The notes under the pieces were generated by a model. It saw only the letters and a list, made by a program, of their open reading frames with translations, was not told where the DNA came from and ran no database searches. Positions 1 to 64,000 of a DNA stretch of 64,000 nt are shown here, piece by piece. The translations under genes and the position numbers were made by a program. Each line of letters opens with the position of its first letter. The stretch's first letter is position 1. Source of the stretch: Acetobacterium woodii (lineage in GTDB: Bacteria > Bacillota > Clostridia > Eubacteriales > Eubacteriaceae); assembly GCA_016213825.1 (NCBI GenBank), contig JACQZP010000019.1, positions 1 through 64,000 of the forward strand, written 5' to 3'.

Positions 1-122
1 AATTAATAGAGATTTCCTTTCCAATAACCTGCTGGTAGGATTTTTAATTACATCCGAAAAAGCTGCAGCTTCTTTTCCCTCACTATTTATATTTCAACAA
101 TAAATACCTAATACTTATGATC
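1..122. other. Left edge, no gene assigned
   Basis: I see no supported gene here. On the minus strand a short open frame with a coding-like composition runs off the left edge, but it has no start codon and I recognise no family in it. It lies beside two clear gene fragments, so it may be part of the same debris. Confidence 0.3.
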
Positions 123-298
123 TTAAACCCATGCCTTAAGTTCATCCATATTCTTAACAAGCACTGCATCAACGGCTTCTGTTCTCTGCACAAAAGGCTT
201 AAATTTCTCTGCTGTCTTTCCGATAGGGCATCCGCCTGATGTAGCAAAGGCAAGAACTTTCTTTCCGGTCCAATCGTATCTTTTACAGAATGATTGCA
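123..298 (-). pseudogene. Flavodoxin C-terminal fragment
   Basis: Read on the minus strand, this encodes about 58 residues that look like the C-terminal third of a flavodoxin: a YDWTGKKVLAFATSGG segment followed by a terminal helix ending in DELKAWV and a stop at 123-125. The DWxGK..FATSGG block is the characteristic flavodoxin strand and FMN-proximal loop. There is no start codon, and the reading frame is cut abruptly near 295-298 where a PucR gene fragment on the other strand begins. Seen: the motif and the break. Inferred: it is the remnant of a once complete flavodoxin gene joined to other debris by a rearrangement. Confidence 0.7.
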
Positions 299-432
299 TT
301 TATTTGGCTCGGTCAGAAAAAAATTGAAAAACATTTTAGTTATTTTGCCTGAAACGGAGAATATCATCACAGTGTTCAATCAGGTTCAGGATATTTTTTT
401 AAAATACGAACAATGGGATTATGCTTTGATCT
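295..432 (+). pseudogene. Fragment of a PucR-type regulator gene
   Basis: This DNA is a decayed copy of part of the intact PucR gene at 5973-7505. Bases 295-340 match the copy around 6108-6151 and bases 341-430 match 6228-6318 with only a few differences, so about 75 bases have been deleted between the two blocks. The frame is broken and nothing of the helix-turn-helix end is present. The duplicate flanks the OYE-family gene at 641, so a regulator may once have stood here. Confidence 0.8.
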
Positions 433-453
433 GTCGGCTGAGTAGATAAAAGG

Positions 454-522
454 TTCGTTAATTATAACGAAAAAATGATCATTTTTGAGTGAGGTATTAA
501 CGATTACATGAATCATTCGTTA
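454..522. promoter_or_regulatory. Inverted-repeat cluster upstream of the OYE-family gene
   Basis: Three nested symmetrical elements sit in about 70 bases: TTCGTTA-ATTA-TAACGAA at 454-471, the perfect palindrome AAAAATGATCATTTTT at 471-486, and TAACGA (498-503) facing TCGTTA (517-522). The TAACGA/TCGTTA half-site thus occurs four times. This is typical of an operator array bound by a dimeric regulator ahead of the gene at 641. The regulator is not identified. Confidence 0.45.
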
Positions 523-640
523 TGATAGTATTTTCACAAATGAATAGTGCTTTAAACGTTTCGCATGTCATCAAATAAGGCAAAGATAGGCAAAACGACA
601 AAAGCAAATATCAATCATAACCAAAAAGGAGCGTTGAATC

Positions 641-2605
641 GTGAAACAGTATCCCTATTTATTTAGTCCCTTCAAACTGAAGAATGTTACCTTCCGCAAT
701 CGCATTTTTGCAACCCCAACCGGTCTTACCTGGCCGGACGAGTATTCCTGTGTGCCGGGGCACAGTACCGTACTATTTTATGAAAAGAAAGCTCGAGGTG
801 GAGCTGCCAGTGTGACCCTGGGTGAAACCGCTGTTAATCGGGTTGATTGTGTTCGCCGTCCCAATGCAGATCAGATTCTCCCTGATTTTGAACGGCTCAT
901 TCTCCCCAAAAAAAATTGGGTAAAAATAACGGATGCCATCAAACGTCATGGTGCTGTGCCATCCATTCAATTATCTCATGGCGGGCAGTTCAGTGAGCCG
1001 TTTTTCATTGGTGGACGAAACCCCATTGGTCCCAATGGCTTTACAAAAGAAAATGGCACCGTGGTCAGAGCGATGGATGAGGATGACATCGTCCGCATTG
1101 CCAATGATTTTGCCGAAACCGCCTGGCATGCCAAAGATGCCGGTTTTCAGAAAGTTATGGTTCATGGCGGCCATGGCTGGCTGCTGGGACAATTTCTTTC
1201 CCCAGCAATCAATCGTCGAACTGATCGCTTTGGTGGCAGTCCTGAAAATCGTGCTCGTTTTCCAATGATGGTTCTAGATGCAATAAGACAACGAGTGGGT
1301 GATGATTTTCTGATTGAATTGCGAATCAGCGGAGATGAACATCAGCCAGGAGGCTGGCCAATTGAAGAAGCCATCGCTTTTGTAAAGATGGTGGAGGATA
1401 AAATCGATCTGCTCCATATCTCGGCTGGCGATTATCATAACTCTGACCATTATGTTTTTCCAACCATTTATCAGCCCCACGGATGCAATGTCCATGTCGC
1501 CGAAGCCATGAAAAAAGCCGGTATCAAGGTACCACTGGTAACAGTCGGTGCGATGAGTGATCCCCGTGAAATGGAGCGTTTAGTGGCAGCAGGCATAACT
1601 GATTTTGTGGCAGTAGGACGGGCCCTACTGGCTGATTCGGACTTACCAAAGAAAGCCTTCTCAGGTCATGAGGACGATATCCGACCCTGTTTGCGTTGTT
1701 CAAACTGTATTGGCGGTTTGTATGATGGACTTTATCAATGTGATGTGAATCCGCTAGCCGGAAATGAGATATATACCGTAAAAATGCCGGAAGTGGGAAT
1801 TAAAAAACGGGTTTTGATTGTTGGCGGCGGTCCCGGGGGAATGACAGCCGCTATAACTGCTGCCGAGCGCGGACATGAAGTGACTTTAGTTGAGAAGAGT
1901 GATGTGTTGGGAGGAACCTTAAAATTTACCGATGTGGATTCCCATAAACAGGATCTGCGAAACTACAAGAACTATCTAATTCACCAGGTTAATAAGCACG
2001 CCATTGATGTAAGGCTTAATACTGAAGCATCACTGGAACTGTTGACTGCATTAAATCCCCAGGCCATTATCGTGGCATCGGGAGCCAAAGCAACAATACT
2101 GAAAGCTAAAGGCGCAGATAGAGAGCATGTTTTCCATGCCACCGCAGTTTATGAAACGCCAGAGGTTATCGGTGACAAGGTTGTGATGATCGGCGGTGGT
2201 CTGATGGGGTGCGAAGTGGCTTTGCATCTGGCTGAATCGGGAAAGCATGTGACCATTCTTGAAATGCAGAATCAGCTGGCGCCTGATTCAAATATTGTCC
2301 ATAAGGCAGCACTATACGAAATGATCGAAAAAATGAATGATCGTGTCTTAGCAGTTACCAATGCAAAGGTGATTGAAGTGGCCCAAAATGGCGTAACCTA
2401 TCTGGATCAGAATGGCAATGAACAATTAGTCACCTGTGATACCGTCCTTTATGCTATTGGTATGACACCAAATGATGCGATCGTGGAAGAATTGCGGTTA
2501 TGGCCGGATTGGGAGAGTTTTATACCAATCGGCGATTGTACCGGCGCAAGCATTGTCCGTAAAGCAATCCATGGGGGCTATTTTGCGGCTATGGACATCA
2601 TCTAG
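641..2605 (+). CDS. Old Yellow Enzyme family FMN/FAD/4Fe-4S oxidoreductase
   Basis: The 654-residue product has the layout of 2,4-dienoyl-CoA reductase, trimethylamine dehydrogenase and related enzymes. An N-terminal FMN TIM barrel (about 1-340) contains the GFQKVMVHGGHGWLLGQF segment typical of the family. A 4Fe-4S cysteine set (CLRCSNCIGG...C) follows at about 345-365. A C-terminal FAD/NAD(P) part carries GGGPGGMTAAITAAERG (about 392) and a second GGGLMGCEVA nucleotide site (about 518). The GTG start at 641 is preceded by AAAAGGAG. Members reduce activated double bonds or oxidatively demethylate N-methyl compounds such as stachydrine derivatives. Its place just before a methyltransferase and corrinoid protein suggests it processes a methylated substrate or its demethylation product, but substrate cannot be read from sequence. 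Confidence 0.88.
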   Translation: MKQYPYLFSPFKLKNVTFRNRIFATPTGLTWPDEYSCVPGHSTVLFYEKKARGGAASVTLGETAVNRVDCVRRPNADQILPDFERLILPKKNWVKITDAIKRHGAVPSIQLSHGGQFSEPFFIGGRNPIGPNGFTKENGTVVRAMDEDDIVRIANDFAETAWHAKDAGFQKVMVHGGHGWLLGQFLSPAINRRTDRFGGSPENRARFPMMVLDAIRQRVGDDFLIELRISGDEHQPGGWPIEEAIAFVKMVEDKIDLLHISAGDYHNSDHYVFPTIYQPHGCNVHVAEAMKKAGIKVPLVTVGAMSDPREMERLVAAGITDFVAVGRALLADSDLPKKAFSGHEDDIRPCLRCSNCIGGLYDGLYQCDVNPLAGNEIYTVKMPEVGIKKRVLIVGGGPGGMTAAITAAERGHEVTLVEKSDVLGGTLKFTDVDSHKQDLRNYKNYLIHQVNKHAIDVRLNTEASLELLTALNPQAIIVASGAKATILKAKGADREHVFHATAVYETPEVIGDKVVMIGGGLMGCEVALHLAESGKHVTILEMQNQLAPDSNIVHKAALYEMIEKMNDRVLAVTNAKVIEVAQNGVTYLDQNGNEQLVTCDTVLYAIGMTPNDAIVEELRLWPDWESFIPIGDCTGASIVRKAIHGGYFAAMDII

Positions 2606-2641
2606 TTAGCATAGTCAATATTGAAAAATATGATTAACAAT

Positions 2642-2681
2642 AAAAACCTTGCTGCACAGAAAAGATGCAGTAAGGTTTTTG
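2642..2681 (+). terminator. Rho-independent terminator
   Basis: AAAAACCTTGCTGCA pairs across a short loop with TGCAGTAAGGTTTTT. The right arm ends in a T-run. It lies 37 bases after the OYE-family stop codon and separates it from the methyltransferase at 2863. Confidence 0.8.
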
Positions 2682-2862
2682 GTTTTGTCAAAACAACAAA
2701 TTGCAGTTCAATTTACTATGAATCAAAAAGAAATCTGCAACACAGTCATACGCTTAGTGTATGACATGGAGTAAAATTGGAATTAGACTTTTCACAACTG
2801 GAAAGGTACAATGCTCTTAGGTTGAGTGTGCACACGGCCAAAACAAATGAGGAGGCTGTAAA

Positions 2863-3849
2863 ATGAACGAAAAGGAAAATCTTTTACGGGTTTATCGGCA
2901 TCAGAAACCGGAATGGACGCCGATATACATGGAATCAGTTTATTTAGTTGGGTTGATTTCCAACAATGAAACCGGTTTACGAGGGAAAACTGTCCGGGAA
3001 AAGGTTCAACTGGATGAGTTTGGTGTTGAATGGGAAATGGGTCATGGCGCACCAGTTCCTGTACCCGGGAATTATCTACTGGAGGATATTTGCAATTGGC
3101 GGGACATCAAGTTTCCAGAGCCAAAGACCTGGGATTGGTCTCAAATGGCGGCAATGGAGCTCAAAGATTATGATGGCAGCAAAGTTTTGACCTATTTCAG
3201 CGAGCAAGGGTGTTTTGACCGTCTAACCCAATTGATGGGATTCGAAAATGCGTTGATGGCCTTACTTGAAGAGCCGGAAGAATGCTCGAACTTTTTCAGT
3301 GCGATAGCAGACTATAAAATTGAACTGATCGAATGTGTGGCTAAACACTATCAACCAGACGTATTCTGCTATACGGATGATCTTGCAAAAGTCGATTCCC
3401 TCTTTATGAGTCCAGAAACATACCGAGAAATCATCAAACCACACCACGCCCGTATTATTGAAGCGATCCTGAGAAATGGTATGATTGCTGAACAGCATAC
3501 CTGTGGAAAATGTGATGCCATTATGGATGATTATGTTGAAATTGGCGTGCAGTCATTCTTTCCAGCGCAAGCCTCCAATGATTTAGAAGGAATCCAGAAA
3601 AAGCATGGCGATAAACTGATCATTACTGGTGGTTTTGACTCTCAGGGTCCAGCTGGATTCCCGGATGCCAATATTGACACGATTAATGCGGAAGCGTTAC
3701 GAATGGTTGAGCAATACGCTGTTAATGGCAGTTACTTATGTATGCCAATGATTGGTGCAATTGGGGCTGAGCCAACTCCTTTACAGCTCATGCAAATGGG
3801 CGCATTTATGCAGACATTTCGGTCTGAATGTCAAAAACGCGGAATTTGA
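2863..3849 (+). CDS. URO-D-fold corrinoid methyltransferase (MtaA/CmuA/MtvB-like)
   Basis: The 328-residue protein belongs to the uroporphyrinogen-decarboxylase-like methyltransferases that move a methyl group between a substrate or pterin and a corrinoid protein. A metal-binding HTCGKC motif lies at about 213-218 (QHTCG is conserved in its paralogues at 8233 and 14560), and GGFDSQGP follows at about 258. The start ATG has GGAGG nine bases upstream. A corrinoid protein gene follows at 4031 with no obvious terminator between, so the two likely form a methyltransferase I/corrinoid protein pair. No pterin methyltransferase is adjacent; the one at 16631 or 25696 could serve it. The methyl donor is unknown, with methoxylated or N-methylated compounds most likely. 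Confidence 0.85.
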   Translation: MNEKENLLRVYRHQKPEWTPIYMESVYLVGLISNNETGLRGKTVREKVQLDEFGVEWEMGHGAPVPVPGNYLLEDICNWRDIKFPEPKTWDWSQMAAMELKDYDGSKVLTYFSEQGCFDRLTQLMGFENALMALLEEPEECSNFFSAIADYKIELIECVAKHYQPDVFCYTDDLAKVDSLFMSPETYREIIKPHHARIIEAILRNGMIAEQHTCGKCDAIMDDYVEIGVQSFFPAQASNDLEGIQKKHGDKLIITGGFDSQGPAGFPDANIDTINAEALRMVEQYAVNGSYLCMPMIGAIGAEPTPLQLMQMGAFMQTFRSECQKRGI

Positions 3850-4030
3850 TAAGTGCTACTCAAAAATAGATAAATTTAAAAATAAACCTGATGCTACTAA
3901 AAGTTTAGTAAAGAATTAAACCTCAACAATCGGAAGATCTTGAGTGAAAGTTATGTATTTAGGGCGAGCTGAATTCATTTTACTAAGGATTAAAATAAAT
4001 CATGCAAATAATAATCGTTAGGAGAAAGTT

Positions 4031-4663
4031 ATGTCGAACATTGAAGAAGTAAAAGCGCTGGTGGAAACCGGCAAGTCAAAAAAAGTTGTAACAGCTGTAC
4101 AGGAAGCACTGAATGCTGGAGTAGCTGCACAGGAAATTTTGGACGGGATGATTGCTTCTATGGGGATTGTCGGTGAAAAATTCTCTTCTGGAGAAATTTT
4201 TGTACCGGAAATGCTAATTGCTGCCAAAGCGATGTCAAAAGGTGTTGAAGTGTTAAAACCGATTATGGCTGGAAGTGACTCGACTTCATTTGGAACCTGT
4301 ATTATGGGGACTGTTGCAGGTGACCTACACGATATCGGTAAAAACCTGGTTGTTATGATGCTAGAGAGTTCAGGATTTACTATGGTGGATCTGGGTGTCG
4401 ATGTATCAGCTGAAAAATTCGTGGAAGCGGTAAAGGAAAATGACAATGTAGTGCTAGTTGCCTGCTCAGGTCTGTTAACCACCACCATGCCAGCTTTAAA
4501 AGAAGCCGTTAAGACGATAAAAGCTGCTTTCCCAGATATGAAAGTGATTGTCGGTGGTGCTCCAGTGACGCCAGAATATGCCGCTGAAATTGGTGCAGAC
4601 GGTTACGCACCGGACGCCGGGAGTTCTGCTACTAAAGCAAAAGAATTGATCGGTGTGGCGTAA
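4031..4663 (+). CDS. Corrinoid (methyl-carrier) protein
   Basis: The 210-residue protein is a two-domain cobalamin-binding protein of the MtaC/MttC/MtvC kind. A helical cap (about 1-85) is followed by a Rossmann-like B12 domain. The cofactor-binding signature DLHDIG is at about 97-102, with the SGLLTTTMP and GGAP segments that contact the nucleotide tail further on. It carries the methyl group as methyl-Co(III) between two methyltransferases. It is about 80% identical to the corrinoid proteins at 17524 and 24973 but clearly more diverged than those are from each other. It follows the methyltransferase at 2863 and is followed by a terminator at 4760. Confidence 0.92.
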   Translation: MSNIEEVKALVETGKSKKVVTAVQEALNAGVAAQEILDGMIASMGIVGEKFSSGEIFVPEMLIAAKAMSKGVEVLKPIMAGSDSTSFGTCIMGTVAGDLHDIGKNLVVMMLESSGFTMVDLGVDVSAEKFVEAVKENDNVVLVACSGLLTTTMPALKEAVKTIKAAFPDMKVIVGGAPVTPEYAAEIGADGYAPDAGSSATKAKELIGVA

Positions 4664-4759
4664 AAGTTACAGATAAAAAAATTGAGAAAAATCATTTGAT
4701 TTTGTTAAATTTAACTATTTGAAAAATTGAATAAATATCGTGGTTGGTGTAGAATAATG

Positions 4760-4830
4760 ATATACTCCCCTTGTAGTAGACAGAATAATTAAAAAACTGG
4801 ATATTACAAGGATGAGTATATTTTTTATTT
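4760..4830 (+). terminator. Rho-independent terminator with imperfect stem
   Basis: ATATACTCCCCTTGTAGTA pairs imperfectly with TATTACAAGGATGAGTATAT, and TTTTTTATTT follows. It ends the methyltransferase/corrinoid unit. The rest of the 309-base gap (4664-4972) holds only AT-rich DNA leading to the LysR gene; I see no gene there. Confidence 0.65.
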
Positions 4831-4972
4831 AAGTAAAGAACGTTTACCCAGAAAGAAAATAAACGTGGTAGAGACGATTCAATATAATGTACCGATAAGA
4901 TTTTGTGTCTAGCCTTATGGGTATTATTTCGGAAGTGATTGATTAAACGAATGAGAGTGAAAGGAGTTTAAA

Positions 4973-5917
4973 ATGATTCCATACGGGCTATCAGGGATAA
5001 CACTGCAGCAACTTGAAATATTTCTGGCTGCTGCCAAATTTGAAAACTTCACAAAAGCAGCTTTAAAGCTACATATGACTCAGGCGTCTGTGAGTCGAAA
5101 CATTCAAAGTTTGGAATATTCGACAGGACTGGTGCTTTTTTTAAGGCACAAGCAACATGTCCGGCTGACTAATGCAGGTAAAAAGCTGGCGGAGCTCATG
5201 CCTGAAATCCTGGCAAAAACAGAATATGCTGTTGAAAAAGCTTATATTCAACAGAAAAATCAATTTCAGAGTCTGACAATTGGTGATTTCAATAGCACCT
5301 CTATGGACAGCTATTTGTTACCCATTACCAAAGCATTTGAACGGGCCTATCCCAATGTCGATTTAAAGATCGAACGGGGTGAGCCGGATAAAGTACTTTC
5401 AGATGTCAGTACCGGCCTTTATGATGCAACTTTTTTTACATATACTGGGATCAGAAGAATCCAGGAAGTTCATCTCCAGTATCAGGTGCTGTTTCTGATG
5501 CCGCCGTCGTTGGTGATTTCGAATACCCATACACTTTTTAGCAAAGAAGAGGTCAATGAAGAGGATCTTAAAAACCTGACGCTTATTACAATGAGCGGAG
5601 ATGAATATGAAGGTTACCGTTCCTTTGCAAGAGAGGTTTGCAATACGGCGGGTATTACGTATAAAAGGATCAAAATGGTTGATAGCCTGTTTACACTTGC
5701 AATGGAATTAAAACGCAGTGACAGCGTTGCAATACTTGACACCTGCTTTGCACCGATGAATCCCAAAGAACTCCGTTATATCCCAATATATCAAACCCCT
5801 GTGCGTTCGGGAATCGTACTCGCTTATTCTGCCGAAAACGACAATCCATATCTATTAAAATTCCGTGAAGTCTGCAAAGAGGTCTGCAACATAGCTATAA
5901 ATACAACGAATGGTTAA
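4973..5917 (+). CDS. LysR-family transcriptional regulator
   Basis: The 314-residue protein has the LysR winged helix-turn-helix at about 10-70 (LQQLEIFLAAAKFENFTKAA, then the recognition helix QASVSRNIQSLE) and a periplasmic-binding-protein-like effector domain from about 95 to the end. The ATG is preceded by AAAGGAG. It stands between the methyltransferase/corrinoid pair upstream and a PucR gene downstream, all on one strand. Regulators of this class usually respond to a small pathway molecule, so it may control the methyl-transfer genes nearby. The effector is unknown. Confidence 0.9.
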   Translation: MIPYGLSGITLQQLEIFLAAAKFENFTKAALKLHMTQASVSRNIQSLEYSTGLVLFLRHKQHVRLTNAGKKLAELMPEILAKTEYAVEKAYIQQKNQFQSLTIGDFNSTSMDSYLLPITKAFERAYPNVDLKIERGEPDKVLSDVSTGLYDATFFTYTGIRRIQEVHLQYQVLFLMPPSLVISNTHTLFSKEEVNEEDLKNLTLITMSGDEYEGYRSFAREVCNTAGITYKRIKMVDSLFTLAMELKRSDSVAILDTCFAPMNPKELRYIPIYQTPVRSGIVLAYSAENDNPYLLKFREVCKEVCNIAINTTNG

Positions 5918-5972
5918 TAAGCAAATCAGAAATTTGGAATAAATAACGAAAGTCATTTTCAGGAGGGTTAAT

Positions 5973-7505
5973 TTGAAACTCAATATTCATATCTTGTTTG
6001 AGGAATTAAAAAATTACGCACCGGTATTAAAGACCACCAGAGAAAATGAGTTTTTTTTCCAAAAGATTCGCTTTCTTGATACAGATATAGGAGACTTGCA
6101 GAAAGGTTGTATTTATTTGGCTCGGGCAGAAGAAATTGAAAAACACTTCAGTTTTTTGGAGGAAGTGGATCTGATTTCTGTCGGACCAATTAGTGTTTTT
6201 CCAGAAAAACTGGCAAATCTTTCGGTAATTATTTTGCCTGAAATGGAGAATATCATCACAGTTTTCAATCAGGTTCAGGATATTTTTTTGAAATATGAAC
6301 AATGGGATTATGCTTTGATCCGTATGATCGCTGAACATGAATCACTTCAAGCCATCGCTGATCATGCTGCAACGATGCTGAAAAATCCCTTTGCCCTTCT
6401 GGATATCACCTTGAAGCGCATATTGGTGGGAGGAAAAATACCTGATCATTATAAGGGTACCGCCTGGGAATCCATTATGGACAACGAGTATACGCCCAGC
6501 GAAACATTTTCCATGTCAAGAGATGACCTGTATTTTTTTCTTTCTTACAATAATAAGCCTTACTTCGTCCATGGAGCACCTTATCAATATTCACATCTGA
6601 TGGCCAATATTTATCTGAATCACAAACTGTTTGCACTAATTGCCACGACTGATATTAACGGCCCATTTTCACAGAGCGAACTTACTCTGATTGGACATGT
6701 GCGTGATGTTATGGAGCTGGCTATTTCTTCCAGCATGGATTTTAAAGATATTCGGGAGACGGTTGTTTATTACCTTGAAAAGTTATTAAAGGGGTTTCCG
6801 GTCGATGAAAAAATTATCAACTATCATCTCAATCAGAGAAATTGGCGGCAGTATGACAAATTCCGGCTATACACCATTGTGAATCCTGAAGGGAAAGAGC
6901 TTAGTGAAAGTCAGGCTGAGTTCTGTTTATTTCGGATCAGAAATTTGCACGAAGATGCGGTCGTTTTTTGCTATGAAAATGCCATTATTGTCGTAGCCAG
7001 AAGGGCTACAAGTTCGGAGAATCATGAATATGAAAAGCGGCTGAGGGCACTGGCAAAAAAACTGGAAATGCAGTGTGGATATAGCAGTGTTTTTGACCAT
7101 TTCATTGATCTGAAGTATTACTATATTCAAAGTAAGGCGGCTCTTTATGAAGGGCAAAAGGACAAATCCGCAGCCGACTTCTGGTGTTTTGAAACTTATT
7201 ATTTTGCCCATCTGATTGATGCTGTCAATAACTCAGCCAGCCTAAAAAGCTTGTGTCACCCTGGGGTGTTACGCCTCCAGGAGCATGACCAAAAAGAAAA
7301 AACGGACTTAGTTCATTGTCTGAGAATCTATCTTTTCAATGGATGTAACATTGCCCAAACGGGCAAGGCGCTTTTTATGCACCGGAATACCCTTACCTAC
7401 CGGCTGGAAAAAATTGCCGATATCATTGAACTGGATGTGCGGCAACTGGATGAAAATGCCCGGATGCAGATCTGGTTTTCATGTTTAATCACTTCGTATC
7501 TTTGA
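5973..7505 (+). CDS. PucR-family regulator
   Basis: The 510-residue protein has an N-terminal PucR-type sensor region, a central GGDEF-like fold region, and a C-terminal PucR helix-turn-helix at about 445-505 (CNIAQTGKALFMHRNTLTYR followed by the LEKI segment). It uses a TTG start behind AGGAGGG. PucR proteins commonly control purine, amine or, in acetogens, O-demethylase gene clusters. The upstream spacing of about 55 bases from LysR suggests the two may be co-transcribed. A decayed partial copy lies at 295-432. A bidirectional terminator at 7528 ends the gene. Confidence 0.88.
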   Translation: MKLNIHILFEELKNYAPVLKTTRENEFFFQKIRFLDTDIGDLQKGCIYLARAEEIEKHFSFLEEVDLISVGPISVFPEKLANLSVIILPEMENIITVFNQVQDIFLKYEQWDYALIRMIAEHESLQAIADHAATMLKNPFALLDITLKRILVGGKIPDHYKGTAWESIMDNEYTPSETFSMSRDDLYFFLSYNNKPYFVHGAPYQYSHLMANIYLNHKLFALIATTDINGPFSQSELTLIGHVRDVMELAISSSMDFKDIRETVVYYLEKLLKGFPVDEKIINYHLNQRNWRQYDKFRLYTIVNPEGKELSESQAEFCLFRIRNLHEDAVVFCYENAIIVVARRATSSENHEYEKRLRALAKKLEMQCGYSSVFDHFIDLKYYYIQSKAALYEGQKDKSAADFWCFETYYFAHLIDAVNNSASLKSLCHPGVLRLQEHDQKEKTDLVHCLRIYLFNGCNIAQTGKALFMHRNTLTYRLEKIADIIELDVRQLDENARMQIWFSCLITSYL

Positions 7506-7527
7506 AAAATGCCTGATAAATAAGAAA

Positions 7528-7567
7528 AGCTTTTACATCGTTGCGTTTACGCGTCGATGCAAAAGCT
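7528..7567. terminator. Bidirectional terminator
   Basis: AGCTTTTACATCG pairs with CGATGCAAAAGCT with one mismatch and A/T-rich flanks on both sides. It lies between the convergent genes ending at 7505 (+) and 7581 (-) and can serve both. Confidence 0.75.
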
Positions 7568-7580
7568 ATGTTTAAAAATT

Positions 7581-8063
7581 TTAGTTTGACTCTTGGTCAA
7601 AATTAGGTGTCATACCAGCACATTTCATGGAGAATTTTGTGATTAAACCGCCGAAAACCATCAGTAAGATCAGGCCGATCACTAAAAAGGGTAAAAATAA
7701 GGCATAAGAATTCGGCAAAACCGCTGCGATGGGAGCGCCCATCAGGACACTGCCCATGAAAATGGTGAGGATGGGACACATAAAAATTAAAATGATAACC
7801 AGAAGAACCGTATACATCACCAGATTAAAGAGAAACGTGCCGGGAGTCGCAATTCTACTGGCCAGACCGCCACTGATTTTTCCCAAGGGGATAATCATAC
7901 CCAGTACAAAGCCTACAAACACGCCGACCAGCGCCGAGATCGGAAAATGTAACCAGTCAACAGCACCAGCTGTGATCAAACCGCCTACGATGGTAAAGGT
8001 GACCCCGAAAACGATGGAATTAAACAGATTGTTTAGGAGATTGAATTTTGTTTCTTTTTTCAT
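7581..8063 (-). CDS. Small integral membrane protein, function unknown
   Basis: The 160-residue product is very hydrophobic with four predicted membrane segments at about 15-38, 42-62, 80-105 and 118-145, and short polar ends. A PLGKISGGLASR stretch lies between helices two and three. I do not recognise the family with confidence. It has a good ribosome site (AAAGGAT before the ATG) and coding character, so it is a real gene. It lies alone between a PucR gene and a methyltransferase gene; a transport or transporter-accessory role is possible but not shown. Confidence 0.7.
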   Translation of the reverse strand: MKKETKFNLLNNLFNSIVFGVTFTIVGGLITAGAVDWLHFPISALVGVFVGFVLGMIIPLGKISGGLASRIATPGTFLFNLVMYTVLLVIILIFMCPILTIFMGSVLMGAPIAAVLPNSYALFLPFLVIGLILLMVFGGLITKFSMKCAGMTPNFDQESN

Positions 8064-8232
8064 TTTTATCCTTTCAAATTTATCATCAGTTTTTTTTGGA
8101 TTAGCTTATCCCACTGTTTTGATAAAACGTTATATGAATAAGTAATTATAGCTGTAACCTACTACATCACTAATTCTTAAATTGCTGTAATTTTTGACAT
8201 ATGCTGCTTATTTAAAATTCAGATAGAAATAA

Positions 8233-9258
8233 TTATACGGCTTGTGTTCGTCCCAGCTCATGACTATATCGAATCGCCTCGCCCAGCATCGGCATCATCA
8301 CATCAAGCATATCTTTAGGATCCAGGGAATTGACGGTAACAAAGGGGAAAATAATGTAAGATGGATACTTGCCATAAGTGTCCAGACAGCGATGGACATC
8401 AGCCAGACGTTCTTCAACGGTGGCATCCAGGCGACCGGGGATACCATTGGCATCATAACCACCAATCAAGGCAATGCGATCACCATATTTTTCCAGCAGC
8501 TGAACAATATCGTTAACCGGCTGAACCGAGGTCCAGGCAGCAGCACCGGTCTCAATAATGTCTTCAATGAGGGATTCACAAAGACCACAAGTATGCTGGA
8601 TAGGAATCATCCCGAGTTCTTTTACGGCGTCATTAAGCCGCTTATGATGGGGTTTAATCAACTTGCGATAGACAGCTGGAGACATGAACAGGCCCCGCTC
8701 AGTGGCGATATCATCGTAATTGTTGAAAATATCCGGGTTATAATATTGCTTCACTTTTTTAGCAAACTCAATTTTGTAGTCGGTAATGGCTTCCATCAGT
8801 TCATAACAGGCTTCCGGCTCTTCGACCAGTGCAATCAAGGTTTCTTCGAAGCCCATTAATGCAGCCAGCCGTTCAAAAACACCGTTGCCGCAACCAAATT
8901 CCAGAGCAGTCTGGTTAGAGTCGAATCCATGCAAAAGTTTTAATTCTTCGTCGGCAATGGTCTGCCAGTCAACCGTTTCCAGATCTGGAAATTTGACAAT
9001 GCTTTTCCAGTCCACGATGGTCTCCGAGTCCATGATATGTTCGTTTGGAGCTGGAATTGGGGCACCGCCGCCGGATGCTGGGGTGATCCAACGGATGCCA
9101 AAACCATCGTATCCGCCGCCCATGGGGCCTTTTTCAAACCATGGGCCGGGGTAGGCGCCAAAGCCACTGCCGGCACAATCGACCGGAAAGATAGGGGTCC
9201 ACTCAGTTGGTTTGTGGTTGATTGCATTAAGATAGTTTTCTTTGGGGGTTAAGCTCAT
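8233..9258 (-). CDS. URO-D-fold corrinoid methyltransferase
   Basis: The 341-residue protein is a close paralogue of the one at 14560; both begin SLTPKENYLNAINHK or nearly so and share GGGYDGFGIRWITPASGGGA. The metal motif HTCGLC is at about 220, with the FGCGNGVFERLAALMGFEE block before it. An upstream ATG at 9282 exists, but the ATG at 9258 has AGGAGGAG at the right distance and matches the paralogue's N-terminus, so I chose it. It has no corrinoid gene beside it. It is divergent from the PucR gene at 9387, which probably regulates it. By family it transfers methyl groups to a corrinoid protein, possibly that at 4031 or 17524. Confidence 0.85.
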   Translation of the reverse strand: MSLTPKENYLNAINHKPTEWTPIFPVDCAGSGFGAYPGPWFEKGPMGGGYDGFGIRWITPASGGGAPIPAPNEHIMDSETIVDWKSIVKFPDLETVDWQTIADEELKLLHGFDSNQTALEFGCGNGVFERLAALMGFEETLIALVEEPEACYELMEAITDYKIEFAKKVKQYYNPDIFNNYDDIATERGLFMSPAVYRKLIKPHHKRLNDAVKELGMIPIQHTCGLCESLIEDIIETGAAAWTSVQPVNDIVQLLEKYGDRIALIGGYDANGIPGRLDATVEERLADVHRCLDTYGKYPSYIIFPFVTVNSLDPKDMLDVMMPMLGEAIRYSHELGRTQAV

Positions 9259-9286
9259 CGTTTTTCTCCTCCTGTGAATCAAATAA

Positions 9287-9309
9287 TTTTTATCATTTTA
9301 TGATGAAAA
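9287..9309. promoter_or_regulatory. Inverted repeat in a divergent promoter region
   Basis: TTTTTATCAT (9287-9296) faces ATGATGAAAA (9300-9309) with one mismatch. It is in the 128-base gap between the divergent methyltransferase (8233) and PucR gene (9387). It could be the PucR operator, though AT-rich symmetry alone is weak evidence. Confidence 0.35.
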
Positions 9310-9386
9310 TTTATTTTTGTAAATTAGACATTATTATTGACTTTTCAAGTGATGAATTATACACTTTGCATAAGGAGGGTTGACTA

Positions 9387-11039
9387 ATGGAATTATCACT
9401 GAATTTAATCAAGGAAAAGTTGGCTGATCTTGTAATCGATTATAAAATGGAAAAATCAGGTCAAAGACTGCACTTGCAGCGACCTGTTTTTTACCGGAAT
9501 CAGAAGGAATTGAACTCAAACACATTATATATAGCTCAGTCTGACCAATTACCAGCCGATCTCCAATGTCAGGTTGACGCGGCTTTAATTTTAATCGGCA
9601 GTCCGGCGATCAGCCTGAATCAGAATGGATTCAGTTATCTGGTTATTTCTGAAACGGTGTCGATTTTTGAGTTAAGTAACCGGATTCATCAGATCTATGA
9701 TTTTTTTGAGATCTGGAATATGAGTCTGCAAAAGAGTATTCGTGAGAAGAAGTCCCTACAGTATCTTATGGATCTCTCGGAACCGGTGTTCGAAAATGGT
9801 ATCACTATTATGAATCCGGATTTTTATATCATAGCCCGGACATCCCTGACCCTCGATTTTAATTTATTTGAAGAACTAAAAACTGATGAATTTGGTCGAC
9901 TTCAGCCGCAGCAGGTCAATTCCTTTAAAAATGATTTGGCCTATCAAAAGATCAAAGATGAAAAAGGGGTATTTATTTATCCGAAAAACATTTTACCCTA
10001 TCGCACGCTGTGTAAAAATATTTTTCATCACGACAGTTTTCTGTTTCGGTTGGTTGTTTGTGAAAACATTCATCCTTTTTCAGAGAGTGATGCGGTGCTA
10101 CTAGAACATCTAGGAAAATATCTCACAGAGGATTCAGAGTATTTGGTTTCGGTGAATCGTTTTGATGACGATGAATTGATTGAATTACTAAATGATATGG
10201 TTGCTGGGAAGGCCTATCATTTAGCGGATTTTGAAAAAGAACTGAAGCGGCTAGGCTGGGAGCTGAACCATATTTATTGTGTGGCGTATGTGCTTCCCAG
10301 TGATCAGGATATCTACAACCAAACATTGACCTACTTCTGTAATAAGATTCGGCACGATTTTGAGGATGCCTTCGCCTTCGCCCATAAAGATCATTTGATT
10401 GTTCTCTTTAATCTAAACCGGATTAAAAACAGGCAGGAATTTTTCGATGACTTTAATGTATTTATCAAAGAAAGTAATTTTAAAATCGGCTATAGTAATG
10501 ATTCAAATGGTTTAGGCAATTTTAGGGATTATTTCAAAGAAGCCCAGATTGCTCTGGATTTTGGCGGTCAGACAGCACCCCAAAATGACGTCCATCAATT
10601 CAGTGATTATGTTTTATTCTATCTTATGAGCCAGATGACCAGAGAGCTTCCGGCGGCAAACTTAAACGCACCAATTTTATCTCGTTTAAGTGCCTATGAT
10701 GATAAAAATGGCACCGAATATATAAAAACCCTTACCATCTATTTAAAGAACAACATGAATGCGCTTCAAACTGCTAAAGATTTATCTATCCATCGTGGCA
10801 CGATGGTCTATCGCCTTGAGCGAATCCGGGAAATTGGAAAAATTGATTTTGAGAATCCGGATGAATTGCTGCATGTGAATATTTCACTAAAGCTTCAGAA
10901 TAATTTAACTAGTATAAAACCTGTCAAAGAAAATACGGGCGAGGAGTTTGCGGAGCAGATTTTAGCAGACTTGATCGCTAAAGGATATCATGGGAAAAAA
11001 CTACTAAAAAAATTCAAGGAAGAGCAGAAAAAAGTTTGA
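9387..11039 (+). CDS. PucR-family regulator
   Basis: The 550-residue protein has the same layout as the gene at 5973: an N-terminal sensor region, a middle domain, and a C-terminal PucR helix-turn-helix at about 450-505 (NALQTAKDLSIHRGTMVYRL). A lysine-rich tail of about 30 residues (ending KKLLKKFKEEQKK) extends past the usual end of the family. AAGGAGGG precedes the ATG. It is divergent from the methyltransferase at 8233. A truncated paralogue is divergent from the equivalent methyltransferase at 14560, which points to duplication of a regulator-methyltransferase module. Confidence 0.88.
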   Translation: MELSLNLIKEKLADLVIDYKMEKSGQRLHLQRPVFYRNQKELNSNTLYIAQSDQLPADLQCQVDAALILIGSPAISLNQNGFSYLVISETVSIFELSNRIHQIYDFFEIWNMSLQKSIREKKSLQYLMDLSEPVFENGITIMNPDFYIIARTSLTLDFNLFEELKTDEFGRLQPQQVNSFKNDLAYQKIKDEKGVFIYPKNILPYRTLCKNIFHHDSFLFRLVVCENIHPFSESDAVLLEHLGKYLTEDSEYLVSVNRFDDDELIELLNDMVAGKAYHLADFEKELKRLGWELNHIYCVAYVLPSDQDIYNQTLTYFCNKIRHDFEDAFAFAHKDHLIVLFNLNRIKNRQEFFDDFNVFIKESNFKIGYSNDSNGLGNFRDYFKEAQIALDFGGQTAPQNDVHQFSDYVLFYLMSQMTRELPAANLNAPILSRLSAYDDKNGTEYIKTLTIYLKNNMNALQTAKDLSIHRGTMVYRLERIREIGKIDFENPDELLHVNISLKLQNNLTSIKPVKENTGEEFAEQILADLIAKGYHGKKLLKKFKEEQKKV

Positions 11040-11203
11040 CTAGCTGTTGAGAATATGATCAGCTGAAACGATATATCAAATTGAGAATAATGAACAATTT
11101 GTATAAAAGTTCAAAATAAAAGGAAATCAATGGAAGAAATCACGTATCGGACGTTTCTGTTTTGAGTTATGATGATTCCATCTTATAGAAAGAGGTATTT
11201 CTG

Positions 11204-12529
11204 ATGAATTCTCAAAATACATTAACATTTGTACCACATATTCCCAACAATGTACCAGAAGTAAAGGTGATGGTCGCACCAGAAGGATTGTGGCATCCGA
11301 TGACCGATGGAACCTGGCCATTACATCCTTTTGCCTATGATAAATGGGAGATTGAGGAATTGAGTTGGCATGATACCTGCTATATCCATGCAGGTTTGAA
11401 TCCATTTCTGCAGTTCGCTGTAAAAGGAAAAGAATTTCTGGATCTTATGGAGGCGATCAGTGTTAACACATTTCGCAATTTCCCTGTCGGGAAAGCCCGT
11501 CACACCATTCTATGCAATGATCAGGGAAAGATTATTCTGGACGGGATCATCATCCGCCGTTCAGAAGAAGACTTTATTTGTGCCTGCTTACCCGATCCTG
11601 CCATGTTTAACGCCCAACTAGGCAATCAATTTAATATTACTTCTGAGTATATCGGGGATACAAATTTCTTTTATCAGATGTGTGGACCTAAGTCTTTACA
11701 AATCGTTGAGGAAGCAGCGCGGCAGGATCTTCATGATTTAAAATTCATGCACACTGCTGATGCCAAAATTGCTGGTAAAGAGGTATTTATTCTGCGTACG
11801 GGGATGGCTGGAACTCTGGGCTATGAAGTTCATGGCAAAACTGAAGATGCTCACGAAGTTTATAATAAGTTGCTGGAAGTTGGCGGAAAATATGGGATCC
11901 AGAAGCTGGGACGTTATGCTTATGTCAATGCCCACTGTGAAGGTAGTATACCTCAGATTGCCGAACATTTTGCATCCCCAATGGATCCTGTGGTTTTGTC
12001 AGGTAGTCTTCCTAGAGATTCAGAGCTGGTCTTTCGTAGTCCAGTTGATCTGGGATGGGATAAACTCGTAAAGTTCAACCACGATTTTCCTGGTAAAGAA
12101 GCATTAAAAAAAGAACTGGAAGGGCCCCATAATACTGCTGTACATCTTATCTGGAATAAGGAAGATGTGTTAAAAGTAATGGCTGGTTCCATGGATCCGG
12201 AGAAGCGATATGATACCATGGATTTGGTTTGCGATTATGACTATGTCCGCAATAATGCGGGTATGCATATTGATGCCGTTTATGATGGCGAAAAGATGAT
12301 CGGGGCTTCTTCTGGCCGCATGCTTTCTCCCAAAACAAGAGATATGATTTCGATTGGTTCGATCAATTCAGACTATGCAATAGAAGGTACGGTGATTGAA
12401 GTACTCTGGGGTAATCCTGAAAGCAATCAGGTTCGGGTTCGGGCAACCGTCACCTTATTCCCGTATATCAAAGAAAATAGAAACGAAAATTTTGATACGG
12501 AAACCATCCCACATCCAGTTTTTGATTAA
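11204..12529 (+). CDS. GcvT-family protein, LigM/DesA-like (possible THF-dependent O-demethylase)
   Basis: The 441-residue protein has the aminomethyltransferase fold: a folate-binding N-terminal part (about 30-340) and a GcvT C-terminal barrel. Segments match, as I recall them, those of the vanillate demethylase LigM rather than glycine-cleavage GcvT: QMCGPKSLQIVEEAA, LRTGMAGTLGYEVHG, KLVKFNHDFPGKEAL and VHLIWNKEDVLKVMAGSMD. LigM and DesA move the methyl of an aryl methyl ether directly to tetrahydrofolate without a corrinoid. The gene stands alone, amid corrinoid-type demethylase genes and between two PucR genes, with a terminator after it. Alternatives are a DmdA-like or N-methyl demethylase. 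Substrate unproven. Confidence 0.75.
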   Translation: MNSQNTLTFVPHIPNNVPEVKVMVAPEGLWHPMTDGTWPLHPFAYDKWEIEELSWHDTCYIHAGLNPFLQFAVKGKEFLDLMEAISVNTFRNFPVGKARHTILCNDQGKIILDGIIIRRSEEDFICACLPDPAMFNAQLGNQFNITSEYIGDTNFFYQMCGPKSLQIVEEAARQDLHDLKFMHTADAKIAGKEVFILRTGMAGTLGYEVHGKTEDAHEVYNKLLEVGGKYGIQKLGRYAYVNAHCEGSIPQIAEHFASPMDPVVLSGSLPRDSELVFRSPVDLGWDKLVKFNHDFPGKEALKKELEGPHNTAVHLIWNKEDVLKVMAGSMDPEKRYDTMDLVCDYDYVRNNAGMHIDAVYDGEKMIGASSGRMLSPKTRDMISIGSINSDYAIEGTVIEVLWGNPESNQVRVRATVTLFPYIKENRNENFDTETIPHPVFD

Positions 12530-12598
12530 TTAGCTGGGATAGAAAAATTCCTTAATTTAATGGTTATGACCGAAATTTCTTTATATTAATTTTAAACA

Positions 12599-12651
12599 AA
12601 AGGAAGCTAATGCATGAACTGGATGTTTACAGCTGTGCGAAAGCTTCCTTT
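12599..12651. terminator. Terminator-like hairpin
   Basis: AAAGGAAGCT (12599-12608) pairs perfectly with AGCTTCCTTT (12642-12651) and is followed by TTG. The loop is long (33 bases), so efficiency is uncertain. It lies between the LigM-like gene and the next PucR gene. Confidence 0.5.
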
Positions 12652-12654
12652 TTG

Positions 12655-12684
12655 TTGTATAATCGGATTGACAGATGATATAAT
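12655..12684 (+). promoter_or_regulatory. Candidate sigma-A promoter of the third PucR gene
   Basis: TTGTAT at 12655 and a consensus TATAAT at 12679 are 18 bases apart and lead to the start codon at 12716. The -10 box overlaps the ATG at 12683, which argues against that ATG as the start. Confidence 0.45.
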
Positions 12685-12715
12685 GACAAAAAAGCTTGAT
12701 ATCAGGAGAAACCCC

Positions 12716-13924
12716 ATGTTGATTTCGCAGGATACATATTCAACCCGTAAAGATAAAATTTTAAATGCTTTAATCGAAAGAAAAGGATTGCAGTATTTGA
12801 CGGATGTGGCAGCCGAAGCGCTGAATAATCCCATCTTTATTTATGATGTCAGTGGAAAAATTCTGGCAAAAAGTAAGATAAGCAGTCATCGGGAGGTCTG
12901 GGAAGAATTATTTCCAAACGGCCATCTGAGCTCTGATAATCGTCGAATCACTGAGAATGCTGGTGTAATAAAGAGAATAATGGAAGATGATTCTCCGGTG
13001 ATGGGACAGTTTGTTTTTAGTCGGTTTCGTTTTTTAGGATGCCGAGTTCGTGACAATGACAATGTCGTAGCCATTGCCACCGTAGTAGAAAAGAATCCCT
13101 TAGAAGGGGATGATTCGGATTTACTGGTGATGATATGCAAATCTGTTCTATTTGAATTATTGTATCGTGAACGTACTGCAATGCAAAAGATTCCATATTT
13201 TGGATTGTTGAAAGACATCATTGAAAGGACGGGTTCCGTAAATGAAATCCGGGAACGGTGTCAAGTTCTTAAGTTAAATACTTCTAAGGAAATGCGTTTG
13301 ATTGAGATTAGATTTCCCGGATATGTGAGCAATTCGTTGTCCTTAAGTTTGCTCCGGGAAATGCTGATAGCATCCATACCATCATGCTACTGCATTATTT
13401 ATTCTGAAAGTTTAATCCTGATCATGGAGGAGAACTTCTTAAACCAATCAATATTGGACGTAATCCAAAAAGTTTTTATTAATTACGAAATTCGGATCGG
13501 GATCAGTTCCAAGTTTACGGAGATCTTAGGGGTACAAACTGCGTTTCAGGAAATGCGGGCCATTCAAAGTGTGTGTCAGAAATTAAAAGTTGACAAACCG
13601 GTAATATTTTATGAAGATATCATAATGTATCATTTTATGGAATTGGCATCAAAAGACTATGATTTAAAAAAATTCTGTCTTCCTGCGATTAGGCAAATAG
13701 AAGAATACGACCAATGTCATGGAACATTATTAAAACAAAGTCTTGAGGGATACCTTGAAGCTGGCAGAAATATCCAGAAAGCGGCAGAGCGTTTGCATAC
13801 CCATAAAAATACCCTTTACTATCGCATAAAGCGTATCGAAGATTTTTTTGATCTGGATTTGGATGAAGAAAATTTATGCTTCAATCTGCAATTATCTCTT
13901 CGGATGCAGCAGTTAGTGGAATAA
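12716..13924 (+). CDS. PucR-family regulator
   Basis: The 402-residue protein is shorter than the other two PucR proteins. It has a GAF-like/sensor N-terminal half (KGLQYLTDVAAEALNNPIFI at about 22-42, seen also in CdaR-type regulators), a middle domain, and the PucR helix-turn-helix near 345-395 (NIQKAAERLHTHKNTLYYRI). The ATG at 12716 is used because AGGAG lies eight bases before it and upstream in-frame starts overlap promoter or terminator sequence. It follows the LigM-like gene and might regulate it. A strong terminator follows at 13994. Confidence 0.85.
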   Translation: MLISQDTYSTRKDKILNALIERKGLQYLTDVAAEALNNPIFIYDVSGKILAKSKISSHREVWEELFPNGHLSSDNRRITENAGVIKRIMEDDSPVMGQFVFSRFRFLGCRVRDNDNVVAIATVVEKNPLEGDDSDLLVMICKSVLFELLYRERTAMQKIPYFGLLKDIIERTGSVNEIRERCQVLKLNTSKEMRLIEIRFPGYVSNSLSLSLLREMLIASIPSCYCIIYSESLILIMEENFLNQSILDVIQKVFINYEIRIGISSKFTEILGVQTAFQEMRAIQSVCQKLKVDKPVIFYEDIIMYHFMELASKDYDLKKFCLPAIRQIEEYDQCHGTLLKQSLEGYLEAGRNIQKAAERLHTHKNTLYYRIKRIEDFFDLDLDEENLCFNLQLSLRMQQLVE

Positions 13925-13993
13925 TTAACTGGAGAGGACCCCTAGACAGGGGGGCCAAAATATAGATCGTAATTACGTTTCTCAATAAACTTG

Positions 13994-14024
13994 AACCTCA
14001 TGGAATATCACCATGAGGTTTTTA
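13994..14024. terminator. Rho-independent terminator
   Basis: AACCTCATGG pairs perfectly with CCATGAGGTT across a seven-base loop and is followed by TTT. It lies 70 bases after the PucR stop codon. Confidence 0.8.
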
Positions 14025-14062
14025 TCATTTCCGGGATAATCTTCCTAATCGCAAACAGATTT

Positions 14063-14098
14063 ACACCCCTACTTTTATATTTTGAAAAATAGGGGTGT
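14063..14098. terminator. Hairpin between convergent units
   Basis: ACACCCCTA (14063-14071) faces TAGGGGTGT (14090-14098) with an AT-rich loop. It could end transcription of the minus-strand regulator remnant that stops at 14116. Confidence 0.45.
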
Positions 14099-14115
14099 TG
14101 CAATTGCAGTAGAGA

Positions 14116-14425
14116 TTATTTAATGTGGTGGATTTTGGCCATATAAAAGGCTTGTTTTAAATTCGCAATCAAATTGGGAATCGTGTCTACCTTGGCCAGA
14201 ATGCGGGGGATCACCAATGCAGATTAAGGCCGAAGCCGGCATAAAGGTCAGGTCAGGTGGCAGCTTTTCGGCCATGGTTATATATAATATGTGGGAAGCT
14301 AAACAGGCACCACTAGCATAAAAAAACGGATGGGGTAAGTGTAATAAAGATCCAGATACACCAATGTTGTCATCATTTACAAGAGCGGCCAGTTTCTCTT
14401 TCAGCAGTGTTAAAGAGAAGTCCAT
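14116..14425 (-). pseudogene. Truncated and frameshifted PucR regulator
   Basis: The first 75 or so residues (from MDFSLTLLKEKLAALVNDD) match the N-terminus of the intact PucR protein at 9387 (MELSLNLIKEKLADLVIDYK) at the same positions. After a GDPP/GSPA point the frame shifts; the alternative frame continues as LAKVDTIPNLIANLKQAF and stops at 14116-14118. The central domain and helix-turn-helix are absent. It is divergent from the methyltransferase at 14560, exactly as the intact copy is from 8233. It is therefore a decayed duplicate and cannot bind DNA as a PucR protein. Its promoter region may still serve the methyltransferase. Confidence 0.8.
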
Positions 14426-14559
14426 GGTTTTTCGCCTCTTTGTACACAGTGTATAGATTAAGACCGAAAAAGTCAATCAGCTTGTATAATTTACAGTTTC
14501 GTAAATTTATCGTAAGATTTAAATATCAATTGAACAAGAATTTAAGGAGGACTATTGAT

Positions 14560-15573
14560 ATGGCACTTACACCGAAAGAAAACTATTTAAACGCAATCAA
14601 TCACAAAGAAACCGAATGGACACCGGTACACCTTGCCGATTGTGGCGTGCTGGGATTTGGCGCCCTGCCAGGCCCCTGGATTGAAAAAGGACCCTTGGGT
14701 GGCGGCTATGATGGCTTTGGCATTCGTTGGATCACGCCAGCTTCCGGTGGTGGCGCTCCGATTCCGGCACCCAATGAACATATTATGGATGCAGATACCA
14801 TCATCGATTGGAAAAATATCGTCAAATTTCCCGATCTGGAAGCCGTTGACTGGCAGGAAATGGTGAATGCTGAACTAAAAATGATGCCCGTTGACAGAAC
14901 TGTGCAAGCCATTGAATTTGGCTGTGGCAATGGCGTGTTTGAGCGACTGGCGGCCTTGATGGGTTTTGAGGAAGCCTTGATGGCACTGGCCGAAGAACCA
15001 GAGGCCTGCAATGAATTAATGACCGCCATTACTGATTATAAAATTGAGTTTGCCAAAAAAGTGAAAAAGTATTACAACCCGGATCTGTTTACCAATTATG
15101 ATGACATTGCCACCGAAAGAGGTCTGTTTATGTCGCCGACGGTTTATCGCGAACTGATTAAACCCCATCACAAACGGCTTAATGACGCCGTCAGAGAACT
15201 AGGGATGATACCAGTGCAGCACACCTGCGGTTACTGTGAACCCTTGATTGAAGATATTATCGAAACCGGAGCGGCGGTCTGGACTTCAGTTCAGCCTACC
15301 AATGATATTGTCGGGATGCAGAAAAAATTCGGCGATAAAATTGTTTTAATGGGTGGATTTGATACCAATGGTGCCCCCGGCGCTCCCGATGCGACCCTGG
15401 AAACACGAATCGCTGAAGTTCATCGCTGCTTTGATGAATATGGCCAACAACCAGGATTTATCTTCTTCGGACATGTGCTGGTTAATAGTATAGATCCCGC
15501 CGAAATGGGTGCGCAAATGATGCCTATTATTCAAGAGGCAGTTCGTTACAGTCACCAGCTGGCAACAAAATAA
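14560..15573 (+). CDS. URO-D-fold corrinoid methyltransferase
   Basis: The 337-residue protein is the paralogue of that at 8233 with the same HTCGYC metal motif at about 220 and the FGCGNGVFERLAALMGFEE block. The ATG at 14560 is preceded by AAGGAGG, and it matches the paralogue; the longer upstream frame is not needed. It heads a five-gene unit with a GTPase, a His-rich protein, a pterin methyltransferase and a corrinoid protein (14560-18150). That is a complete methyl-transfer chain: substrate to corrinoid (this enzyme), corrinoid (17524), and corrinoid to tetrahydrofolate (16631). No reductive activator gene is in the unit. Confidence 0.88.
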   Translation: MALTPKENYLNAINHKETEWTPVHLADCGVLGFGALPGPWIEKGPLGGGYDGFGIRWITPASGGGAPIPAPNEHIMDADTIIDWKNIVKFPDLEAVDWQEMVNAELKMMPVDRTVQAIEFGCGNGVFERLAALMGFEEALMALAEEPEACNELMTAITDYKIEFAKKVKKYYNPDLFTNYDDIATERGLFMSPTVYRELIKPHHKRLNDAVRELGMIPVQHTCGYCEPLIEDIIETGAAVWTSVQPTNDIVGMQKKFGDKIVLMGGFDTNGAPGAPDATLETRIAEVHRCFDEYGQQPGFIFFGHVLVNSIDPAEMGAQMMPIIQEAVRYSHQLATK

Positions 15574-15596
15574 CAGCACCAGAAAAGGAAACCATT

Positions 15597-16226
15597 GTGA
15601 AGATATTAATTCTTGGGGGATTTTTAGGCTCCGGTAAAACCAGCGTATTGCTGCAACTGGCAGAATATCTCGTCAGTCTTGAAAAAGAGTATCATTCTGG
15701 AATAAAAGTCGCAATTGTGGAAAATGAAATTGGTGCCATCGGAATTGATGATAAAGTCCTGAAGAAGGCCGGATTTAGTGTTAACAATCTTTTTAGTGGT
15801 TGTGCTTGCTGCTCGCTCACCGGAGAACTGGTTGCCAGTATTAAAAATATCCAGATTGAACTTGATCCCAAATGGCTGATCATTGAAGCGACTGGGGTTG
15901 CTTATCCAGGCAGTATCAGAAAAGTAATTTTAGATGAGTTAGGTCTTGACGCCACAATCCTGACCATCGCTGATGCCAAACGCTGGCAACGATTGGTTAG
16001 CGCCATGGAATTGCTGGTATCCGGACAGTTGGAGGACACTTCGATCGTATTGCTGAATAAAGTGGATCTGATCAACAGTGCAGAATTTAAGCAAGTTGAG
16101 CAGAGCATATTAAACTATAATCAAACAGCGGAGATCATTCCAATATCCGCAAAAGCGGTAATTCCGGAAGCCATATTAAAAAAAATAGTTAATCAAGCGG
16201 AGGTGTTATTTGATAACAAAGCATAA
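15597..16226 (+). CDS. G3E-family GTPase (CobW/ZNG/HypB-like metallochaperone)
   Basis: The 209-residue protein has a P-loop GGFLGSGKTS at about 7-16, the GCACCSLTG cysteine motif (CxCC, about 67-75) typical of CobW-type metal-handling GTPases, and the base-recognition NKVDL at about 151. It lacks the CobW C-terminal domain, so it is a compact form. The GTG start follows AAAAGGA. It lies between a metal-dependent methyltransferase and a His-rich protein with which it overlaps by 17 bases, so the two are probably translated together. The likely role is GTP-driven delivery of zinc or another metal to the methyltransferase; cobalt delivery is less likely. Confidence 0.82.
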   Translation: MKILILGGFLGSGKTSVLLQLAEYLVSLEKEYHSGIKVAIVENEIGAIGIDDKVLKKAGFSVNNLFSGCACCSLTGELVASIKNIQIELDPKWLIIEATGVAYPGSIRKVILDELGLDATILTIADAKRWQRLVSAMELLVSGQLEDTSIVLLNKVDLINSAEFKQVEQSILNYNQTAEIIPISAKAVIPEAILKKIVNQAEVLFDNKA

Positions 16227-16617
16227 CCACGCAGAATCCTGTAACCATCACCATCATTCCGGTCATCATCATGGGATTGAATCACACCTACATGATGATG
16301 TGTTGGTATGCTCCGGCAAGCGGGATATTATTGGAGATTTGGAAACCATAAAACTAAATTTGGTTGGTGAAGTCAAAATCCTGGCCAATTGGATCCAGGA
16401 AACGGGAGGAATTATCGGTCATGTCAAGGCTTTGGTTGAACGCGATTTCCCGGTAACCATGATCTCAACCACTGGGGACGATGTAACAATCAAAGAAATG
16501 ACAGGATCAACCGTTAAAGTAAGTGTTGTAGCAATCGTATTCAATATGAATGCTCAAAGACTGGAATGCCGTATCGCATCACTATTTGACGCTTTACAGA
16601 AACAAACAGATTTGTAA
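16210..16617 (+). CDS. His-rich small protein, putative metal-binding partner
   Basis: The 135-residue protein starts at a TTG preceded by GGAGG inside the end of the GTPase gene. Residues 5-28 hold eleven histidines (HNHAESCNHHHHSGHHHG) plus a cysteine, a clear metal-binding tail. The rest, about 100 residues, is a small globular domain that I do not recognise (SGKRDIIGDLETIKLNLVGE and a TTGDDVTIKEM segment). It is coupled to the GTPase gene and is followed by the pterin methyltransferase. By analogy with HypB and SlyD-type tails it may store or hand over zinc, nickel or cobalt to the GTPase or to the methyltransferase. Function is inferred from context. Confidence 0.72.
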   Translation: MITKHNHAESCNHHHHSGHHHGIESHLHDDVLVCSGKRDIIGDLETIKLNLVGEVKILANWIQETGGIIGHVKALVERDFPVTMISTTGDDVTIKEMTGSTVKVSVVAIVFNMNAQRLECRIASLFDALQKQTDL

Positions 16618-16630
16618 GAGGAGTAAGAAA

Positions 16631-17428
16631 ATGATTATTATTGGAGAAAAAATTAACGGTGCCATCCCATCAACCGCGAAAGCGATTGCGGCCAAGGATG
16701 CAGAATATATTAAAAACCTGGCGATTGCACAGGCGGAAGCCGGAGCGGATTTCATTGATGTCTGCGCCTCAGTGGATGATGACATCGAACTGGAAACCAT
16801 GAAATGGCTGATTGACATTGTTCAAGAAGTCACCGATGTACCCATTGCCGTGGACAGCCCCAATGTCTACACTTGCATCGAGTCTATGAAATACTGTAAT
16901 AAACCGGGACTGTTTAATTCAGTTTCCTTAGAAGGCGACAAGGTCGATGTGGCATTTAAAGCCATCGCTGATACTAAATGGGAATGCGTCGCACTGTTAA
17001 ACAGTGACAAAGGTATTCCAAAAACCGCTAAAGATCGTTTGGATGTCTTTGCCGATCTGATGGTTAAGGTGAAAGAATATAACATCGACCCATCCCGAAT
17101 GCATATTGATCCATTGATTGAAATGCTGTGTACTTCTGAAGATGGCATAACTATGGTTACCGAAGTTATCCGCGGTATCAAAGCCCAATACCCCACCATC
17201 CATGTTACTGGTGCTGTCAGCAATATTTCTTTCAACCTGCCGGCCCGACGGATAGCCAACCAGGCCTTTGCCGTATTGGCCATGAGTGCCGGGATGGATA
17301 GCTTCATTCTCGATCCCCTGAACAAGGATATGATGGGCATGCTGTTTGCCACTGAAGCAATGATGGGCGAAGACGAATACTGCATGGAATACATCGGTGC
17401 TTTCCGGGAAGGTATTTTTGTAAAATAA
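16631..17428 (+). CDS. Methyltetrahydrofolate:corrinoid methyltransferase (MtvA/AcsE/MtrH type)
   Basis: The 265-residue protein has the dihydropteroate-synthase-like TIM barrel of pterin methyltransferases: the N-terminal GEKINGAIPSTA, DFIDVCAS (about 40), the NSVSLEGDK loop that binds the pterin and VSNISFNLPARR (about 200). Such enzymes move the methyl group from methyl-Co(III) protein to tetrahydrofolate, linking demethylation to the Wood-Ljungdahl pathway. The ATG has GAGGAG before it. It is about 97% identical in protein to the gene at 25696 on the other strand. The corrinoid gene follows at 17524. Confidence 0.9.
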   Translation: MIIIGEKINGAIPSTAKAIAAKDAEYIKNLAIAQAEAGADFIDVCASVDDDIELETMKWLIDIVQEVTDVPIAVDSPNVYTCIESMKYCNKPGLFNSVSLEGDKVDVAFKAIADTKWECVALLNSDKGIPKTAKDRLDVFADLMVKVKEYNIDPSRMHIDPLIEMLCTSEDGITMVTEVIRGIKAQYPTIHVTGAVSNISFNLPARRIANQAFAVLAMSAGMDSFILDPLNKDMMGMLFATEAMMGEDEYCMEYIGAFREGIFVK

Positions 17429-17523
17429 GTTACAACTAAACCCGAAGCACATACAGGTTTCAGGTGGTTGAAATAAAGTTTAGTGTATTACATTTAAATC
17501 AAAAATCAAAAGGAGAAATTAAC

Positions 17524-18150
17524 ATGTCTAAAATTGAAGAAGTAAAAGTTCTGGTCGAAACGGGTAAATCAAAAAAGGTTGCTGCAGCCGTTCAGGAAGC
17601 ATTGGATGCTGGCGATAAAGCGCAGGATATTCTGGATGCGATGATCGCTTCCATGGGTGTTGTTGGCGATAAATTCTCATCCGGAGAAATCTTTGTACCA
17701 GAAATGCTGATTGCCGCCAAAGCCATGTCCAAAGGTGTGGAAGTGTTAAAACCAGTGATGGCTGGTGATGTATCCAACTCTTTAGGAACCTGTATCATCG
17801 GAACGGTTGCTGGGGATCTCCACGATATCGGCAAGAATCTGGTCACAATGATGATCGAAAGTGCCGGATTTGACATGATTGATCTGGGTGTCGATGTGCC
17901 AGCAGAGCGATTTGTGGAAGCAGTAAAAGAAAATGACAACGTGGTCCTGGTTGCTTGTTCGGGTCTGTTGACCACCACCATGCCAGCCTTAAAAGAAGCT
18001 GTTCAAACCGTTAAAGCAGCTTTACCTGACATGAAAGTTCTTGTCGGCGGCGCTCCGGTTACTCAAGCTTATGCCGACGAAATTGGTGCCGATGGCTACG
18101 CAACGGATGCTGGCAGTGCCGCTGTTAAAGCAAAAGAACTGACTGCGTAA
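17524..18150 (+). CDS. Corrinoid (methyl-carrier) protein
   Basis: The 208-residue protein has the helical cap and B12 domain with the DLHDIG cofactor motif (about 97). The ATG at 17524 follows AAAAGGAG. It is close to the copy at 24973 (about 90% identical). In this unit it would accept the methyl group from the enzyme at 14560 and give it to that at 16631. A terminator at 18174 ends the operon. Confidence 0.93.
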   Translation: MSKIEEVKVLVETGKSKKVAAAVQEALDAGDKAQDILDAMIASMGVVGDKFSSGEIFVPEMLIAAKAMSKGVEVLKPVMAGDVSNSLGTCIIGTVAGDLHDIGKNLVTMMIESAGFDMIDLGVDVPAERFVEAVKENDNVVLVACSGLLTTTMPALKEAVQTVKAALPDMKVLVGGAPVTQAYADEIGADGYATDAGSAAVKAKELTA

Positions 18151-18173
18151 AAGAGTAAACGTTTTTGAATTAC

Positions 18174-18203
18174 AAAAGATCTGGTTTTTTACCAGGTCTT
18201 TTC
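18174..18203 (+). terminator. Rho-independent terminator
   Basis: AAAAGATCTGG pairs with CCAGGTCTTTT (one G-T pair) and TTCTTG follows. It closes the five-gene methyl-transfer operon. Confidence 0.8.
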
Positions 18204-18397
18204 TTGATTCTTATTATTGTTAAAAGGGTTCTGTTTTTTAAATAATTAATGGTAAACAGTGCATAAAGCTGGCAGTGAACCGGTAGAGATAGAAGGTTTG
18301 TCATAATAATTGGTGAGTCTTTCCAGATACCAGTAAAATAACGACAATGCTCCAGACTGGTCTATTCAACAGACCGAGTCGATGAAAGGAAATAAAA

Positions 18398-20782
18398 ATG
18401 AATGATATAAATACAAAATACAGTAGAAGTGACCAGAGATACCATAAATCAAGCCTGGCTGGAAAAATAGCGTTGCTAGTGATAGTCTTCTCAGCCATTG
18501 GCGTTGCGATTACTGGGATGGGTGCTTATCTTTCGGCCAGAAGGGTACTAACTACTGCTCTCGCGCAAGAAAATCTAACACAGGCCTTGCATTCTCTGGG
18601 ACTGTCAGTTGGGCTGGTTGCATTGGCGATCGTTATAATCAGTGTTCCGGTTGCAATTATTTTGGGTAGAATCTTGACGAAACCCGTCATCCGGTTAAAC
18701 GAGGCGTTCGCTCGTATGAATGATGGAGAAATTGAATTTGATGATCAGTTATTCAATGATTTTAAAATTAGATCTGAAGATGAAATCGGTCAGATGATGA
18801 CATCGTTAACGATGATGATTGAGAGTCGACGACAGTCGGTTGAAGCGGTTGAAGCTATAGCCAAAGGAGATCTGACCGTTGAAATTAAACCGAGTTCGCA
18901 ACAGGACCGGATGGCCTATGCACTGATTGATATGGTAGGGCAACTGAATCTTCTTTATAAGGAAATAGAAAAGGCTGGATATGAAGTCGCTTTTTTTGGG
19001 CATTTTGATTACAAAGGTGATCCGGATATTTTAGCTGGCTCCTACCAGGATTTTGTTTCAGGAATCAATCAGATTATGGACGGCCTTATTCAACCGCTTC
19101 GAAATGCCAGTCGTTACATCAATCAGATTGGAGCCGGTGAAATTCCAGAAAAAATCACAGAAACTTACAATGGCGATTTCAATATTCTAAAAGACAGCAT
19201 TAATGCTTGTATTGATGGACTGGGAGCTCTGGTTGCAGGCAATGAGGTGCTTGATCACATTGATCGAAATGATTTTTCTAGAAAAATTGCCGGAAATTAT
19301 AGTGGGCTTTATGGTTCGATTTCTGAATCCATCAATCGGGCGGTGGATCAGTTTAATCAAATTATTATGGTGGTTGATGCTATCGCACAGGGTGAATTTA
19401 CTTATCTTGACGAATTAAAGGCGACTGGAAAACTCAGCGAAGCAGATACCTTGACACCGAGTCTGATCGAGATGATCGAGACAATTCAGCGGCTGGTTGA
19501 AGAAACTAGAAAAATGACACAAAGTGCGGTTGCTGGCGATTTAAGCAAGCGTGGTGATCCAAATCGTTTTAAAGGTGGTTATGCCAAAGTCATCAACGGT
19601 TTTAATCTGACCCTGGACGCCGTTATCGCTCCGATCAATGAAGCGTCTGAAGTGATGACAGCACTGTCAAAAGGAAATCTTCAGGCAGGGATGACCGGGG
19701 ATTATGCTGGGGAACATGCAGCAATTAAAACAGCCCTCAACAAAACGACGCAATTTTTGAAACGGGTTGTTGGTGAAATCACGATGATTTTAATCAACAT
19801 GCAAAAGGGTGATTTGAACCATGAAATTACAGCCTATTATCACGGTGATTTTTTCGAAATTAAAAAAGTTTTAAATGATATCACGACTCAGCTCAGCAGC
19901 ACGCTTTCAGAAATTAATGTGGCTGCAGAACAAGTTGAAAATGGTGCCCAGCAAATTTCCAGTGGTGGTCAGGCTCTGTCTCAAGGGGCAACCGAGCAAG
20001 CCAGTGCCATTGAGGAACTGACAGCGTCCATTGAAGAAGTGGCAGAAGAGACGAAAAAGAATGCCATCAGTGCCAATCAGGCCAGAGAGCTAACCATTGG
20101 AGTGCAGGAAAACGCTCAGATTGGGAATAGCCAGATGAAAAAAATGATGTCAGCGATGGACGAGATTAACACTTCATCCAAGAATATTTCAAAAATTATT
20201 AAAGTTATTGATGACATTGCGTTTCAGACCAATATCCTTGCGCTCAATGCAGCGGTCGAAGCAGCAAGAGCCGGTCAGCATGGCAGAGGTTTTGCAGTGG
20301 TGGCAGAAGAGGTGCGCACCCTGGCCGCCCGCAGCGCTGAAGCCGCAAAGGAAACCACCGGTTTGATCGAAGGTTCTATCAATCGGGTAGAACAGGGTAA
20401 TGTCATTGCCGATGAAACAGCCGCCAGCTTACAGACGATTCTTGAAAAAATTGAGGAAGTCACCGGAATTGTCAGTGAAATTGCCAAGGGGTCCAATGAA
20501 CAGGCATCGGCGATTGCCGAAATCACTCAGGGGATTGAACAGGTCTCACAGGTGGTACAAACCAATTCTGCCACTGCTGAACAAAGTGCCGCTGCCAGTG
20601 AAGAATTATCCGGGCAGGCAGAAATGCTTAAACATATGATTGGAGCCTTTAAGCTGAAGGATCTGCAAGAGATTGGCATAGAATCGGGAAAAGTTGAGGG
20701 TGGCCCAATGCACCAAAATTTAGAGCAGCAACAGCGTGTACCAGAGATTATCTTGGATGAGGCTGAAACAGACAAGTGCTAA
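18398..20782 (+). CDS. Methyl-accepting chemotaxis protein with poly-HAMP array
   Basis: The 794-residue receptor has two membrane helices (about 24-48 and 66-90) with only a short loop between them, so no usual extracytoplasmic ligand domain. A HAMP domain (about 92-150) is followed by a long series of HAMP-like repeats up to about 500, then the signalling hairpin with the [20 protein letters not shown] tip (about 605-625). A similar design is seen at 35666. A receptor with little outside domain but many HAMP units may sense a membrane or cytoplasmic state. It lies beside methyl-transfer genes but a functional tie is not proven. Confidence 0.92.
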
Positions 20783-20880
20783 ATAATTTAAATTTTCAGC
20801 TTCTAGATAATGCTAACACTATCAATAATCGCCTGGAATCCTCCAAACCGTGCGTTAATAAGATGTGGCGTAAATAAAAG

Positions 20881-20922
20881 AGCACCCCTGTTCCTCATAA
20901 TAAAAAGAACAGGGGTGTTGCT
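20881..20922. terminator. Bidirectional terminator
   Basis: ACCCCTGTTC (20884-20893) pairs perfectly with GAACAGGGGT (20907-20916). It lies between the convergent chemoreceptor and PNPOx-family gene and can serve both. Confidence 0.75.
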
Positions 20923-20958
20923 TCTGAGCTAAGAATTAGTTAGTTACTTCGGGGAATA

Positions 20959-21444
20959 TTACTTTTTTGCTCTGACAAATTCAATTGCTTCCTTTCCGGT
21001 TATGTGTTCAATGTCAATTGCAATAATGTAAGCGTGTGAGCATTCGTCTATTTCTTTGTGCTGGGCTTCTTCAGGCTGATCCCCTGAGTATTTTTTTACT
21101 AAAGAGAGGAATGCTTCCAACTTTTCATCACCCTCCACAATTCTGGACTTACCAAAAGCAATAACACTACGGAAATAAGTTGTGTATTCCTTACTTATAA
21201 TTGTATCTTCATCGGTGACTGAAAAAGACACTTTTGAATTGTTTGTGATGGAATCGATTTTATGTCCAGCTTTTGCTGAATGAAAATAGATTTTGTCATT
21301 AAAATAGACGTAGCTTAATGGGACTGCGTAAGGATAATCTTCATCTCCTAAACAGGCCAAAACACCATTGGTATTTCTTTTCATTACTGCAATCGTATCT
21401 TCCATTGATAATAATTGTTTACCTTTTCTCATTTCTCTAAACAT
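20959..21444 (-). CDS. Pyridoxamine 5'-phosphate oxidase-like flavin protein
   Basis: The 161-residue protein has the split-barrel flavin-binding fold: the segment GVLACLGDEDYPYAVPLSY (about 28-46), then YFHSAKAGHK and a C-terminal part typical of the NimA/PNPOx-like group. These proteins bind FMN or F420 and reduce small compounds such as nitroimidazoles or disulphides; many have no known substrate. It lies downstream of the SugE-type gene on the same strand, separated by about 130 bases. The role is not identified here. Confidence 0.78.
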   Translation of the reverse strand: MFREMRKGKQLLSMEDTIAVMKRNTNGVLACLGDEDYPYAVPLSYVYFNDKIYFHSAKAGHKIDSITNNSKVSFSVTDEDTIISKEYTTYFRSVIAFGKSRIVEGDEKLEAFLSLVKKYSGDQPEEAQHKEIDECSHAYIIAIDIEHITGKEAIEFVRAKK

Positions 21445-21575
21445 TAGCTTTTCTCACTTTCATCAAATTATAAAATCCAAATAGATATCAACATAAAATA
21501 TCCATTCGGTAGTTGGAACACTTGCGTTATTCATAACATCGGGTGTGGCATGCTCGCATCACAATGGAATAAAAA

Positions 21576-21893
21576 TTATACAGTGGTAAATTTCAGGCCT
21601 AAAATACCCACTAATATTAGGTAGAGAAATACAATTCGCAAAATATTGACAGGTTCATTAAAAAGGATCATGCCCAGTAATACGGCACCGATAGCACCGA
21701 TTCCAGTCCAAATTGCATATGCCGTGCCGATTGGCAGAGATTTAGTTGCAAGTGCTAATAAATAAAAGCTTACGACCATCGCTCCCAATGTAACTAATGA
21801 AGGGAACAACTTTGCAAATCCCTGAGAGTATTTTAGACCCATTGCCCAAACAACTTCAAAAATTCCTGCAATAATCAAATATAACCAAGCCAT
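21576..21893 (-). CDS. sugE: SMR-family guanidinium exporter (SugE/Gdx)
   Basis: The 105-residue protein has four membrane helices, the conserved catalytic glutamate in IAGIFEVVWAMGLKYS (residue 13 or so) and the LPIGTAYAIWTGIGA segment typical of the Gdx subgroup of small multidrug resistance transporters. Gdx proteins export guanidinium with proton exchange as antiparallel dimers. The ATG at 21893 has CCGGAGG upstream. A guanidine-I riboswitch just upstream (21915-22036) strongly supports the guanidinium role: expression should rise when guanidine binds. It is the best-supported functional assignment in the window. Confidence 0.93.
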   Translation of the reverse strand: MAWLYLIIAGIFEVVWAMGLKYSQGFAKLFPSLVTLGAMVVSFYLLALATKSLPIGTAYAIWTGIGAIGAVLLGMILFNEPVNILRIVFLYLILVGILGLKFTTV

Positions 21894-21914
21894 GTTTTTC
21901 CTCCGGAACATAAA

Positions 21915-22036
21915 ATTAAGCCTGAAAAATATCTTTTGATATCTCCCAGGCTTTTATCCTTCCGTGACACAGTTGTAAAACTGTGAGTTCTCTCTTGGTC
22001 ACAGGCCAGTTATACTGCGGAACCCTAGAGAACTTT
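21915..22036 (-). promoter_or_regulatory. Guanidine-I riboswitch (ykkC class)
   Basis: Read on the minus strand, the leader contains the ykkC hallmarks in order: TCTAGGGTTCCGC, a GGCCTGTGACCAAGAGAG segment, a variable stem (ACTCACAG...CTGTGT), and ACGGAAGGATAAAAGCCTGG. A downstream AGCCTG...CAGGCT pairing overlaps the end and could form the switching terminator ahead of the ribosome site. It controls the SugE-type exporter. Class, position and partner gene agree, so I am confident. Confidence 0.92.
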
Positions 22037-22436
22037 AATGATTATATTAAGATAATGATCTTTCAAACTCTAAATAATTATACATTCATTTTAGCAATAA
22101 GTCAATATTCTCGTTTAATCATCTCCAGCGATTAGTTTGTGTTCTGGATATATTAAAAATAGCCCATCAAGTCCAATGCTCACTTAACTTCGATAAGGGT
22201 ACCGTTCTAGTTCACAAATGATCAAAACTCTTTGTTTATTTCCTGAACAAGATGTAAATAAGATAGTCGGTCATTTAGTTTTTGGTAGCTGATTTGAAAT
22301 CGGATCAAAAAACGAATACCTCCAAACTGATGTAAAATAATGTCAGTTTGGAGGTGCTTTAATTTGGAAGATAAGGTAAAAATACTGAAAAGGAAACGAA
22401 GAAAAACCCAGCTCATTTTTAAATATCTAAAATGTT
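22037..22436. other. Non-coding gap with one strong hairpin
   Basis: This 400-base gap between the riboswitch and the MFS gene holds no supported gene; the short open frames in it look like shadows. The only structure I see is the hairpin at 22304-22356. Confidence 0.6.
22304..22356 (-). terminator. Rho-independent terminator of the MFS operon
   Basis: ACCTCCAAACTGA (22318-22330) pairs perfectly with TCAGTTTGGAGGT (22343-22355), a 13-base stem. On the minus strand it is followed by ATTCGTTTTTTG, giving a T-run in the correct direction to end the operon from 29,086. Confidence 0.8.
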
Positions 22437-23786
22437 TCAAATATTTATTTCAGCAAGATCGTCAAGAGATTTTCCTTTAGTCTCATTTTGTACCAAGAAC
22501 ACAGCAGCTAAAAGACCAATTAGGGCGGGAATCACGTAGAATAAAAACGATGCGGCATTGCCCTGGCTCATTCCTATAATGATACCGGTGATGATAGGGG
22601 CGCTGGCGGCACCGATTCGTCCAAATGCATGACAACTAGCTACACCAGTATTTCTAAACTCTGTTGGATAGGCCTCTGCCATTAACGGTTGCACAGCAGT
22701 AATCGAATAGTTTACTGCAAATCCCAGAAAAATACAAGCCGCCAGAATTGCAGCAAAACCACCACTTACGGTAGCCATGATGATAACAGAAAGTGCTGCC
22801 ACGCCAAAGGAAATGATGAGATTCTTTTTTCGGCCAACAGCTTCAGCAACAAAACCGGTGGAGCAATTTGCGATTATTGCGGCTGCATTTTGCGCAATTG
22901 CTAATCCATAGGCGGAAGACAGAGACAATCCTTTTTCAAGCATTAGTGAAGGTAACCAGGCATTAATTCCATAGACAATGAAGCATCCGCAAAAATACAT
23001 AATCCAAATTCCGGAAGTAATTTGAATATATTGTTTAGAAAAAAGTGCTTTGGGACCAACTTGCTTCGGTTTTTTTGGTACTATTAATGCAGCAGGATCC
23101 CAATCACTAAACTGTCCGGTTGCAATGCGTTCAATATTTTGAAGGGCTCTAACGGCTCTTTCACGATAGCCCTTGTTCGCCAGCCAATAGGCTGATTCTG
23201 GCATTTTGTAGTAAAGGAAAATTGCATAGACTAGTGGGATCCCTCCAATCAGGTAACAAAGACGCCATCCGAATACTGGTACAATCGCAGTGGCGATCAG
23301 ACCAGCAAGTACCCATCCAACAATCATCCATGCCATCCCGAAAGTAATGAAAATTGCCCTTTTGTTTGTTGGCGTTGATTCAGAATAAGTCGTGGTGACA
23401 ATCGGTATACAAGCTCCCAATCCAATCCCAGCTAACAAGCGGAATATTGCAAACATTTCGAAACTGTTTGAAAAATAGATTGGGATATTCATGATTGAAT
23501 AGGCAGCAATTGCATACATTAGTGCTTTCCGTCTACCGATCTTGTCAGAAATAATACCTGCGATAGCACTGCCAAAAATCAAACCAATCAGACTCCAGGA
23601 AGATAAACTACCTTTTGCTACTGCGCCTAACCCCCATTCAGCTGCAATTTGTGGCATTGTGTAGGATACAATCATATTATCATAACCATCAAACACCATC
23701 GCTAAACCTAGTAGGAAAAACATCTGCCAAGTAAACTTGTTAACGCCCAGGGAATCCATAACTTCAGAAATACTAAAATTATTCAA
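22437..23786 (-). CDS. MFS transporter (aromatic/organic acid symporter type)
   Basis: The 449-residue protein has twelve predicted membrane helices and the MFS A-motif at the first inner loop (SDKIGRRKA, about 80-90) with a second in the middle (VGRKKN). The layout and the DGYDNMIVSYTMPQIAAEWG start of helix 1 resemble the AAHS/4-hydroxybenzoate-type carriers. I choose the TTG at 23786, which follows AAGGAGA; an upstream in-frame ATG at 23837 lacks a comparable site. As the last gene of the minus-strand operon it may carry the substrate or product acid. Direction and substrate are not shown. Confidence 0.85.
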   Translation of the reverse strand: MNNFSISEVMDSLGVNKFTWQMFFLLGLAMVFDGYDNMIVSYTMPQIAAEWGLGAVAKGSLSSWSLIGLIFGSAIAGIISDKIGRRKALMYAIAAYSIMNIPIYFSNSFEMFAIFRLLAGIGLGACIPIVTTTYSESTPTNKRAIFITFGMAWMIVGWVLAGLIATAIVPVFGWRLCYLIGGIPLVYAIFLYYKMPESAYWLANKGYRERAVRALQNIERIATGQFSDWDPAALIVPKKPKQVGPKALFSKQYIQITSGIWIMYFCGCFIVYGINAWLPSLMLEKGLSLSSAYGLAIAQNAAAIIANCSTGFVAEAVGRKKNLIISFGVAALSVIIMATVSGGFAAILAACIFLGFAVNYSITAVQPLMAEAYPTEFRNTGVASCHAFGRIGAASAPIITGIIIGMSQGNAASFLFYVIPALIGLLAAVFLVQNETKGKSLDDLAEINI

Positions 23787-23889
23787 TAAGTCATCTCCTT
23801 GTCTATTTATTTTTTGGACATTAGCGAAAGGCCGCAACCAATTGCTATTATAGCGTTTTTATTAGAATCAGAAAAATTTGAAATAAAGA

Positions 23890-24882
23890 TTATAGTTTAT
23901 TGACTATATTTGTTGGACGTTCTCCTCTTGCAACAGCAAGCATGTTTTTCCAAGCATTTTCATGCATTTTTTCAAAAGCTTGCTTTGTTGTTCCGGCAAT
24001 ATGCGGCGTTAGAATTAATTTGAATTTTATTTCTTCAGGAACATTAAGCAATGGATTATCCAGAGTAACCGGTTCAGGAGTAAGGGTATCTAAACCTGCG
24101 CCTGAAATAGTGCCGGCGATTAAAGCGTCAACCAGATCTTCCTGTACTACTAATTCACCACGGGCGGTATTAATCAGTAAAGCACTCGATTTCATCAATG
24201 ACAAACGCTCTTTATTTATCAGATTTATCGTTTCAGATAGTACGGGTAAATGCAAACTTACAATATCACAATTTTTAAGAAGATCATCCAAAGGCAAATA
24301 TCTTAAATCCACCGACGATGCTTCTGCTTCAAAATCTCTTTGTACGTCATAATAACTTAATTTTGAACCAAATGAATTCAGTCTCTTTGCTGTCTCTTTA
24401 GCTATTTTACCGAACCCGATAAAACCAATGTGGCTTGATCCCAATTCTGGAATTCCATTCATAATAAACGAATTTTTAGCTTCTTTTTGATATCCGTTTC
24501 TTACTAATTGATCACCCTCTAATATACGACGCTGCAATCCCAACATCAGCATGATAGTATGTTCTGCAACAGCAACTGCATTTGCACCTGCGTTATTACA
24601 AACAAATATCCCTCTTTCTTTTGCTGCACTGATATCAATTTTATCAAATCCAACACCCTCAGAATGAATTAATTTTAAGTTACCCATACCAAAAATTAAC
24701 TTTTGGCTCACTTGTCGGATGGCATCAACAAAGATAAAGTCCGCTTTATTGCCTAATTTAAGAGTATCATCATCACTCATTGCTTCTTCACAAAAAATAA
24801 GCTCCCAATCTGTTGGGATATTAGATAAGTCATAAAATTCTTCAATCCGCTTTTTTGAAATTAATAATAGTACTTTTGACAT
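23890..24882 (-). CDS. D-2-hydroxyacid dehydrogenase family protein
   Basis: The 330-residue protein has the NAD-binding GFIGFGKIAKETAKRL (about 145-160) and the catalytic Arg in NTARGELV, Glu in LTPEP and His in LTPHIAG of the D-isomer-specific 2-hydroxyacid dehydrogenases. Such enzymes oxidise or reduce glycolate, glycerate, lactate or similar acids. I prefer ATG 24882 because the upstream in-frame start at 24945 would overlap the hairpin at 24915. It sits in an operon with a methyltransferase set and two transporters. A methoxy-acid demethylated to a hydroxyacid and then oxidised would fit this order, but this is inference. Confidence 0.85.
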   Translation of the reverse strand: MSKVLLLISKKRIEEFYDLSNIPTDWELIFCEEAMSDDDTLKLGNKADFIFVDAIRQVSQKLIFGMGNLKLIHSEGVGFDKIDISAAKERGIFVCNNAGANAVAVAEHTIMLMLGLQRRILEGDQLVRNGYQKEAKNSFIMNGIPELGSSHIGFIGFGKIAKETAKRLNSFGSKLSYYDVQRDFEAEASSVDLRYLPLDDLLKNCDIVSLHLPVLSETINLINKERLSLMKSSALLINTARGELVVQEDLVDALIAGTISGAGLDTLTPEPVTLDNPLLNVPEEIKFKLILTPHIAGTTKQAFEKMHENAWKNMLAVARGERPTNIVNKL

Positions 24883-24914
24883 ATTCACATTCCATTTCTG
24901 ATAAAATTGTTGAG

Positions 24915-24943
24915 GGTAACTACTGCACTGATCAGTAGTTACC
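24915..24943. other. Intergenic perfect hairpin
   Basis: GGTAACTACTG and CAGTAGTTACC form an 11-base perfect stem with loop CACTGAT. It lies between the corrinoid gene (ends 24973) and the dehydrogenase gene (start 24882). There is no T-run on the minus strand, so it looks like an mRNA processing or stability element rather than a terminator. Confidence 0.5.
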
Positions 24944-24972
24944 ACTATACAATTTTTCTATTCGATTATTTT

Positions 24973-25602
24973 TTATAAACCTAAAATTTCTTTGGCTTTT
25001 GATGCCGAGCTGCCGGCATCTGGAGCATAGCCATCAGCATCGATTTCGTCCGCATATTCTTGAGTAACAGGGGCGCCGCCGACAATGACTTTCATGTCTG
25101 GACAAGCCGCTTTAACGGTCTGTACCGCTTCTTTTAATGCTGGCATGGTCGTTGTCAACAGACCTGAGCAGGCAATCAGAACGACATTGTTATTTTGCTT
25201 AACCGCTTCCACAAATTTTTCAGCCGGTACATCAACGCCCAGGTCCACCATATCAAAGCCAGCGCTTTCCAGCATCATCACAACCAGGTTTTTACCGATA
25301 TCGTGAAGATCGCCGGCAACGGTTCCCATAATACAGGTTCCCAAAGAGCTCGAGCCGTCGCCGGCCATAATTGGTTTTAATACTTCTACGCCTTTTGACA
25401 TCGCTTTGGCGGCAATCAGCATTTCTGGTACAAAGATTTCTCCAGATGAGAATTTATCGCCAACCACACCCATGGAAGCGATCATTGCATCAAGAATATC
25501 CTGGGCTTTATCGCCAGCGTCCAATGATTCCTGAACCGCTGCGGCAACCTTTTTTGATTTGCCAGTTTCTACTAAATTTTTAACTTCTGCAATTTTTGAC
25601 AT
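24973..25602 (-). CDS. Corrinoid (methyl-carrier) protein
   Basis: The 209-residue protein has the same cap and DLHDIG B12 domain as the copies at 4031 and 17524 and is about 90% identical to the latter. It is preceded by the pterin methyltransferase at 25696, whose own copy precedes 17524 in reverse order here. In this operon it would accept a methyl group from the protein at 26646 and donate to that at 25696. AAAGGAG precedes the ATG. Confidence 0.93.
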   Translation of the reverse strand: MSKIAEVKNLVETGKSKKVAAAVQESLDAGDKAQDILDAMIASMGVVGDKFSSGEIFVPEMLIAAKAMSKGVEVLKPIMAGDGSSSLGTCIMGTVAGDLHDIGKNLVVMMLESAGFDMVDLGVDVPAEKFVEAVKQNNNVVLIACSGLLTTTMPALKEAVQTVKAACPDMKVIVGGAPVTQEYADEIDADGYAPDAGSSASKAKEILGL

Positions 25603-25695
25603 GTTTTTTCTCCTTTGGTTTCTGAATTAAATTTAATGCACTTGTTTTTATATAATCGTCCCGAAAATTGTGTGAGTCCCAGGTTTTGTTGTCAC

Positions 25696-26493
25696 TTATT
25701 TTACAAAAATGCCTTCCCGGAAGGCGCCGATGTATTCCATACAGTATTCATCTTCGCCCATCATGGCTTCGGTGGCAAAGAGCATCCCCATCATATCCTT
25801 ATTCAATGGATCGAGGATGAAGCTATCCATACCAGCGCTCATGGCTAGAACGGCAAAGGCCTGGTTGGCAATCCGACGGGCCGGCAGGTTGAAGGAAATG
25901 TTACTGACCGCACCGGTGACATGGATGGTCGGGTATTGGGCTTTGATGCCGCGGATGACCTCAGTCACCATGGTGATGCCATCTTCGGAGGTACAGAGCA
26001 TTTCAATCAGAGGATCAATATGCATCCGCGATGGGTCGATGTTGTATTCTTTTACTTTAACCATCAGATCAGCAAAAACATCCAGACGGTCTTTGGCGGT
26101 TTTTGGAATTCCCTTGTCACTGTTTAACAGCGCCACACATTCCCATTTGGTCTCGGCGATGGCTTTAAACGCCACATCGACCTTGTCGCCTTCTAAAGAA
26201 ACGGAATTAAACAGCCCCGGTTTATTGCAGTATTTCATGGACTCGATACAGGTGTAAACATTGGGGCTGTCCACCGCAATCGGTGTGTCCACCGTCTCCT
26301 GAACAATGTCGATCAGCCATTTCATGGTTTCCAGTTCGATGTCATCGTCCACTGAAGCACAGACATCGATGAAGTCCGCTCCGGCTTCTGCTTGTGCAAT
26401 CGCCAGATTTCTGATAAATTCTGAATCCTTGGCCGCAATGGCTTTGGCGGTTGATGGGATGGCACCGTTAATTTTTTCTCCAATAATAATCAT
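25696..26493 (-). CDS. Methyltetrahydrofolate:corrinoid methyltransferase (MtvA/AcsE/MtrH type)
   Basis: The 265-residue protein is about 97% identical to the one at 16631, with differences such as DSEFIRN against DAEYIKN near residue 26. The same GEKINGAIPSTA start and NSVSLEGDK pterin loop are present. A shared high identity with diverged neighbours suggests recent duplication or conversion. It links this operon to tetrahydrofolate. AGGAG precedes the ATG. Confidence 0.9.
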   Translation of the reverse strand: MIIIGEKINGAIPSTAKAIAAKDSEFIRNLAIAQAEAGADFIDVCASVDDDIELETMKWLIDIVQETVDTPIAVDSPNVYTCIESMKYCNKPGLFNSVSLEGDKVDVAFKAIAETKWECVALLNSDKGIPKTAKDRLDVFADLMVKVKEYNIDPSRMHIDPLIEMLCTSEDGITMVTEVIRGIKAQYPTIHVTGAVSNISFNLPARRIANQAFAVLAMSAGMDSFILDPLNKDMMGMLFATEAMMGEDEYCMEYIGAFREGIFVK

Positions 26494-26645
26494 TTCTCAA
26501 TATTCTCCTCTTCGGATTGTGGGTAATTTCCAAACGCATAAAGATCCGGGTAATGACAGATTTACGTTCAGCCTTCACAATCGCAATTTTATTAAATAAT
26601 GAGGTTGTAGATAAAATACAGCCTCATCATTTGGTGACCAAGTGT

Positions 26646-27626
26646 TTAGAACATTTCTTTACTCATGTTATCAATCGCTTCATCAGCTGCTTCATATACG
26701 CCAGGGAATGAACTAATGGCTAAACCTTGGCTTAATCCCGGAATAAAGTAGAGTTTACCATAATTTGTACAAGCTCTTCTAAATTCCGTATTGATTTGTT
26801 CTTGTGTCCAATCAGGTTTATCAACAATACCGCTGTCAACACCACCCATAAAGGTAATATCGTTTCCATATTTTTCAATCAGCTCCGAAATATTGTTGGT
26901 GGTCATAACACCCTGCCAGATATCAATTCCCATTTCGATCATATATGGAACTAAGGTAGCTGCGTAACTGTCGCTATGGTGTACAATAATTTCTACACCG
27001 TTTTCTTTCCAGAAGCCATAGATTTTTTTATATGCAGGCACAAAAAATTCTTCGAACATTGCAGGGGATAAAAATGTTGAAATTTGGCTGCCCCAGTCGT
27101 CATGATGAAACAACGCATCAGGATGGATATGATCGATTACTTCTCGGGCATAATCTAATTCATATTGGGTAAAAAAATCGATCAATTCGTGCATCGCTTC
27201 TGGTTCTTCATAAAAATTCATTAAGGCATTTTCCATGCGCATTAAAAAATGTGTCAGTTCAAATAAGCCAGGTGCCATAAAGGCGGTTACATATTTTTCT
27301 TTGCGATTTACAGCAGCCGCTTGAGCAATTGCTGTCTTCCAAGCATCATCAGAATGTTTAAGATTTGGCGCGTTAACATAGTCCTTCCATTCACAGATAT
27401 CTTTAATCACAATAAGTTCATCATCATGAACTGGAAAAGATCCTATCTGCCCTTCCGGCCACCGAATCGTAACGCCCCATTCGTTGACTATTTCGCCTCC
27501 GATTGGGGGTTTCATTCTTGTCATTGGAACACTCATTATCATTTCCATAAATTCATATTGTTTAACAAACCGTTCAGGGTTTCCACCAGTCATGACTTCT
27601 TTCAGATTTTCTTTAATAGTTAGCAT
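26646..27626 (-). CDS. URO-D-fold methyltransferase with altered metal motif
   Basis: The 326-residue protein has the URO-D-like fold (EWGVTIRWPEGQIGSFPVHD near 50; FMGGVDSGIVDKPDW near 255), but where its relatives have HTCG the residues are VHHSDSYA (about 214). The usual cysteine is thus missing, so a different metal-ligand set is likely, as is known for some O-demethylases. It is the first methyl-transfer gene of the minus-strand operon and its partners are at 24973 and 25696. It probably demethylates the compound imported by the carrier at 27686. Its substrate class is likely different from that of the enzymes at 8233 and 14560. Confidence 0.8.
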   Translation of the reverse strand: MLTIKENLKEVMTGGNPERFVKQYEFMEMIMSVPMTRMKPPIGGEIVNEWGVTIRWPEGQIGSFPVHDDELIVIKDICEWKDYVNAPNLKHSDDAWKTAIAQAAAVNRKEKYVTAFMAPGLFELTHFLMRMENALMNFYEEPEAMHELIDFFTQYELDYAREVIDHIHPDALFHHDDWGSQISTFLSPAMFEEFFVPAYKKIYGFWKENGVEIIVHHSDSYAATLVPYMIEMGIDIWQGVMTTNNISELIEKYGNDITFMGGVDSGIVDKPDWTQEQINTEFRRACTNYGKLYFIPGLSQGLAISSFPGVYEAADEAIDNMSKEMF

Positions 27627-27685
27627 TATAAGGGTCTCCTTTTTAATTTATTAGCTAAATAATAATTTTCCGTTTAGATTTTTAT

Positions 27686-29086
27686 TTATTTTAGAGCGTT
27701 TTTTCTTCGTTCTGTTATTGCAATATTCATATCCACAACCTCTTTATCAGATAGTTTATAAAACATTAGTGGAATCAATGAAATTGCCATTACTATAGCT
27801 GGAACAATAAAAAACATAATATTGGCACCACTGATAACTTGTGCTGATATATTTTTAGCGGTTACATCTGCTGCCACATAGCCGATAATTCCCAAACCAG
27901 TCGTAATGATTAGTCCACGAATAACAATCGCCATTTTGATAGAAAATGAACAAAATGCCATGATAAAACCTTGAGTATTTTTACCAGTTTTAAATTCGCT
28001 GTAAGTCGAACTGTTAATATATAAACTTGTTGTCAAGCCATAAGCGACACCAAAGCACAACAATGCTAGAAATACAATGCCAATCATTACAATTTCATTA
28101 CTCGAAACAAAATATCCAATGACAAGTAGAACGATACAACCAACAGTGCCAAATAGTGATGACATTTTTGTTCCGAATTTTGCAACGGCATGTCTGGACA
28201 GAAGTGAACCGATCAAAGCACCTAGATTTGCAAACAACAGCAGATTACCAATTGTCGCAGCTACATTGTCCGGGTAATTAACCTTACAAAAGTAAGCCCC
28301 GAAAGCCAACATCGTATAATAGCCGATAAGACGGATGAAATCGAAAAATACAACCGAGACTAAAGTCGGATTTGCAAATACACCTTTCATCATATCCACA
28401 AAAGATACCTTTTCTCTTTTCACAGCTTCTGTATTAGCTGTGTCAATTTCAGGCCTAACATCATAACCCTTTGTGATAGCAAAATGAATATAGTAACCGA
28501 TTAACATCAATCCAGAGCCAATTAAAGCTGTCAGTGTATACCCCCAGACGATTCCGCCTTGGGCAAATAAGGAAGCAAAACCAAGTGACATAACAGGAAC
28601 TGCTTTTGATGCGACTAATTTACCAACATTAGAGCCAGCAGCAAGTCGCCCAGATAAATGTGCTTTTTCTGTGGGATCATCTGTTAGTTCACTTACCAGA
28701 GAACGGTTAGCTGTCCATGCGATGTTCCAAATAAAATGACTGATAAGAAAACCGGTGCTAATGATGATGGCTGCAGTCAAATCCGAACCAATTTTTGTGA
28801 ACTCAAAAGCAAAGAACATCATAACAAATGGTGGGCCATACAGTAACCAGGAACGATATTTGCCCAGTTTGAGGTGCATTTTGTCGATAACAACCCCGGC
28901 AAGAAGAGCAGATACAGTATCAGCAATACCGGTAATGGTGGAAATGATTGCAGCCATTGCCAATGGTAACCCGGCAACATCGGTCAAAAACAATAGGAAA
29001 AATGAAGTTTCAACAGTCGTCATAAACGAGAATCCGACTTCGCTAATCCCCCAAACATTTTTTATTGTATTAGTGATTCGTTTCAT
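27686..29086 (-). CDS. GPH-family (MelB-like) cation symporter
   Basis: The 466-residue protein has twelve membrane helices with the GPH signature region in the first loop (ADTVSALLAGVVIDKMHLKLG) and a KYRSWLLYGPP segment soon after. GPH carriers move sugars, glycosides or uronic acids, and some methylated or sulfonated compounds, with sodium or protons. ATG 29086 has AAGGAGA upstream. As first gene in the operon it is the likely importer of the methylated substrate. Substrate cannot be named. Confidence 0.88.
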   Translation of the reverse strand: MKRITNTIKNVWGISEVGFSFMTTVETSFFLLFLTDVAGLPLAMAAIISTITGIADTVSALLAGVVIDKMHLKLGKYRSWLLYGPPFVMMFFAFEFTKIGSDLTAAIIISTGFLISHFIWNIAWTANRSLVSELTDDPTEKAHLSGRLAAGSNVGKLVASKAVPVMSLGFASLFAQGGIVWGYTLTALIGSGLMLIGYYIHFAITKGYDVRPEIDTANTEAVKREKVSFVDMMKGVFANPTLVSVVFFDFIRLIGYYTMLAFGAYFCKVNYPDNVAATIGNLLLFANLGALIGSLLSRHAVAKFGTKMSSLFGTVGCIVLLVIGYFVSSNEIVMIGIVFLALLCFGVAYGLTTSLYINSSTYSEFKTGKNTQGFIMAFCSFSIKMAIVIRGLIITTGLGIIGYVAADVTAKNISAQVISGANIMFFIVPAIVMAISLIPLMFYKLSDKEVVDMNIAITERRKNALK

Positions 29087-29658
29087 AAGTTTTTCTCCTT
29101 GTAGATAAAATTTATTTGCTGAGATCTTGTACAAGACGTGTCCGTCTTTCATCCAATGAGTTCACCATATTTACGAATAAAGTCAGACGAATTTTGATTT
29201 TAAATAATCTATGACAATTCACTTAATTGTCATAGAATTTCGCATCCACATTCTCTTGAATTGTAAAACATTTAAACATATTACTAATATATTTTTGATG
29301 ATTTGGCTAGTAAACCTCCTTGCGAATTAAATATAGTTTATGATATAAAATACATAATCATATTATTTGCGCAATAAAATAACTAAATTTAACATATTTT
29401 TATTATTTTTAATATAATATTATATTTAATGGCTATTATATCAAAAGATTTCAAATATTCAAGCAAATTTTAATTATTTTTGTTACTTTGTTTAATTTTA
29501 AGAATATTTGCTATTTTTTTATTGTTTTTAAAGGGTATTATTCTTAAAATATGATAATTATGTGTATCAAAGATCCAACGACCTGTATTTTTGATATGAT
29601 ATTCTAATATGTTTTCTTTTATGTTATACTTAGTGAAATTCAAGTTTTGGAGTGAGCA
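29087..29658. other. AT-rich divergent promoter region
   Basis: This gap of about 570 bases separates the minus-strand operon from the TetR gene. It is strikingly AT-rich from 29,320 to 29,560. I see no gene in it. A 12-base inverted repeat lies at 29208-29236, in the operon leader. Confidence 0.6.
29208..29236. promoter_or_regulatory. Candidate operator of the minus-strand operon
   Basis: TCTATGACAATT and AATTGTCATAGA (12 bases each, five-base spacer) form a perfect inverted repeat 122 bases upstream of the GPH carrier start. Size and symmetry suit a TetR-dimer operator, and a TetR gene is divergent at 29659. LysR binding is also possible. Confidence 0.55.
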
Positions 29659-30315
29659 ATGTCAATGCAAATACAAAGTAAGGGACTGCAGACCAGAATG
29701 AACCTCTTAAATGCAGCAAAAGAGTTGTTTTATGAAAATGGTTTTTCGAAAACATCGGCTAAAGAGATCTGCGAATCGGCGAATGTCAAACCAAGTAATT
29801 TTAATTATTATTTTGATTCTAAAGATATGCTTTTAAAAGAAATTTATGCGGACTTGTATATGAAGTGTCACTCATTCGTAGATTCTAACATCACTTATAA
29901 AATTAACAGTATTGAAAAAAATGTTCTGATGACATTTCCTTATATGATGGGACAATTCAAAGATGAAAAAACCAAGTCATTTCATTATGAAACGATTAAG
30001 CGAGAACCCCTCACAACATATATGGGGGGCAATTTAAGACACCTTTATAAACAATTTATAAAAGATTTAGGTCGTACTGTTACGGAGAAAGAGTTAGTTT
30101 CGCTGATAAACGCTGACCTTGGTCTGCGGCGTGAAATATTTTTGTATTTTCTTGAGCACCCAGAAAGTCAAGATATGAATGATTTGGTCAATTCGATTCT
30201 GATTTTTCGTGCACGTATTTTCCAAATGGATGAAAATATGATGAAAGCTTATATTTTTAACGCTTATGAGTTTGAGCGTAATTATGACCACTCACATATA
30301 TGTCTTTTAGTTTAA
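29659..30315 (+). CDS. TetR-family transcriptional regulator
   Basis: The 218-residue protein has the TetR helix-turn-helix at about 10-55 (NLLNAAKELFYENGFSKTSA followed by PSNFNYYFDSKD). The C-terminal ligand domain is not assigned. It is divergent from the GPH carrier/methyl-transfer operon and the inverted repeat at 29208 is a likely target. It is followed at 14 bases by a LysR gene, so both regulators may be co-transcribed. Confidence 0.88.
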   Translation: MSMQIQSKGLQTRMNLLNAAKELFYENGFSKTSAKEICESANVKPSNFNYYFDSKDMLLKEIYADLYMKCHSFVDSNITYKINSIEKNVLMTFPYMMGQFKDEKTKSFHYETIKREPLTTYMGGNLRHLYKQFIKDLGRTVTEKELVSLINADLGLRREIFLYFLEHPESQDMNDLVNSILIFRARIFQMDENMMKAYIFNAYEFERNYDHSHICLLV

Positions 30316-30328
30316 GAGGTATGGGATC

Positions 30329-31222
30329 ATGCGATTTATCAATTACAGGAATATCCGCATTCATCAAATTCAGATTTTTTTGTGTGCAGCGGATTGCGCT
30401 AATTATACAGCTACAGCAGAGCAGATGAACGTTACCCAGCCGATGGTCAGTAAAACCATCCAGCTTTTGGAGCAGGAACTGGGAATCATACTATTTCGTA
30501 AAGATCGTGGCAAACTCTATCTAACTCCAGCAGGACGGGAATTGAAATTCCATTGGAATAATATGATGGAGATGTTCGAGATTTCGGTGTTTAACGCACA
30601 CGCTATTCAGGAGGCAAAAAATATGCCGATCCGGTTTGGTTTGGGTATGTCAAGCCGACGTGATGACCTTCGACAGCTGATTTCTCATTTAGAGAAACAA
30701 CGACCAGAGATCGATTTATTGCTGGAATGCGATAATATGGCAAATATGCTCCAACGTATCAGTCGTGGTGATCTTGATCTTGGAGTATGCTCAGGTCATT
30801 TACTTCCCAGAATTCAGAGTCTTCGACTGAATTTCAAAATTCTGATGGAAACGCCTCTGGCAATTTTCATTCCCAAGAGCAATCCACTGTCCCAAAAAGA
30901 GCGCATTGCCTTTTCAGATCTTCGTCAGGAGTCTTTTGTCACCTTTTCCCAGGCATCCGATCCCCTCTACTGGGAGCTTCTTAATTCGTTGGCTGACGAA
31001 GCAGGATTTATCCCTAAAGTTGCCTGCTATGTGAAAGATGAGCTTTCTTTTCAAATCAATTTGGAAATGGGAAGGGGAATTGTGATGGCAGACAGTGGTA
31101 CACCGCTGGAAGGAGCCGAGGTTGAAAAGTTCATTCTAGAGGGAACGCATTGTGACTTGCTTCTGGTTTGGCGGGGCGATAACAACAATCCGAGTTTGGC
31201 AAAACTTATGAAGGCTCTGTAA
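30329..31222 (+). CDS. LysR-family transcriptional regulator
   Basis: The 297-residue protein has the LysR helix-turn-helix (about 8-65: IHQIQIFLCAADCANYTATA, then QPMVSKTIQLLE) and an effector-binding domain from about 95. It immediately follows the TetR gene and precedes a methyltransferase at 31322 by 100 bases. It may respond to the compound handled by the methyltransferase. Whether it acts on that gene or on the divergent operon cannot be told. Confidence 0.9.
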   Translation: MRFINYRNIRIHQIQIFLCAADCANYTATAEQMNVTQPMVSKTIQLLEQELGIILFRKDRGKLYLTPAGRELKFHWNNMMEMFEISVFNAHAIQEAKNMPIRFGLGMSSRRDDLRQLISHLEKQRPEIDLLLECDNMANMLQRISRGDLDLGVCSGHLLPRIQSLRLNFKILMETPLAIFIPKSNPLSQKERIAFSDLRQESFVTFSQASDPLYWELLNSLADEAGFIPKVACYVKDELSFQINLEMGRGIVMADSGTPLEGAEVEKFILEGTHCDLLLVWRGDNNNPSLAKLMKAL

Positions 31223-31321
31223 GTATGCGTTTTAGTTATACCTCCCTGTGATCTGTTTATTTCCTTTTGGCTATTGCCGTTATTATAATGGAGACAGAAA
31301 TAATAACTGAGAGGTAATCAG

Positions 31322-32299
31322 ATGACTCAAAAAGAAAATGTACAAGTAGCTTTGGACGCTGGTATTCCGGAACATACCACAGTTTTTTGGACCGGTGGAC
31401 AGCTTATGATCAGCTCCGTTCTTGGAAATATGCCCATTCTTGGTATGAAAGAAGGCTATGACTGGTGGGGTGTTCACTGGACCGCCTGTAAGGAAGCGGG
31501 CGGAGCCTTTGCACCTACAGTCGGGAGACCGCCGATTATCTCGGATATTGAAAGTTGGCGGGAGCAAGTTAAATTTCCTGATATCTCAGGCATTGACTGG
31601 GAAGCAGCAGCAGCACGGGACACCGCTCATTTGGATCCTGACAAGGTCACAAATTTCTATGGTCTTGCCAACGGTATCTTTGAGCGCATCCATTTCCTGA
31701 TGGGTTTTGAGGAAACCATGATAGCATTGGCAACCGAGCCTGAAGAAGTAGTGGTACTGGCGGATGCCATCACAGATGTGTATGTCCAGATAATCGAGAA
31801 AATTGGACAGTATTACAAGCCAGATTATTTCACGATGTTGGACGATTATTGCCATCAGCATGGTTCCTTTATGTCGCCGACAACATTTGATCAGGTTTTT
31901 GCGCCGGCGCTCAAGAGAATACGCGATGCCGCTGAGTCAAATGGGATGAAGTTTATTCTCCATTGTTGTGGTAGGGAAGAGGTTCTATTGGATAATTTTT
32001 ACAATGCCGGTGTTCGCCGCATTGAGCCCTGTCAGCCGATGAATGATCTGTGTGCCATGAAAGAACGGCATCCGGATATGGCCTTTATGGGTGGTTTGGA
32101 TCTTCAGAAGGTTATTGATAATCCCGATGCAACAGAAGAGGATTTGCGAAAAGAAGTTCGACGCTGCATCGACACCTACGCCGATGGCGGGAGATATGTG
32201 GTGTTCGGCGTAACATTAGCAATGCATGATCCCTCGGCATATGCACCTGGTCAGAAGATGCACATTCTCATTGACGAGGCAATGAAGTACCGAAAGTAA
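31322..32299 (+). CDS. URO-D-fold corrinoid methyltransferase
   Basis: The 325-residue protein has the fold of the other members (WWGVHWTACKEAGGAFAP at about 46-63; FMGGLDLQKVID near 256) and a metal motif of the form HCCG (ILHCCGREE near 218), with a cysteine in EPCQPMND further on. It thus keeps a His-x-Cys-like set different from HTCGxC in its paralogues. AGAGGT precedes the ATG. It is a lone gene after TetR and LysR and has no corrinoid gene next to it; those at 24973 or 17524 could act with it. A strong hairpin at 32442 follows. Confidence 0.82.
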   Translation: MTQKENVQVALDAGIPEHTTVFWTGGQLMISSVLGNMPILGMKEGYDWWGVHWTACKEAGGAFAPTVGRPPIISDIESWREQVKFPDISGIDWEAAAARDTAHLDPDKVTNFYGLANGIFERIHFLMGFEETMIALATEPEEVVVLADAITDVYVQIIEKIGQYYKPDYFTMLDDYCHQHGSFMSPTTFDQVFAPALKRIRDAAESNGMKFILHCCGREEVLLDNFYNAGVRRIEPCQPMNDLCAMKERHPDMAFMGGLDLQKVIDNPDATEEDLRKEVRRCIDTYADGGRYVVFGVTLAMHDPSAYAPGQKMHILIDEAMKYRK

Positions 32300-32441
32300 T
32301 TGATGGTGATCGCCTGTAATATCATCGATCCGCTGAATGTTGCCCTTTAATAAAAAATAATCCCCCCAGACACAGCATAATCCGCAAGATCTGTTCCTTG
32401 TTTCTTTGCGGTGTCTATTTTAGTTACTCCTAAAAATAAAG

Positions 32442-32507
32442 CATCCAAAATTGAACCTGATGATGTATTACTACACCATACCTACATTTCAATTTTGGAT
32501 GTTTTTT
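32442..32507 (+). terminator. Rho-independent terminator
   Basis: CATCCAAAATTGAA (32442-32455) pairs perfectly with TTCAATTTTGGATG (32488-32501) and TTTTTT follows. It is placed between the methyltransferase at 31322 and a transposase remnant. The 14-base stem and T-run make it a strong terminator; it could also be an insertion-sequence end. Confidence 0.7.
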
Positions 32508-32520
32508 AAATTTTTCATGC

Positions 32521-33112
32521 CATTAGTTGCGGATGTCGGATATAAAACGCCAGCCATTGCCCAGAACTGATCCGCGCCGGGATCACACCAAACTTTCCGT
32601 ATACCCGTCCCCACACAAAGAAAGGTTTCTTCTATAAATCGGAATACGTCTTTGATGACTATTATGATTGTTATCTCTGCCCGAATAATCAGGTTTAAAA
32701 ATACAGTACTACCAACCGGAAAGGATATCGGGAGTACAAAAGCAATCCTGAAATCTGCAAAAATTGTCCGGATCTGAAAAAGTGTACGCAGAGCAGGAAC
32801 CATACAAAAGTTGTTGCCAGACATGTATGGGCTGACTATTTAGAACAATGCGAAGACATTCGGCATACAATCGGACGTAAAGAAGAATACAAAATGCGTA
32901 AAGAAACCATCGAACGGGTCTTTGGCACAGCTAAAGAACACCATGGAATGCGTTATACGCAGTACGTCGGGAAAGCTCGGGTTGCGATGCATGTCGGGTT
33001 GACTTTGGCATGCCTGAATATGAAAAAACTGGCCGGACTGCTGTACCGGAAACAACAACGCTTGTTGCCACCATCACAATTTTTCTCGGTTTGCGCATTT
33101 ATGGCAACATAA
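32521..33112 (+). pseudogene. IS1182-type transposase remnant
   Basis: Only the C-terminal part of a transposase remains. It begins VADVGYKTPAIA, shifts frame near 32556 to ELIRAGITPNFPYTRP, and has an in-frame TAA at 32696 after CYLCPNNQV. The last 130 residues read cleanly (RKETIERVFGTAKEHHGMRY, LTLACLNMKKLAGLLYRK) and stop at 33110-33112. The ERVFGTAKEHHG block and the four-cysteine NCPDLKKC region fit the IS1182/DDE group. No complete insertion sequence is present, so it is an old, inactive relic. Confidence 0.85.
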
Positions 33113-33116
33113 TATA

Positions 33117-33153
33117 AAACCCGATCACAGATTTGGTACTCTGTAATCGGGTT
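33117..33153. repeat. Hairpin after the transposase remnant
   Basis: AAACCCGATCACAG faces CTGTAATCGGGTTT with a short loop and one bulge. It directly follows the transposase stop and may be the insertion sequence's inverted end or a terminator. Confidence 0.45.
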
Positions 33154-33165
33154 TGTCTAAGTTCT

Positions 33166-33199
33166 GAAAGGCTGTAGTTATTTGGCTACAGCCTTTTAT
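33166..33199. terminator. Terminator of the alcohol dehydrogenase gene
   Basis: GGCTGTAG pairs with CTACAGCC, flanked by AAA on the left and TTTT on the right, so it works in both directions. It is 43 bases after the stop of the minus-strand gene at 33242. Confidence 0.65.
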
Positions 33200-33241
33200 G
33201 TTTGTTAACAAGTTTTAAATTTTGTTTAATTAAAAATAAGT

Positions 33242-34354
33242 TTACATATTTTGATAAACAATTTTTAAGCCCTGCATACTAATATTCATGTCCATTGCTG
33301 CATTCATGTCATCAATACCATAGCGATGAGTGATCAATTTTTCGACAGGAAGGCCACGAAGCTGGGCTTCTTTGAGGAATTCGATGGCAAGCAGCCAATC
33401 TGAGGCCTGATAGGTCCATGATCCAGTAACTTTAATTTCTTTATTGCAAATATCTAAATGCGGATTGTAGGTGGTATCTCCGTTATTGACAAAGAATCCT
33501 AATTCACATAATGATCCGCCCCGTCTGACATAATTCCATACCATTGATGCAGCTTTGGGAGATCCAGTACATTGGAATGCCATTTCGGCACCAAGACCGT
33601 TAGTTAGAGCTTTCACTTCTGCGATTGGATCTACCGATATTGAAGCGTTTACAATGGCTGAAGCACCTAATTCTTTTGCTATATCAAGACGGTTTTGATC
33701 CGTATCAACAGCAATAATATTTCTTACACCCATGGTACGAACTAAAGTTAATAATAATAACCCAATGGGGCCACAACCCTGAACTAACACATAGGAATCA
33801 TGTTTGAAGTTAAAAATCTCTTTTGCTTTTTCAACAGCATGGACGATAACCGCTGCTGGCTCAATCAAAAGACGCAAATCCAAATCCATATCACTCACGG
33901 AAAAAATGACACCGCCAGCATTAACTTTCATATACTCGCCAAACCATCCATTAAAATAAAAATCTTCTCCTGGTAATAGCCCGAAGATCTGTCCTCCTTC
34001 ACATAAATGAATTTTTTCCGGATGATTGAGACACGTATCACATACTCCACAGGGAATCAGACCGGTTACAATTTTGTCTCCAACGGCTAATGGTTTGCCA
34101 GAATAATCTTTGGTCACATTCTTACCGATTTTTACAATTGTTCCGGTACCTTCGTGTCCTAATTGGACTGGAATGTACCCAAATGGATCACCTTTATATT
34201 CATGCACATCGGTACCACAGATGCCACATCCTTCAACATGAACCAGAATTTCATCATCATTAATTTCTGGAACTGGCAGCACTTTGACTTCCATTTCTTT
34301 AACACCAGTTAATACCGATATTTTTCCTGTTTCTGGAACGCTCATATTACTCAT
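33242..34354 (-). CDS. Zinc-dependent medium-chain alcohol dehydrogenase
   Basis: The 370-residue protein has the MDR layout: catalytic zinc residues in EGCGICGTDVHEYKG (about 40-54) and GHEGTGTI (about 66), a structural-zinc cysteine set (CGVCDTCLNHPEKIHLC, about 102-118), and the NAD site GCGPIGLLLL (about 197). The family covers sorbitol, threonine, butanediol and related dehydrogenases. AGGAGGT precedes the ATG. A TetR gene with a frameshift lies upstream on the same strand. The neighbourhood gives no substrate. Confidence 0.88.
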   Translation of the reverse strand: MSNMSVPETGKISVLTGVKEMEVKVLPVPEINDDEILVHVEGCGICGTDVHEYKGDPFGYIPVQLGHEGTGTIVKIGKNVTKDYSGKPLAVGDKIVTGLIPCGVCDTCLNHPEKIHLCEGGQIFGLLPGEDFYFNGWFGEYMKVNAGGVIFSVSDMDLDLRLLIEPAAVIVHAVEKAKEIFNFKHDSYVLVQGCGPIGLLLLTLVRTMGVRNIIAVDTDQNRLDIAKELGASAIVNASISVDPIAEVKALTNGLGAEMAFQCTGSPKAASMVWNYVRRGGSLCELGFFVNNGDTTYNPHLDICNKEIKVTGSWTYQASDWLLAIEFLKEAQLRGLPVEKLITHRYGIDDMNAAMDMNISMQGLKIVYQNM

Positions 34355-34414
34355 TCTAAGACCTCCTAAGTATTTAATTAAACAACCACCTTGCAGTAAT
34401 CATTCTTTAATTGC

Positions 34415-34443
34415 ATTATAATAACTGGAAAGTTTCAGAACAA
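34415..34443 (-). promoter_or_regulatory. Promoter of the alcohol dehydrogenase gene
   Basis: On the minus strand, TTGTTC (34438-34443) and a consensus TATAAT (34415-34420) are 17 bases apart and lead to the start at 34354. A second AT-rich region upstream could also contribute. Confidence 0.6.
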
Positions 34444-34510
34444 GGTTCACATTCGTTCGTTTGTTGAATATCGTTACAGATTTAATAAGCTGTCAACATA
34501 TAATACGTTT

Positions 34511-35076
34511 TTATGACGGTGTAACATGATATTCAGATAAATCATTAAGATAGCTTAGCAAAGGAACAGGAATCGCTTTGATAAGCAGCTGCGCCATGTT
34601 TTCAGGCGAAAGTAACATTCCTTTTTTGGCCCATTCAGCCGTCATATCCATTGATCCGCGGCAATAAAATTCAAGTAAAAAATCACTTCTGCTGAAAGTG
34701 GGTTTGCTTTTGAAGCGACATCCTTGTAAAATTCAAAAATACAATGATAATCATAATCGAGCAAATTATTAAAATCCGAAGAAGAAAAAGCAGAGCAAAA
34801 AAAGATTTTATCATTTTTCATAAATTCAAATTTTTTAACCAGACCTTCCTCGAGAGTTAAACTCAACCCCATTTGTTTAATCGTTTTCTGTACAATTTTG
34901 TCAAAATACCAGTTCACTAAATCGTACTTGTCTTTAAAATTTCTGTAAAATGTTTGGCGGGTTGTACTACAGTTATCGACGATATCGGTTACCGTGATCT
35001 TATCCAAAGGAACTTTTTCCATTAATTCTTTAATGGAATCAGCCAAGACATATTTAGATCTTTCTGAAAAATTCAT
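34511..35076 (-). pseudogene. Frameshifted TetR-family regulator (DhaS-like)
   Basis: The N-terminal 140 residues form a TetR regulator with helix-turn-helix (VTDIVDNCSTTRQTFYRNFK, about 27-46) like the dihydroxyacetone-kinase regulator DhaS. The frame then ends at 34642, but adding one base in the run of six A/T at 34677-34682 restores a continuous end, IFLLEFYCRGSMDMTAEW on to LSEYHVTPS, with a stop at 34511-34513. The rest of the helical C-terminal domain is intact, so the break is very recent or a sequencing error in a homopolymer. It stands upstream of the alcohol dehydrogenase, which it probably regulated. Confidence 0.75.
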
Positions 35077-35665
35077 CGTTACAACTCCTCTTGTTTTTTA
35101 AACTATTATATTTTTATAGATTCAGATGAGCTAGGATTGTTCAGCAGGACAAAGTTATTATTTCTTTATTTGAATTTTTTTTCATTTGATTTTACTTTCG
35201 CTATTGCTTAGCTGTTTTTTTTGACTGCTCACAAGTCTACTTATCTACTAATGATCTTTTTAAAAATGGCAGAATCACCATGGTTTTATTAGTGTGTTTG
35301 CAAAAAAATGTATCATGCTGAGGAGAAGTTGTCAATTCAAACTATTAAATTTACAGAAAAGTAAGATTTGATAATTTCGTTTAAAAAGCTATTTAGATGA
35401 TAATGAGGGCTGGAAGGGATTGGATCGACATTTGAAAGAGAAAAAATAATTATGAGGATCGCCAATGCTGTCAAAATATTTTAAATAATGATAGATATCT
35501 CATTCCAATGGAGTTATAATAGTAAAAAATAACATATCAACGATAATCGATTATAGTTAAAACGATTAGTTGGCTATTTTATTCAAATAGAAAAGAGGTT
35601 AATATGAAGCAAAGAAACAGAGTGAAAAAGATTTGGGGTGAAAAGTCAAAAGGAGGAAAATTTCA
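35077..35665. other. Non-coding gap with one operator
   Basis: The 589-base gap between the TetR gene and the chemoreceptor is AT-rich. It holds the palindrome at 35543 and a TATAAT at 35515. A short frame at 35604 (24 residues, KQRNRVKKIWGEK) overlaps the receptor start and is not supported as a gene. Confidence 0.55.
35543..35554. promoter_or_regulatory. Shared palindromic operator, copy 1
   Basis: The perfect 12-base palindrome ATAATCGATTAT lies 112 bases upstream of the chemoreceptor start and just after a TATAAT. The same sequence appears at 37965 and 39894. The likely binder is the GntR regulator at 39041. Confidence 0.65.
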
Positions 35666-37819
35666 ATGGGTTTATTAAAAAAAATAATGTTATTTACATC
35701 ATTGATTCTGATCGGAGCAATATTGTTGATGATTATGGTGTCGCTTGATTTTAAGTTATCAACAAATCAAATCAACACGTTGCTGTTCACCTCCTTGGTA
35801 ATTATCTTAGTTGGCGAAAGTATTACATATTTATTTTTCAAAAAAATATTGAAATCTATTAAAGAAGTGAACGACTTTATTGTCAAAATGAGTTTAAGTC
35901 AATTTGATGGGCGATTGGAAAGAACCTCAAATGATGAAATCGGAAATATGGCTCTTAATTTAAACCGACTAGCTGATTATTTTGAAAAAGATGTAATTGA
36001 ATCTTTCAAAAAAATAGCTGTCGGCGATTATGCTATTGACTTTGATGATCAAAAAATTCATGGTGAAGTAAGTGGCACATGCCAGCAGATAATAGCTTCG
36101 CTAGAAGATGTTCATTATGAAGTCGAAATGATTGTTACAGCTTTTCAGCAAGGGCAGTTGGATATGAGAGGTAATACAGATCATTTTAGTGGAAAATATA
36201 AAGAAATTATCGGCGGGGTTAACATGATTTTAGATACGATTACCGACCCGATAAGAATGGTATCAGAATCTGTTTGCCGCATGGGAAATGGTGAAAAACC
36301 AGAATTTATAACTGAAACTTATTATGGAGATTTTGATGTACTAAAAAACAATGTTAATTCTTGTATTCAAGGGGTGGCAGTTTTAGAAGAGTGTAATCGT
36401 GTCCTTTCACTGATGAGTAAAAATGACTTTACCCAGAATATCGAGGGTGATTTTTTAGGTATCTATTCCGATCTGGCTAAATCGATCAATTTAGTTAATA
36501 TTAAATTGGTCCGTGTTGTGGAAATTTCGACTAATATCGGAAATGGCGACATGTGCGATTTGGACGCCCTGAGAAAAGTTCCTCGGCAAAGTGAAAATGA
36601 CCGGATCATCCCGTGTCTGATTGGAATGATTGAAAATATTATCCAGCTGGTAGGAGAAACAGAAAAAATGGCTGAAATTGCAGTTGAAGGCGATCTCGGC
36701 AATCGTGGTGACATTACTAAATTCAATGGCGAATATGCACGAGTTATTGATGGTTTCAACCAGATACTGGATGCGGTTATTGCGCCAATAATGGAAGCGT
36801 CAGATACCCTGAAAAAATTATCTCAAGGAGATCTGGGCTCAGTCATGGTCGGTGACTATATGGGTGATCATGCTCAGATCAAAGATGATTTAAATCAGAC
36901 CATTGCATTTTTACAACAATATGTTTCAGAAATTACGATGACCTTAGAAGAAATTGGCCGTGGAAATTTAAATCAGGAAATTACGACCAATTATTTAGGG
37001 GATTTTCTGCCGATTAAGAAAGCATTGAATGACATTACAGTAAGTTTAAGTGAAACGATGTCAGATATAAATTTAGCAGCCGGACAAGTTGAGGTGGGTG
37101 CTCAGCAGATTTCGGACGGCGGCCAGGCGTTGGCTCAGGGAACTACCGAACAGGCTAGTTCTATTCAGGAACTTACAGCATCAATAGAAGAAGTCGCCGG
37201 CGAAACAAAATTGAATGCTGCCCATGCTAATGAGGCCAACGAATTGGCTTTAGTGGTTCGTCAAAGTGCTGAAACAGGAAATAAACAGATGAAAAGTATG
37301 CTTACTGCCATGGTTAAGATTAATGAATCGTCCAGTAATATTTCTAAAATCATCAAAGTCATTGATGATATTGCCTTTCAAACAAATATTCTGGCATTAA
37401 ATGCTGCAGTTGAAGCAGCCCGAGCCGGACAGCATGGTAAAGGTTTTGCTGTGGTTGCTGAAGAAGTCAGAACATTGGCAGCAAGAAGTGCTGAAGCGGC
37501 TAAAGAAACAACCGGTTTGATAGAAGGTTCCATTGAAAAAGTGAAAGCTGGCAGTAAAATTGCCGATGATACTGCCGAAAGTTTGAAAGATATCGAAAAT
37601 AGAATCGAAAAGGTTACTAATTTAGTTGGTAGTATTGCCCAGGCATCCAATGAGCAGGCGTCAGAAATTGCCCAAATCACTCAGGGGATTGAACAGGTTT
37701 CAATGGTAGTTCAAACCAATTCTGCAACCGCAGAAGAAAGTGCAGCAGCCAGTGAGGAACTCTCGGGGCAGGCAGAACTCCTTAAAAAGATGGTCGATGC
37801 TTTTCAATTAAAAATTTAG
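35666..37819 (+). CDS. Methyl-accepting chemotaxis protein with poly-HAMP array
   Basis: The 717-residue protein has two membrane helices (about 5-25 and 36-58) separated by only about 10 residues, then HAMP-like repeats to about 440 and the signalling hairpin with the [20 protein letters not shown] tip (about 550). It resembles the receptor at 18398 and likewise lacks an extracytoplasmic sensor. AAAGGAGG precedes the ATG. Its promoter region has the palindrome also seen before the molybdenum hydroxylase operon, so it is probably expressed with that pathway and may direct movement towards its substrate or an energy signal from it. Confidence 0.9.
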   Translation: MGLLKKIMLFTSLILIGAILLMIMVSLDFKLSTNQINTLLFTSLVIILVGESITYLFFKKILKSIKEVNDFIVKMSLSQFDGRLERTSNDEIGNMALNLNRLADYFEKDVIESFKKIAVGDYAIDFDDQKIHGEVSGTCQQIIASLEDVHYEVEMIVTAFQQGQLDMRGNTDHFSGKYKEIIGGVNMILDTITDPIRMVSESVCRMGNGEKPEFITETYYGDFDVLKNNVNSCIQGVAVLEECNRVLSLMSKNDFTQNIEGDFLGIYSDLAKSINLVNIKLVRVVEISTNIGNGDMCDLDALRKVPRQSENDRIIPCLIGMIENIIQLVGETEKMAEIAVEGDLGNRGDITKFNGEYARVIDGFNQILDAVIAPIMEASDTLKKLSQGDLGSVMVGDYMGDHAQIKDDLNQTIAFLQQYVSEITMTLEEIGRGNLNQEITTNYLGDFLPIKKALNDITVSLSETMSDINLAAGQVEVGAQQISDGGQALAQGTTEQASSIQELTASIEEVAGETKLNAAHANEANELALVVRQSAETGNKQMKSMLTAMVKINESSSNISKIIKVIDDIAFQTNILALNAAVEAARAGQHGKGFAVVAEEVRTLAARSAEAAKETTGLIEGSIEKVKAGSKIADDTAESLKDIENRIEKVTNLVGSIAQASNEQASEIAQITQGIEQVSMVVQTNSATAEESAAASEELSGQAELLKKMVDAFQLKI

Positions 37820-37931
37820 CCACAGGTCGTTGAGCAAGAACTTTTCATGATATTTCAAAATGTCTTAAAAAGTTCTTTTTTATTTTATAATAAAAGTTAC
37901 CATAGCATGGTTAAAATAGTGCAAATAATGA

Positions 37932-37960
37932 TTGACGTTTACAATAAACTATTGTATATT
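37932..37960 (+). promoter_or_regulatory. Promoter of the membrane protein gene at 38119
   Basis: TTGACG (37932-37937) and TATATT (37955-37960) are 17 bases apart. The operator at 37965 follows directly, over the expected transcription start, so binding there would block transcription. Confidence 0.65.
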
Positions 37961-37964
37961 ATAG

Positions 37965-37976
37965 ATAATCGATTAT
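37965..37976. promoter_or_regulatory. Shared palindromic operator, copy 2
   Basis: ATAATCGATTAT recurs here, four bases after the -10 box, a classic repressor position for the gene at 38119. Confidence 0.7.
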
Positions 37977-38118
37977 ATGTAATTGACTATGAAGATATTG
38001 GATCCTAAATTTACAGCTCAATGAATTATTAATCGAGGCTTATGCGATCACAAAAGACACCAGGAGCAATCATTTATTTATTATTACCAACATGGTAAAA
38101 TTGAAAGGTGGAATTATA

Positions 38119-38634
38119 ATGGGTTATTTAGTAGCGATTGGTCTAACTGCAGGGATTATTGCAGGGGTATTCTCACATTTGGTTTTCATTGCAGGGGTAT
38201 TACCTGTAATTGTATGGGTGGCTTTTGCAGGTGAAGCAACATTCTTTGCTGCTGGCGGAAAAAATATGGGTTTGGTAAAGGGCCTTGCATCAAACTTTGC
38301 CGGCGTTTTATGGGCGGTATTTATATTTTTCGTCTTTGGGGCATGGTCATCACCATTTGCCTTGGGAATAGCGGTATTTATTGCTGTAGTTATGATGTGT
38401 GTTGAAGCAAAAATAGATTTCCTTTCTTTTATCCCCGGAGCATTTATTGGAGCAGCATGTCTTTTTGGATCAGAAACTGAAGCATTTCCAACTGGCGATA
38501 TTGTCGGCGTATTGATCGCACTCGTATGCGGAGCCGCAATGGGATGGGTTGCAGAAAAAGCAGCGGGCCCAATCGCAGGTTTAATCGCAAAGAAATTTCC
38601 AGAAAAAGAAGCTGCAGCAGAACAACAAGCATAA
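38119..38634 (+). CDS. DUF1097-like membrane protein
   Basis: The 171-residue protein has five or six predicted membrane helices and a short polar tail (KKFPEKEAAAEQQA). The AGEATFFAAGG segment and overall composition resemble the DUF1097 (YcdZ-like) family, whose function is unknown. AGGTGG precedes the ATG at 38119, which I prefer to the one at 38092. It carries its own promoter and the palindrome shared with the molybdenum hydroxylase operon. That points to a role in the same process, for example transport or membrane sensing. No function is claimed. Confidence 0.7.
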   Translation: MGYLVAIGLTAGIIAGVFSHLVFIAGVLPVIVWVAFAGEATFFAAGGKNMGLVKGLASNFAGVLWAVFIFFVFGAWSSPFALGIAVFIAVVMMCVEAKIDFLSFIPGAFIGAACLFGSETEAFPTGDIVGVLIALVCGAAMGWVAEKAAGPIAGLIAKKFPEKEAAAEQQA

Positions 38635-38699
38635 CAGATTCATAAATAATCGTTTCTCTTAAAATCGCATAAGTAGAAAGCATGTTTATAATTAAATTA

Positions 38700-38748
38700 A
38701 AAAAGGCGTATTGCTTAATAACTTAAAGTTAGGCAATATGTCTTTTTA
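38700..38748 (+). terminator. Rho-independent terminator
   Basis: AAAAGGCGTATTGC pairs with GCAATATGTCTTTT through two G-T pairs, and TTAG follows the T-run. It ends the membrane protein gene at 38119. Confidence 0.7.
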
Positions 38749-38954
38749 GTTGTTCATTTTTAAAAAGATATTACATATGTTTGTGGAACCTGAACTCGGT
38801 AAGGCTAAATCTCGCATCTTGATTAAATGGATTTAAATGACGCGGCTCCATTTCAATTAAATTCTGTTGTAGATACTGTGATGGAAACATAAATTATCAA
38901 GACATTATTGAGTGTAAAAATTTATACATGTTTAAAATGTCTAGAAAAAAATGT

Positions 38955-38966
38955 ATTAACGATTAT
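38955..38966. promoter_or_regulatory. Degenerate copy of the shared operator
   Basis: ATTAACGATTAT differs in two positions from ATAATCGATTAT and lies just upstream of the -35 box of the gntR promoter. It could support autoregulation, but the match is imperfect. Confidence 0.35.
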
Positions 38967-38974
38967 AGATAATT

Positions 38975-39002
38975 TTGACAAGCGGAGAATCTGTGCTATA
39001 AT
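38975..39002 (+). promoter_or_regulatory. Promoter of the GntR regulator
   Basis: A consensus TTGACA (38975-38980) and a consensus TATAAT (38997-39002) are 16 bases apart, 38 bases before the GTG start. Confidence 0.75.
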
Positions 39003-39040
39003 AAATTAATAATGAATGTTGTAGCAAGGAGATATCTATT

Positions 39041-39697
39041 GTGGTAGAGCCAGACGGAAAATTAAAAAAAAGAACTTTATATAGTGATGAAATACGAGAA
39101 GTCATTAAACAGGCAATCATCAGCGAGGAGTTAAAACCCGGAGAACGGGTGGTAGAAACCCGCTGGGCAAAAAAACTGGGGGTATCCCAATCACCGGTAA
39201 GAGAAGCTATCCGCGACCTTGAAATGATGGGCTTTATTGAGAATCGCCCGTATCAGGGAGCCTTTGTGCGCAAAATGGATAAGAAAGATGTGATAGATGC
39301 TTATTATGTTCGGGAAGCTCTGGAGATGGCCGCCATGCGTTATGCCGTTGAAGTGATTACCGATGATCAGCTGGAGGATATCCTCAATGTGATGGAAGAA
39401 ATGAAACAAGCGGTTAAAGACGGAAATTTTGAACTTTTTGTTGAAAAAGACAGCTTGTTCCACGAAAAAATTATGCAGGTATCAAACAATGAGCTGTTAA
39501 TCAAACTTTGGAATCAGTGCAAGATCCGGGAATATACCAGCATCAGTGCCTGGATTTCAGATCTTACCTTGGAAACATTGGCCGAGCGCCATAACAGTCT
39601 CTATCTGGCATTGAAAACAAAAAACAAAGAAATGGCCATAGAAGCGGTCACAGAGCATTTTGAAGTATTGATCGAAGAAATGAATAATATTTCCTGA
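39041..39697 (+). CDS. GntR-family (FadR-type) regulator
   Basis: The 218-residue protein has a winged helix at about 15-75 (EIREVIKQAIISEELKPGER, then VSQSPVREAIRDLEMMGFIE) and an all-helical FCD effector domain (about 85-210) with the metal/ligand histidine pattern of that group (KDSLFHEKI, ITEHF-like). The GTG start follows AAGGAGA. It stands between the membrane protein gene and the hydroxylase operon, all with the ATAATCGATTAT palindrome. FadR-type proteins usually repress and are released by a small carboxylic acid, so the pathway's acid substrate or product is a likely effector. Confidence 0.88.
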   Translation: MVEPDGKLKKRTLYSDEIREVIKQAIISEELKPGERVVETRWAKKLGVSQSPVREAIRDLEMMGFIENRPYQGAFVRKMDKKDVIDAYYVREALEMAAMRYAVEVITDDQLEDILNVMEEMKQAVKDGNFELFVEKDSLFHEKIMQVSNNELLIKLWNQCKIREYTSISAWISDLTLETLAERHNSLYLALKTKNKEMAIEAVTEHFEVLIEEMNNIS

Positions 39698-39740
39698 TAA
39701 GTGGAAGTTGAGAAAAACAATTAAATAGAAAAAAATCGAT

Positions 39741-39814
39741 TCTGTTTAACAGAAATTCCCATAATGATTAATATGTAATCATTGTGAAAATTTCGGTTAA
39801 ACAGATTTTTTTTT
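39741..39814 (+). terminator. Strong two-part terminator of the GntR gene
   Basis: CTGTTTAAC pairs with GTTAAACAG at the base, AGAAATT with AATTTC inside, and AATGATTA with TAATCATT at the top. TTTTTTTT follows. It isolates the regulator from the downstream operon. Confidence 0.8.
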
Positions 39815-39851
39815 GCGTAAAATTAATTTTAATAAATTTACGAAATATCAA

Positions 39852-39880
39852 TTGACTTTAAGAAAGGGAGGTGTTAATAT
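39852..39880 (+). promoter_or_regulatory. Promoter of the molybdenum hydroxylase operon
   Basis: TTGACT (39852-39857) and TAATAT (39875-39880) are 17 bases apart. The palindrome follows 11 bases later, downstream of the expected start, so a bound regulator would block elongation. Confidence 0.6.
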
Positions 39881-39891
39881 GCATTTATAAA

Positions 39892-39907
39892 ATATAATCG
39901 ATTATAT
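39892..39907. promoter_or_regulatory. Shared palindromic operator, copy 3 (longest)
   Basis: ATATAATCGATTATAT is a perfect 16-base palindrome; its 12-base core equals those at 35543 and 37965. It controls the large operon starting at 40085. Confidence 0.75.
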
Positions 39908-40084
39908 ATAATATTTAAAAAATTATACGGTACAAAGAAAAATTAAAATATTGTAATTAATAGCAATGGTATGAAAACGCTAATTTTCTTGTGGTTCTTA
40001 AAGCACTGCTGATGAATGCTAAAAATTCTGTTGTTAGTTTTTCAAGTATTTTTAAATTTTTACTTTAAATTTGGAGGTTCAATT

Positions 40085-42463
40085 ATGTCTGAATGTGAAA
40101 AAACCAATTATATTGGTAAAAGTGTCCCAAGAATTGACGCATTAGAAAAAGCAACCGGTAAAGTGAAGTACTTTGAGGATTACCAGATTCAATACAGAGA
40201 TTTGTTGCATGTAAAGGTTTTACGCAGCCCGCATGCCCACGCTAAAATTGTTAGTGTCGATGTGAGCGCCGCAGAGGCGTTGCCAGGGGTGGCAACAGTT
40301 GTCAAAGGAAGTGATCCGGATCTGCCATGGTCTGACATTCCTTATGGTTCCAGTTATTATGGAAATCCTGCTAAAGATGAAGTAATCTGGGCTGGACAGG
40401 CAGTTGTGGCGGTAGCAGCAGAGTCAATTGAAATTGCTGAACAAGCGTTAGAATTAGTCAAGGTTGTCTATGAAGAGCTGCCTTATGTCACTGACCAGCA
40501 TATTGCGATCAGACCAGATGCTCCCGAGGTAATTAGTCCAGAGTTAGGATTTGCTGCCGGATATATGGGTTTTCAGCCTGAAGGTCCGAATGTTGCCGGA
40601 AGCTATAAAATGACTCACGGTGATGTTGACAAAGCTTTTGCTGAAGCTGATGTAATCGTTGAAGGCGAATATCAGGCGAATAAAAAATCGACATCACAAA
40701 TTGAATGCAATGGTTGTATCGCAGAGTATCAACCCGATGGTGTTGTTAAGCTAATCTCTAATGGGATGGGCGTTCATGGGGTGCTGAAAAAACACTTACT
40801 GACCATGTATCCACAGCTGACGGCATCCACCCTTAGAGTTATTCAGCCGGTTACTGGCGGTAGTTTTGGGAATCGTCTATTCCCGACGATAGAGCCACTG
40901 GCAGTACTGATGACACTAAGAACAAAAAGACCATGTTCTTATGTTTTGACAAGAAAAGAAATGTATACCTCATCACCATCCAATTGGCCGGTTTTTACCA
41001 AGTTAAAATTAGGTGCAAAAAAAGATGGAACCATTATTGCTGAAGATTTCTATCTGGTTGAAGATGCCGGAGCCCAAATCAGAGGCTATTATGATGGTCG
41101 ATTATCAGCGTCTGGTTTAATGTGTGTCTACAACATTCCGAATGTTCGTTGCGATTCTTATGGTGTCAGAACAAACACCATGCCGTGTGCTCCCTATCGC
41201 GGTCTTGGCGTTCCAGAATCTGAATGGGCAATGGAAAATTTACTGGATGAGCTTGCTGAAAAACTGAATATGGATCCGCTTGAGCTGCGCTTGAAAAACA
41301 TCATCAAAAAAGGCGAATGCAATCCTTACGGAGAAAAAGTTACCAGTATTGCCATTGGAAAATGTTTAGAGGCTGTCGCTGAAGGAATCAAAATTAATGA
41401 ACCCTGTCAGCAGGATGATGGCCCATGGAAATATGGGAAAGGAATTGCCGCCGGCGGAAAGCAGAACACCCCGCTTGGTCGATCCGAAGCAGACTGTTTA
41501 ATTCATAGCGACGGCAGTGTTGAAATCCTGGTCAGCTGTGATGAGCAGGGCATGGGCGCCCAATCAGCACTCCGACAAATGGCAGCGACAGAATTACAGA
41601 TTGATATTGATCGCGTTAAAATGACCCGTTCAGATACTGCTGTTACCCCATATGATAATTTTGGAGCCTCCAGCCGAACAACTTATACAACTGGGAATGC
41701 CGTTATTATTGCTTGTCAGGATGCCATTGACCAATTAAAAGAAGCCGCTGGCCGTGAAGTTGGCCTGGCAAAAAAACAGATTACAATTAAAAACGGAAAA
41801 GCTTATGTTGTTGGGTCAGACGTTGAAGTCATTGATATTAAAGATTTATTCAAACCCTTTGATTTCTTTACCCAACAAACCTGGGGACTGTTACAAGGAA
41901 CACCGGTAAGAGGCCGAGGCGTATTCTGTCCTGCTCCAGCCGTGCCATGGTTTGGTCCTGGTCATGAAGATGGCCGAACCCCAAGAATGTGGAATTGGTA
42001 TCAGTACAGTGCGTTTGGTGCCGAAGTTGCCGTTAATGTTGAAACCGGACAAATCAAACTGCTGAAACTATTCAGTACCGCAGATACCGGAAACCCGATT
42101 AATCCGAAACTGGTTGAAGGTCAGATCGATGGCGGTGTCATCATGGCACTTGGATTCTCAACTTTAGATTATCATATGTTTGAAGATGGAAAAATGATTA
42201 ATGCCAACATGTCAGATTATCGTTTGCCTACAGTCTTAGAAACACCGCTTCAGAAAAACTTTATGCGAGCAATTCTTCCCGATCCATTACCTGATGGTCC
42301 GTTTAATGCAAAAGGCTGTGCCGAATCAATGATGATTCCGATTGGGCCGGCAATTGCAGCAGCAGTATATCAGGCAGTTGGGGTACGACCAAAAGAAATG
42401 CCGATGACTGCTGAACGAATATTGAAGTTGATTAAAGATAAGGAGGCTAATGATGCAAAATAG
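40085..42463 (+). CDS. Molybdenum hydroxylase large subunit (xanthine dehydrogenase family)
   Basis: The 792-residue subunit carries the molybdenum cofactor domains of the xanthine/aldehyde oxidase family: PRIDALEKATGKVKYFEDY at the N-terminus, the GGSFGNRLFPT cofactor loop (about 258), CAPYRGLGVPESEWAME (about 370) and, near the C-terminus, KGCAESMMIP with the invariant catalytic glutamate (about 752). Such enzymes hydroxylate a C-H bond of aromatic rings or aldehydes with water as oxygen source. The ATG at 40085 has TTGGAGG before it. Small and FAD subunits follow with overlapping or touching genes. The large-small-FAD order and the downstream cofactor genes suggest a complete enzyme. Substrate is unknown; not purine-specific by context. 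Confidence 0.9.
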   Translation: MSECEKTNYIGKSVPRIDALEKATGKVKYFEDYQIQYRDLLHVKVLRSPHAHAKIVSVDVSAAEALPGVATVVKGSDPDLPWSDIPYGSSYYGNPAKDEVIWAGQAVVAVAAESIEIAEQALELVKVVYEELPYVTDQHIAIRPDAPEVISPELGFAAGYMGFQPEGPNVAGSYKMTHGDVDKAFAEADVIVEGEYQANKKSTSQIECNGCIAEYQPDGVVKLISNGMGVHGVLKKHLLTMYPQLTASTLRVIQPVTGGSFGNRLFPTIEPLAVLMTLRTKRPCSYVLTRKEMYTSSPSNWPVFTKLKLGAKKDGTIIAEDFYLVEDAGAQIRGYYDGRLSASGLMCVYNIPNVRCDSYGVRTNTMPCAPYRGLGVPESEWAMENLLDELAEKLNMDPLELRLKNIIKKGECNPYGEKVTSIAIGKCLEAVAEGIKINEPCQQDDGPWKYGKGIAAGGKQNTPLGRSEADCLIHSDGSVEILVSCDEQGMGAQSALRQMAATELQIDIDRVKMTRSDTAVTPYDNFGASSRTTYTTGNAVIIACQDAIDQLKEAAGREVGLAKKQITIKNGKAYVVGSDVEVIDIKDLFKPFDFFTQQTWGLLQGTPVRGRGVFCPAPAVPWFGPGHEDGRTPRMWNWYQYSAFGAEVAVNVETGQIKLLKLFSTADTGNPINPKLVEGQIDGGVIMALGFSTLDYHMFEDGKMINANMSDYRLPTVLETPLQKNFMRAILPDPLPDGPFNAKGCAESMMIPIGPAIAAAVYQAVGVRPKEMPMTAERILKLIKDKEANDAK

Positions 42464-42950
42464 AGAGAATTATATCGAAGTTCTGTGTGAAGTTAACGGA
42501 GCACCGGTCAATTTGTACGTTTCACCAGACCGAACGGTGGTTGATGTATTAAGAAACGAATTGGCGCTAACCGGAACAAAACAAGGATGTGATGATGGCA
42601 ACTGCGGTGCCTGTACCATTCTGGTTGATGGTAAAGCCGTAAAAAGCTGTTCAATGCTGATTGGACAAATTCGCAATAAAAAAGTGATCACGATTGAAGG
42701 GGTCAGTGATGGCGATGTTCTACATCCGGTACAACAGGCTTTTGTTGATCGTTGGGCTGTTCAATGCGGCTTCTGTACACCGAGTATGATTTTAACAGCG
42801 ATTGCGATTCTAAATGAAAACCCTAATGCTGATGAAGACGAAATTCGTGAAGGATTACACGGAAATTTATGCCGATGTACCGGTTATGTAAAAATTGTTG
42901 AAGCAATCGAAGTTGCACGAGATCAGATCAATGCTGGAGGTGCGAACTAA
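42453..42950 (+). CDS. Molybdenum hydroxylase 2Fe-2S subunit
   Basis: The 165-residue subunit has a plant-ferredoxin-like domain with cysteines in KQGCDDGNCGACT (about 43-55) and a second at KSC, and a four-helix 2Fe-2S domain with CGFCTPSMILTA (about 105) and GNLCRCTGY (about 140). It passes electrons from molybdenum to FAD. Two in-frame ATG codons overlap the end of the large subunit gene; that at 42453 is best spaced from AGGAGG, but 42450 is possible. Confidence 0.92.
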   Translation: MQNRENYIEVLCEVNGAPVNLYVSPDRTVVDVLRNELALTGTKQGCDDGNCGACTILVDGKAVKSCSMLIGQIRNKKVITIEGVSDGDVLHPVQQAFVDRWAVQCGFCTPSMILTAIAILNENPNADEDEIREGLHGNLCRCTGYVKIVEAIEVARDQINAGGAN

Positions 42951-43819
42951 TGAAATTTAATTCATATTATGAACCAAATACCGTTGATGCGTGTGTTCAG
43001 ATTTTAAGCGAACAGGGTTCAGATGCAAAATTACTGGCGGGTGGAACCGATCTGGTTATTCGTATGAGAAGCCGAGTAATTAAGCCAAAAACAGTCGTGA
43101 GTTTAAATGCTGTTCCTGAACTAAGTGAAGTAACTTTAAAAGAAGACGGCCTTTATATCGGCGCCATGGCTCGCCTGATGGATGTTTCCAAATCGGAACT
43201 GTTAACCGGCGCCTGGAAAATTATAAAAACGGGCGCTGGAAATGTCTCCAGCATGCAAATTCGAAACAATGCCACGCTTGGCGGAAATACCTGTAATGCT
43301 TCCCCAAGTGCCGACACCGTCCCAGGTCTGGTTGTTTCCGGAGCCATTGCCAATATTGTTGGTAAAAATGGTAACAGAAGTGTTCTGCTGGAAGAGTTCT
43401 TTACCGGCCCGGGCAAAACCGTATTATCTGATGACGAGATCTTAGTGAGTTTTAAAATCCCTAAATACGCGGATAAAACCGGCGCTGTTTACAAGAAATA
43501 TTCAATCCGTGGCGATACCGATATCGCAATTATCGGTGTTGCCGGGAAAATTACTTTAAATGATCAGGGTGAAGTGGCCGATGTGAAAATCGCTCTTGGC
43601 GGTGTCGCCCCAACGGTTATCCGGGTTCCCAAAGCGGAAGCCTTATTAACAGGTAAGAAACTGACAGCTGAATTAATTGAAGAAGCAGCAGTGATCGCTT
43701 CAGAGTCATGTACACCGATAACCGATGCTCGCGCTACCAAAGAGTATCGAACAGAAATGGTCAGGGTATGGGTTCGACATGTATTAACCGATGCGGTACA
43801 GGAAGCTCAAAAAAACTAA
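42950..43819 (+). CDS. Molybdenum hydroxylase FAD subunit
   Basis: The 289-residue subunit has the FAD-binding LLAGGTDLVIRMR (about 28-40) and QIRNNATLGGNTCNASPSAD (about 100-120) motifs of the CoxM/XdhB type, and a C-terminal CO-dehydrogenase flavoprotein domain. It hands electrons to NAD or another carrier. Its start overlaps the previous stop (TAATG). A terminator follows at 43827, so the three subunits may form a separately controlled part of the operon. Confidence 0.92.
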   Translation: MKFNSYYEPNTVDACVQILSEQGSDAKLLAGGTDLVIRMRSRVIKPKTVVSLNAVPELSEVTLKEDGLYIGAMARLMDVSKSELLTGAWKIIKTGAGNVSSMQIRNNATLGGNTCNASPSADTVPGLVVSGAIANIVGKNGNRSVLLEEFFTGPGKTVLSDDEILVSFKIPKYADKTGAVYKKYSIRGDTDIAIIGVAGKITLNDQGEVADVKIALGGVAPTVIRVPKAEALLTGKKLTAELIEEAAVIASESCTPITDARATKEYRTEMVRVWVRHVLTDAVQEAQKN

Positions 43820-43826
43820 GCCAGTT

Positions 43827-43872
43827 AAGGAGCAGAAATGATGCCGTAAGGCATCGCTGCTCCTTTTTTTAC
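43827..43872 (+). terminator. Rho-independent terminator within the operon
   Basis: AAGGAGCAG pairs with CTGCTCCTT, with a GATGCC-GTAA-GGCATC hairpin on top, and TTTTTTT follows. It lies between the FAD subunit and the MBL-fold gene. With no clear promoter before the next gene, it probably lowers downstream expression rather than ending it. Confidence 0.75.
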
Positions 43873-43910
43873 AAATAAATCAATCTCACCGGTTGAGAAA
43901 GGAAATTAAA

Positions 43911-44759
43911 ATGGAGAAACTAACACCTAATGTTTATACAGAAACAAAGATTCGGGGGTGCAACCCCAGTATTGTTTTCACAAAAGAAGGGTCAGTGTTT
44001 ATCGATAACGCCCAGTGGTTAACCAGTTTGCTTGAGATGATCGAATTCGCCGAGCAAAAAGGTTCCATTAAATACATGATTAATACCGAACCGCATATTG
44101 ACCATATTTTTGGGAATCACTGGTTTGCGGGCAAATGTCCAATTATCGGACACGAAGCGATGATCAAAGATTTTTTTCTGGTGCCGGGAGAAATGGATGG
44201 TTATGACTACTCTGTGGATGTATTAACCCGTCAAGATCCCAAAGGATTGGCACTGATGCCATCACGAGAAAACTACATCATTAATAAACCGCAAATTACC
44301 TTCACCAAAGATCTGTCGCTAAAAGTTGGCGATCATACGTTTAAACTCTACCACACCCCCGGTCATTCGGATTCACAGATTGCTGTGCATGTCCCCGAAG
44401 AAAGAACCGTATTTGTTGGCGATACTGTTTTTTCTGATTGTCAAATCTGGCTCCACTCAGCCAATATTGATGAACTGATCAACTCACTTAAGTTTATCTA
44501 TACACTGGATGTGGATTACATTGTCCCCGGACATGGACCAGTTGTTGAAAAATCATATATTATGAACCAGCTTTCATTTATTTACGAATGGATAACAACT
44601 GTTGCCAATGGCATCGAAAAAGGCTGGACTCAGGAAGAGTGTATTGCAAGGATAAGTTTTTCAGATCGATGCCCAGTGGATATTGGACAGGATGAAATGA
44701 TGGAATACATCCAACGAACAAATATCATCAAGTGTTACAACTACTTAACCCAGGGATAA
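43911..44759 (+). CDS. Metallo-beta-lactamase-fold hydrolase
   Basis: The 282-residue protein has the MBL fold. The metal-binding region reads NTEPHIDHIFGNH (about 62-74), so the first histidine of the usual HxHxDH is a glutamate; the later ligands are present in YHTPGHSDS (about 145), FVGDTVFSD (about 163) and VPGHGPV (about 208). The family covers glyoxalase II, lactonases, alkylsulfatases and quorum lactonases. AAAGGA precedes the ATG. It may hydrolyse an ester or lactone made in the pathway. The altered ligand hints at a mono-metal or iron site. Not closer than family level. Confidence 0.82.
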   Translation: MEKLTPNVYTETKIRGCNPSIVFTKEGSVFIDNAQWLTSLLEMIEFAEQKGSIKYMINTEPHIDHIFGNHWFAGKCPIIGHEAMIKDFFLVPGEMDGYDYSVDVLTRQDPKGLALMPSRENYIINKPQITFTKDLSLKVGDHTFKLYHTPGHSDSQIAVHVPEERTVFVGDTVFSDCQIWLHSANIDELINSLKFIYTLDVDYIVPGHGPVVEKSYIMNQLSFIYEWITTVANGIEKGWTQEECIARISFSDRCPVDIGQDEMMEYIQRTNIIKCYNYLTQG

Positions 44760-44804
44760 GGGACGAAGCGCTTTTCCATAGAAAAAAAGGAGGACATTTT
44801 ACAG

Positions 44805-45755
44805 ATGAAATTGGATTCAATTAATAATGTTTCGATTATCGGAACCGGCATGATCGGTGCCAGTATGGCCGTACTGTTTACCGGAAATGGCTATAAAACT
44901 ACCATACTGGCATATAACGACGCCGAAATAGAAGCCGGAAAACAACGTTATCAGGCATGTTTTGAAGATTTGGTTCAAAAAAAGCTGGTCACTGAAAAAC
45001 AATATCAAGCCTGCGAAAAACTGTTGACGATAACAACAGACTATCAGGACATTTCGAATACCGAACTGATTTTTGAATGTGTGGTTGAAAATCTGGCGGT
45101 TAAACATAGCGTCTATCAAGCGATTGAAGAAAACTGTCCCAACTTTAAAGCCATTGCATCATCGACATCAGCGATTTCAGCAGATGATCTTGCCAAAGGC
45201 TTGAAGCAAAAAGAAAAGCTGGTTGTGGCTCACCCTTGGAACCCCCCCCACCTGGTTCCTTGTGTGGAGTTGGTGCCAAGCCAATGGTCAGCAGCAGGTG
45301 TCATCGATGCTATTTATGAATTTTTGGAATCGGTGGGACGAAAAGTTGTGGTCATGAAAAAAGCCGCTCCCGGATTTATCGGCAACCGCCTGCAACATGC
45401 GCTATATCGGGAAGCCGTTCACATGGTGGAACAGGGCATTGCCTCACCGGAAGATATTGACAAAACCTTAAAATACAGTTTTGTGCCCCGGTACACATCC
45501 ATCGGCATTTTTGAACATTTTGATTATGCCGGGTTGGATATGATCGTCAGCATTGATGACTACCTCTTTCCGGATCTTTCAAATGCTGACAAAACTCAGG
45601 ATTACATCCGGTCGCGCTTTGAAAAAGGCGATCTCGGCCAGAAAACCGGTAAGGGAGTTTACGACTGGTCCAAGGTGGATATGGACGAATTCCGGATGAA
45701 AGCCGCAAAACCATATTTTGAGTTTTTCAACTGGAGTTTACCAGAAGAAGACTAA
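44805..45755 (+). CDS. 3-hydroxyacid dehydrogenase (carnitine/gulonate dehydrogenase type)
   Basis: The 316-residue protein has the NAD site IGTGMIGASMAVLF (about 10-23) and the 3-hydroxyacyl-CoA dehydrogenase fold. The catalytic region is VAHPWNPPHLVP (about 140-151), the HPxNPP form seen in L-carnitine dehydrogenase and L-gulonate 3-dehydrogenase rather than the HFFNP of CoA-specific enzymes. It therefore likely oxidises a free 3-hydroxy acid to a 3-keto acid. A domain with PGFIGNRLQHALYREAVHM follows. AAAGGAGG precedes the ATG. It is next to the E1-E2-E3 complex and could feed it through decarboxylation to a keto-alcohol. Confidence 0.82.
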   Translation: MKLDSINNVSIIGTGMIGASMAVLFTGNGYKTTILAYNDAEIEAGKQRYQACFEDLVQKKLVTEKQYQACEKLLTITTDYQDISNTELIFECVVENLAVKHSVYQAIEENCPNFKAIASSTSAISADDLAKGLKQKEKLVVAHPWNPPHLVPCVELVPSQWSAAGVIDAIYEFLESVGRKVVVMKKAAPGFIGNRLQHALYREAVHMVEQGIASPEDIDKTLKYSFVPRYTSIGIFEHFDYAGLDMIVSIDDYLFPDLSNADKTQDYIRSRFEKGDLGQKTGKGVYDWSKVDMDEFRMKAAKPYFEFFNWSLPEED

Positions 45756-45792
45756 CGAGAAAATAACAGTAAGGATTGAAAGGAGTATCAAC

Positions 45793-46758
45793 GTGATATC
45801 AAAAGAAAGAAAATTTTGGATCTACGAGATCATGAATAAAATCAGATATTTTGAATTAAAGGCCCTGCGATTGTTTGAAGAAAATAAACTGCGTGGATCG
45901 GTTCATTTATATGCTGGCGAAGAAGCTGTTGCTGCCGCCGTTTGTTCCCAATTGACGGATGATGATTATATCACCAGTACCCATCGGGGTCATGGCCATT
46001 GTATTGCCAAAGGCGCTGAGCTGGATAAAGCCATGGCCGAATTAATGGGCAAGGAAACCGGCTACTGCAAAGGCCGCAGCGGTTCCATGCACATTGCCGA
46101 TTTCACCAAGGGCAACCTTGGGGCCAACGCCATTGTCGGTGGGGGCATTCCGATAGCAACCGGAGCGGCGTTGGCAGCCAAGCTTCAGAAAAACGATAAG
46201 GTCGCCGTTTCATTCTTTGGGGATGGGGCTTCCAATGAAGGAACCTTCCATGAAAGTTTGAATCTGGCAGCTGTCTGGAAACTGCCGATTATCTTCGTTT
46301 GTGAGAATAATGGCTTCGGCATCTCGGTACCGGTTGCTCAGTCAACTTCCGTTGAAAACATCAGCGATCGTGCTGTCGGCTATGGGATACCGGGAGTAAC
46401 CATTGACGGAAATGATGTTTTTGCTGTTTATGAAGCCTTTGAAACCGCAGTTAAACGGGCTAAATCAGGCGATGGTCCGACTTTGATTGAATGTAAAACT
46501 TATCGAACCCTTGGTCATTGGACCGGAGATCCCCAAACCTATCGGGATAAAAAAGATGTTGAAATGTGGCGAGATACAAAAGACCCCATTCAATTGTTCA
46601 AAAAACGCCTGGTTGATGCTGGCGACTTCACTGCCGCAGAATTAGACACGGTTGAAGAAGCCGCTAAAGCGGAAGCTGATGCCGCCGCCGAGTTTGCGAT
46701 TAACAGTCCTAACCCGGATCCTGCCGACGTCATGGACGATGTTTTCTACGAAGCTTGA
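45793..46758 (+). CDS. Acetoin/pyruvate dehydrogenase-like E1 alpha subunit
   Basis: The 321-residue subunit has the E1-alpha fold with the N-terminal RGSVHLYAGEEAVAAAVCSQ (about 32-50), the ThDP-binding GDGASNEGTFHESLNLAAVW region (about 145-165) and the NNGFGISVPVAQSTSV loop (about 176). A GTG start follows AAAGGAG. Length and the YAGEEA form resemble AcoA of acetoin dehydrogenase more than branched-chain enzymes, but a 2-oxoacid substrate cannot be excluded. Genes for beta, E2 and E3 follow in order, so the complex is complete. No AcoR-type activator is in the window. Confidence 0.88.
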   Translation: MISKERKFWIYEIMNKIRYFELKALRLFEENKLRGSVHLYAGEEAVAAAVCSQLTDDDYITSTHRGHGHCIAKGAELDKAMAELMGKETGYCKGRSGSMHIADFTKGNLGANAIVGGGIPIATGAALAAKLQKNDKVAVSFFGDGASNEGTFHESLNLAAVWKLPIIFVCENNGFGISVPVAQSTSVENISDRAVGYGIPGVTIDGNDVFAVYEAFETAVKRAKSGDGPTLIECKTYRTLGHWTGDPQTYRDKKDVEMWRDTKDPIQLFKKRLVDAGDFTAAELDTVEEAAKAEADAAAEFAINSPNPDPADVMDDVFYEA

Positions 46759-46771
46759 GAAAGGAGCAAAA

Positions 46772-47752
46772 ATGAGTAAAAAAACTTACGCAACAGCCAT
46801 TCGCGACGTCATTGCAGAAGAAATGCGTCGAGATGAAAATGTTTTTGTTATGGGAGAAGATATTGAGTTACTGGGTGGTATTTTTGGATGTACCCGGGAT
46901 TTATATAAAGAATTCGGCACCGATCGGATCAGAAATACGCCGATATCGGAAGCAGCTATGGTCGGAGCCGGTGTTGGTGCTGCCTGTGCCGGCATGCGTC
47001 CCATCGTCGAACTGATGTACATGGACTTTACCTTAGTCGCCGCCGATCAGATTATTAACCAGGCTGCCAAAACCCGCTATATTTTTGGAGGGAAAGCAAA
47101 GATTCCCTTGGTCATCCGAGGACAACAGGGAATTGGGCGGGGCAACGCCGCCACCCACAGCCAGAGTCTGGAAACCATTTTTATGCACTTTCCCGGGATC
47201 AAGGTTGCCTGTCCGTCCAATGCCGCCGATGCCGCCGGTTTGTTAAGAACCGCCATTCGGGATGATAACCCGGTAATGTTCTTTGAACATAAGGCTCTCT
47301 ATGCTTCTAAATTCGAAGTGCCGGATGATCCGGATTTCTGTGTGCCTTTCGGTAAGGCTGAGATTAAGCGAACCGGTAAAGATGTCACCATCGTGGGTTC
47401 ATTGCTCTATGTCAGCAGAGCCCTGGAAGCGGCAGCTGAACTGGAAAAAATAGGGATTGATGCCGAAGTGATTGACCCCCGAACGATGGTACCTTTTGAT
47501 ATGGACACCATTATCGAATCGGTTAAAAAAACCGGAAAACTGGTTGTCGTTCATGAAGCCCATAAGGTAGCTGGTTGGGGAGCAGAAGTTGTTTCAGAAG
47601 TAGTTGACGGCGCATTTAAATATTTAGATGCCGCACCGATTCATCTTGGTGCCAAAGCCTGTCCGCTTCCTTTTAATATTGAATTGGAAAATGCGGTTGT
47701 ACCCAGTGTGCAGCAGATCGTTGAAGCAGCAAAAAAAGTGTGTTATCGATAG
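46772..47752 (+). CDS. Acetoin/pyruvate dehydrogenase-like E1 beta subunit
   Basis: The 326-residue subunit begins KKTYATAIRDVIAEEM and contains FVMGEDIELLGGIFG, RIRNTPISEAAMVGAGVGAA and the transketolase C-terminal domain (VIDPRTMVPFD, GAEVVSEV). It forms the active site with the alpha subunit, holding ThDP. AAAGGAG precedes the ATG, 13 bases after the alpha stop. It is about as long as AcoB. Confidence 0.9.
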   Translation: MSKKTYATAIRDVIAEEMRRDENVFVMGEDIELLGGIFGCTRDLYKEFGTDRIRNTPISEAAMVGAGVGAACAGMRPIVELMYMDFTLVAADQIINQAAKTRYIFGGKAKIPLVIRGQQGIGRGNAATHSQSLETIFMHFPGIKVACPSNAADAAGLLRTAIRDDNPVMFFEHKALYASKFEVPDDPDFCVPFGKAEIKRTGKDVTIVGSLLYVSRALEAAAELEKIGIDAEVIDPRTMVPFDMDTIIESVKKTGKLVVVHEAHKVAGWGAEVVSEVVDGAFKYLDAAPIHLGAKACPLPFNIELENAVVPSVQQIVEAAKKVCYR

Positions 47753-47774
47753 ATTCGATAGTTAGGAGGATAGA

Positions 47775-49112
47775 ATGGCAGAATTTATAATTATGCCCAA
47801 ACAGGGTCTCCAGATGACCGAAGGAACCATTATGGAATGGTTGGTTGGAGAAGGAGAAGAAGTCATTGCCGATGCTCCTTTATTCGAAATGGAGACTGAT
47901 AAATTAACCATTACCATTGACGCCAGTGCCGGTGGTACCTTGTTAAAAATAATTCATGGGGCCGGAGCCGTGGTTCCGATCACTGAACCGATTGCCATTA
48001 TCGGTGAAAAAGGCGAAGATTTTTCAGGCTTATTAAATTCCATCGGAGCACCGGCAGCCCCATCAGTGGTTGCTGAAAGTGTGGAACCAGTGCAGACTGA
48101 GGAAGCATCGGTCGGAATAGCCATCGTTAAAGCACCACGAACCGGAAGAGTTTTTGCATCACCCCGGGCTAAAATGCTGGCTGAAGAAAAAGGGATTGAT
48201 GTTGCCGATATTGATGGTTCTGGACCCGAGGGGCTGATCATTGAAAAGGATGTCCTGGATTATGTACTTAATCCGGCACAAAAAACGGCCGCAACGCCAC
48301 TGGCCAGAAAAGTTGCTGAGCTGGAAAATATTGATATCAATGAGATTCAGGGATCGGGCGTACGCAATAAAGTGTTAGCAGAGGATGTGCGTTCATCGGC
48401 ATCAGTCAGTCAAACACCGATCCAGCTGGTTCAGCAACTTGATGAAGAATTGATTCCCATCAAAGGGATGCGAAAAATTGTCGCAGAACGTATGAAACAA
48501 AGTCTTGGTGAAATGGCCCAGGCCAACCATCGCATCACCGTCGATATGACCAATTCGGTGGCGTTAAGAGAACAGTACAAAGCAGTGGGCAGAAAAGTCA
48601 GTTACAACGATATCGTGCTGCGCTGTGCGGCCAAAGCTTTAACCGAATTCCCAATGATGAATTCCTCCTGGACCAGCGCCGGCATTGTGCTTAAGAAATA
48701 TGTGAATATGGGTATAGCCGTAGCTATTGAGCAGGGTTTAATTGTTCCTGTTATTAAAAATATTCACCTAAAATCGTTGGATCAAATTTCTAAAGAATCC
48801 AGTGAACTGGCCACAAAAGCAAAAGAAAACAGACTTCAGCCGGAAGACTATAGCGGCGGAACCTTTACCGTTTCCAATCTGGGGATGTTTGATATTGACG
48901 GCTTCACTGCTATCATCAACCCACCAGAAGCCGGCATCCTGGCAGTTGGAAAGCTAGCCAAACAACCAGTGGTAATCGGTGATGAAATTGTTATCCGGAT
49001 GATGATGCAGCTCAGCCTGACTTATGATCATCGTACCGTTGATGGCGCGCCGGCAGCTCAGTTCCTGAAACGGATCAAAGAATTACTTGAAAATCCAATG
49101 TTGCTGATTTAA
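47775..49112 (+). CDS. Dihydrolipoamide acyltransferase (E2)
   Basis: The 445-residue protein has an N-terminal lipoyl domain with lysine 43 in METDKLTITIDAS, then two tandem peripheral-subunit-binding segments (ASPRAKMLAEEKGIDVADID at about 128-147 and ATPLARKVAELENIDINEI at about 172-190), and the acyltransferase domain from about 215 ending in DHRTVDGAPAAQFL (about 420), which holds the catalytic His. Two binding segments in a row is uncommon. It receives the acyl group from E1 on lipoate and passes it to CoA. Lipoylation genes lie downstream at 61045-64000, consistent with this complex being their target. Confidence 0.9.
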   Translation: MAEFIIMPKQGLQMTEGTIMEWLVGEGEEVIADAPLFEMETDKLTITIDASAGGTLLKIIHGAGAVVPITEPIAIIGEKGEDFSGLLNSIGAPAAPSVVAESVEPVQTEEASVGIAIVKAPRTGRVFASPRAKMLAEEKGIDVADIDGSGPEGLIIEKDVLDYVLNPAQKTAATPLARKVAELENIDINEIQGSGVRNKVLAEDVRSSASVSQTPIQLVQQLDEELIPIKGMRKIVAERMKQSLGEMAQANHRITVDMTNSVALREQYKAVGRKVSYNDIVLRCAAKALTEFPMMNSSWTSAGIVLKKYVNMGIAVAIEQGLIVPVIKNIHLKSLDQISKESSELATKAKENRLQPEDYSGGTFTVSNLGMFDIDGFTAIINPPEAGILAVGKLAKQPVVIGDEIVIRMMMQLSLTYDHRTVDGAPAAQFLKRIKELLENPMLLI

Positions 49113-49125
49113 GGAGAATGACTTT

Positions 49126-50505
49126 ATGAAATATGATGTTGCAGTTTTAGGAGGAGGCCCGGGGGGATATGAAGCGGCAATTCGCTGTTCCCAGTACGGT
49201 CTCAAAACAGTGCTCATCGAAGCAAGAGAACTTGGCGGTACCTGTTTAAATCGTGGTTGTATTCCAACCAAAGCCTTGCTTCATGGTGCCGAATTTTACG
49301 ATGAAGCAAAGGGTGCCCAGGAGTTTGGCGTGTTTTTTGAAAATATCGCATTTGACTATGAAAAATTGGCAATCTATAAAGATAAGATCGTAAGCAGATT
49401 AAGAAAGGGCATTGAAGGACTTGAAAAAGCCCATGGCGTAACCGTCATTAAGGGCTTTGGGGTACTAAAAAATGCTAATGAAATAGCCGTAAATGGAGAA
49501 ACGGTTGTGGCCGATCACATCATTCTGGCCACCGGTTCCGCCCCCTTTTTGCCACCCATTCCAGGCGTCGACAACAAATCGGTCATGACCAGCGATGAAG
49601 TTCTGGAAATGAAACAGTGTCCGGAAAGCCTGGTGATTATCGGCGGCGGTATCATCGGCATCGAATTTGCTACCTTGTATGCATCGCTGGGAAAAAAGGT
49701 GACGGTTATCGAAATGCAGTCGGATATTCTTAAGGGAATTGACAAGGAAATTGTTAAGGAACTGTCCCAGATTCTTAAACGAAAAGGGGTTCAGATTATT
49801 GCTGGCGCCAAGGTCACTGGGATCGAAGAAGCGGAAGAAATCACCGTAAACTATGAAAAAGACGGACAGCCTAAAAGTGCTGCCGGAACCTGCTGCATTG
49901 TCAGTGTTGGCCGAAAAGCGCAAATCGATCAGATTGGTTTGGATGCCGTTGGCATTAAGCGCAATGGCTCATTTATTGAAGTTGATGCGTATCTCAGAAC
50001 CAACATTCCTAACATCTATGCCATTGGTGACATCACCGGAAAAATTCAGCTGGCCCATGTTGCCACAAAACAGGGGATGGTTGCCGCCGAAAGCATTATC
50101 GGCAAACAGAAGCAGATGAAATATGAGGTAGTACCTTCCTGTCTTTACACCAATCCGGAAATTGCCTGGATCGGACTGAGCGAAGAGGAAGCAATCAAGG
50201 CCGGCAAGAACATAAAAATCGGACGCTATGGTGTCGGCGGCAATGGCAAGTCCAGTGTCATGGGACAAAGCAAAGGACTCCTTAAACTGGTCTGTGACCA
50301 CGTCACCGGCGAGGTTTACGGAGCTCAGATTATGGCTCCCAGAGCCACTGATATGATCGGTGAAATTGCCGTAATCATGGAATGTGAAGGCACCATTGAA
50401 GAATTATCAGACACCATTCATCCCCATCCCACCGTTTGCGAAATTATCGTGGAAGCGGCTCACGATGTGGAAGGGCTGTGCTGCAATGCACCGCCAAAGA
50501 AATAA
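49126..50505 (+). CDS. Dihydrolipoamide dehydrogenase (E3)
   Basis: The 459-residue flavoprotein has the FAD site GGGPGGYEAAIRCS (about 9-22), the redox disulfide C40/C45 in GGTCLNRGCIPTKAL, the NAD site GGGIIGIEFA (about 174), and the C-terminal HPHPTVCE with the His-Glu pair. It reoxidises the E2 lipoyl group with NAD. TTAAGGAG precedes the ATG. It completes the E1-E2-E3 complex. Confidence 0.93.
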   Translation: MKYDVAVLGGGPGGYEAAIRCSQYGLKTVLIEARELGGTCLNRGCIPTKALLHGAEFYDEAKGAQEFGVFFENIAFDYEKLAIYKDKIVSRLRKGIEGLEKAHGVTVIKGFGVLKNANEIAVNGETVVADHIILATGSAPFLPPIPGVDNKSVMTSDEVLEMKQCPESLVIIGGGIIGIEFATLYASLGKKVTVIEMQSDILKGIDKEIVKELSQILKRKGVQIIAGAKVTGIEEAEEITVNYEKDGQPKSAAGTCCIVSVGRKAQIDQIGLDAVGIKRNGSFIEVDAYLRTNIPNIYAIGDITGKIQLAHVATKQGMVAAESIIGKQKQMKYEVVPSCLYTNPEIAWIGLSEEEAIKAGKNIKIGRYGVGGNGKSSVMGQSKGLLKLVCDHVTGEVYGAQIMAPRATDMIGEIAVIMECEGTIEELSDTIHPHPTVCEIIVEAAHDVEGLCCNAPPKK

Positions 50506-50524
50506 AATTCAGGAGGAAAATATA

Positions 50525-51553
50525 ATGAAAAAAATTAAAGTAGGAGTAGCCGGATATGGCGTCATTGGCCAGAGACTGGCAGACGCAGTGGCACTGCAAG
50601 GAGATATGGAATTGGTGGGGGTTGCTGATTTAGCACCAACCCTGTCAATCCGGGCATTAAGAGAAAAAGGGATGCCTTATAACTTGTTTTTAGTGGACAT
50701 GAACCGAAAACCAGAGTTCGAAGCCCTGGGAATTCCCATTGCCGGATCTTTTGAAGACCTGGTCGATCAGGTTGATATTATGCTGGATTCTTCACCAGGC
50801 GGTGTGGGCGTTAAAAACAAAGAACTTTATGCATCAAAAGGTGTGAAGGCTATTTTCCAGGGGGGCGAAAAGAATTCAGTCGCCGATGTATTTTTCCATG
50901 GCTATGCCAATTACGAACAAGGGCTGGATCAGGATTATTTGAAACTCACCAGCTGTAATACCACCGGCTTGATTCGGGCCGTTGATTGTCTGGATCGCAA
51001 CTGTGGCGGGGTGGAACGGGTTGCTATTACCATTATCCGTCGGGTTGCCGATCCTGGTGATTATCATCGTGGTTTAACCAATGCTCTGCAGGTAGACAAG
51101 GCTCCTTCCCATCAGGCGGTGGATTTAATGACCATCATGCCTCATGTTGAAGCCACCGGCGTGCTGGTTCATACACCAGTAACTCATGGTCATATTATCA
51201 CCGTACTGGCCACCGGAAAGAAAAAAATCACCAAAGAAATGGCGTTGGAAGCATTCAAAAAACATCCCCGTATTCGGGTGGTGAAAATTGATGATGGTTT
51301 CCAGGGCAATGCCTCCTTCTTCCGATATGCCCGAGATCTGGGCAATACCAGAGGCGACATGTATGAAATTGGCTTATGGGAAGACTGTATCGTCGAAAGC
51401 GGAAACGATATTATGTTTGCCATCAATATTCCTCAGGAAAGCGTCACCATTCCAGAAACAATGGATGCAGTCAGAGCCGCTACCGGGATGCAGCAAACCA
51501 GAGAAGACGGAACAGCAGCAACAAACAAATATTTGAATTGTCAATGCCGTTAA
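50525..51553 (+). CDS. Archaeal-type GAPDH-like (aldehyde, acylating-phosphate) dehydrogenase
   Basis: The 342-residue protein is homologous to type II (archaeal) glyceraldehyde-3-phosphate dehydrogenase: a Rossmann GYGVIGQRLADAV N-terminus, catalytic C144 in TSCNTTGLIR, RRVADPGDYHRG, and the C-terminal LGNTRGDMYEIGLWED. In family members the stretch after that reads SHHGPD, whose histidines help hold the substrate phosphate; here it is SHQAVD. The next loop reads HTPVTHGHI. Bacterial type II GAPDH is rare. Placed after E3 and before a PGK-like gene, it may oxidise an unphosphorylated aldehyde to an acyl-phosphate. Residue comparison was from memory of the family. Confidence 0.82.
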   Translation: MKKIKVGVAGYGVIGQRLADAVALQGDMELVGVADLAPTLSIRALREKGMPYNLFLVDMNRKPEFEALGIPIAGSFEDLVDQVDIMLDSSPGGVGVKNKELYASKGVKAIFQGGEKNSVADVFFHGYANYEQGLDQDYLKLTSCNTTGLIRAVDCLDRNCGGVERVAITIIRRVADPGDYHRGLTNALQVDKAPSHQAVDLMTIMPHVEATGVLVHTPVTHGHIITVLATGKKKITKEMALEAFKKHPRIRVVKIDDGFQGNASFFRYARDLGNTRGDMYEIGLWEDCIVESGNDIMFAINIPQESVTIPETMDAVRAATGMQQTREDGTAATNKYLNCQCR

Positions 51554-51566
51554 GGGGAGTGAGCCA

Positions 51567-52820
51567 ATGAAATTTGGAATTAAAATCTTGGATGACTTCC
51601 AATTCTCCGGAAAAACGGTTCTCCTCCGGGTGGATATTAACCAGCCGGTGGACAAAGAAAAAAATACCTTAAAAGATATTACGAGGATCAAAGCCTGTGT
51701 TCCGACCATCCGGGAATTGTCGGATAAGGGTGCAAAGGTAGTGATTCTGGCCCATCAGGGCAGTGATATCGAATATGAAAACTTTTATACCACCGAACCT
51801 CATGCAAAAGTGTTAACCGAACTGCTTAATCAGGAAGTGAACTTTGTTGAGGATGTCTGCGGACCCACCGCCAGAGCAGCGATTACAGCTTTGAATGATG
51901 GCGAAATTCTGTTATTAGATAATGTTCGTTTTGTATCTGAAGAACAGACCTTGTTTGAAACGAATTTAAAATTAAGCCACGAAGACCAGGCTAAAACCCT
52001 ACTGGTGAGAAAACTGGCATCCCTGGCGGATCTATATGTCTGTGATGCTTTTGCGGCCGCCCATCGGGATCAACCTTCCCTCTGCGGTTTTGAACAGGTA
52101 CTGCCTTCAGCAATGGGGAGATTGTTTGAAGAAGAATACAGTGTCCTGTCCGAAATTACCGAAAATCCCGGCAGACCATCGGTCTTTGTTTTAGGCGGCG
52201 CTAAAATATCTGACGCCTTTATCATGATGAATTCGGTGCTGGGTAAAGGAATCGCCGACACGGTTCTGGCCGGTGGTTTAGTGGGAAACATCATGTTGCT
52301 GGCAAAAGGATTTGACATCGGAGCAAGCTCCAAAGCCTTTATTGAAAAAAGAGGGTTTAATAATTACATTGAGGATGCCAAAGAACTGCTGGAAAAATAT
52401 GGGACGATGATTGAACTGCCTACTGATTTAGCCTATCTGGATGATGGGGTCAGAAAAGAAATGAAACTGTCTGATTTGCCGGTTGATGAAATGCTGGTGG
52501 ATATCGGCCACGAATCAACCCAAAAATTTCAGGAGATCATCCTTGGCGCCAAAACAGTTTTCACCAATGGACCGATGGGGATTTTTGAAGAAGAAATCAC
52601 CGAATACGGCACCAAAAATGTCTGGGACGCCCTGGGAAAAACCGAAGCTTACACCGTTATCGGCGGCGGTGACAGCATTACGGCCACCAACAAATATGAT
52701 TTAAGCGAAAAAATTGATTATATCTGTACCGGCGGCGGTGCCCTGATCCGGTTTTTAACAGGCGAAACCCTACCGGTTGTCAAAGCATTGATGCATGGTT
52801 CAGCGATAAAGGAAAAATAA
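51567..52820 (+). CDS. Archaeal-type phosphoglycerate-kinase-like protein
   Basis: The 417-residue protein shows the PGK fold with RVDINQPV (about 22), DNVRF (about 117), AFAAAHRDQPS (about 160), VLGGAKISD (about 199), the hinge TNGPMGIFE (about 327) and GGGDSITA (about 355), and is most like archaeal PGKs. In those the substrate-phosphate arginine or lysine lies in AHQGRP or HQGKP; here the site reads AHQGSDIEY, with no basic residue. The kinase and ATP-binding parts look intact. With the GAPDH-like gene next to it, it could turn an acyl-phosphate lacking a sugar-phosphate group into acid plus ATP. Confidence 0.85.
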   Translation: MKFGIKILDDFQFSGKTVLLRVDINQPVDKEKNTLKDITRIKACVPTIRELSDKGAKVVILAHQGSDIEYENFYTTEPHAKVLTELLNQEVNFVEDVCGPTARAAITALNDGEILLLDNVRFVSEEQTLFETNLKLSHEDQAKTLLVRKLASLADLYVCDAFAAAHRDQPSLCGFEQVLPSAMGRLFEEEYSVLSEITENPGRPSVFVLGGAKISDAFIMMNSVLGKGIADTVLAGGLVGNIMLLAKGFDIGASSKAFIEKRGFNNYIEDAKELLEKYGTMIELPTDLAYLDDGVRKEMKLSDLPVDEMLVDIGHESTQKFQEIILGAKTVFTNGPMGIFEEEITEYGTKNVWDALGKTEAYTVIGGGDSITATNKYDLSEKIDYICTGGGALIRFLTGETLPVVKALMHGSAIKEK

Positions 52821-52865
52821 AACGAACACCAGACACTAAGAAGGAAATTTAGAGAGGTTATTAAA

Positions 52866-54038
52866 ATGGATTATGCACAGGAATCATTAAAACTGCACTA
52901 CCAATGGAAAGGGAAACTGGAAGTCAATTCCAAGGTTTCCGTAAACAATAAGGAGGATCTATCCCTGGCTTACACCCCGGGGGTAGCCCAGCCTTGTCTT
53001 GAAATTCAAAAAGATATCAGCAAAAGTTATGAACTAACCGGACGTTGGAATACCGTTGCTGTCATCAGTGACGGAACCGCGGTGCTAGGACTAGGTGACA
53101 TTGGCCCGGAAGCAAGCATGCCAGTAATGGAAGGGAAATGCGTTTTGTTCAAAGAATTTGGCGATGTGGACGCAATTCCCCTGTGCATCCGTTCTAAAGA
53201 TGTGGATGAAATTGTTCAAGTGGTCAGTCTCCTGGCCGGAAGCTTTGGCGGCGTGAATCTTGAAGATATCGCCGCTCCGCGATGCTTTGAAATCGAGAAA
53301 CGACTCAAAGAAATCTGCGATATTCCCATTTTTCATGATGATCAGCATGGCACCGCAGTGGTCACCCTGGCAGCAGTGTTAAACGCTGCGAAATTAACCG
53401 GCAAAGATGTCAAAACCATGAAAGTGGTAATGAACGGTGCTGGATCGGCGGGGATTGCCATTGCTAAGCTGCTGTTGCAGGTAGGTGTTGAAGATATAAC
53501 CATGTGTGACCGGGTTGGTACCATTTATGACGGACAGGAAGGTCTGACCCCGGACAAGCAGGAAATTGCGCGAGTAACCAACAAAGCCGGAATCAAAGGG
53601 AGTCTTGCCGATGCGATGAAGGATGCTGATGTGTTTATTGGTGTATCCGCACCCAATGCCGTCACCCCAGAAATGGTTCTGTCTATGAAAAAAGATCCTA
53701 TTTTATTTCCGATGGCCAATCCCACGCCAGAAATCATGCCGGATATTGCCTTAACGGCCGGAGCAGCAGTTGTTGGAACCGGTCGAAGTGATTTTGCCAA
53801 TCAGATCAATAACGTTTTAGCCTTCCCGGGAATTTTCCGAGGGGCACTGGATGTCAGAGCCAGCGATATCAATGACGCCATGAAAATCGCGGCAGCCTAC
53901 GCCATTGCCGGTTTGGTAACCGATAAAGAGCTCCGTTCAGATTTTATTATCCCGAATGCTTTTGATCCCCGCATTAAAGACGCAGTCGCCAAAGCGGTGG
54001 CAAAGGCTGCCCAGGAAAGCGGTGTCAGCCGCATCTAG
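52866..54038 (+). CDS. NAD(P)-dependent malic enzyme
   Basis: The 390-residue protein has the malic enzyme signature LHYQWKGKLEVNSKV at the N-terminus, YTPGVAQPC (about 38), VNLEDIAAPRCFEIE (about 134), HDDQHGTAVVTLAAV (about 157) and the NAD site GAGSAGIAIAK (about 190). Family members decarboxylate malate to pyruvate. AGAGAGG precedes the ATG. It lies after the PGK-like gene and before a LarA-type racemase, so a D- or L-malate, or related hydroxyacid, may be converted to pyruvate here. Confidence 0.9.
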   Translation: MDYAQESLKLHYQWKGKLEVNSKVSVNNKEDLSLAYTPGVAQPCLEIQKDISKSYELTGRWNTVAVISDGTAVLGLGDIGPEASMPVMEGKCVLFKEFGDVDAIPLCIRSKDVDEIVQVVSLLAGSFGGVNLEDIAAPRCFEIEKRLKEICDIPIFHDDQHGTAVVTLAAVLNAAKLTGKDVKTMKVVMNGAGSAGIAIAKLLLQVGVEDITMCDRVGTIYDGQEGLTPDKQEIARVTNKAGIKGSLADAMKDADVFIGVSAPNAVTPEMVLSMKKDPILFPMANPTPEIMPDIALTAGAAVVGTGRSDFANQINNVLAFPGIFRGALDVRASDINDAMKIAAAYAIAGLVTDKELRSDFIIPNAFDPRIKDAVAKAVAKAAQESGVSRI

Positions 54039-54054
54039 GGGTTGGGAGTCATTT

Positions 54055-55305
54055 ATGAAAATAGAGATAGCAATTGGAAAAGAAAAACAATCGGTTAATA
54101 TTCCAGAAAAAAATCTGGCAGCAATCTTAACACCAAATCCTATCGAAGTGACAACAACAGGTGAAGACGCCGTCTGTGCAGCCCTTCAAAACCCCATCGG
54201 GACACTCCCTTTAAAAGAGATCGTCAGACAGGGTGAAAAGGTCGTAATTATTACCAGTGATATCACTCGGCCACTGCCGTCACATGTGGTATTGCCACCA
54301 ATTCTTCATGAACTGAAAAAGAAGGGCATCAAGTGTGAAGACATTACCATCGTCTTTGCTCTGGGCAGTCATCGAAAACATACCGCCGAAGAAATGAAAA
54401 AACTGGTCGGTGATTACTTCTATTCAAACATTCGTTGTGTGGATGGCGACCCGAAAGATTTTGTGAATATGGGCAAAACAAAACATGGTACCCCAGTGGA
54501 TGTAACCCGGATTGTGGCAGAAGCAGACCGACGCATTTGCCTGGGTAATATTGAATACCATTATTTTGCTGGTTACAGTGGCGGTGCCAAGGCAATCATG
54601 CCCGGCGTTTCCACCCGTGCCGCCATTCAGATGAATCACAGTTGCATGGTTGATCCACTGGCGGTGGCAGGAAAAATTGACGACAATCCAGTGCGACAAG
54701 ATCTGGAAGAAGCAATTAATTACTGCCCCATCGACTTTATTGTCAACGTTATTCTCGATGAGAAAAAGAATGTTATCCATGCAGTGGCCGGACATTATAT
54801 CGAAGCCCATCGGGAAGGCTGTAAATTCCTGGATCAATTGTACAGTAAACCGATTGATGCCCTGGCAGATATTGTGATTGTCTCCCAGGGAGGCGCACCC
54901 AAAGATTTAAATCTCTATCAAACCCAGAAAGCCCTGGATAATGCTAAACACGCGGTCAGAGATGGCGGCATCATCATTCTGGTGGGTTCCTGTGAAGAGG
55001 GCTTTGGCGAAGGGGTATTTGAAAAATGGTTATTGGCAGCAACTGATTCCCAGTCCTTAATTGAACGGATCAAAAATGATTTTCAATTAGGAGGACATAA
55101 GGCTGCAGCCATTGCCATGGTTCTGGAAAAAAGCGAGATCTTCTTTGTTTCAAAAATGGAACAGGATGTGGTCCAATCCATCTTTATGAAGCCCTACATT
55201 ACTGTTCAGGGAGCTTTAAAGGCAGCCTTTGACAAACTGGGTCACGATTGTAAAGTCCTGGTAATGCCCCATGGTGGCTCAACTCTGCCAATTTTAAAAC
55301 AATAG
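54055..55305 (+). CDS. LarA-type nickel-pincer hydroxyacid racemase/epimerase
   Basis: The 416-residue protein matches the LarA family (DUF2088): SDITRPLPSHVVLPPILHEL (about 70-89), ALGSHRKHTAEEMKKL (about 102), and the NIEYHYFAGYSGGAKAIMPG block (about 163-182) that holds the histidine and the lysine that carries the nickel-pincer cofactor in lactate racemase. LarA members epimerise lactate, malate, 2-hydroxyglutarate, gluconate and others. Adjacent malic enzyme suggests a malate-like substrate. LarB, LarC and LarE, needed to make the cofactor, are not in the window. The ATG at 54055 follows GGGAG, 16 bases after malic enzyme. Confidence 0.85.
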   Translation: MKIEIAIGKEKQSVNIPEKNLAAILTPNPIEVTTTGEDAVCAALQNPIGTLPLKEIVRQGEKVVIITSDITRPLPSHVVLPPILHELKKKGIKCEDITIVFALGSHRKHTAEEMKKLVGDYFYSNIRCVDGDPKDFVNMGKTKHGTPVDVTRIVAEADRRICLGNIEYHYFAGYSGGAKAIMPGVSTRAAIQMNHSCMVDPLAVAGKIDDNPVRQDLEEAINYCPIDFIVNVILDEKKNVIHAVAGHYIEAHREGCKFLDQLYSKPIDALADIVIVSQGGAPKDLNLYQTQKALDNAKHAVRDGGIIILVGSCEEGFGEGVFEKWLLAATDSQSLIERIKNDFQLGGHKAAAIAMVLEKSEIFFVSKMEQDVVQSIFMKPYITVQGALKAAFDKLGHDCKVLVMPHGGSTLPILKQ

Positions 55306-55344
55306 TATCATCAGCAAAGTATTATTTATTAGTATTTGTTTATC

Positions 55345-55376
55345 AGCCGACTCCTTCAATGGAGGAGTTGGCTTTA
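55345..55376 (+). terminator. Terminator-like hairpin
   Basis: AGCCGACTCCT (55345-55355) pairs with AGGAGTTGGCT (55363-55373) with one G-T pair and TTTA after. It lies between LarA and the MobA-ModE gene and could attenuate the downstream cofactor genes. Confidence 0.55.
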
Positions 55377-55394
55377 TGTGAAAGAGGTAACAAA

Positions 55395-56318
55395 GTGAAA
55401 AAGATAAAGGAAGGTGCCATCATTCTGGCAGCTGGTATGTCTTCACGAATGGGCGACTTTAAACCAGTGCTCAAAATAGGAAATCTCTCAATTCTGGAGC
55501 GGATTATTTTGACGTTTCAGGATGCTGGCATTACTGAGATTGTCGTGATTACCGGAAATAAAGCCAGAGTTGTGGAAGAACTGGTAAAAGACTTAGATGT
55601 TACCTGTCTTCATAATCATGACTTTGCCACCACCCAGATGTTTGATTCCGTAAAAATTGGTTTGAAATATCTCGAGCATCAGTGTGAACGAATTCTCATT
55701 ACGCCCAACGACATTCCCCTTTTTACCAAAAAAACGGTGATGAAACTGATGACTTCACAAGGGTTGTTTATTAATCCAACGCATCAGGGTGTAAAAGGTC
55801 ATCCCTTTATGATTGATACCCGGGTTATACCAGAGATTCTAAGTTACACCGGACACCAAGGATTACTGGGAGCCGTTGAAAGCTGTAATTATGAACAAAT
55901 TGAGGTCGAAGTGGAGGATGAAGGCATTTTGCTGGATGCGGATACCAAAGATGATTTCAAGACTTTGCTGGATTTATATTATAAACGGAAATTAAAACCA
56001 AAAGTCCGGGTCAGTGTGGAAAAAGAAGCATCTTTTTTTGGAACGGGTACCGAACAATTACTCAATTTAATCCGAATTGGCGAATCGGTTAAAAGTGCCT
56101 GCGGACAAATGAATCTTTCCTACAGTAAGGGCTGGAAAATGATTAATCAGGTTGAAGAACAACTGGGATTTCCAATCGTTTATCGCAAACGTGGGGGAAT
56201 GAACGGCGGAAAAACGATCTTAACGAAAAAGGGAAGCGAATTTTTGGAAAAGTATCAGAAATTTGAAAAGGAATCGCAAAAGAGCGTTAATGAAATATTT
56301 GATCGTTATTTTTTTTAA
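55395..56318 (+). CDS. MobA/MocA-like nucleotidyltransferase fused to ModE DNA-binding domain
   Basis: The 307-residue protein joins two known parts. Residues 5-195 are a molybdopterin nucleotidyltransferase of the MobA/MocA kind (IILAAGMSSRMGDFKPVLKI; TPNDIPLF; NPTHQGVKGHP). Residues 225-300 are the winged-helix of ModE (LLNLIRIGESVKSACGQMN; RKRGGMNGGKTILTKKG). MocA attaches CMP to molybdopterin for xanthine dehydrogenase-type enzymes; ModE senses molybdate. The fusion may couple cofactor finishing to gene control. The GTG start follows AGAGGT; an upstream ATG at 55359 would overlap the hairpin. Confidence 0.85.
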   Translation: MKKIKEGAIILAAGMSSRMGDFKPVLKIGNLSILERIILTFQDAGITEIVVITGNKARVVEELVKDLDVTCLHNHDFATTQMFDSVKIGLKYLEHQCERILITPNDIPLFTKKTVMKLMTSQGLFINPTHQGVKGHPFMIDTRVIPEILSYTGHQGLLGAVESCNYEQIEVEVEDEGILLDADTKDDFKTLLDLYYKRKLKPKVRVSVEKEASFFGTGTEQLLNLIRIGESVKSACGQMNLSYSKGWKMINQVEEQLGFPIVYRKRGGMNGGKTILTKKGSEFLEKYQKFEKESQKSVNEIFDRYFF

Positions 56319-56505
56319 AAACGAATTGTTTAAAAAAACAACTCGGTCGGTTATTAGGCAGTTGATTCCATCGATTCATTATCGGTACAGCTTTTTCTGG
56401 CTGTTTACAGCCGCATGAATTGAATCAGTTAAATATTTGATAACGTTTTTTTGAATGGAATTATTTCGAATTTAAATCTTAAGATAAAGTGAGAGGTTAA
56501 GAAGT

Positions 56506-57342
56506 ATGAAAGCTGCAATATTTGGAGCCGGACAGGGCGGAAATGCACTGATAAATTTAATATCCAGCGACTATGAAATCGTTGCCTGTTTTGATAATAA
56601 CCCTAAAAAGTGGGGGTCAATTGTTTCGGGATTAACAGTCAATCAACCGGATAAACTCCTGGATTATAAGACGGAGATTATTTGGACTGGAAGTTTAAAT
56701 GCCGATGCGGCGATAGCCATGGAGAATCAGATCAGAGATCTGGGGTTTGGCGGAATCATCAAACATGCCAGTGATTTTAAAACTAAATATGATGTTCGGC
56801 TGGCTGAACTGCGGCTGATTGGCAGTGAAATAACAAAACGTAAGGTCGCCGGGGCAATTGCTGAATTAGGCGTTTATCAGGGGAAATTTGCCAGGGAACT
56901 GAATCAGAACTTTCCGGATCGAAAACTGTATCTCTTTGATACCTTTGAGGGCTTTCAGCCGGAAGATATTGTCAGTGAAAGGGGCCTTTCCAAAGCCAAA
57001 GCAGGGGATTTTTACGACACCAGTGAAGAAGCCATTCTCAATCAAATGCCCTTTCCGGAGCAGGTTGCAATTTTAAAAGGCCGATTTCCCGAAACCATTC
57101 CAGATCAAGAAATTCAATATGCTCTCGTTAGTCTGGATGCTGATTTGTACGAACCCACCCGGCAAGGTCTTTCGTATTTTTATCCCCGACTCAGTTCCGG
57201 TGGGGTAATGCTAATCCATGATTATAACAGCATGCAGTTTCCCGGAGTGAAAAAGGCAGTAGACGAATATTTAAATGATCAAAAGCTATTTTTGATTCCA
57301 CTCTGTGATTTTCATGGCACCGCAATTTTAATGAAGCCATAG
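56506..57342 (+). CDS. Rossmann domain plus TylF/MycF-like methyltransferase
   Basis: The 278-residue protein has an N-terminal nucleotide-binding Rossmann segment (AIFGAGQGGNALINL at about 3-17, with FDNNPKKWG) and a C-terminal SAM-dependent methyltransferase of the macrocin-O-methyltransferase kind (GVYQGKFARELNQNFP, LFDTFEGFQPED, LDADLYEP, LIHDYNSM). TylF-type enzymes methylate sugar hydroxyls. It is flanked by molybdenum cofactor genes. It might modify the cofactor or an unrelated cell-wall sugar; I cannot say. AGAGGT precedes the ATG. Confidence 0.75.
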   Translation: MKAAIFGAGQGGNALINLISSDYEIVACFDNNPKKWGSIVSGLTVNQPDKLLDYKTEIIWTGSLNADAAIAMENQIRDLGFGGIIKHASDFKTKYDVRLAELRLIGSEITKRKVAGAIAELGVYQGKFARELNQNFPDRKLYLFDTFEGFQPEDIVSERGLSKAKAGDFYDTSEEAILNQMPFPEQVAILKGRFPETIPDQEIQYALVSLDADLYEPTRQGLSYFYPRLSSGGVMLIHDYNSMQFPGVKKAVDEYLNDQKLFLIPLCDFHGTAILMKP

Positions 57343-57372
57343 AATCGATTAAGATTAAAAAGGAGAAGAACA

Positions 57373-58398
57373 ATGCAATTAATAGAAACAACCAACGCTA
57401 TTGGCCATGTACTCTGCCAAGATATTACCCAGATCATCAAAGGAGTCACCAAGGATGCGGTGTTCAAAAAAGGCCATACCGTCAGAGCAGAAGATATCCC
57501 GGTATTATTATCCGTGGGCAAAGAGAATCTTTATGTCTGGGAAAAAGAAGCAGGAATGCTTCATGAAAACGAAGCGGCTGAAATTCTCTACGACCTTTGT
57601 AAAGGCGAAAACATGAGACCTTCGGAAATCAAAGAAGGAAAAATCGAACTTATTGCCACCTGTGATGGCGTACTGAAAATTGATAAGGACAAAATGAATC
57701 GGGTAAATGCATTGGGTGAGATGATGATAGCCAGCCGACACGGAAATTTTCCGGTCAAGGCCGGAGATCTGCTGGCAGGGACCCGGGTGATTCCACTGGT
57801 CATCGAAGAAAGCAAAATGAATAAGGCCAAAGAAGTCTGTGGGGAAGGATCAATTTTTCAGATCCGGCAATATGTCCATAAAAAAGTGGGGATTGTTACC
57901 ACCGGCAGTGAAGTCTTCCACGGTCGGATTGAAGATACCTTTACCCCAGTCATCAAAGAAAAATTATCAGAATTTGACGTGGAAATGATTGGACATCTCA
58001 TTTCAAATGATAATCATGAGATGATTACCCAGTCGATTATGACTCTGCTGGAACAGGGCGCGGACATGATCATCTGCACCGGAGGAATGAGTGTCGATCC
58101 CGATGACCGCACCCCGCTGGCCATCAAAAATACCAGCGCAAAAATGATCACTTACGGTGCCCCGGTGCTTCCCGGAGCGATGTTCTTATTGGCTTATTAC
58201 AAGGGAAACATCCCCATCTTAGGTCTTCCCGGGTGTGTGATGTATGCCAAACGAACCATCTTTGATTTGGTACTACCCCGGATCATGACTGATGAACGAC
58301 TGAGAATCAGTGACTTTACCGCCTTGGGACAAGGCGGTCTCTGTCTCAATTGTGACCTCTGTACCTATCCGAATTGTGGCTTTGGTAAAAGTGTGTAA
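57373..58398 (+). CDS. MoeA-like molybdopterin-binding protein
   Basis: The 341-residue protein has the MoeA/MogA-like molybdopterin domain (KKVGIVTTGSEVFHG at about 173, ICTGGMSVDPDDRTP at about 234, PVLPGAMFLLAYYKG and GLPGCVMY) and a non-standard N-terminal part instead of the usual MoeA domains. A cysteine-rich tail (CLNCDLCTYPNCGFG, about 322-336) could bind a metal or iron-sulfur cluster. Similar proteins stand in clostridial xanthine dehydrogenase clusters and help molybdenum insertion. AAAGGAG precedes the ATG. Confidence 0.82.
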   Translation: MQLIETTNAIGHVLCQDITQIIKGVTKDAVFKKGHTVRAEDIPVLLSVGKENLYVWEKEAGMLHENEAAEILYDLCKGENMRPSEIKEGKIELIATCDGVLKIDKDKMNRVNALGEMMIASRHGNFPVKAGDLLAGTRVIPLVIEESKMNKAKEVCGEGSIFQIRQYVHKKVGIVTTGSEVFHGRIEDTFTPVIKEKLSEFDVEMIGHLISNDNHEMITQSIMTLLEQGADMIICTGGMSVDPDDRTPLAIKNTSAKMITYGAPVLPGAMFLLAYYKGNIPILGLPGCVMYAKRTIFDLVLPRIMTDERLRISDFTALGQGGLCLNCDLCTYPNCGFGKSV

Positions 58399-58461
58399 AA
58401 ATAAATTTTATGATTTTCAAGAACAGATGAAATAGCAGCAAGAAAGATAAGGTGATAATTT

Positions 58462-59496
58462 TTGGAGAATCTTTACAAAATAATCAGCAACAGTGATGTT
58501 AACCATAAGAATCTGGTTGCGACAGTGGTAGCAGGCGAACATTTAGGGGAAAAAGCATTCATTAATGATGGAAAAATGGTTTTTGAATCGGCAAAAAGCG
58601 GGTTTTTGGAGCAGCATATTAAAACAATTATCAAACAAACCGAAACCGGAATCATTGCCATCGAAGGCAATCGAATTTTCTGTGAAAGTCTGGGTGCCGA
58701 AAAAAAACTGGTAATCTGCGGAGCAGGTCATGTTGCCATCCCAATTATACAAATTGGACTGATGGCTGATTTTTCAGTCAGCGTGATTGAAGATCGTTAT
58801 ACCTTTGCCAACCATGCTATTAGAGCAGGGGCAAATCAGGTAATCTGTGAACCCTTTGAACAGGGGTTGAAGAAAATTGAAGGGGATAAAAATACCTATT
58901 TTGTTATTGTAACCCGGGGACATCGTTATGATCAGATTTGTCTGGAAGAAATCATCAAAAAAGAGCATGCTTATATCGGCATGATCGGCAGTAAAGTTCG
59001 GGTAAAAAAAGTTAAGGAACAACTGGCCGAAAAAGGTGTGGATGTAAAAAAGCTGGAAAAAGTCCATACCCCCATTGGTTTAAATATCAGGGCAGAAACC
59101 CCAGCTGAAATTGCCATTTCCATTATGGCAGAAATCGTCCAGGAAAAGAATCAGAAAAAGCAGAGCAGCGGTTATTCCAAAGAATTGCTCAAGACCATTA
59201 ATGCTGATGAAGAACAAATACAAAAAAAAGTACTGGCAACCATCATCAGCAGAAAAGGTTCAGCTCCCCGGGAAGTGGGAACAAAGATGCTGATCTGCCC
59301 GGATGGCCGAACCGTAGAATCCCTTGGTGGAGGCTGTGCCGAAGCAGACATAAAAATCAGAGCCTTGAGGATACTAAGCAGTGACAAAGAAAAAGCGGAG
59401 TTGCATCAAGTTGATATGACGGGGTGGCAGGCTGAAGATGAAGGAATGGTTTGTGGGGGGATTATCGAAGTATTTCTGGAAAGCGTCGGTACATGA
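58462..59496 (+). CDS. XdhC-family molybdenum cofactor insertion protein
   Basis: The 344-residue protein has a Rossmann domain (LVICGAGHVAIPIIQIG at about 89, VTRGHRYD, MIGSKVRVKK) and a C-terminal XdhC/CoxI segment (SRKGSAPREVGTKML at about 269, SLGGGCAEADI, MVCGGIIEVF). In standard XdhC the CoxI part comes first, so the order here is swapped. An N-terminal stretch of about 85 residues may be a worn copy. XdhC binds and sulfurates the cofactor and delivers it to xanthine dehydrogenase-type enzymes, here 40085. A TTG start follows AAGGTGA. Confidence 0.82.
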   Translation: MENLYKIISNSDVNHKNLVATVVAGEHLGEKAFINDGKMVFESAKSGFLEQHIKTIIKQTETGIIAIEGNRIFCESLGAEKKLVICGAGHVAIPIIQIGLMADFSVSVIEDRYTFANHAIRAGANQVICEPFEQGLKKIEGDKNTYFVIVTRGHRYDQICLEEIIKKEHAYIGMIGSKVRVKKVKEQLAEKGVDVKKLEKVHTPIGLNIRAETPAEIAISIMAEIVQEKNQKKQSSGYSKELLKTINADEEQIQKKVLATIISRKGSAPREVGTKMLICPDGRTVESLGGGCAEADIKIRALRILSSDKEKAELHQVDMTGWQAEDEGMVCGGIIEVFLESVGT

Positions 59497-59564
59497 TAGC
59501 TGTCTCTCGAAAATACTGATCAATGATGCGGTAGCCATCGATAAAAAGAAAGTTGGATAAAATT

Positions 59565-60524
59565 ATGCTGGATCAATATGGAAGAAAAATTGAATATATG
59601 CGGATCTCAGTGACCCAAAAATGTAATCTGAAGTGTATTTACTGTGATCCGGATGGTGAAAACTGTAAGGATAGCAAAGATGATAGCCTGACACCAGGGG
59701 AATTTGAAAAAATTACCCGATCCATGGTTAAAGCAGGGATTAAAAAAATCAGAATTACCGGCGGCGAACCGCTATTGAGACGGGATATCTGCGAAATTAT
59801 TTCTAGAATATCAGGGATTGATGGCGTCGAAGATATTTGTATGACAACCAACGGTATTCAGCTCTTAAAGATGGCGGATGATTTAAAAGCAGCTGGCCTT
59901 CGCCGGCTTAACATCAGCCTGGATTCGCTGAAGCCAGAGAAATTTAAATTCATTACCGGTGGCGGTGACCTGAAAAAAACCATGGCTGGAATTGATCGGG
60001 CCCTGGCGTTGGGGATGACACCAGTAAAGATTAACACCGTTTTGATTAAGGGGATCAATGATGATGAAATTGATGACCTCATCGAACTGACAAGGGATCG
60101 GCCGATTGAAGTCCGTTTTATTGAACTGATGCCGATGGGGAGTTTTGGCGAAGATAACCGGGATAAGATCATTCATAATGATGACTTAATTGCATCCAGA
60201 CCCGGTCTTCAGTATCTGGAACGAACCGATAAAGGTTCACCGGCGGTTTATTATCAGATGGCCGGTTACACCGGGAAAATCGGGTTTATTTCACCGATGA
60301 CCCACCAATTCTGTTCCGACTGTAATCGCATCCGCCTGACTTCTGACGGAAAAATACGGCCTTGTCTGGGAAATAACGGAGAAGTTAATATTCGGGAAGC
60401 CCTTGACCTTAAAGCTGATAATTTTAATCGAATTGTCAGACAGATTATTATGGATAAGCCAAAGGGACATCATTTCGGAGCGGATTTTACATCCTCGCGA
60501 AGAATGAATATGATCGGCGGCTGA
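59565..60524 (+). CDS. moaA: GTP 3',8-cyclase MoaA
   Basis: The 319-residue radical SAM enzyme has the CNLKCIYC cluster motif (about 20-27), a TGGEPLLR SAM-binding segment (about 66-73) and the second cluster CSDCNRIRLTSDGKIRPC (about 259-276). The C-terminus ends in GG, as in active MoaA. It starts molybdenum cofactor synthesis from GTP. An upstream in-frame TTG at 59553 is an alternative start; neither has a strong site. MoaC is not seen nearby. Confidence 0.92.
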   Translation: MLDQYGRKIEYMRISVTQKCNLKCIYCDPDGENCKDSKDDSLTPGEFEKITRSMVKAGIKKIRITGGEPLLRRDICEIISRISGIDGVEDICMTTNGIQLLKMADDLKAAGLRRLNISLDSLKPEKFKFITGGGDLKKTMAGIDRALALGMTPVKINTVLIKGINDDEIDDLIELTRDRPIEVRFIELMPMGSFGEDNRDKIIHNDDLIASRPGLQYLERTDKGSPAVYYQMAGYTGKIGFISPMTHQFCSDCNRIRLTSDGKIRPCLGNNGEVNIREALDLKADNFNRIVRQIIMDKPKGHHFGADFTSSRRMNMIGG

Positions 60525-60563
60525 TTTAATGGAAGCAATAAAAATAAAAAGGAGAACAGAAAA

Positions 60564-61007
60564 ATGGCTAAGGTAATTGCAGTTAATATAAGCGAGAAAA
60601 AAGGTGTAATTAAACAACCGGTCGAGATCGGAGAATGCATAGTCGATTTCGGTATCAAAGGCGATGCCCACGGCGGAAACTGGCACCGCCAGATCAGTTT
60701 GCTGGGGCAGGAAAGCATTGATAAAATGATCGCTATGGGTGTGGAAGGATTGGATCCGGGGAAGTTTGCGGAAAATATAACCACTGAAGGAATCGAGCTT
60801 TTTACTCTGCCGATTGGAACCCAAATAGCGATTAACAACGTCCTGCTTGAAGTGACCCAAATCGGCAAAGAGTGTCATTCTGGCTGTGCCATTAAAAAAC
60901 AGGTAGGTGATTGCATTATGCCCCGGGAAGGAATCTTTGTGAAGGTGCTGGGTAATGGTGAAATCAGACCTGGGGATAAAATCGTGGTAAAGAATGACTG
61001 CAAATGA
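60564..61007 (+). CDS. MOSC-domain protein
   Basis: The 147-residue protein has the MOSC fold with a conserved cysteine in GKECHSGCAIKKQVGDC (about 108-124) and the FGIKGDAHGGNWHRQISLL segment (about 29-47). MOSC proteins handle the sulfur or molybdenum of the cofactor. It is between moaA and a lipoate ligase. AAAAGGAG precedes the ATG. Confidence 0.88.
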   Translation: MAKVIAVNISEKKGVIKQPVEIGECIVDFGIKGDAHGGNWHRQISLLGQESIDKMIAMGVEGLDPGKFAENITTEGIELFTLPIGTQIAINNVLLEVTQIGKECHSGCAIKKQVGDCIMPREGIFVKVLGNGEIRPGDKIVVKNDCK

Positions 61008-61044
61008 AAATTAATAAAGAATGAAATTGGAATGTCGGTATTAA

Positions 61045-61995
61045 ATGATGAAGTATGTTAATAGTAAAAATAATAGTGTTCATTACAATCTTGCCGTAGA
61101 AGAGTATATTTTTAATAACATGATGGATGATGATTTTTTGCTTTTGTGGGTGAATGATCCCTGTATTGTGATCGGCAAGCATCAGAATATTTTTGAAGAA
61201 GTCAATTGCAAAGAGATCCCAAAAAATGGAGTGACAGTAACACGGCGACACTCTGGTGGAGGAACCGTTTTTCATGACAACGGCAACTTGAATTTTACAT
61301 TCATCACCGATTATCATCCTGATCGTTTCTCAGGATATGATGAATTTCTCAGTCCAATCATTAAGATTCTAAACGAAATGGGGATAGCGGCTGAAAAAAG
61401 TAAGGTTTGCGATATTGCCATTGGTGATAAAAAAATATCAGGAAATGCACAATCGATTAAAAAGAACCGCGTGCTTCATCATGGTACGCTTCTTTTTGAT
61501 TCGGATTTGGATGCTTTACGGGCGATACTCAAACCAGCTGAAGGGGAATTTAAATCTAAAGCTGTCAAATCCGTACGAAGCAGTGTCACCAATATCGTTG
61601 ATCATCTCGGTGACAAAAAATTGGATTTTGATGGGTTTAGAGATCGTATTCTCAATTCTTTTTTCGAAAATGAAATTGATGAGGTCAAGCTTTTAGAAGC
61701 AGATATTAAGCAGATTCGGGAACTGGAGAAAACAAAATATATAACCTGGGAATGGATTTACGGTTTTTCACCGACCTTTACATATAAAAAACAGAGTGAT
61801 TTCAAAGGCCATCAAGTTGATGTGGTTCTTATCGTTGAAAAAGGAAAGATAAAAGAATGCAAATTAAAAAGCAAAACCTTATCTGTTGAAAAAATCGAAT
61901 CGCTTTTATTGGGACATCGGTATGACTATTTTGCTTTATCAGATTTATGCAGTGAAATAAAAGATTTAGAAAATTTCGCAGACTATTTATTTTAG
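61045..61995 (+). CDS. lplA: Lipoate-protein ligase A
   Basis: The 316-residue protein has the LplA signature: VNDPCIVIGKHQNIFEEVN (about 32-50), RRHSGGGTVFHDNGNLNFTF (about 69-88) and the ISGNAQSIKKNRVLHHGTLL region (about 132-151). It attaches lipoic acid to a lysine using ATP. A second ligase starts at 63166. The E2 at 47775 and the lipoyl protein at 62017 are the likely acceptors. The ribosome site is weak. Confidence 0.9.
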   Translation: MMKYVNSKNNSVHYNLAVEEYIFNNMMDDDFLLLWVNDPCIVIGKHQNIFEEVNCKEIPKNGVTVTRRHSGGGTVFHDNGNLNFTFITDYHPDRFSGYDEFLSPIIKILNEMGIAAEKSKVCDIAIGDKKISGNAQSIKKNRVLHHGTLLFDSDLDALRAILKPAEGEFKSKAVKSVRSSVTNIVDHLGDKKLDFDGFRDRILNSFFENEIDEVKLLEADIKQIRELEKTKYITWEWIYGFSPTFTYKKQSDFKGHQVDVVLIVEKGKIKECKLKSKTLSVEKIESLLLGHRYDYFALSDLCSEIKDLENFADYLF

Positions 61996-62016
61996 GAGCT
62001 ATTTTAAGGGGGAAAA

Positions 62017-62256
62017 ATGAAAAAAAATATTTGTATGCCAAAGCTGAGTGAGAAGATGGAATCCGGGATACTGGCGGCCTGGAATAAGGAAGTCGGCGAG
62101 AAGGTTGAAAATGGTGAGGTTCTTTTCGAAATTGAAACCGAAAAAGTGGTCAGTGAGGTTGAAAGCCAGGAATCTGGGATGTTAGAGGCGGTTTATTTTG
62201 AAGCCGGTGATGAAATCAAGGTCGATGAGATCATCGCAGTCATCAGTTGTGACTAA
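62017..62256 (+). CDS. Stand-alone lipoyl-domain protein
   Basis: The 79-residue protein is a single lipoyl domain: MPKLSEKMESGI at the N-terminus and lysine 43 in EIETEKVVSEVES, at the same position as in E2 (47775). It has no GcvH insert or biotin-type MKM. It is between the two lipoate ligases and LipA, so it may be a lipoate carrier during assembly, as GcvH is in bacteria with the LipL route, or an E2-less carrier of an unrelated reaction. AAGGGGG precedes the ATG. Confidence 0.85.
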   Translation: MKKNICMPKLSEKMESGILAAWNKEVGEKVENGEVLFEIETEKVVSEVESQESGMLEAVYFEAGDEIKVDEIIAVISCD

Positions 62257-62269
62257 CAAAGAGGCCAAG

Positions 62270-63169
62270 ATGGAAAAGAAACCAGAATGGTTAAAGGTAA
62301 GTTACAATAAGGCCGCCGTGGATGAAGTCAGCGGAATCATGGCCCGACTGAAACTCAACACTGTTTGCAAGGAAGCAAATTGCCCTAATCTGGGAGAGTG
62401 TTACAAGAATCGAACTGCCACCTTTATGATCATGGGGAATATCTGCACCCGTCACTGCTGTTTTTGCAATGTGACCAGCGGTGTGGTGAAGCCGGTTGAT
62501 CCCAATGAGCCGTTGCATCTGGCAGAGGCGGTCAAAGAGCTGGATCTGAAACACGTGGTCATTACCAGCGTTACCCGGGATGATCTGCAGGATGGTGGAG
62601 CCAGACATTTTGCTAATACCATCCGGGCAGTCCGAAAATTAAACCCGGAGGTTTCCATCGAGGTGCTGATTCCCGATCTCAAGGGCGTGAATGACCATCT
62701 GGACATCATTATTGAGGCCAATCCGGATGTAATCAATCACAATGTGGAAACGGTGCAGGCGCTTTATCCCCAGGTTCGGCCAGAAGCGAATTACGAACAA
62801 TCGATGCATGTCCTCGATTATGTAAAAACCCAGGCACCCCACATCAAAACAAAGACCGGCATCATGGTAGGGTTGGGCGAAACCGATGAACAGGTTTATC
62901 AGGTCATGGATGACAGTTTAAAAGTCGGTTGTGATATCTTCACCATCGGTCAGTATCTGCAGCCTTCCTCAAAGCACATCGAGGTTAAGGAATATGTGAT
63001 TCCAGAGAAATTTGCGGTTTATAAAAAAATCGGCGAAGTTAAGGGCTTTCACTACATCGCCAGCAGCCCACTGGTTCGCAGCTCCTACCGGGCGGTAGAA
63101 GCTTTGGGAAATAACTCGCATCGAAGCGATGCATTAGAAAATGAAGCTAATGGAGGAAAACAACTTTGA
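62270..63169 (+). CDS. lipA: Lipoyl synthase
   Basis: The 299-residue radical SAM enzyme has the auxiliary-cluster cysteines in CKEANCPNLGEC (about 32-43), the SAM-cluster motif CTRHCCFC (about 58-65) and a C-terminal SSPLVRSSYRA with the conserved RSS(Y). It inserts two sulfurs into a protein-bound octanoyl group. The ATG at 62270 is 14 bases after the lipoyl protein. Together with LplA it allows both scavenging and synthesis of lipoate. LipB-type octanoyl transfer is not seen. Confidence 0.93.
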   Translation: MEKKPEWLKVSYNKAAVDEVSGIMARLKLNTVCKEANCPNLGECYKNRTATFMIMGNICTRHCCFCNVTSGVVKPVDPNEPLHLAEAVKELDLKHVVITSVTRDDLQDGGARHFANTIRAVRKLNPEVSIEVLIPDLKGVNDHLDIIIEANPDVINHNVETVQALYPQVRPEANYEQSMHVLDYVKTQAPHIKTKTGIMVGLGETDEQVYQVMDDSLKVGCDIFTIGQYLQPSSKHIEVKEYVIPEKFAVYKKIGEVKGFHYIASSPLVRSSYRAVEALGNNSHRSDALENEANGGKQL

Positions 63170-64000
63170 TTTATATTGAAAATAACGCTACTGATCCCTT
63201 TTTTAATTTTGCGTTGGAATACTATCTTATTACTGAAAAAAATCTTAATGCGGATCAAATTTTTATTTTCTGGCGAACTGAACCGACCTTGATGATTGGA
63301 AAATATCAGAATACCATTGAAGAAATCAACGAGGATTTTGCCAGAAACCATGGGGTCAAAGTGGTCAGACGCATCACTGGTGGCGGTACCATTTATACCG
63401 ATATGGGAGGCTGGCAGTTTAGCTTTATCACCCGAGGGCAGGCCGAAAACATCGACTTCAATAAATATATCGAGCCGGTGATAGCAGGGCTGGAAAAATT
63501 GGATGTACCTGCCGAATTCAACAGCCGAAATGATTTGGTCATTCATGGTAAAAAGTTCTCCGGCAATGCCCAGTGCATATTAAACGGATATACCCTCCAT
63601 CACGGATCACTTTTGTTCAAGACAGATTTTGAACAGATGGTCAAGTGTCTGACCGTGGATGATAACAAAATTATATCTAAGGGCATCAAATCCGTTAAGG
63701 AACGGGTAACCAATATTTTTGATCATCTTAGAGAGCCCATCGATACGGACACCTTCAGACAATTGATGGTGGAGAGCATCATGCAGGGATCAAAGAAAGA
63801 ATATCGGCTTACCGATGAAGATCTGGAGCGGATCCATACGATTGCCAAAGAAAAATTTGAAAACTGGGAATGGAATTATGGAAAATCACCAAAATTCAAT
63901 ATCATCCGAACTGGCCGGTTTGATGGCGGAAAAATGGAATTCAAGCTGGATGTCAACAAAGGAAAAATTACTGACTGCCATATTTATGGGGATTTCTTTG
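63166..64000 (+). CDS. lplA: Lipoate-protein ligase A, second copy, truncated by window end
   Basis: The gene starts at a TTG overlapping the LipA stop (TTGA) behind GGAGG and runs off the right edge after about 278 codons. The product has IYIENNATDPFFNFALEYYL at the N-terminus and IFWRTEPTLMIGKYQNTIEE, RRITGGGTIYTDMGGWQF and FSGNAQCILNGYTLHHGSLL. It is clearly paralogous to the ligase at 61045 but only moderately similar. Two ligases may serve two acceptors or split synthesis and transfer. Confidence 0.88.
   Translation, partial: MIYIENNATDPFFNFALEYYLITEKNLNADQIFIFWRTEPTLMIGKYQNTIEEINEDFARNHGVKVVRRITGGGTIYTDMGGWQFSFITRGQAENIDFNKYIEPVIAGLEKLDVPAEFNSRNDLVIHGKKFSGNAQCILNGYTLHHGSLLFKTDFEQMVKCLTVDDNKIISKGIKSVKERVTNIFDHLREPIDTDTFRQLMVESIMQGSKKEYRLTDEDLERIHTIAKEKFENWEWNYGKSPKFNIIRTGRFDGGKMEFKLDVNKGKITDCHIYGDFF

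Follow-up and report, generated by a model that had tools for sequence, protein, structure and literature searches.

We consider it quite probable that a GAPDH-like and a PGK-like protein encoded side by side in Acetobacterium woodii oxidize D-malate semialdehyde by way of malyl phosphate to D-malate with formation of ATP, the aldehyde being supplied upstream either by inositol breakdown and a transketolase or by an E1 complex. It is also fairly likely that this carboxylate-specific GAPDH/PGK pair, together with an aldehyde released by transketolase or a lipoyl E1, forms a natural carboxylate counterpart of lower glycolysis, used in a kinase-free fermentation of inositol; its proposed carriers are gut, rumen, and sediment anaerobes of several phyla. 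The observations made for this pathway are of gene content, linkage, co-occurrence, and residue changes.

The operon and its GAPDH-like/PGK-like pair

The pair lies in the window, i.e., the whole 64,000-nucleotide stretch of DNA that was analyzed, whose host genome comprises 3.94 Mb. It belongs to an operon with all genes on the forward strand, which runs from three molybdenum hydroxylase genes, a hydrolase, and a hydroxyacid dehydrogenase through E1 alpha, E1 beta, E2, and E3 to the GAPDH-like, PGK-like, malic enzyme, and LarA genes. The features of the region are listed here.

40085..42463, +, molybdenum hydroxylase large subunit, xanthine-dehydrogenase type (ncbifam matches all below cut-off, the best being 4-hydroxybenzoyl-CoA reductase alpha and XdhA)
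42450..42950, +, putative 2Fe-2S subunit of molybdenum hydroxylase (ORF; tblastn matches at 4/80 loci)
42950..43819, +, putative FAD subunit of molybdenum hydroxylase (ORF; tblastn matches at 3/80 loci)
43911..44759, +, metallo-beta-lactamase-fold hydrolase, possible lactonase (PF00753, 81 bits)
44805..45755, +, 3-hydroxyacyl-CoA/hydroxyacid dehydrogenase-like protein (PF02737/PF00725)
45832..46758, +, TPP-dependent E1 alpha, PDH/acetoin-dehydrogenase type (PF00676; start codon at 45832 chosen by us)
46772..47752, +, E1 beta (PF02779/PF02780; NF006667 over cut-off)
47775..49112, +, E2 lipoyl acyltransferase (PF00198, PF02817, PF00364)
49126..50505, +, E3 dihydrolipoyl dehydrogenase (TIGR01350 over cut-off)
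50525..51553, +, type II GAPDH-like protein, 342 aa (TIGR01546, solved relatives, residues, model)
51567..52820, +, archaeal-type PGK-like protein, 417 aa (PF00162, 2cun, residues, model)
52866..54038, +, malic enzyme, malate to pyruvate (PF00390/PF03949)
54055..55305, +, nickel-pincer malate racemase, LarAH6/Mar2 type (NF052593; Mar2 6d6z)
61045..61995, +, lipoate-protein ligase-like gene (ORF translation)

We take the ORFs at 42450..42950 and 42950..43819 to belong to the 2Fe-2S and FAD subunit families of molybdenum hydroxylases. The lipoate-protein ligase-like gene, a name that we presume from the ORF translation, probably serves E2.

The first-pass annotation had recognized an archaeal-type GAPDH/PGK pair next to an acetoin/2-oxoacid dehydrogenase complex, and this description was borne out. 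The GAPDH-like protein scored 292 bits against the type II GAPDH profile TIGR01546 (curated cut-off, 232.9), and the four solved relatives found for it are all archaeal GAPDHs (the species of two of them being our assumption). Its predicted model (pLDDT 87.0, from an alignment of 33 of 81 sequences) matched 1cf2 best (Z 43.5, rmsd 1.6, 329 aligned residues), with 1b7g and 2czc tied at 43.1. The PGK-like protein belongs to the PGK family by both profile (PF00162, 394.9 bits) and fold; its best solved relative is the Pyrococcus horikoshii PGK 2cun, to which its predicted model (pLDDT 91.4, from an alignment of 42 of 72 sequences) could be superimposed with a Z score of 50.5 and an rmsd of 2.4 over 400 aligned residues. 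A 2-oxoacid dehydrogenase-type complex, PDH/acetoin-dehydrogenase-like, stands directly upstream of the two genes. Since the same genome also has a classical gap gene (C35:141726) adjoining a second pgk gene (C35:142865), the pair is unlikely to be the glycolytic pair of the cell. Of 58 genomes that carry the GAPDH-like gene, the window's own included (44 locus genomes plus 14 sample genomes, with one genome, G075 = G379, counted twice), 56 also have a classical GAPDH scoring over cut-off.

The species collection yielded 550 candidate stretches; 419 of them encode GAPDH-like relatives, and the best 80, which are 77 to 99% identical, were kept. Among these 80, the closest named relatives come from Acetobacterium species, and the phyla represented are Bacillota, Chloroflexota, Spirochaetota, Synergistota, and Planctomycetota. 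A close copy (at least 95% identity) was present in 5 of 40 genomes from the taxonomic family to which the window belongs, all five being of the window's genus. The GAPDH-like/PGK-like pair forms a distinct family.

As had been noted earlier, the GAPDH-like protein keeps C144 in the motif SCNTTGL and has SHQAVD in place of the SHHGPD of the three archaeal GAPDHs compared (the fourth, 1b7g, was left out of the residue comparison). C144 and the downstream H221, which we take to be the catalytic residues, are kept in 81 of 81 GAPDH-like proteins, window included, and so are the changes H197Q, G198A, and H303P. Asp35 occupies in 80 of 81 proteins a position that holds Lys in the three archaeal enzymes, and suggests NAD as the cofactor. 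In the PGK-like protein, the motif AHQGSDIEY, likewise pointed out before, replaces the THQGKP of 2cun. Two types of this motif exist among the 72 sequences (window included), HQGSDIEY in 57 and HQGDTLDY in 15; 3 of the 74 loci with a PGK match gave no full-length protein. The position of R65, presumably the basic residue of the 3-phosphoglycerate site, is thus occupied by S or D in all 72 sequences and by Arg or Lys in none. The earlier statement that ATP-binding motifs stay agrees with the GGGD motif (G366 to D369), which is invariant in the 42 aligned PGK-like sequences.

The residue changes are not due to chance, because they are kept in 81/81 GAPDH-like and 72/72 PGK-like sequences. Taken alone, they nevertheless prove nothing about the substrate and are weak evidence outside their gene context. 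We assume that the changed sites contact the substrate phosphate. The His-to-Gln exchange is not special to this family, since plasmid-borne bacterial type II GAPDHs have SHQGPD in all three cases examined; after this control we rejected the residue changes as sole proof of a phosphate-free substrate. R65 may not be essential in PGK: the structure of a yeast R65Q mutant (1qpg) was among the structural matches, and this mutant is reportedly active. The proposed loss of basic residues from the substrate sites stands for R65 itself; it does not extend to the equivalents of R38, R122, and R170 (R40, R121, and R167), which are invariant in the 42 aligned PGK-like sequences, and it is weakened for the GAPDH-like protein by the Gln of the three plasmid-borne enzymes.

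Gene neighborhoods and co-occurrence

Neighbors of the 80 loci were sought by tblastn with named queries (E value of 1e-12, at least 35% of the query, flank of up to 10 kb), some loci being cut by contig ends. PGK was found at 74 loci, and at 70 of the 80 it lies on the same strand within 250 bases of the GAPDH-like gene. LarA was found at 57 loci, malic enzyme at 36, the N and C chains of a split transketolase at 44 and 43, respectively, iolG and iolE at 38 each, iolB and iolD at 32 each, and E1b at 7, with at least two iol genes at 36 loci. Representatives of iolG, iolD, and iolE scored over their curated cut-offs, and that of iolB scored below its own. PGK was not found at six loci, three of which (L013, L025, and L058) have some kilobases of flank; LarA and malic enzyme were both out of reach at 21 loci, some of them cut by contig ends, and at 18 loci no iol, transketolase, or E1 gene was within reach. 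The molybdenum hydroxylase large subunit was restricted to three loci, which are the Acetobacterium-type ones. Among the 80 loci, some contain an Asp/Glu-racemase-family gene and others a molybdenum hydroxylase.

Whole-genome searches were carried out for the genomes of 44 of the 80 loci. Here iolE was over its curated cut-off in 35 genomes and below the thresholds used in 9, iolC was over its cut-off in 2, and LarAH6 in 39. In eight genomes the locus carries PGK of the second type and is devoid of iol genes; iolE was present elsewhere in seven of these (those of L019, L023, L027, L039, L065, L076, and L081) and absent from that of L010.

From the window's class, 341 genomes were drawn evenly, and in this sample the GAPDH-like gene served as the search target for the pair. 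Of the 341 genomes, 26 have iolE, 13 have iolC, and 14 carry the GAPDH-like gene. The latter occurred in 10 of 15 genomes with iolE and without iolC, being absent from the other five, in 0 of 11 with both, and in 4 of 315 without iolE; accordingly, iolC was found in 0 of the 10 iolE-containing carriers. The Fisher P values of 8.7e-10 for the link to iolE and 7.2e-4 for that to iolC among iolE-containing genomes are optimistic, being uncorrected for the kinship of the sampled genomes. At the thresholds used, iolE was missing from 4 of the 14 carriers, among them the window's own genome, which gave no iolE match at an E value of 1e-75 or better.

Transketolase, PGK, and the GAPDH-like gene stand in one run in all five iolE-containing genomes examined (G106, G111, G182, G330, and G395). 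In G106, G111, and G330 this run also includes iol genes and LarA. G182 contains two copies of the pair, one lying in an iol cluster that lacks transketolase and the other accompanied by transketolase, LarA, and malic enzyme, and in G395 iol genes, malic enzyme, and LarA share one contig, with transketolase, PGK, and the GAPDH-like gene on another. Besides the window's own, three carriers are without iolE. G234 has the GAPDH-like gene twice: one copy is accompanied by transketolase, malic enzyme, and LarA, and the other by malic enzyme and LarA together with an iolB-like gene that scores below cut-off and a gene of the Asp/Glu-racemase family. In G321 the sole neighbor of the gene, on a short contig, is PGK, and in G332 PGK is out of reach.

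The window LarA scored 576 bits against the LarAH6 profile NF052593 (cut-off, 500), and its best solved relative is Mar2 (6d6z); it showed no difference from the LarAH6/Mar2 malate racemases. Malate racemase activity has been assayed for LarAH6 (PMC7583248) and for Mar2, whose authors judged it consistent with the Mar2 gene context; passages from two papers on LarAH6 assign the group no role with inositol or with GAPDH/PGK. LarAH6 was over cut-off in 12 of the 14 carriers of the class sample (all except G321 and G332). Among genomes lacking the GAPDH-like gene, it was found in 0 of 11 with both iolE and iolC and in 1 of 5 with iolE and without iolC. The malate racemase thus tracks the GAPDH-like gene across genomes, and its presence in 39 of 44 locus genomes fits D-malate as the product.

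Both transketolase chains were found at 43 loci and E1 at 7 of the 80, with no overlap. E1 loci are scattered among iol/transketolase loci on the GAPDH tree, which is a quick tree with many weak forks; from this exclusion and the tree we infer repeated exchange of transketolase and E1 complex. Compared with human and split transketolases (human numbering), the operon enzyme has H416D and D424N in 43 of 43 sequences, R318K in 42, and S345C in 34, and keeps E366 as well as, in 43 of 43, R474. We take these positions to be substrate-site residues. The H416D change is difficult to reconcile with an anionic substrate.

Predicted pathway and alternative readings

In many relatives, inositol would be converted to 2-deoxy-5-keto-D-gluconate (DKG) by the products of iolG, iolE, iolD, and iolB. 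Drawn as a ketose in Fischer projection, from the names of the intermediates and established structures, DKG would be HOCH2-CO-CHOH(L)-CHOH(D)-CH2-COO-, whose configuration is that of D-xylulose 5-phosphate, CH2-COO- replacing CH2-OPO3. A split transketolase could then move C5-C6 to a sugar-phosphate acceptor and release C1-C4 as OHC-CHOH(D)-CH2-COO-, a carboxylate analogue of D-GAP, namely D-malate semialdehyde [(R)-3-hydroxy-4-oxobutanoate, OHC-CHOH-CH2-COO-], thereby bypassing the ATP-consuming IolC step. We propose the GAPDH-like protein as a phosphorylating D-malate-semialdehyde dehydrogenase that would convert this aldehyde, NAD+, and inorganic phosphate to malyl phosphate, and the PGK-like protein as a malyl-phosphate:ADP kinase that would yield ATP and D-malate. 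To our knowledge, D-malate is not taken by malic enzyme; the racemase would turn it into L-malate, from which malic enzyme would form pyruvate. Every recurrent core gene is accounted for once in this chain. We infer every reaction, its stereochemistry, and the Acetobacterium substrate.

D-malate semialdehyde is indicated by the genes that adjoin the pair: those for malate racemase and malic enzyme, those of inositol breakdown, and those for transketolase. This context also argues against GAP as the substrate of the GAPDH-like protein. The first-pass annotation had proposed that an aldehyde without phosphate is oxidized to an acyl phosphate that serves to make ATP. This remains the best reading by virtue of gene context, and the residues on which it had been founded do not carry it. 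Of the substrates then suggested, acetaldehyde, lactaldehyde, and glyceraldehyde are not favored, since the neighboring genes point to D-malate semialdehyde, which has a carboxylate in the place of the phosphate.

In Acetobacterium the same four last steps would be kept, and the aldehyde probably comes from a source other than inositol, because the window's genome gave no iolE match at the threshold used. Here the lipoyl E1/E2/E3 complex may stand in for transketolase and cleave a ketol prepared by the upstream molybdenum hydroxylase, hydrolase, and dehydrogenase; any ketol R-CO-CHOH-CHOH-CH2-COO- would suit an acetoin-dehydrogenase-like complex, and a 2,6-dideoxysugar acid is a possible substrate. 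This ketol-cleaving role of E1 is a guess based on the mutual exclusion of E1 and transketolase loci. Carnitine, suggested by the HCDH-like neighbor and the precedent of malic semialdehyde, was dropped as a candidate substrate; we know of no gene in the cluster that could cleave it without oxygen.

Could the pair instead be ordinary isoenzymes for GAP and 3-phosphoglycerate, serving a triose flux that originates in inositol or some other sugar, with changes that reflect drift in one subfamily? The folds do match archaeal GAPDH and PGK closely, the R38, R122, and R170 equivalents are invariant in the 42 aligned PGK-like sequences, and His-to-Gln occurs in other type II GAPDHs. We nevertheless regard this as unlikely, given that 56 of 58 carrier genomes already have a classical GAPDH, that iolC, without which DKG yields no triose phosphate, passes its cut-off in 2 of 44 locus genomes, that malate racemase and malic enzyme would be left without evident reason, and that the changes recur without exception among the members examined. 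It is quite unlikely, too, that the pair makes ATP from another phosphate-free aldehyde, such as malonate or tartronate semialdehyde, lactaldehyde, or glycolaldehyde. The 18 of 80 loci without iol, transketolase, or E1 genes in reach would agree with such a substrate, as would the Asp/Glu-racemase-family gene of some loci and the molybdenum hydroxylase of others, which indicate that feeding routes differ; the racemase that passes its cut-off in 39 of the 44 locus genomes, however, belongs to an assayed group and fits D-malate. Operation in reverse, from malate to malate semialdehyde for biosynthesis, is very improbable: GAPDH-type and PGK-type reactions are reversible in principle, but the operons, with malic enzyme and iol genes, look catabolic, and D35 in place of the Lys of the three archaeal enzymes suggests NAD.

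Somewhat short of an even chance, yet a serious possibility, is that the Acetobacterium E1/E2/E3 complex is a pyruvate dehydrogenase acting on pyruvate from malic enzyme and that the aldehyde arises otherwise. This would bear on the upstream step alone and can be combined with malate semialdehyde as substrate of the pair. The E1 family scores lean toward pyruvate dehydrogenase, with E1 alpha matching PDH models best, though below both PDH E1 alpha cut-offs, and E1 beta exceeding that of the PDH subfamily model NF006667. On the other hand, E1 and transketolase loci are exclusive (7 versus 43, no overlap), the E1 loci are dispersed over several parts of the GAPDH tree (quick, with many weak forks), and acetogens normally use pyruvate:ferredoxin oxidoreductase.

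Relation to known systems

If the malate-semialdehyde pathway operates as predicted, it would add one more ATP-making oxidation to the few known substrate-level phosphorylation steps, explain the possible fermentation of inositol, a common dietary phytate product, by anaerobes that lack iolC, provide a pathway role for the LarAH6 malate racemase, and indicate that evolution has adapted sugar-phosphate enzymes to carboxylate analogues and not only to sulfonates. What we rate as new is that known enzyme families would act, in a new arrangement, on carboxylate substrates; among the matches listed from open-license PMC full text, none describes this pathway.

The steps up to DKG would be common to the classical myo-inositol pathway (IolG, E, D, B, C, J, and A). 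Most carriers, however, lack the IolC kinase, and cleavage is predicted between C4 and C5 rather than between C3 and C4, as shown for Anaerostipes (PMC8355322). Among 15 inositol users of a species database, IolJ was found in none and an alternative aldolase domain in seven, each time fused to IolC (PMC9007349), so that a gap in the known inositol routes does exist.

A parallel is offered by the sulfo-TK pathway for sulfoquinovose, in which, by the description of SqwGH, a transketolase cuts a ketose (sulfofructose) with another anion in the phosphate position, and the ketol unit can go to GAP (PMC9594981). The anion is a sulfonate there and a carboxylate here, where the released aldehyde is proposed to be oxidized with ATP formation and fully used. 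The pair itself shares fold, catalytic Cys and His, and ATP motifs with archaeal GAPDH and PGK and differs from them in its substrate-site changes, NAD-type Asp35, and operon context. In carnitine breakdown, malic semialdehyde, the same aldehyde as proposed here, is converted to D-malate of the same stereochemistry and then to pyruvate; according to the authors, L-malate would need a racemase (PMC11353897). The baumannii MSA-DH of that route is NAD(P)-dependent, with catalytic Cys290 and Glu256 and no mention of phosphate or ATP in the passages of that paper, and the route has a D-malate dehydrogenase, compared with racemase and malic enzyme here (PMC11353897). Finally, malyl phosphate and malate semialdehyde are also intermediates of a synthetic pathway whose malate kinase and malate semialdehyde dehydrogenase activities were previously unreported when engineered; those enzymes were derived from aspartate enzymes, work on the 4-carboxyl group (4-phosphate), opposite to the one proposed here, and run in the reductive direction (PMC5481828).

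Genes flanking the operon in the window

Several genes that look methyltransferase-like and corrinoid-protein-like from their ORF translations lie at positions 641-32300; genes of these kinds are typical of acetogen demethylation systems. The operon is followed at 55359-61007 by genes that, judged likewise from ORF translations, are presumably of the molybdenum-cofactor type.

Neighbors and variant copies of the GAPDH-like gene

At four loci that lack transketolase, the GAPDH-like and PGK-like genes were found to adjoin an Asp/Glu-racemase-family gene, whose products share 63-74% identity.

Asp/Glu-racemase-family genes (PF01177) at four loci from other genomes
L010, 9284-9955
L050, 9305-9979
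L065, 8-658
L101, 6945-7604

Two kinds of gene recur upstream of the iol-GAPDH run in L018 and similar rumen Clostridia loci: one encodes HAD-family proteins and the other an independent phosphoglycerate mutase (iPGM). Among the 80 best loci of GAPDH-like relatives, HAD genes occur in 17 and iPGM in 19. In another locus (L053, 3101-5219), a transaldolase-like gene and an IolM-like dehydrogenase gene, both scoring below their family cutoffs, precede an E1/E2/E3-GAPDH-PGK-LarA run.

One in-frame TAG interrupts the GAPDH-like frame of genome G206 (C1:1935609-1936625), which, judged from sequence, may be a decayed copy or be read through; a partial LarA match lies nearby and a full LarA elsewhere. 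Type II GAPDHs reading SHQGPD, with Asp at the cofactor position, were observed on bacterial plasmids (L098-L100).

Transaldolase-family genes in inositol clusters

Three genomes carrying iolE, without iolC or a GAPDH-like gene, were examined (G116, G159, and G240), and two of them contain a transaldolase-family gene within the iol cluster.

Transaldolase-family genes inside iol clusters
L111 (genome G116), 7910-8986
L109 (genome G159), 9862-10941

The encoded proteins share 66% identity. The presence of these genes in both clusters points to a possible variant of kinase-free inositol degradation that relies on a transaldolase and would parallel the sulfo-TAL pathway.
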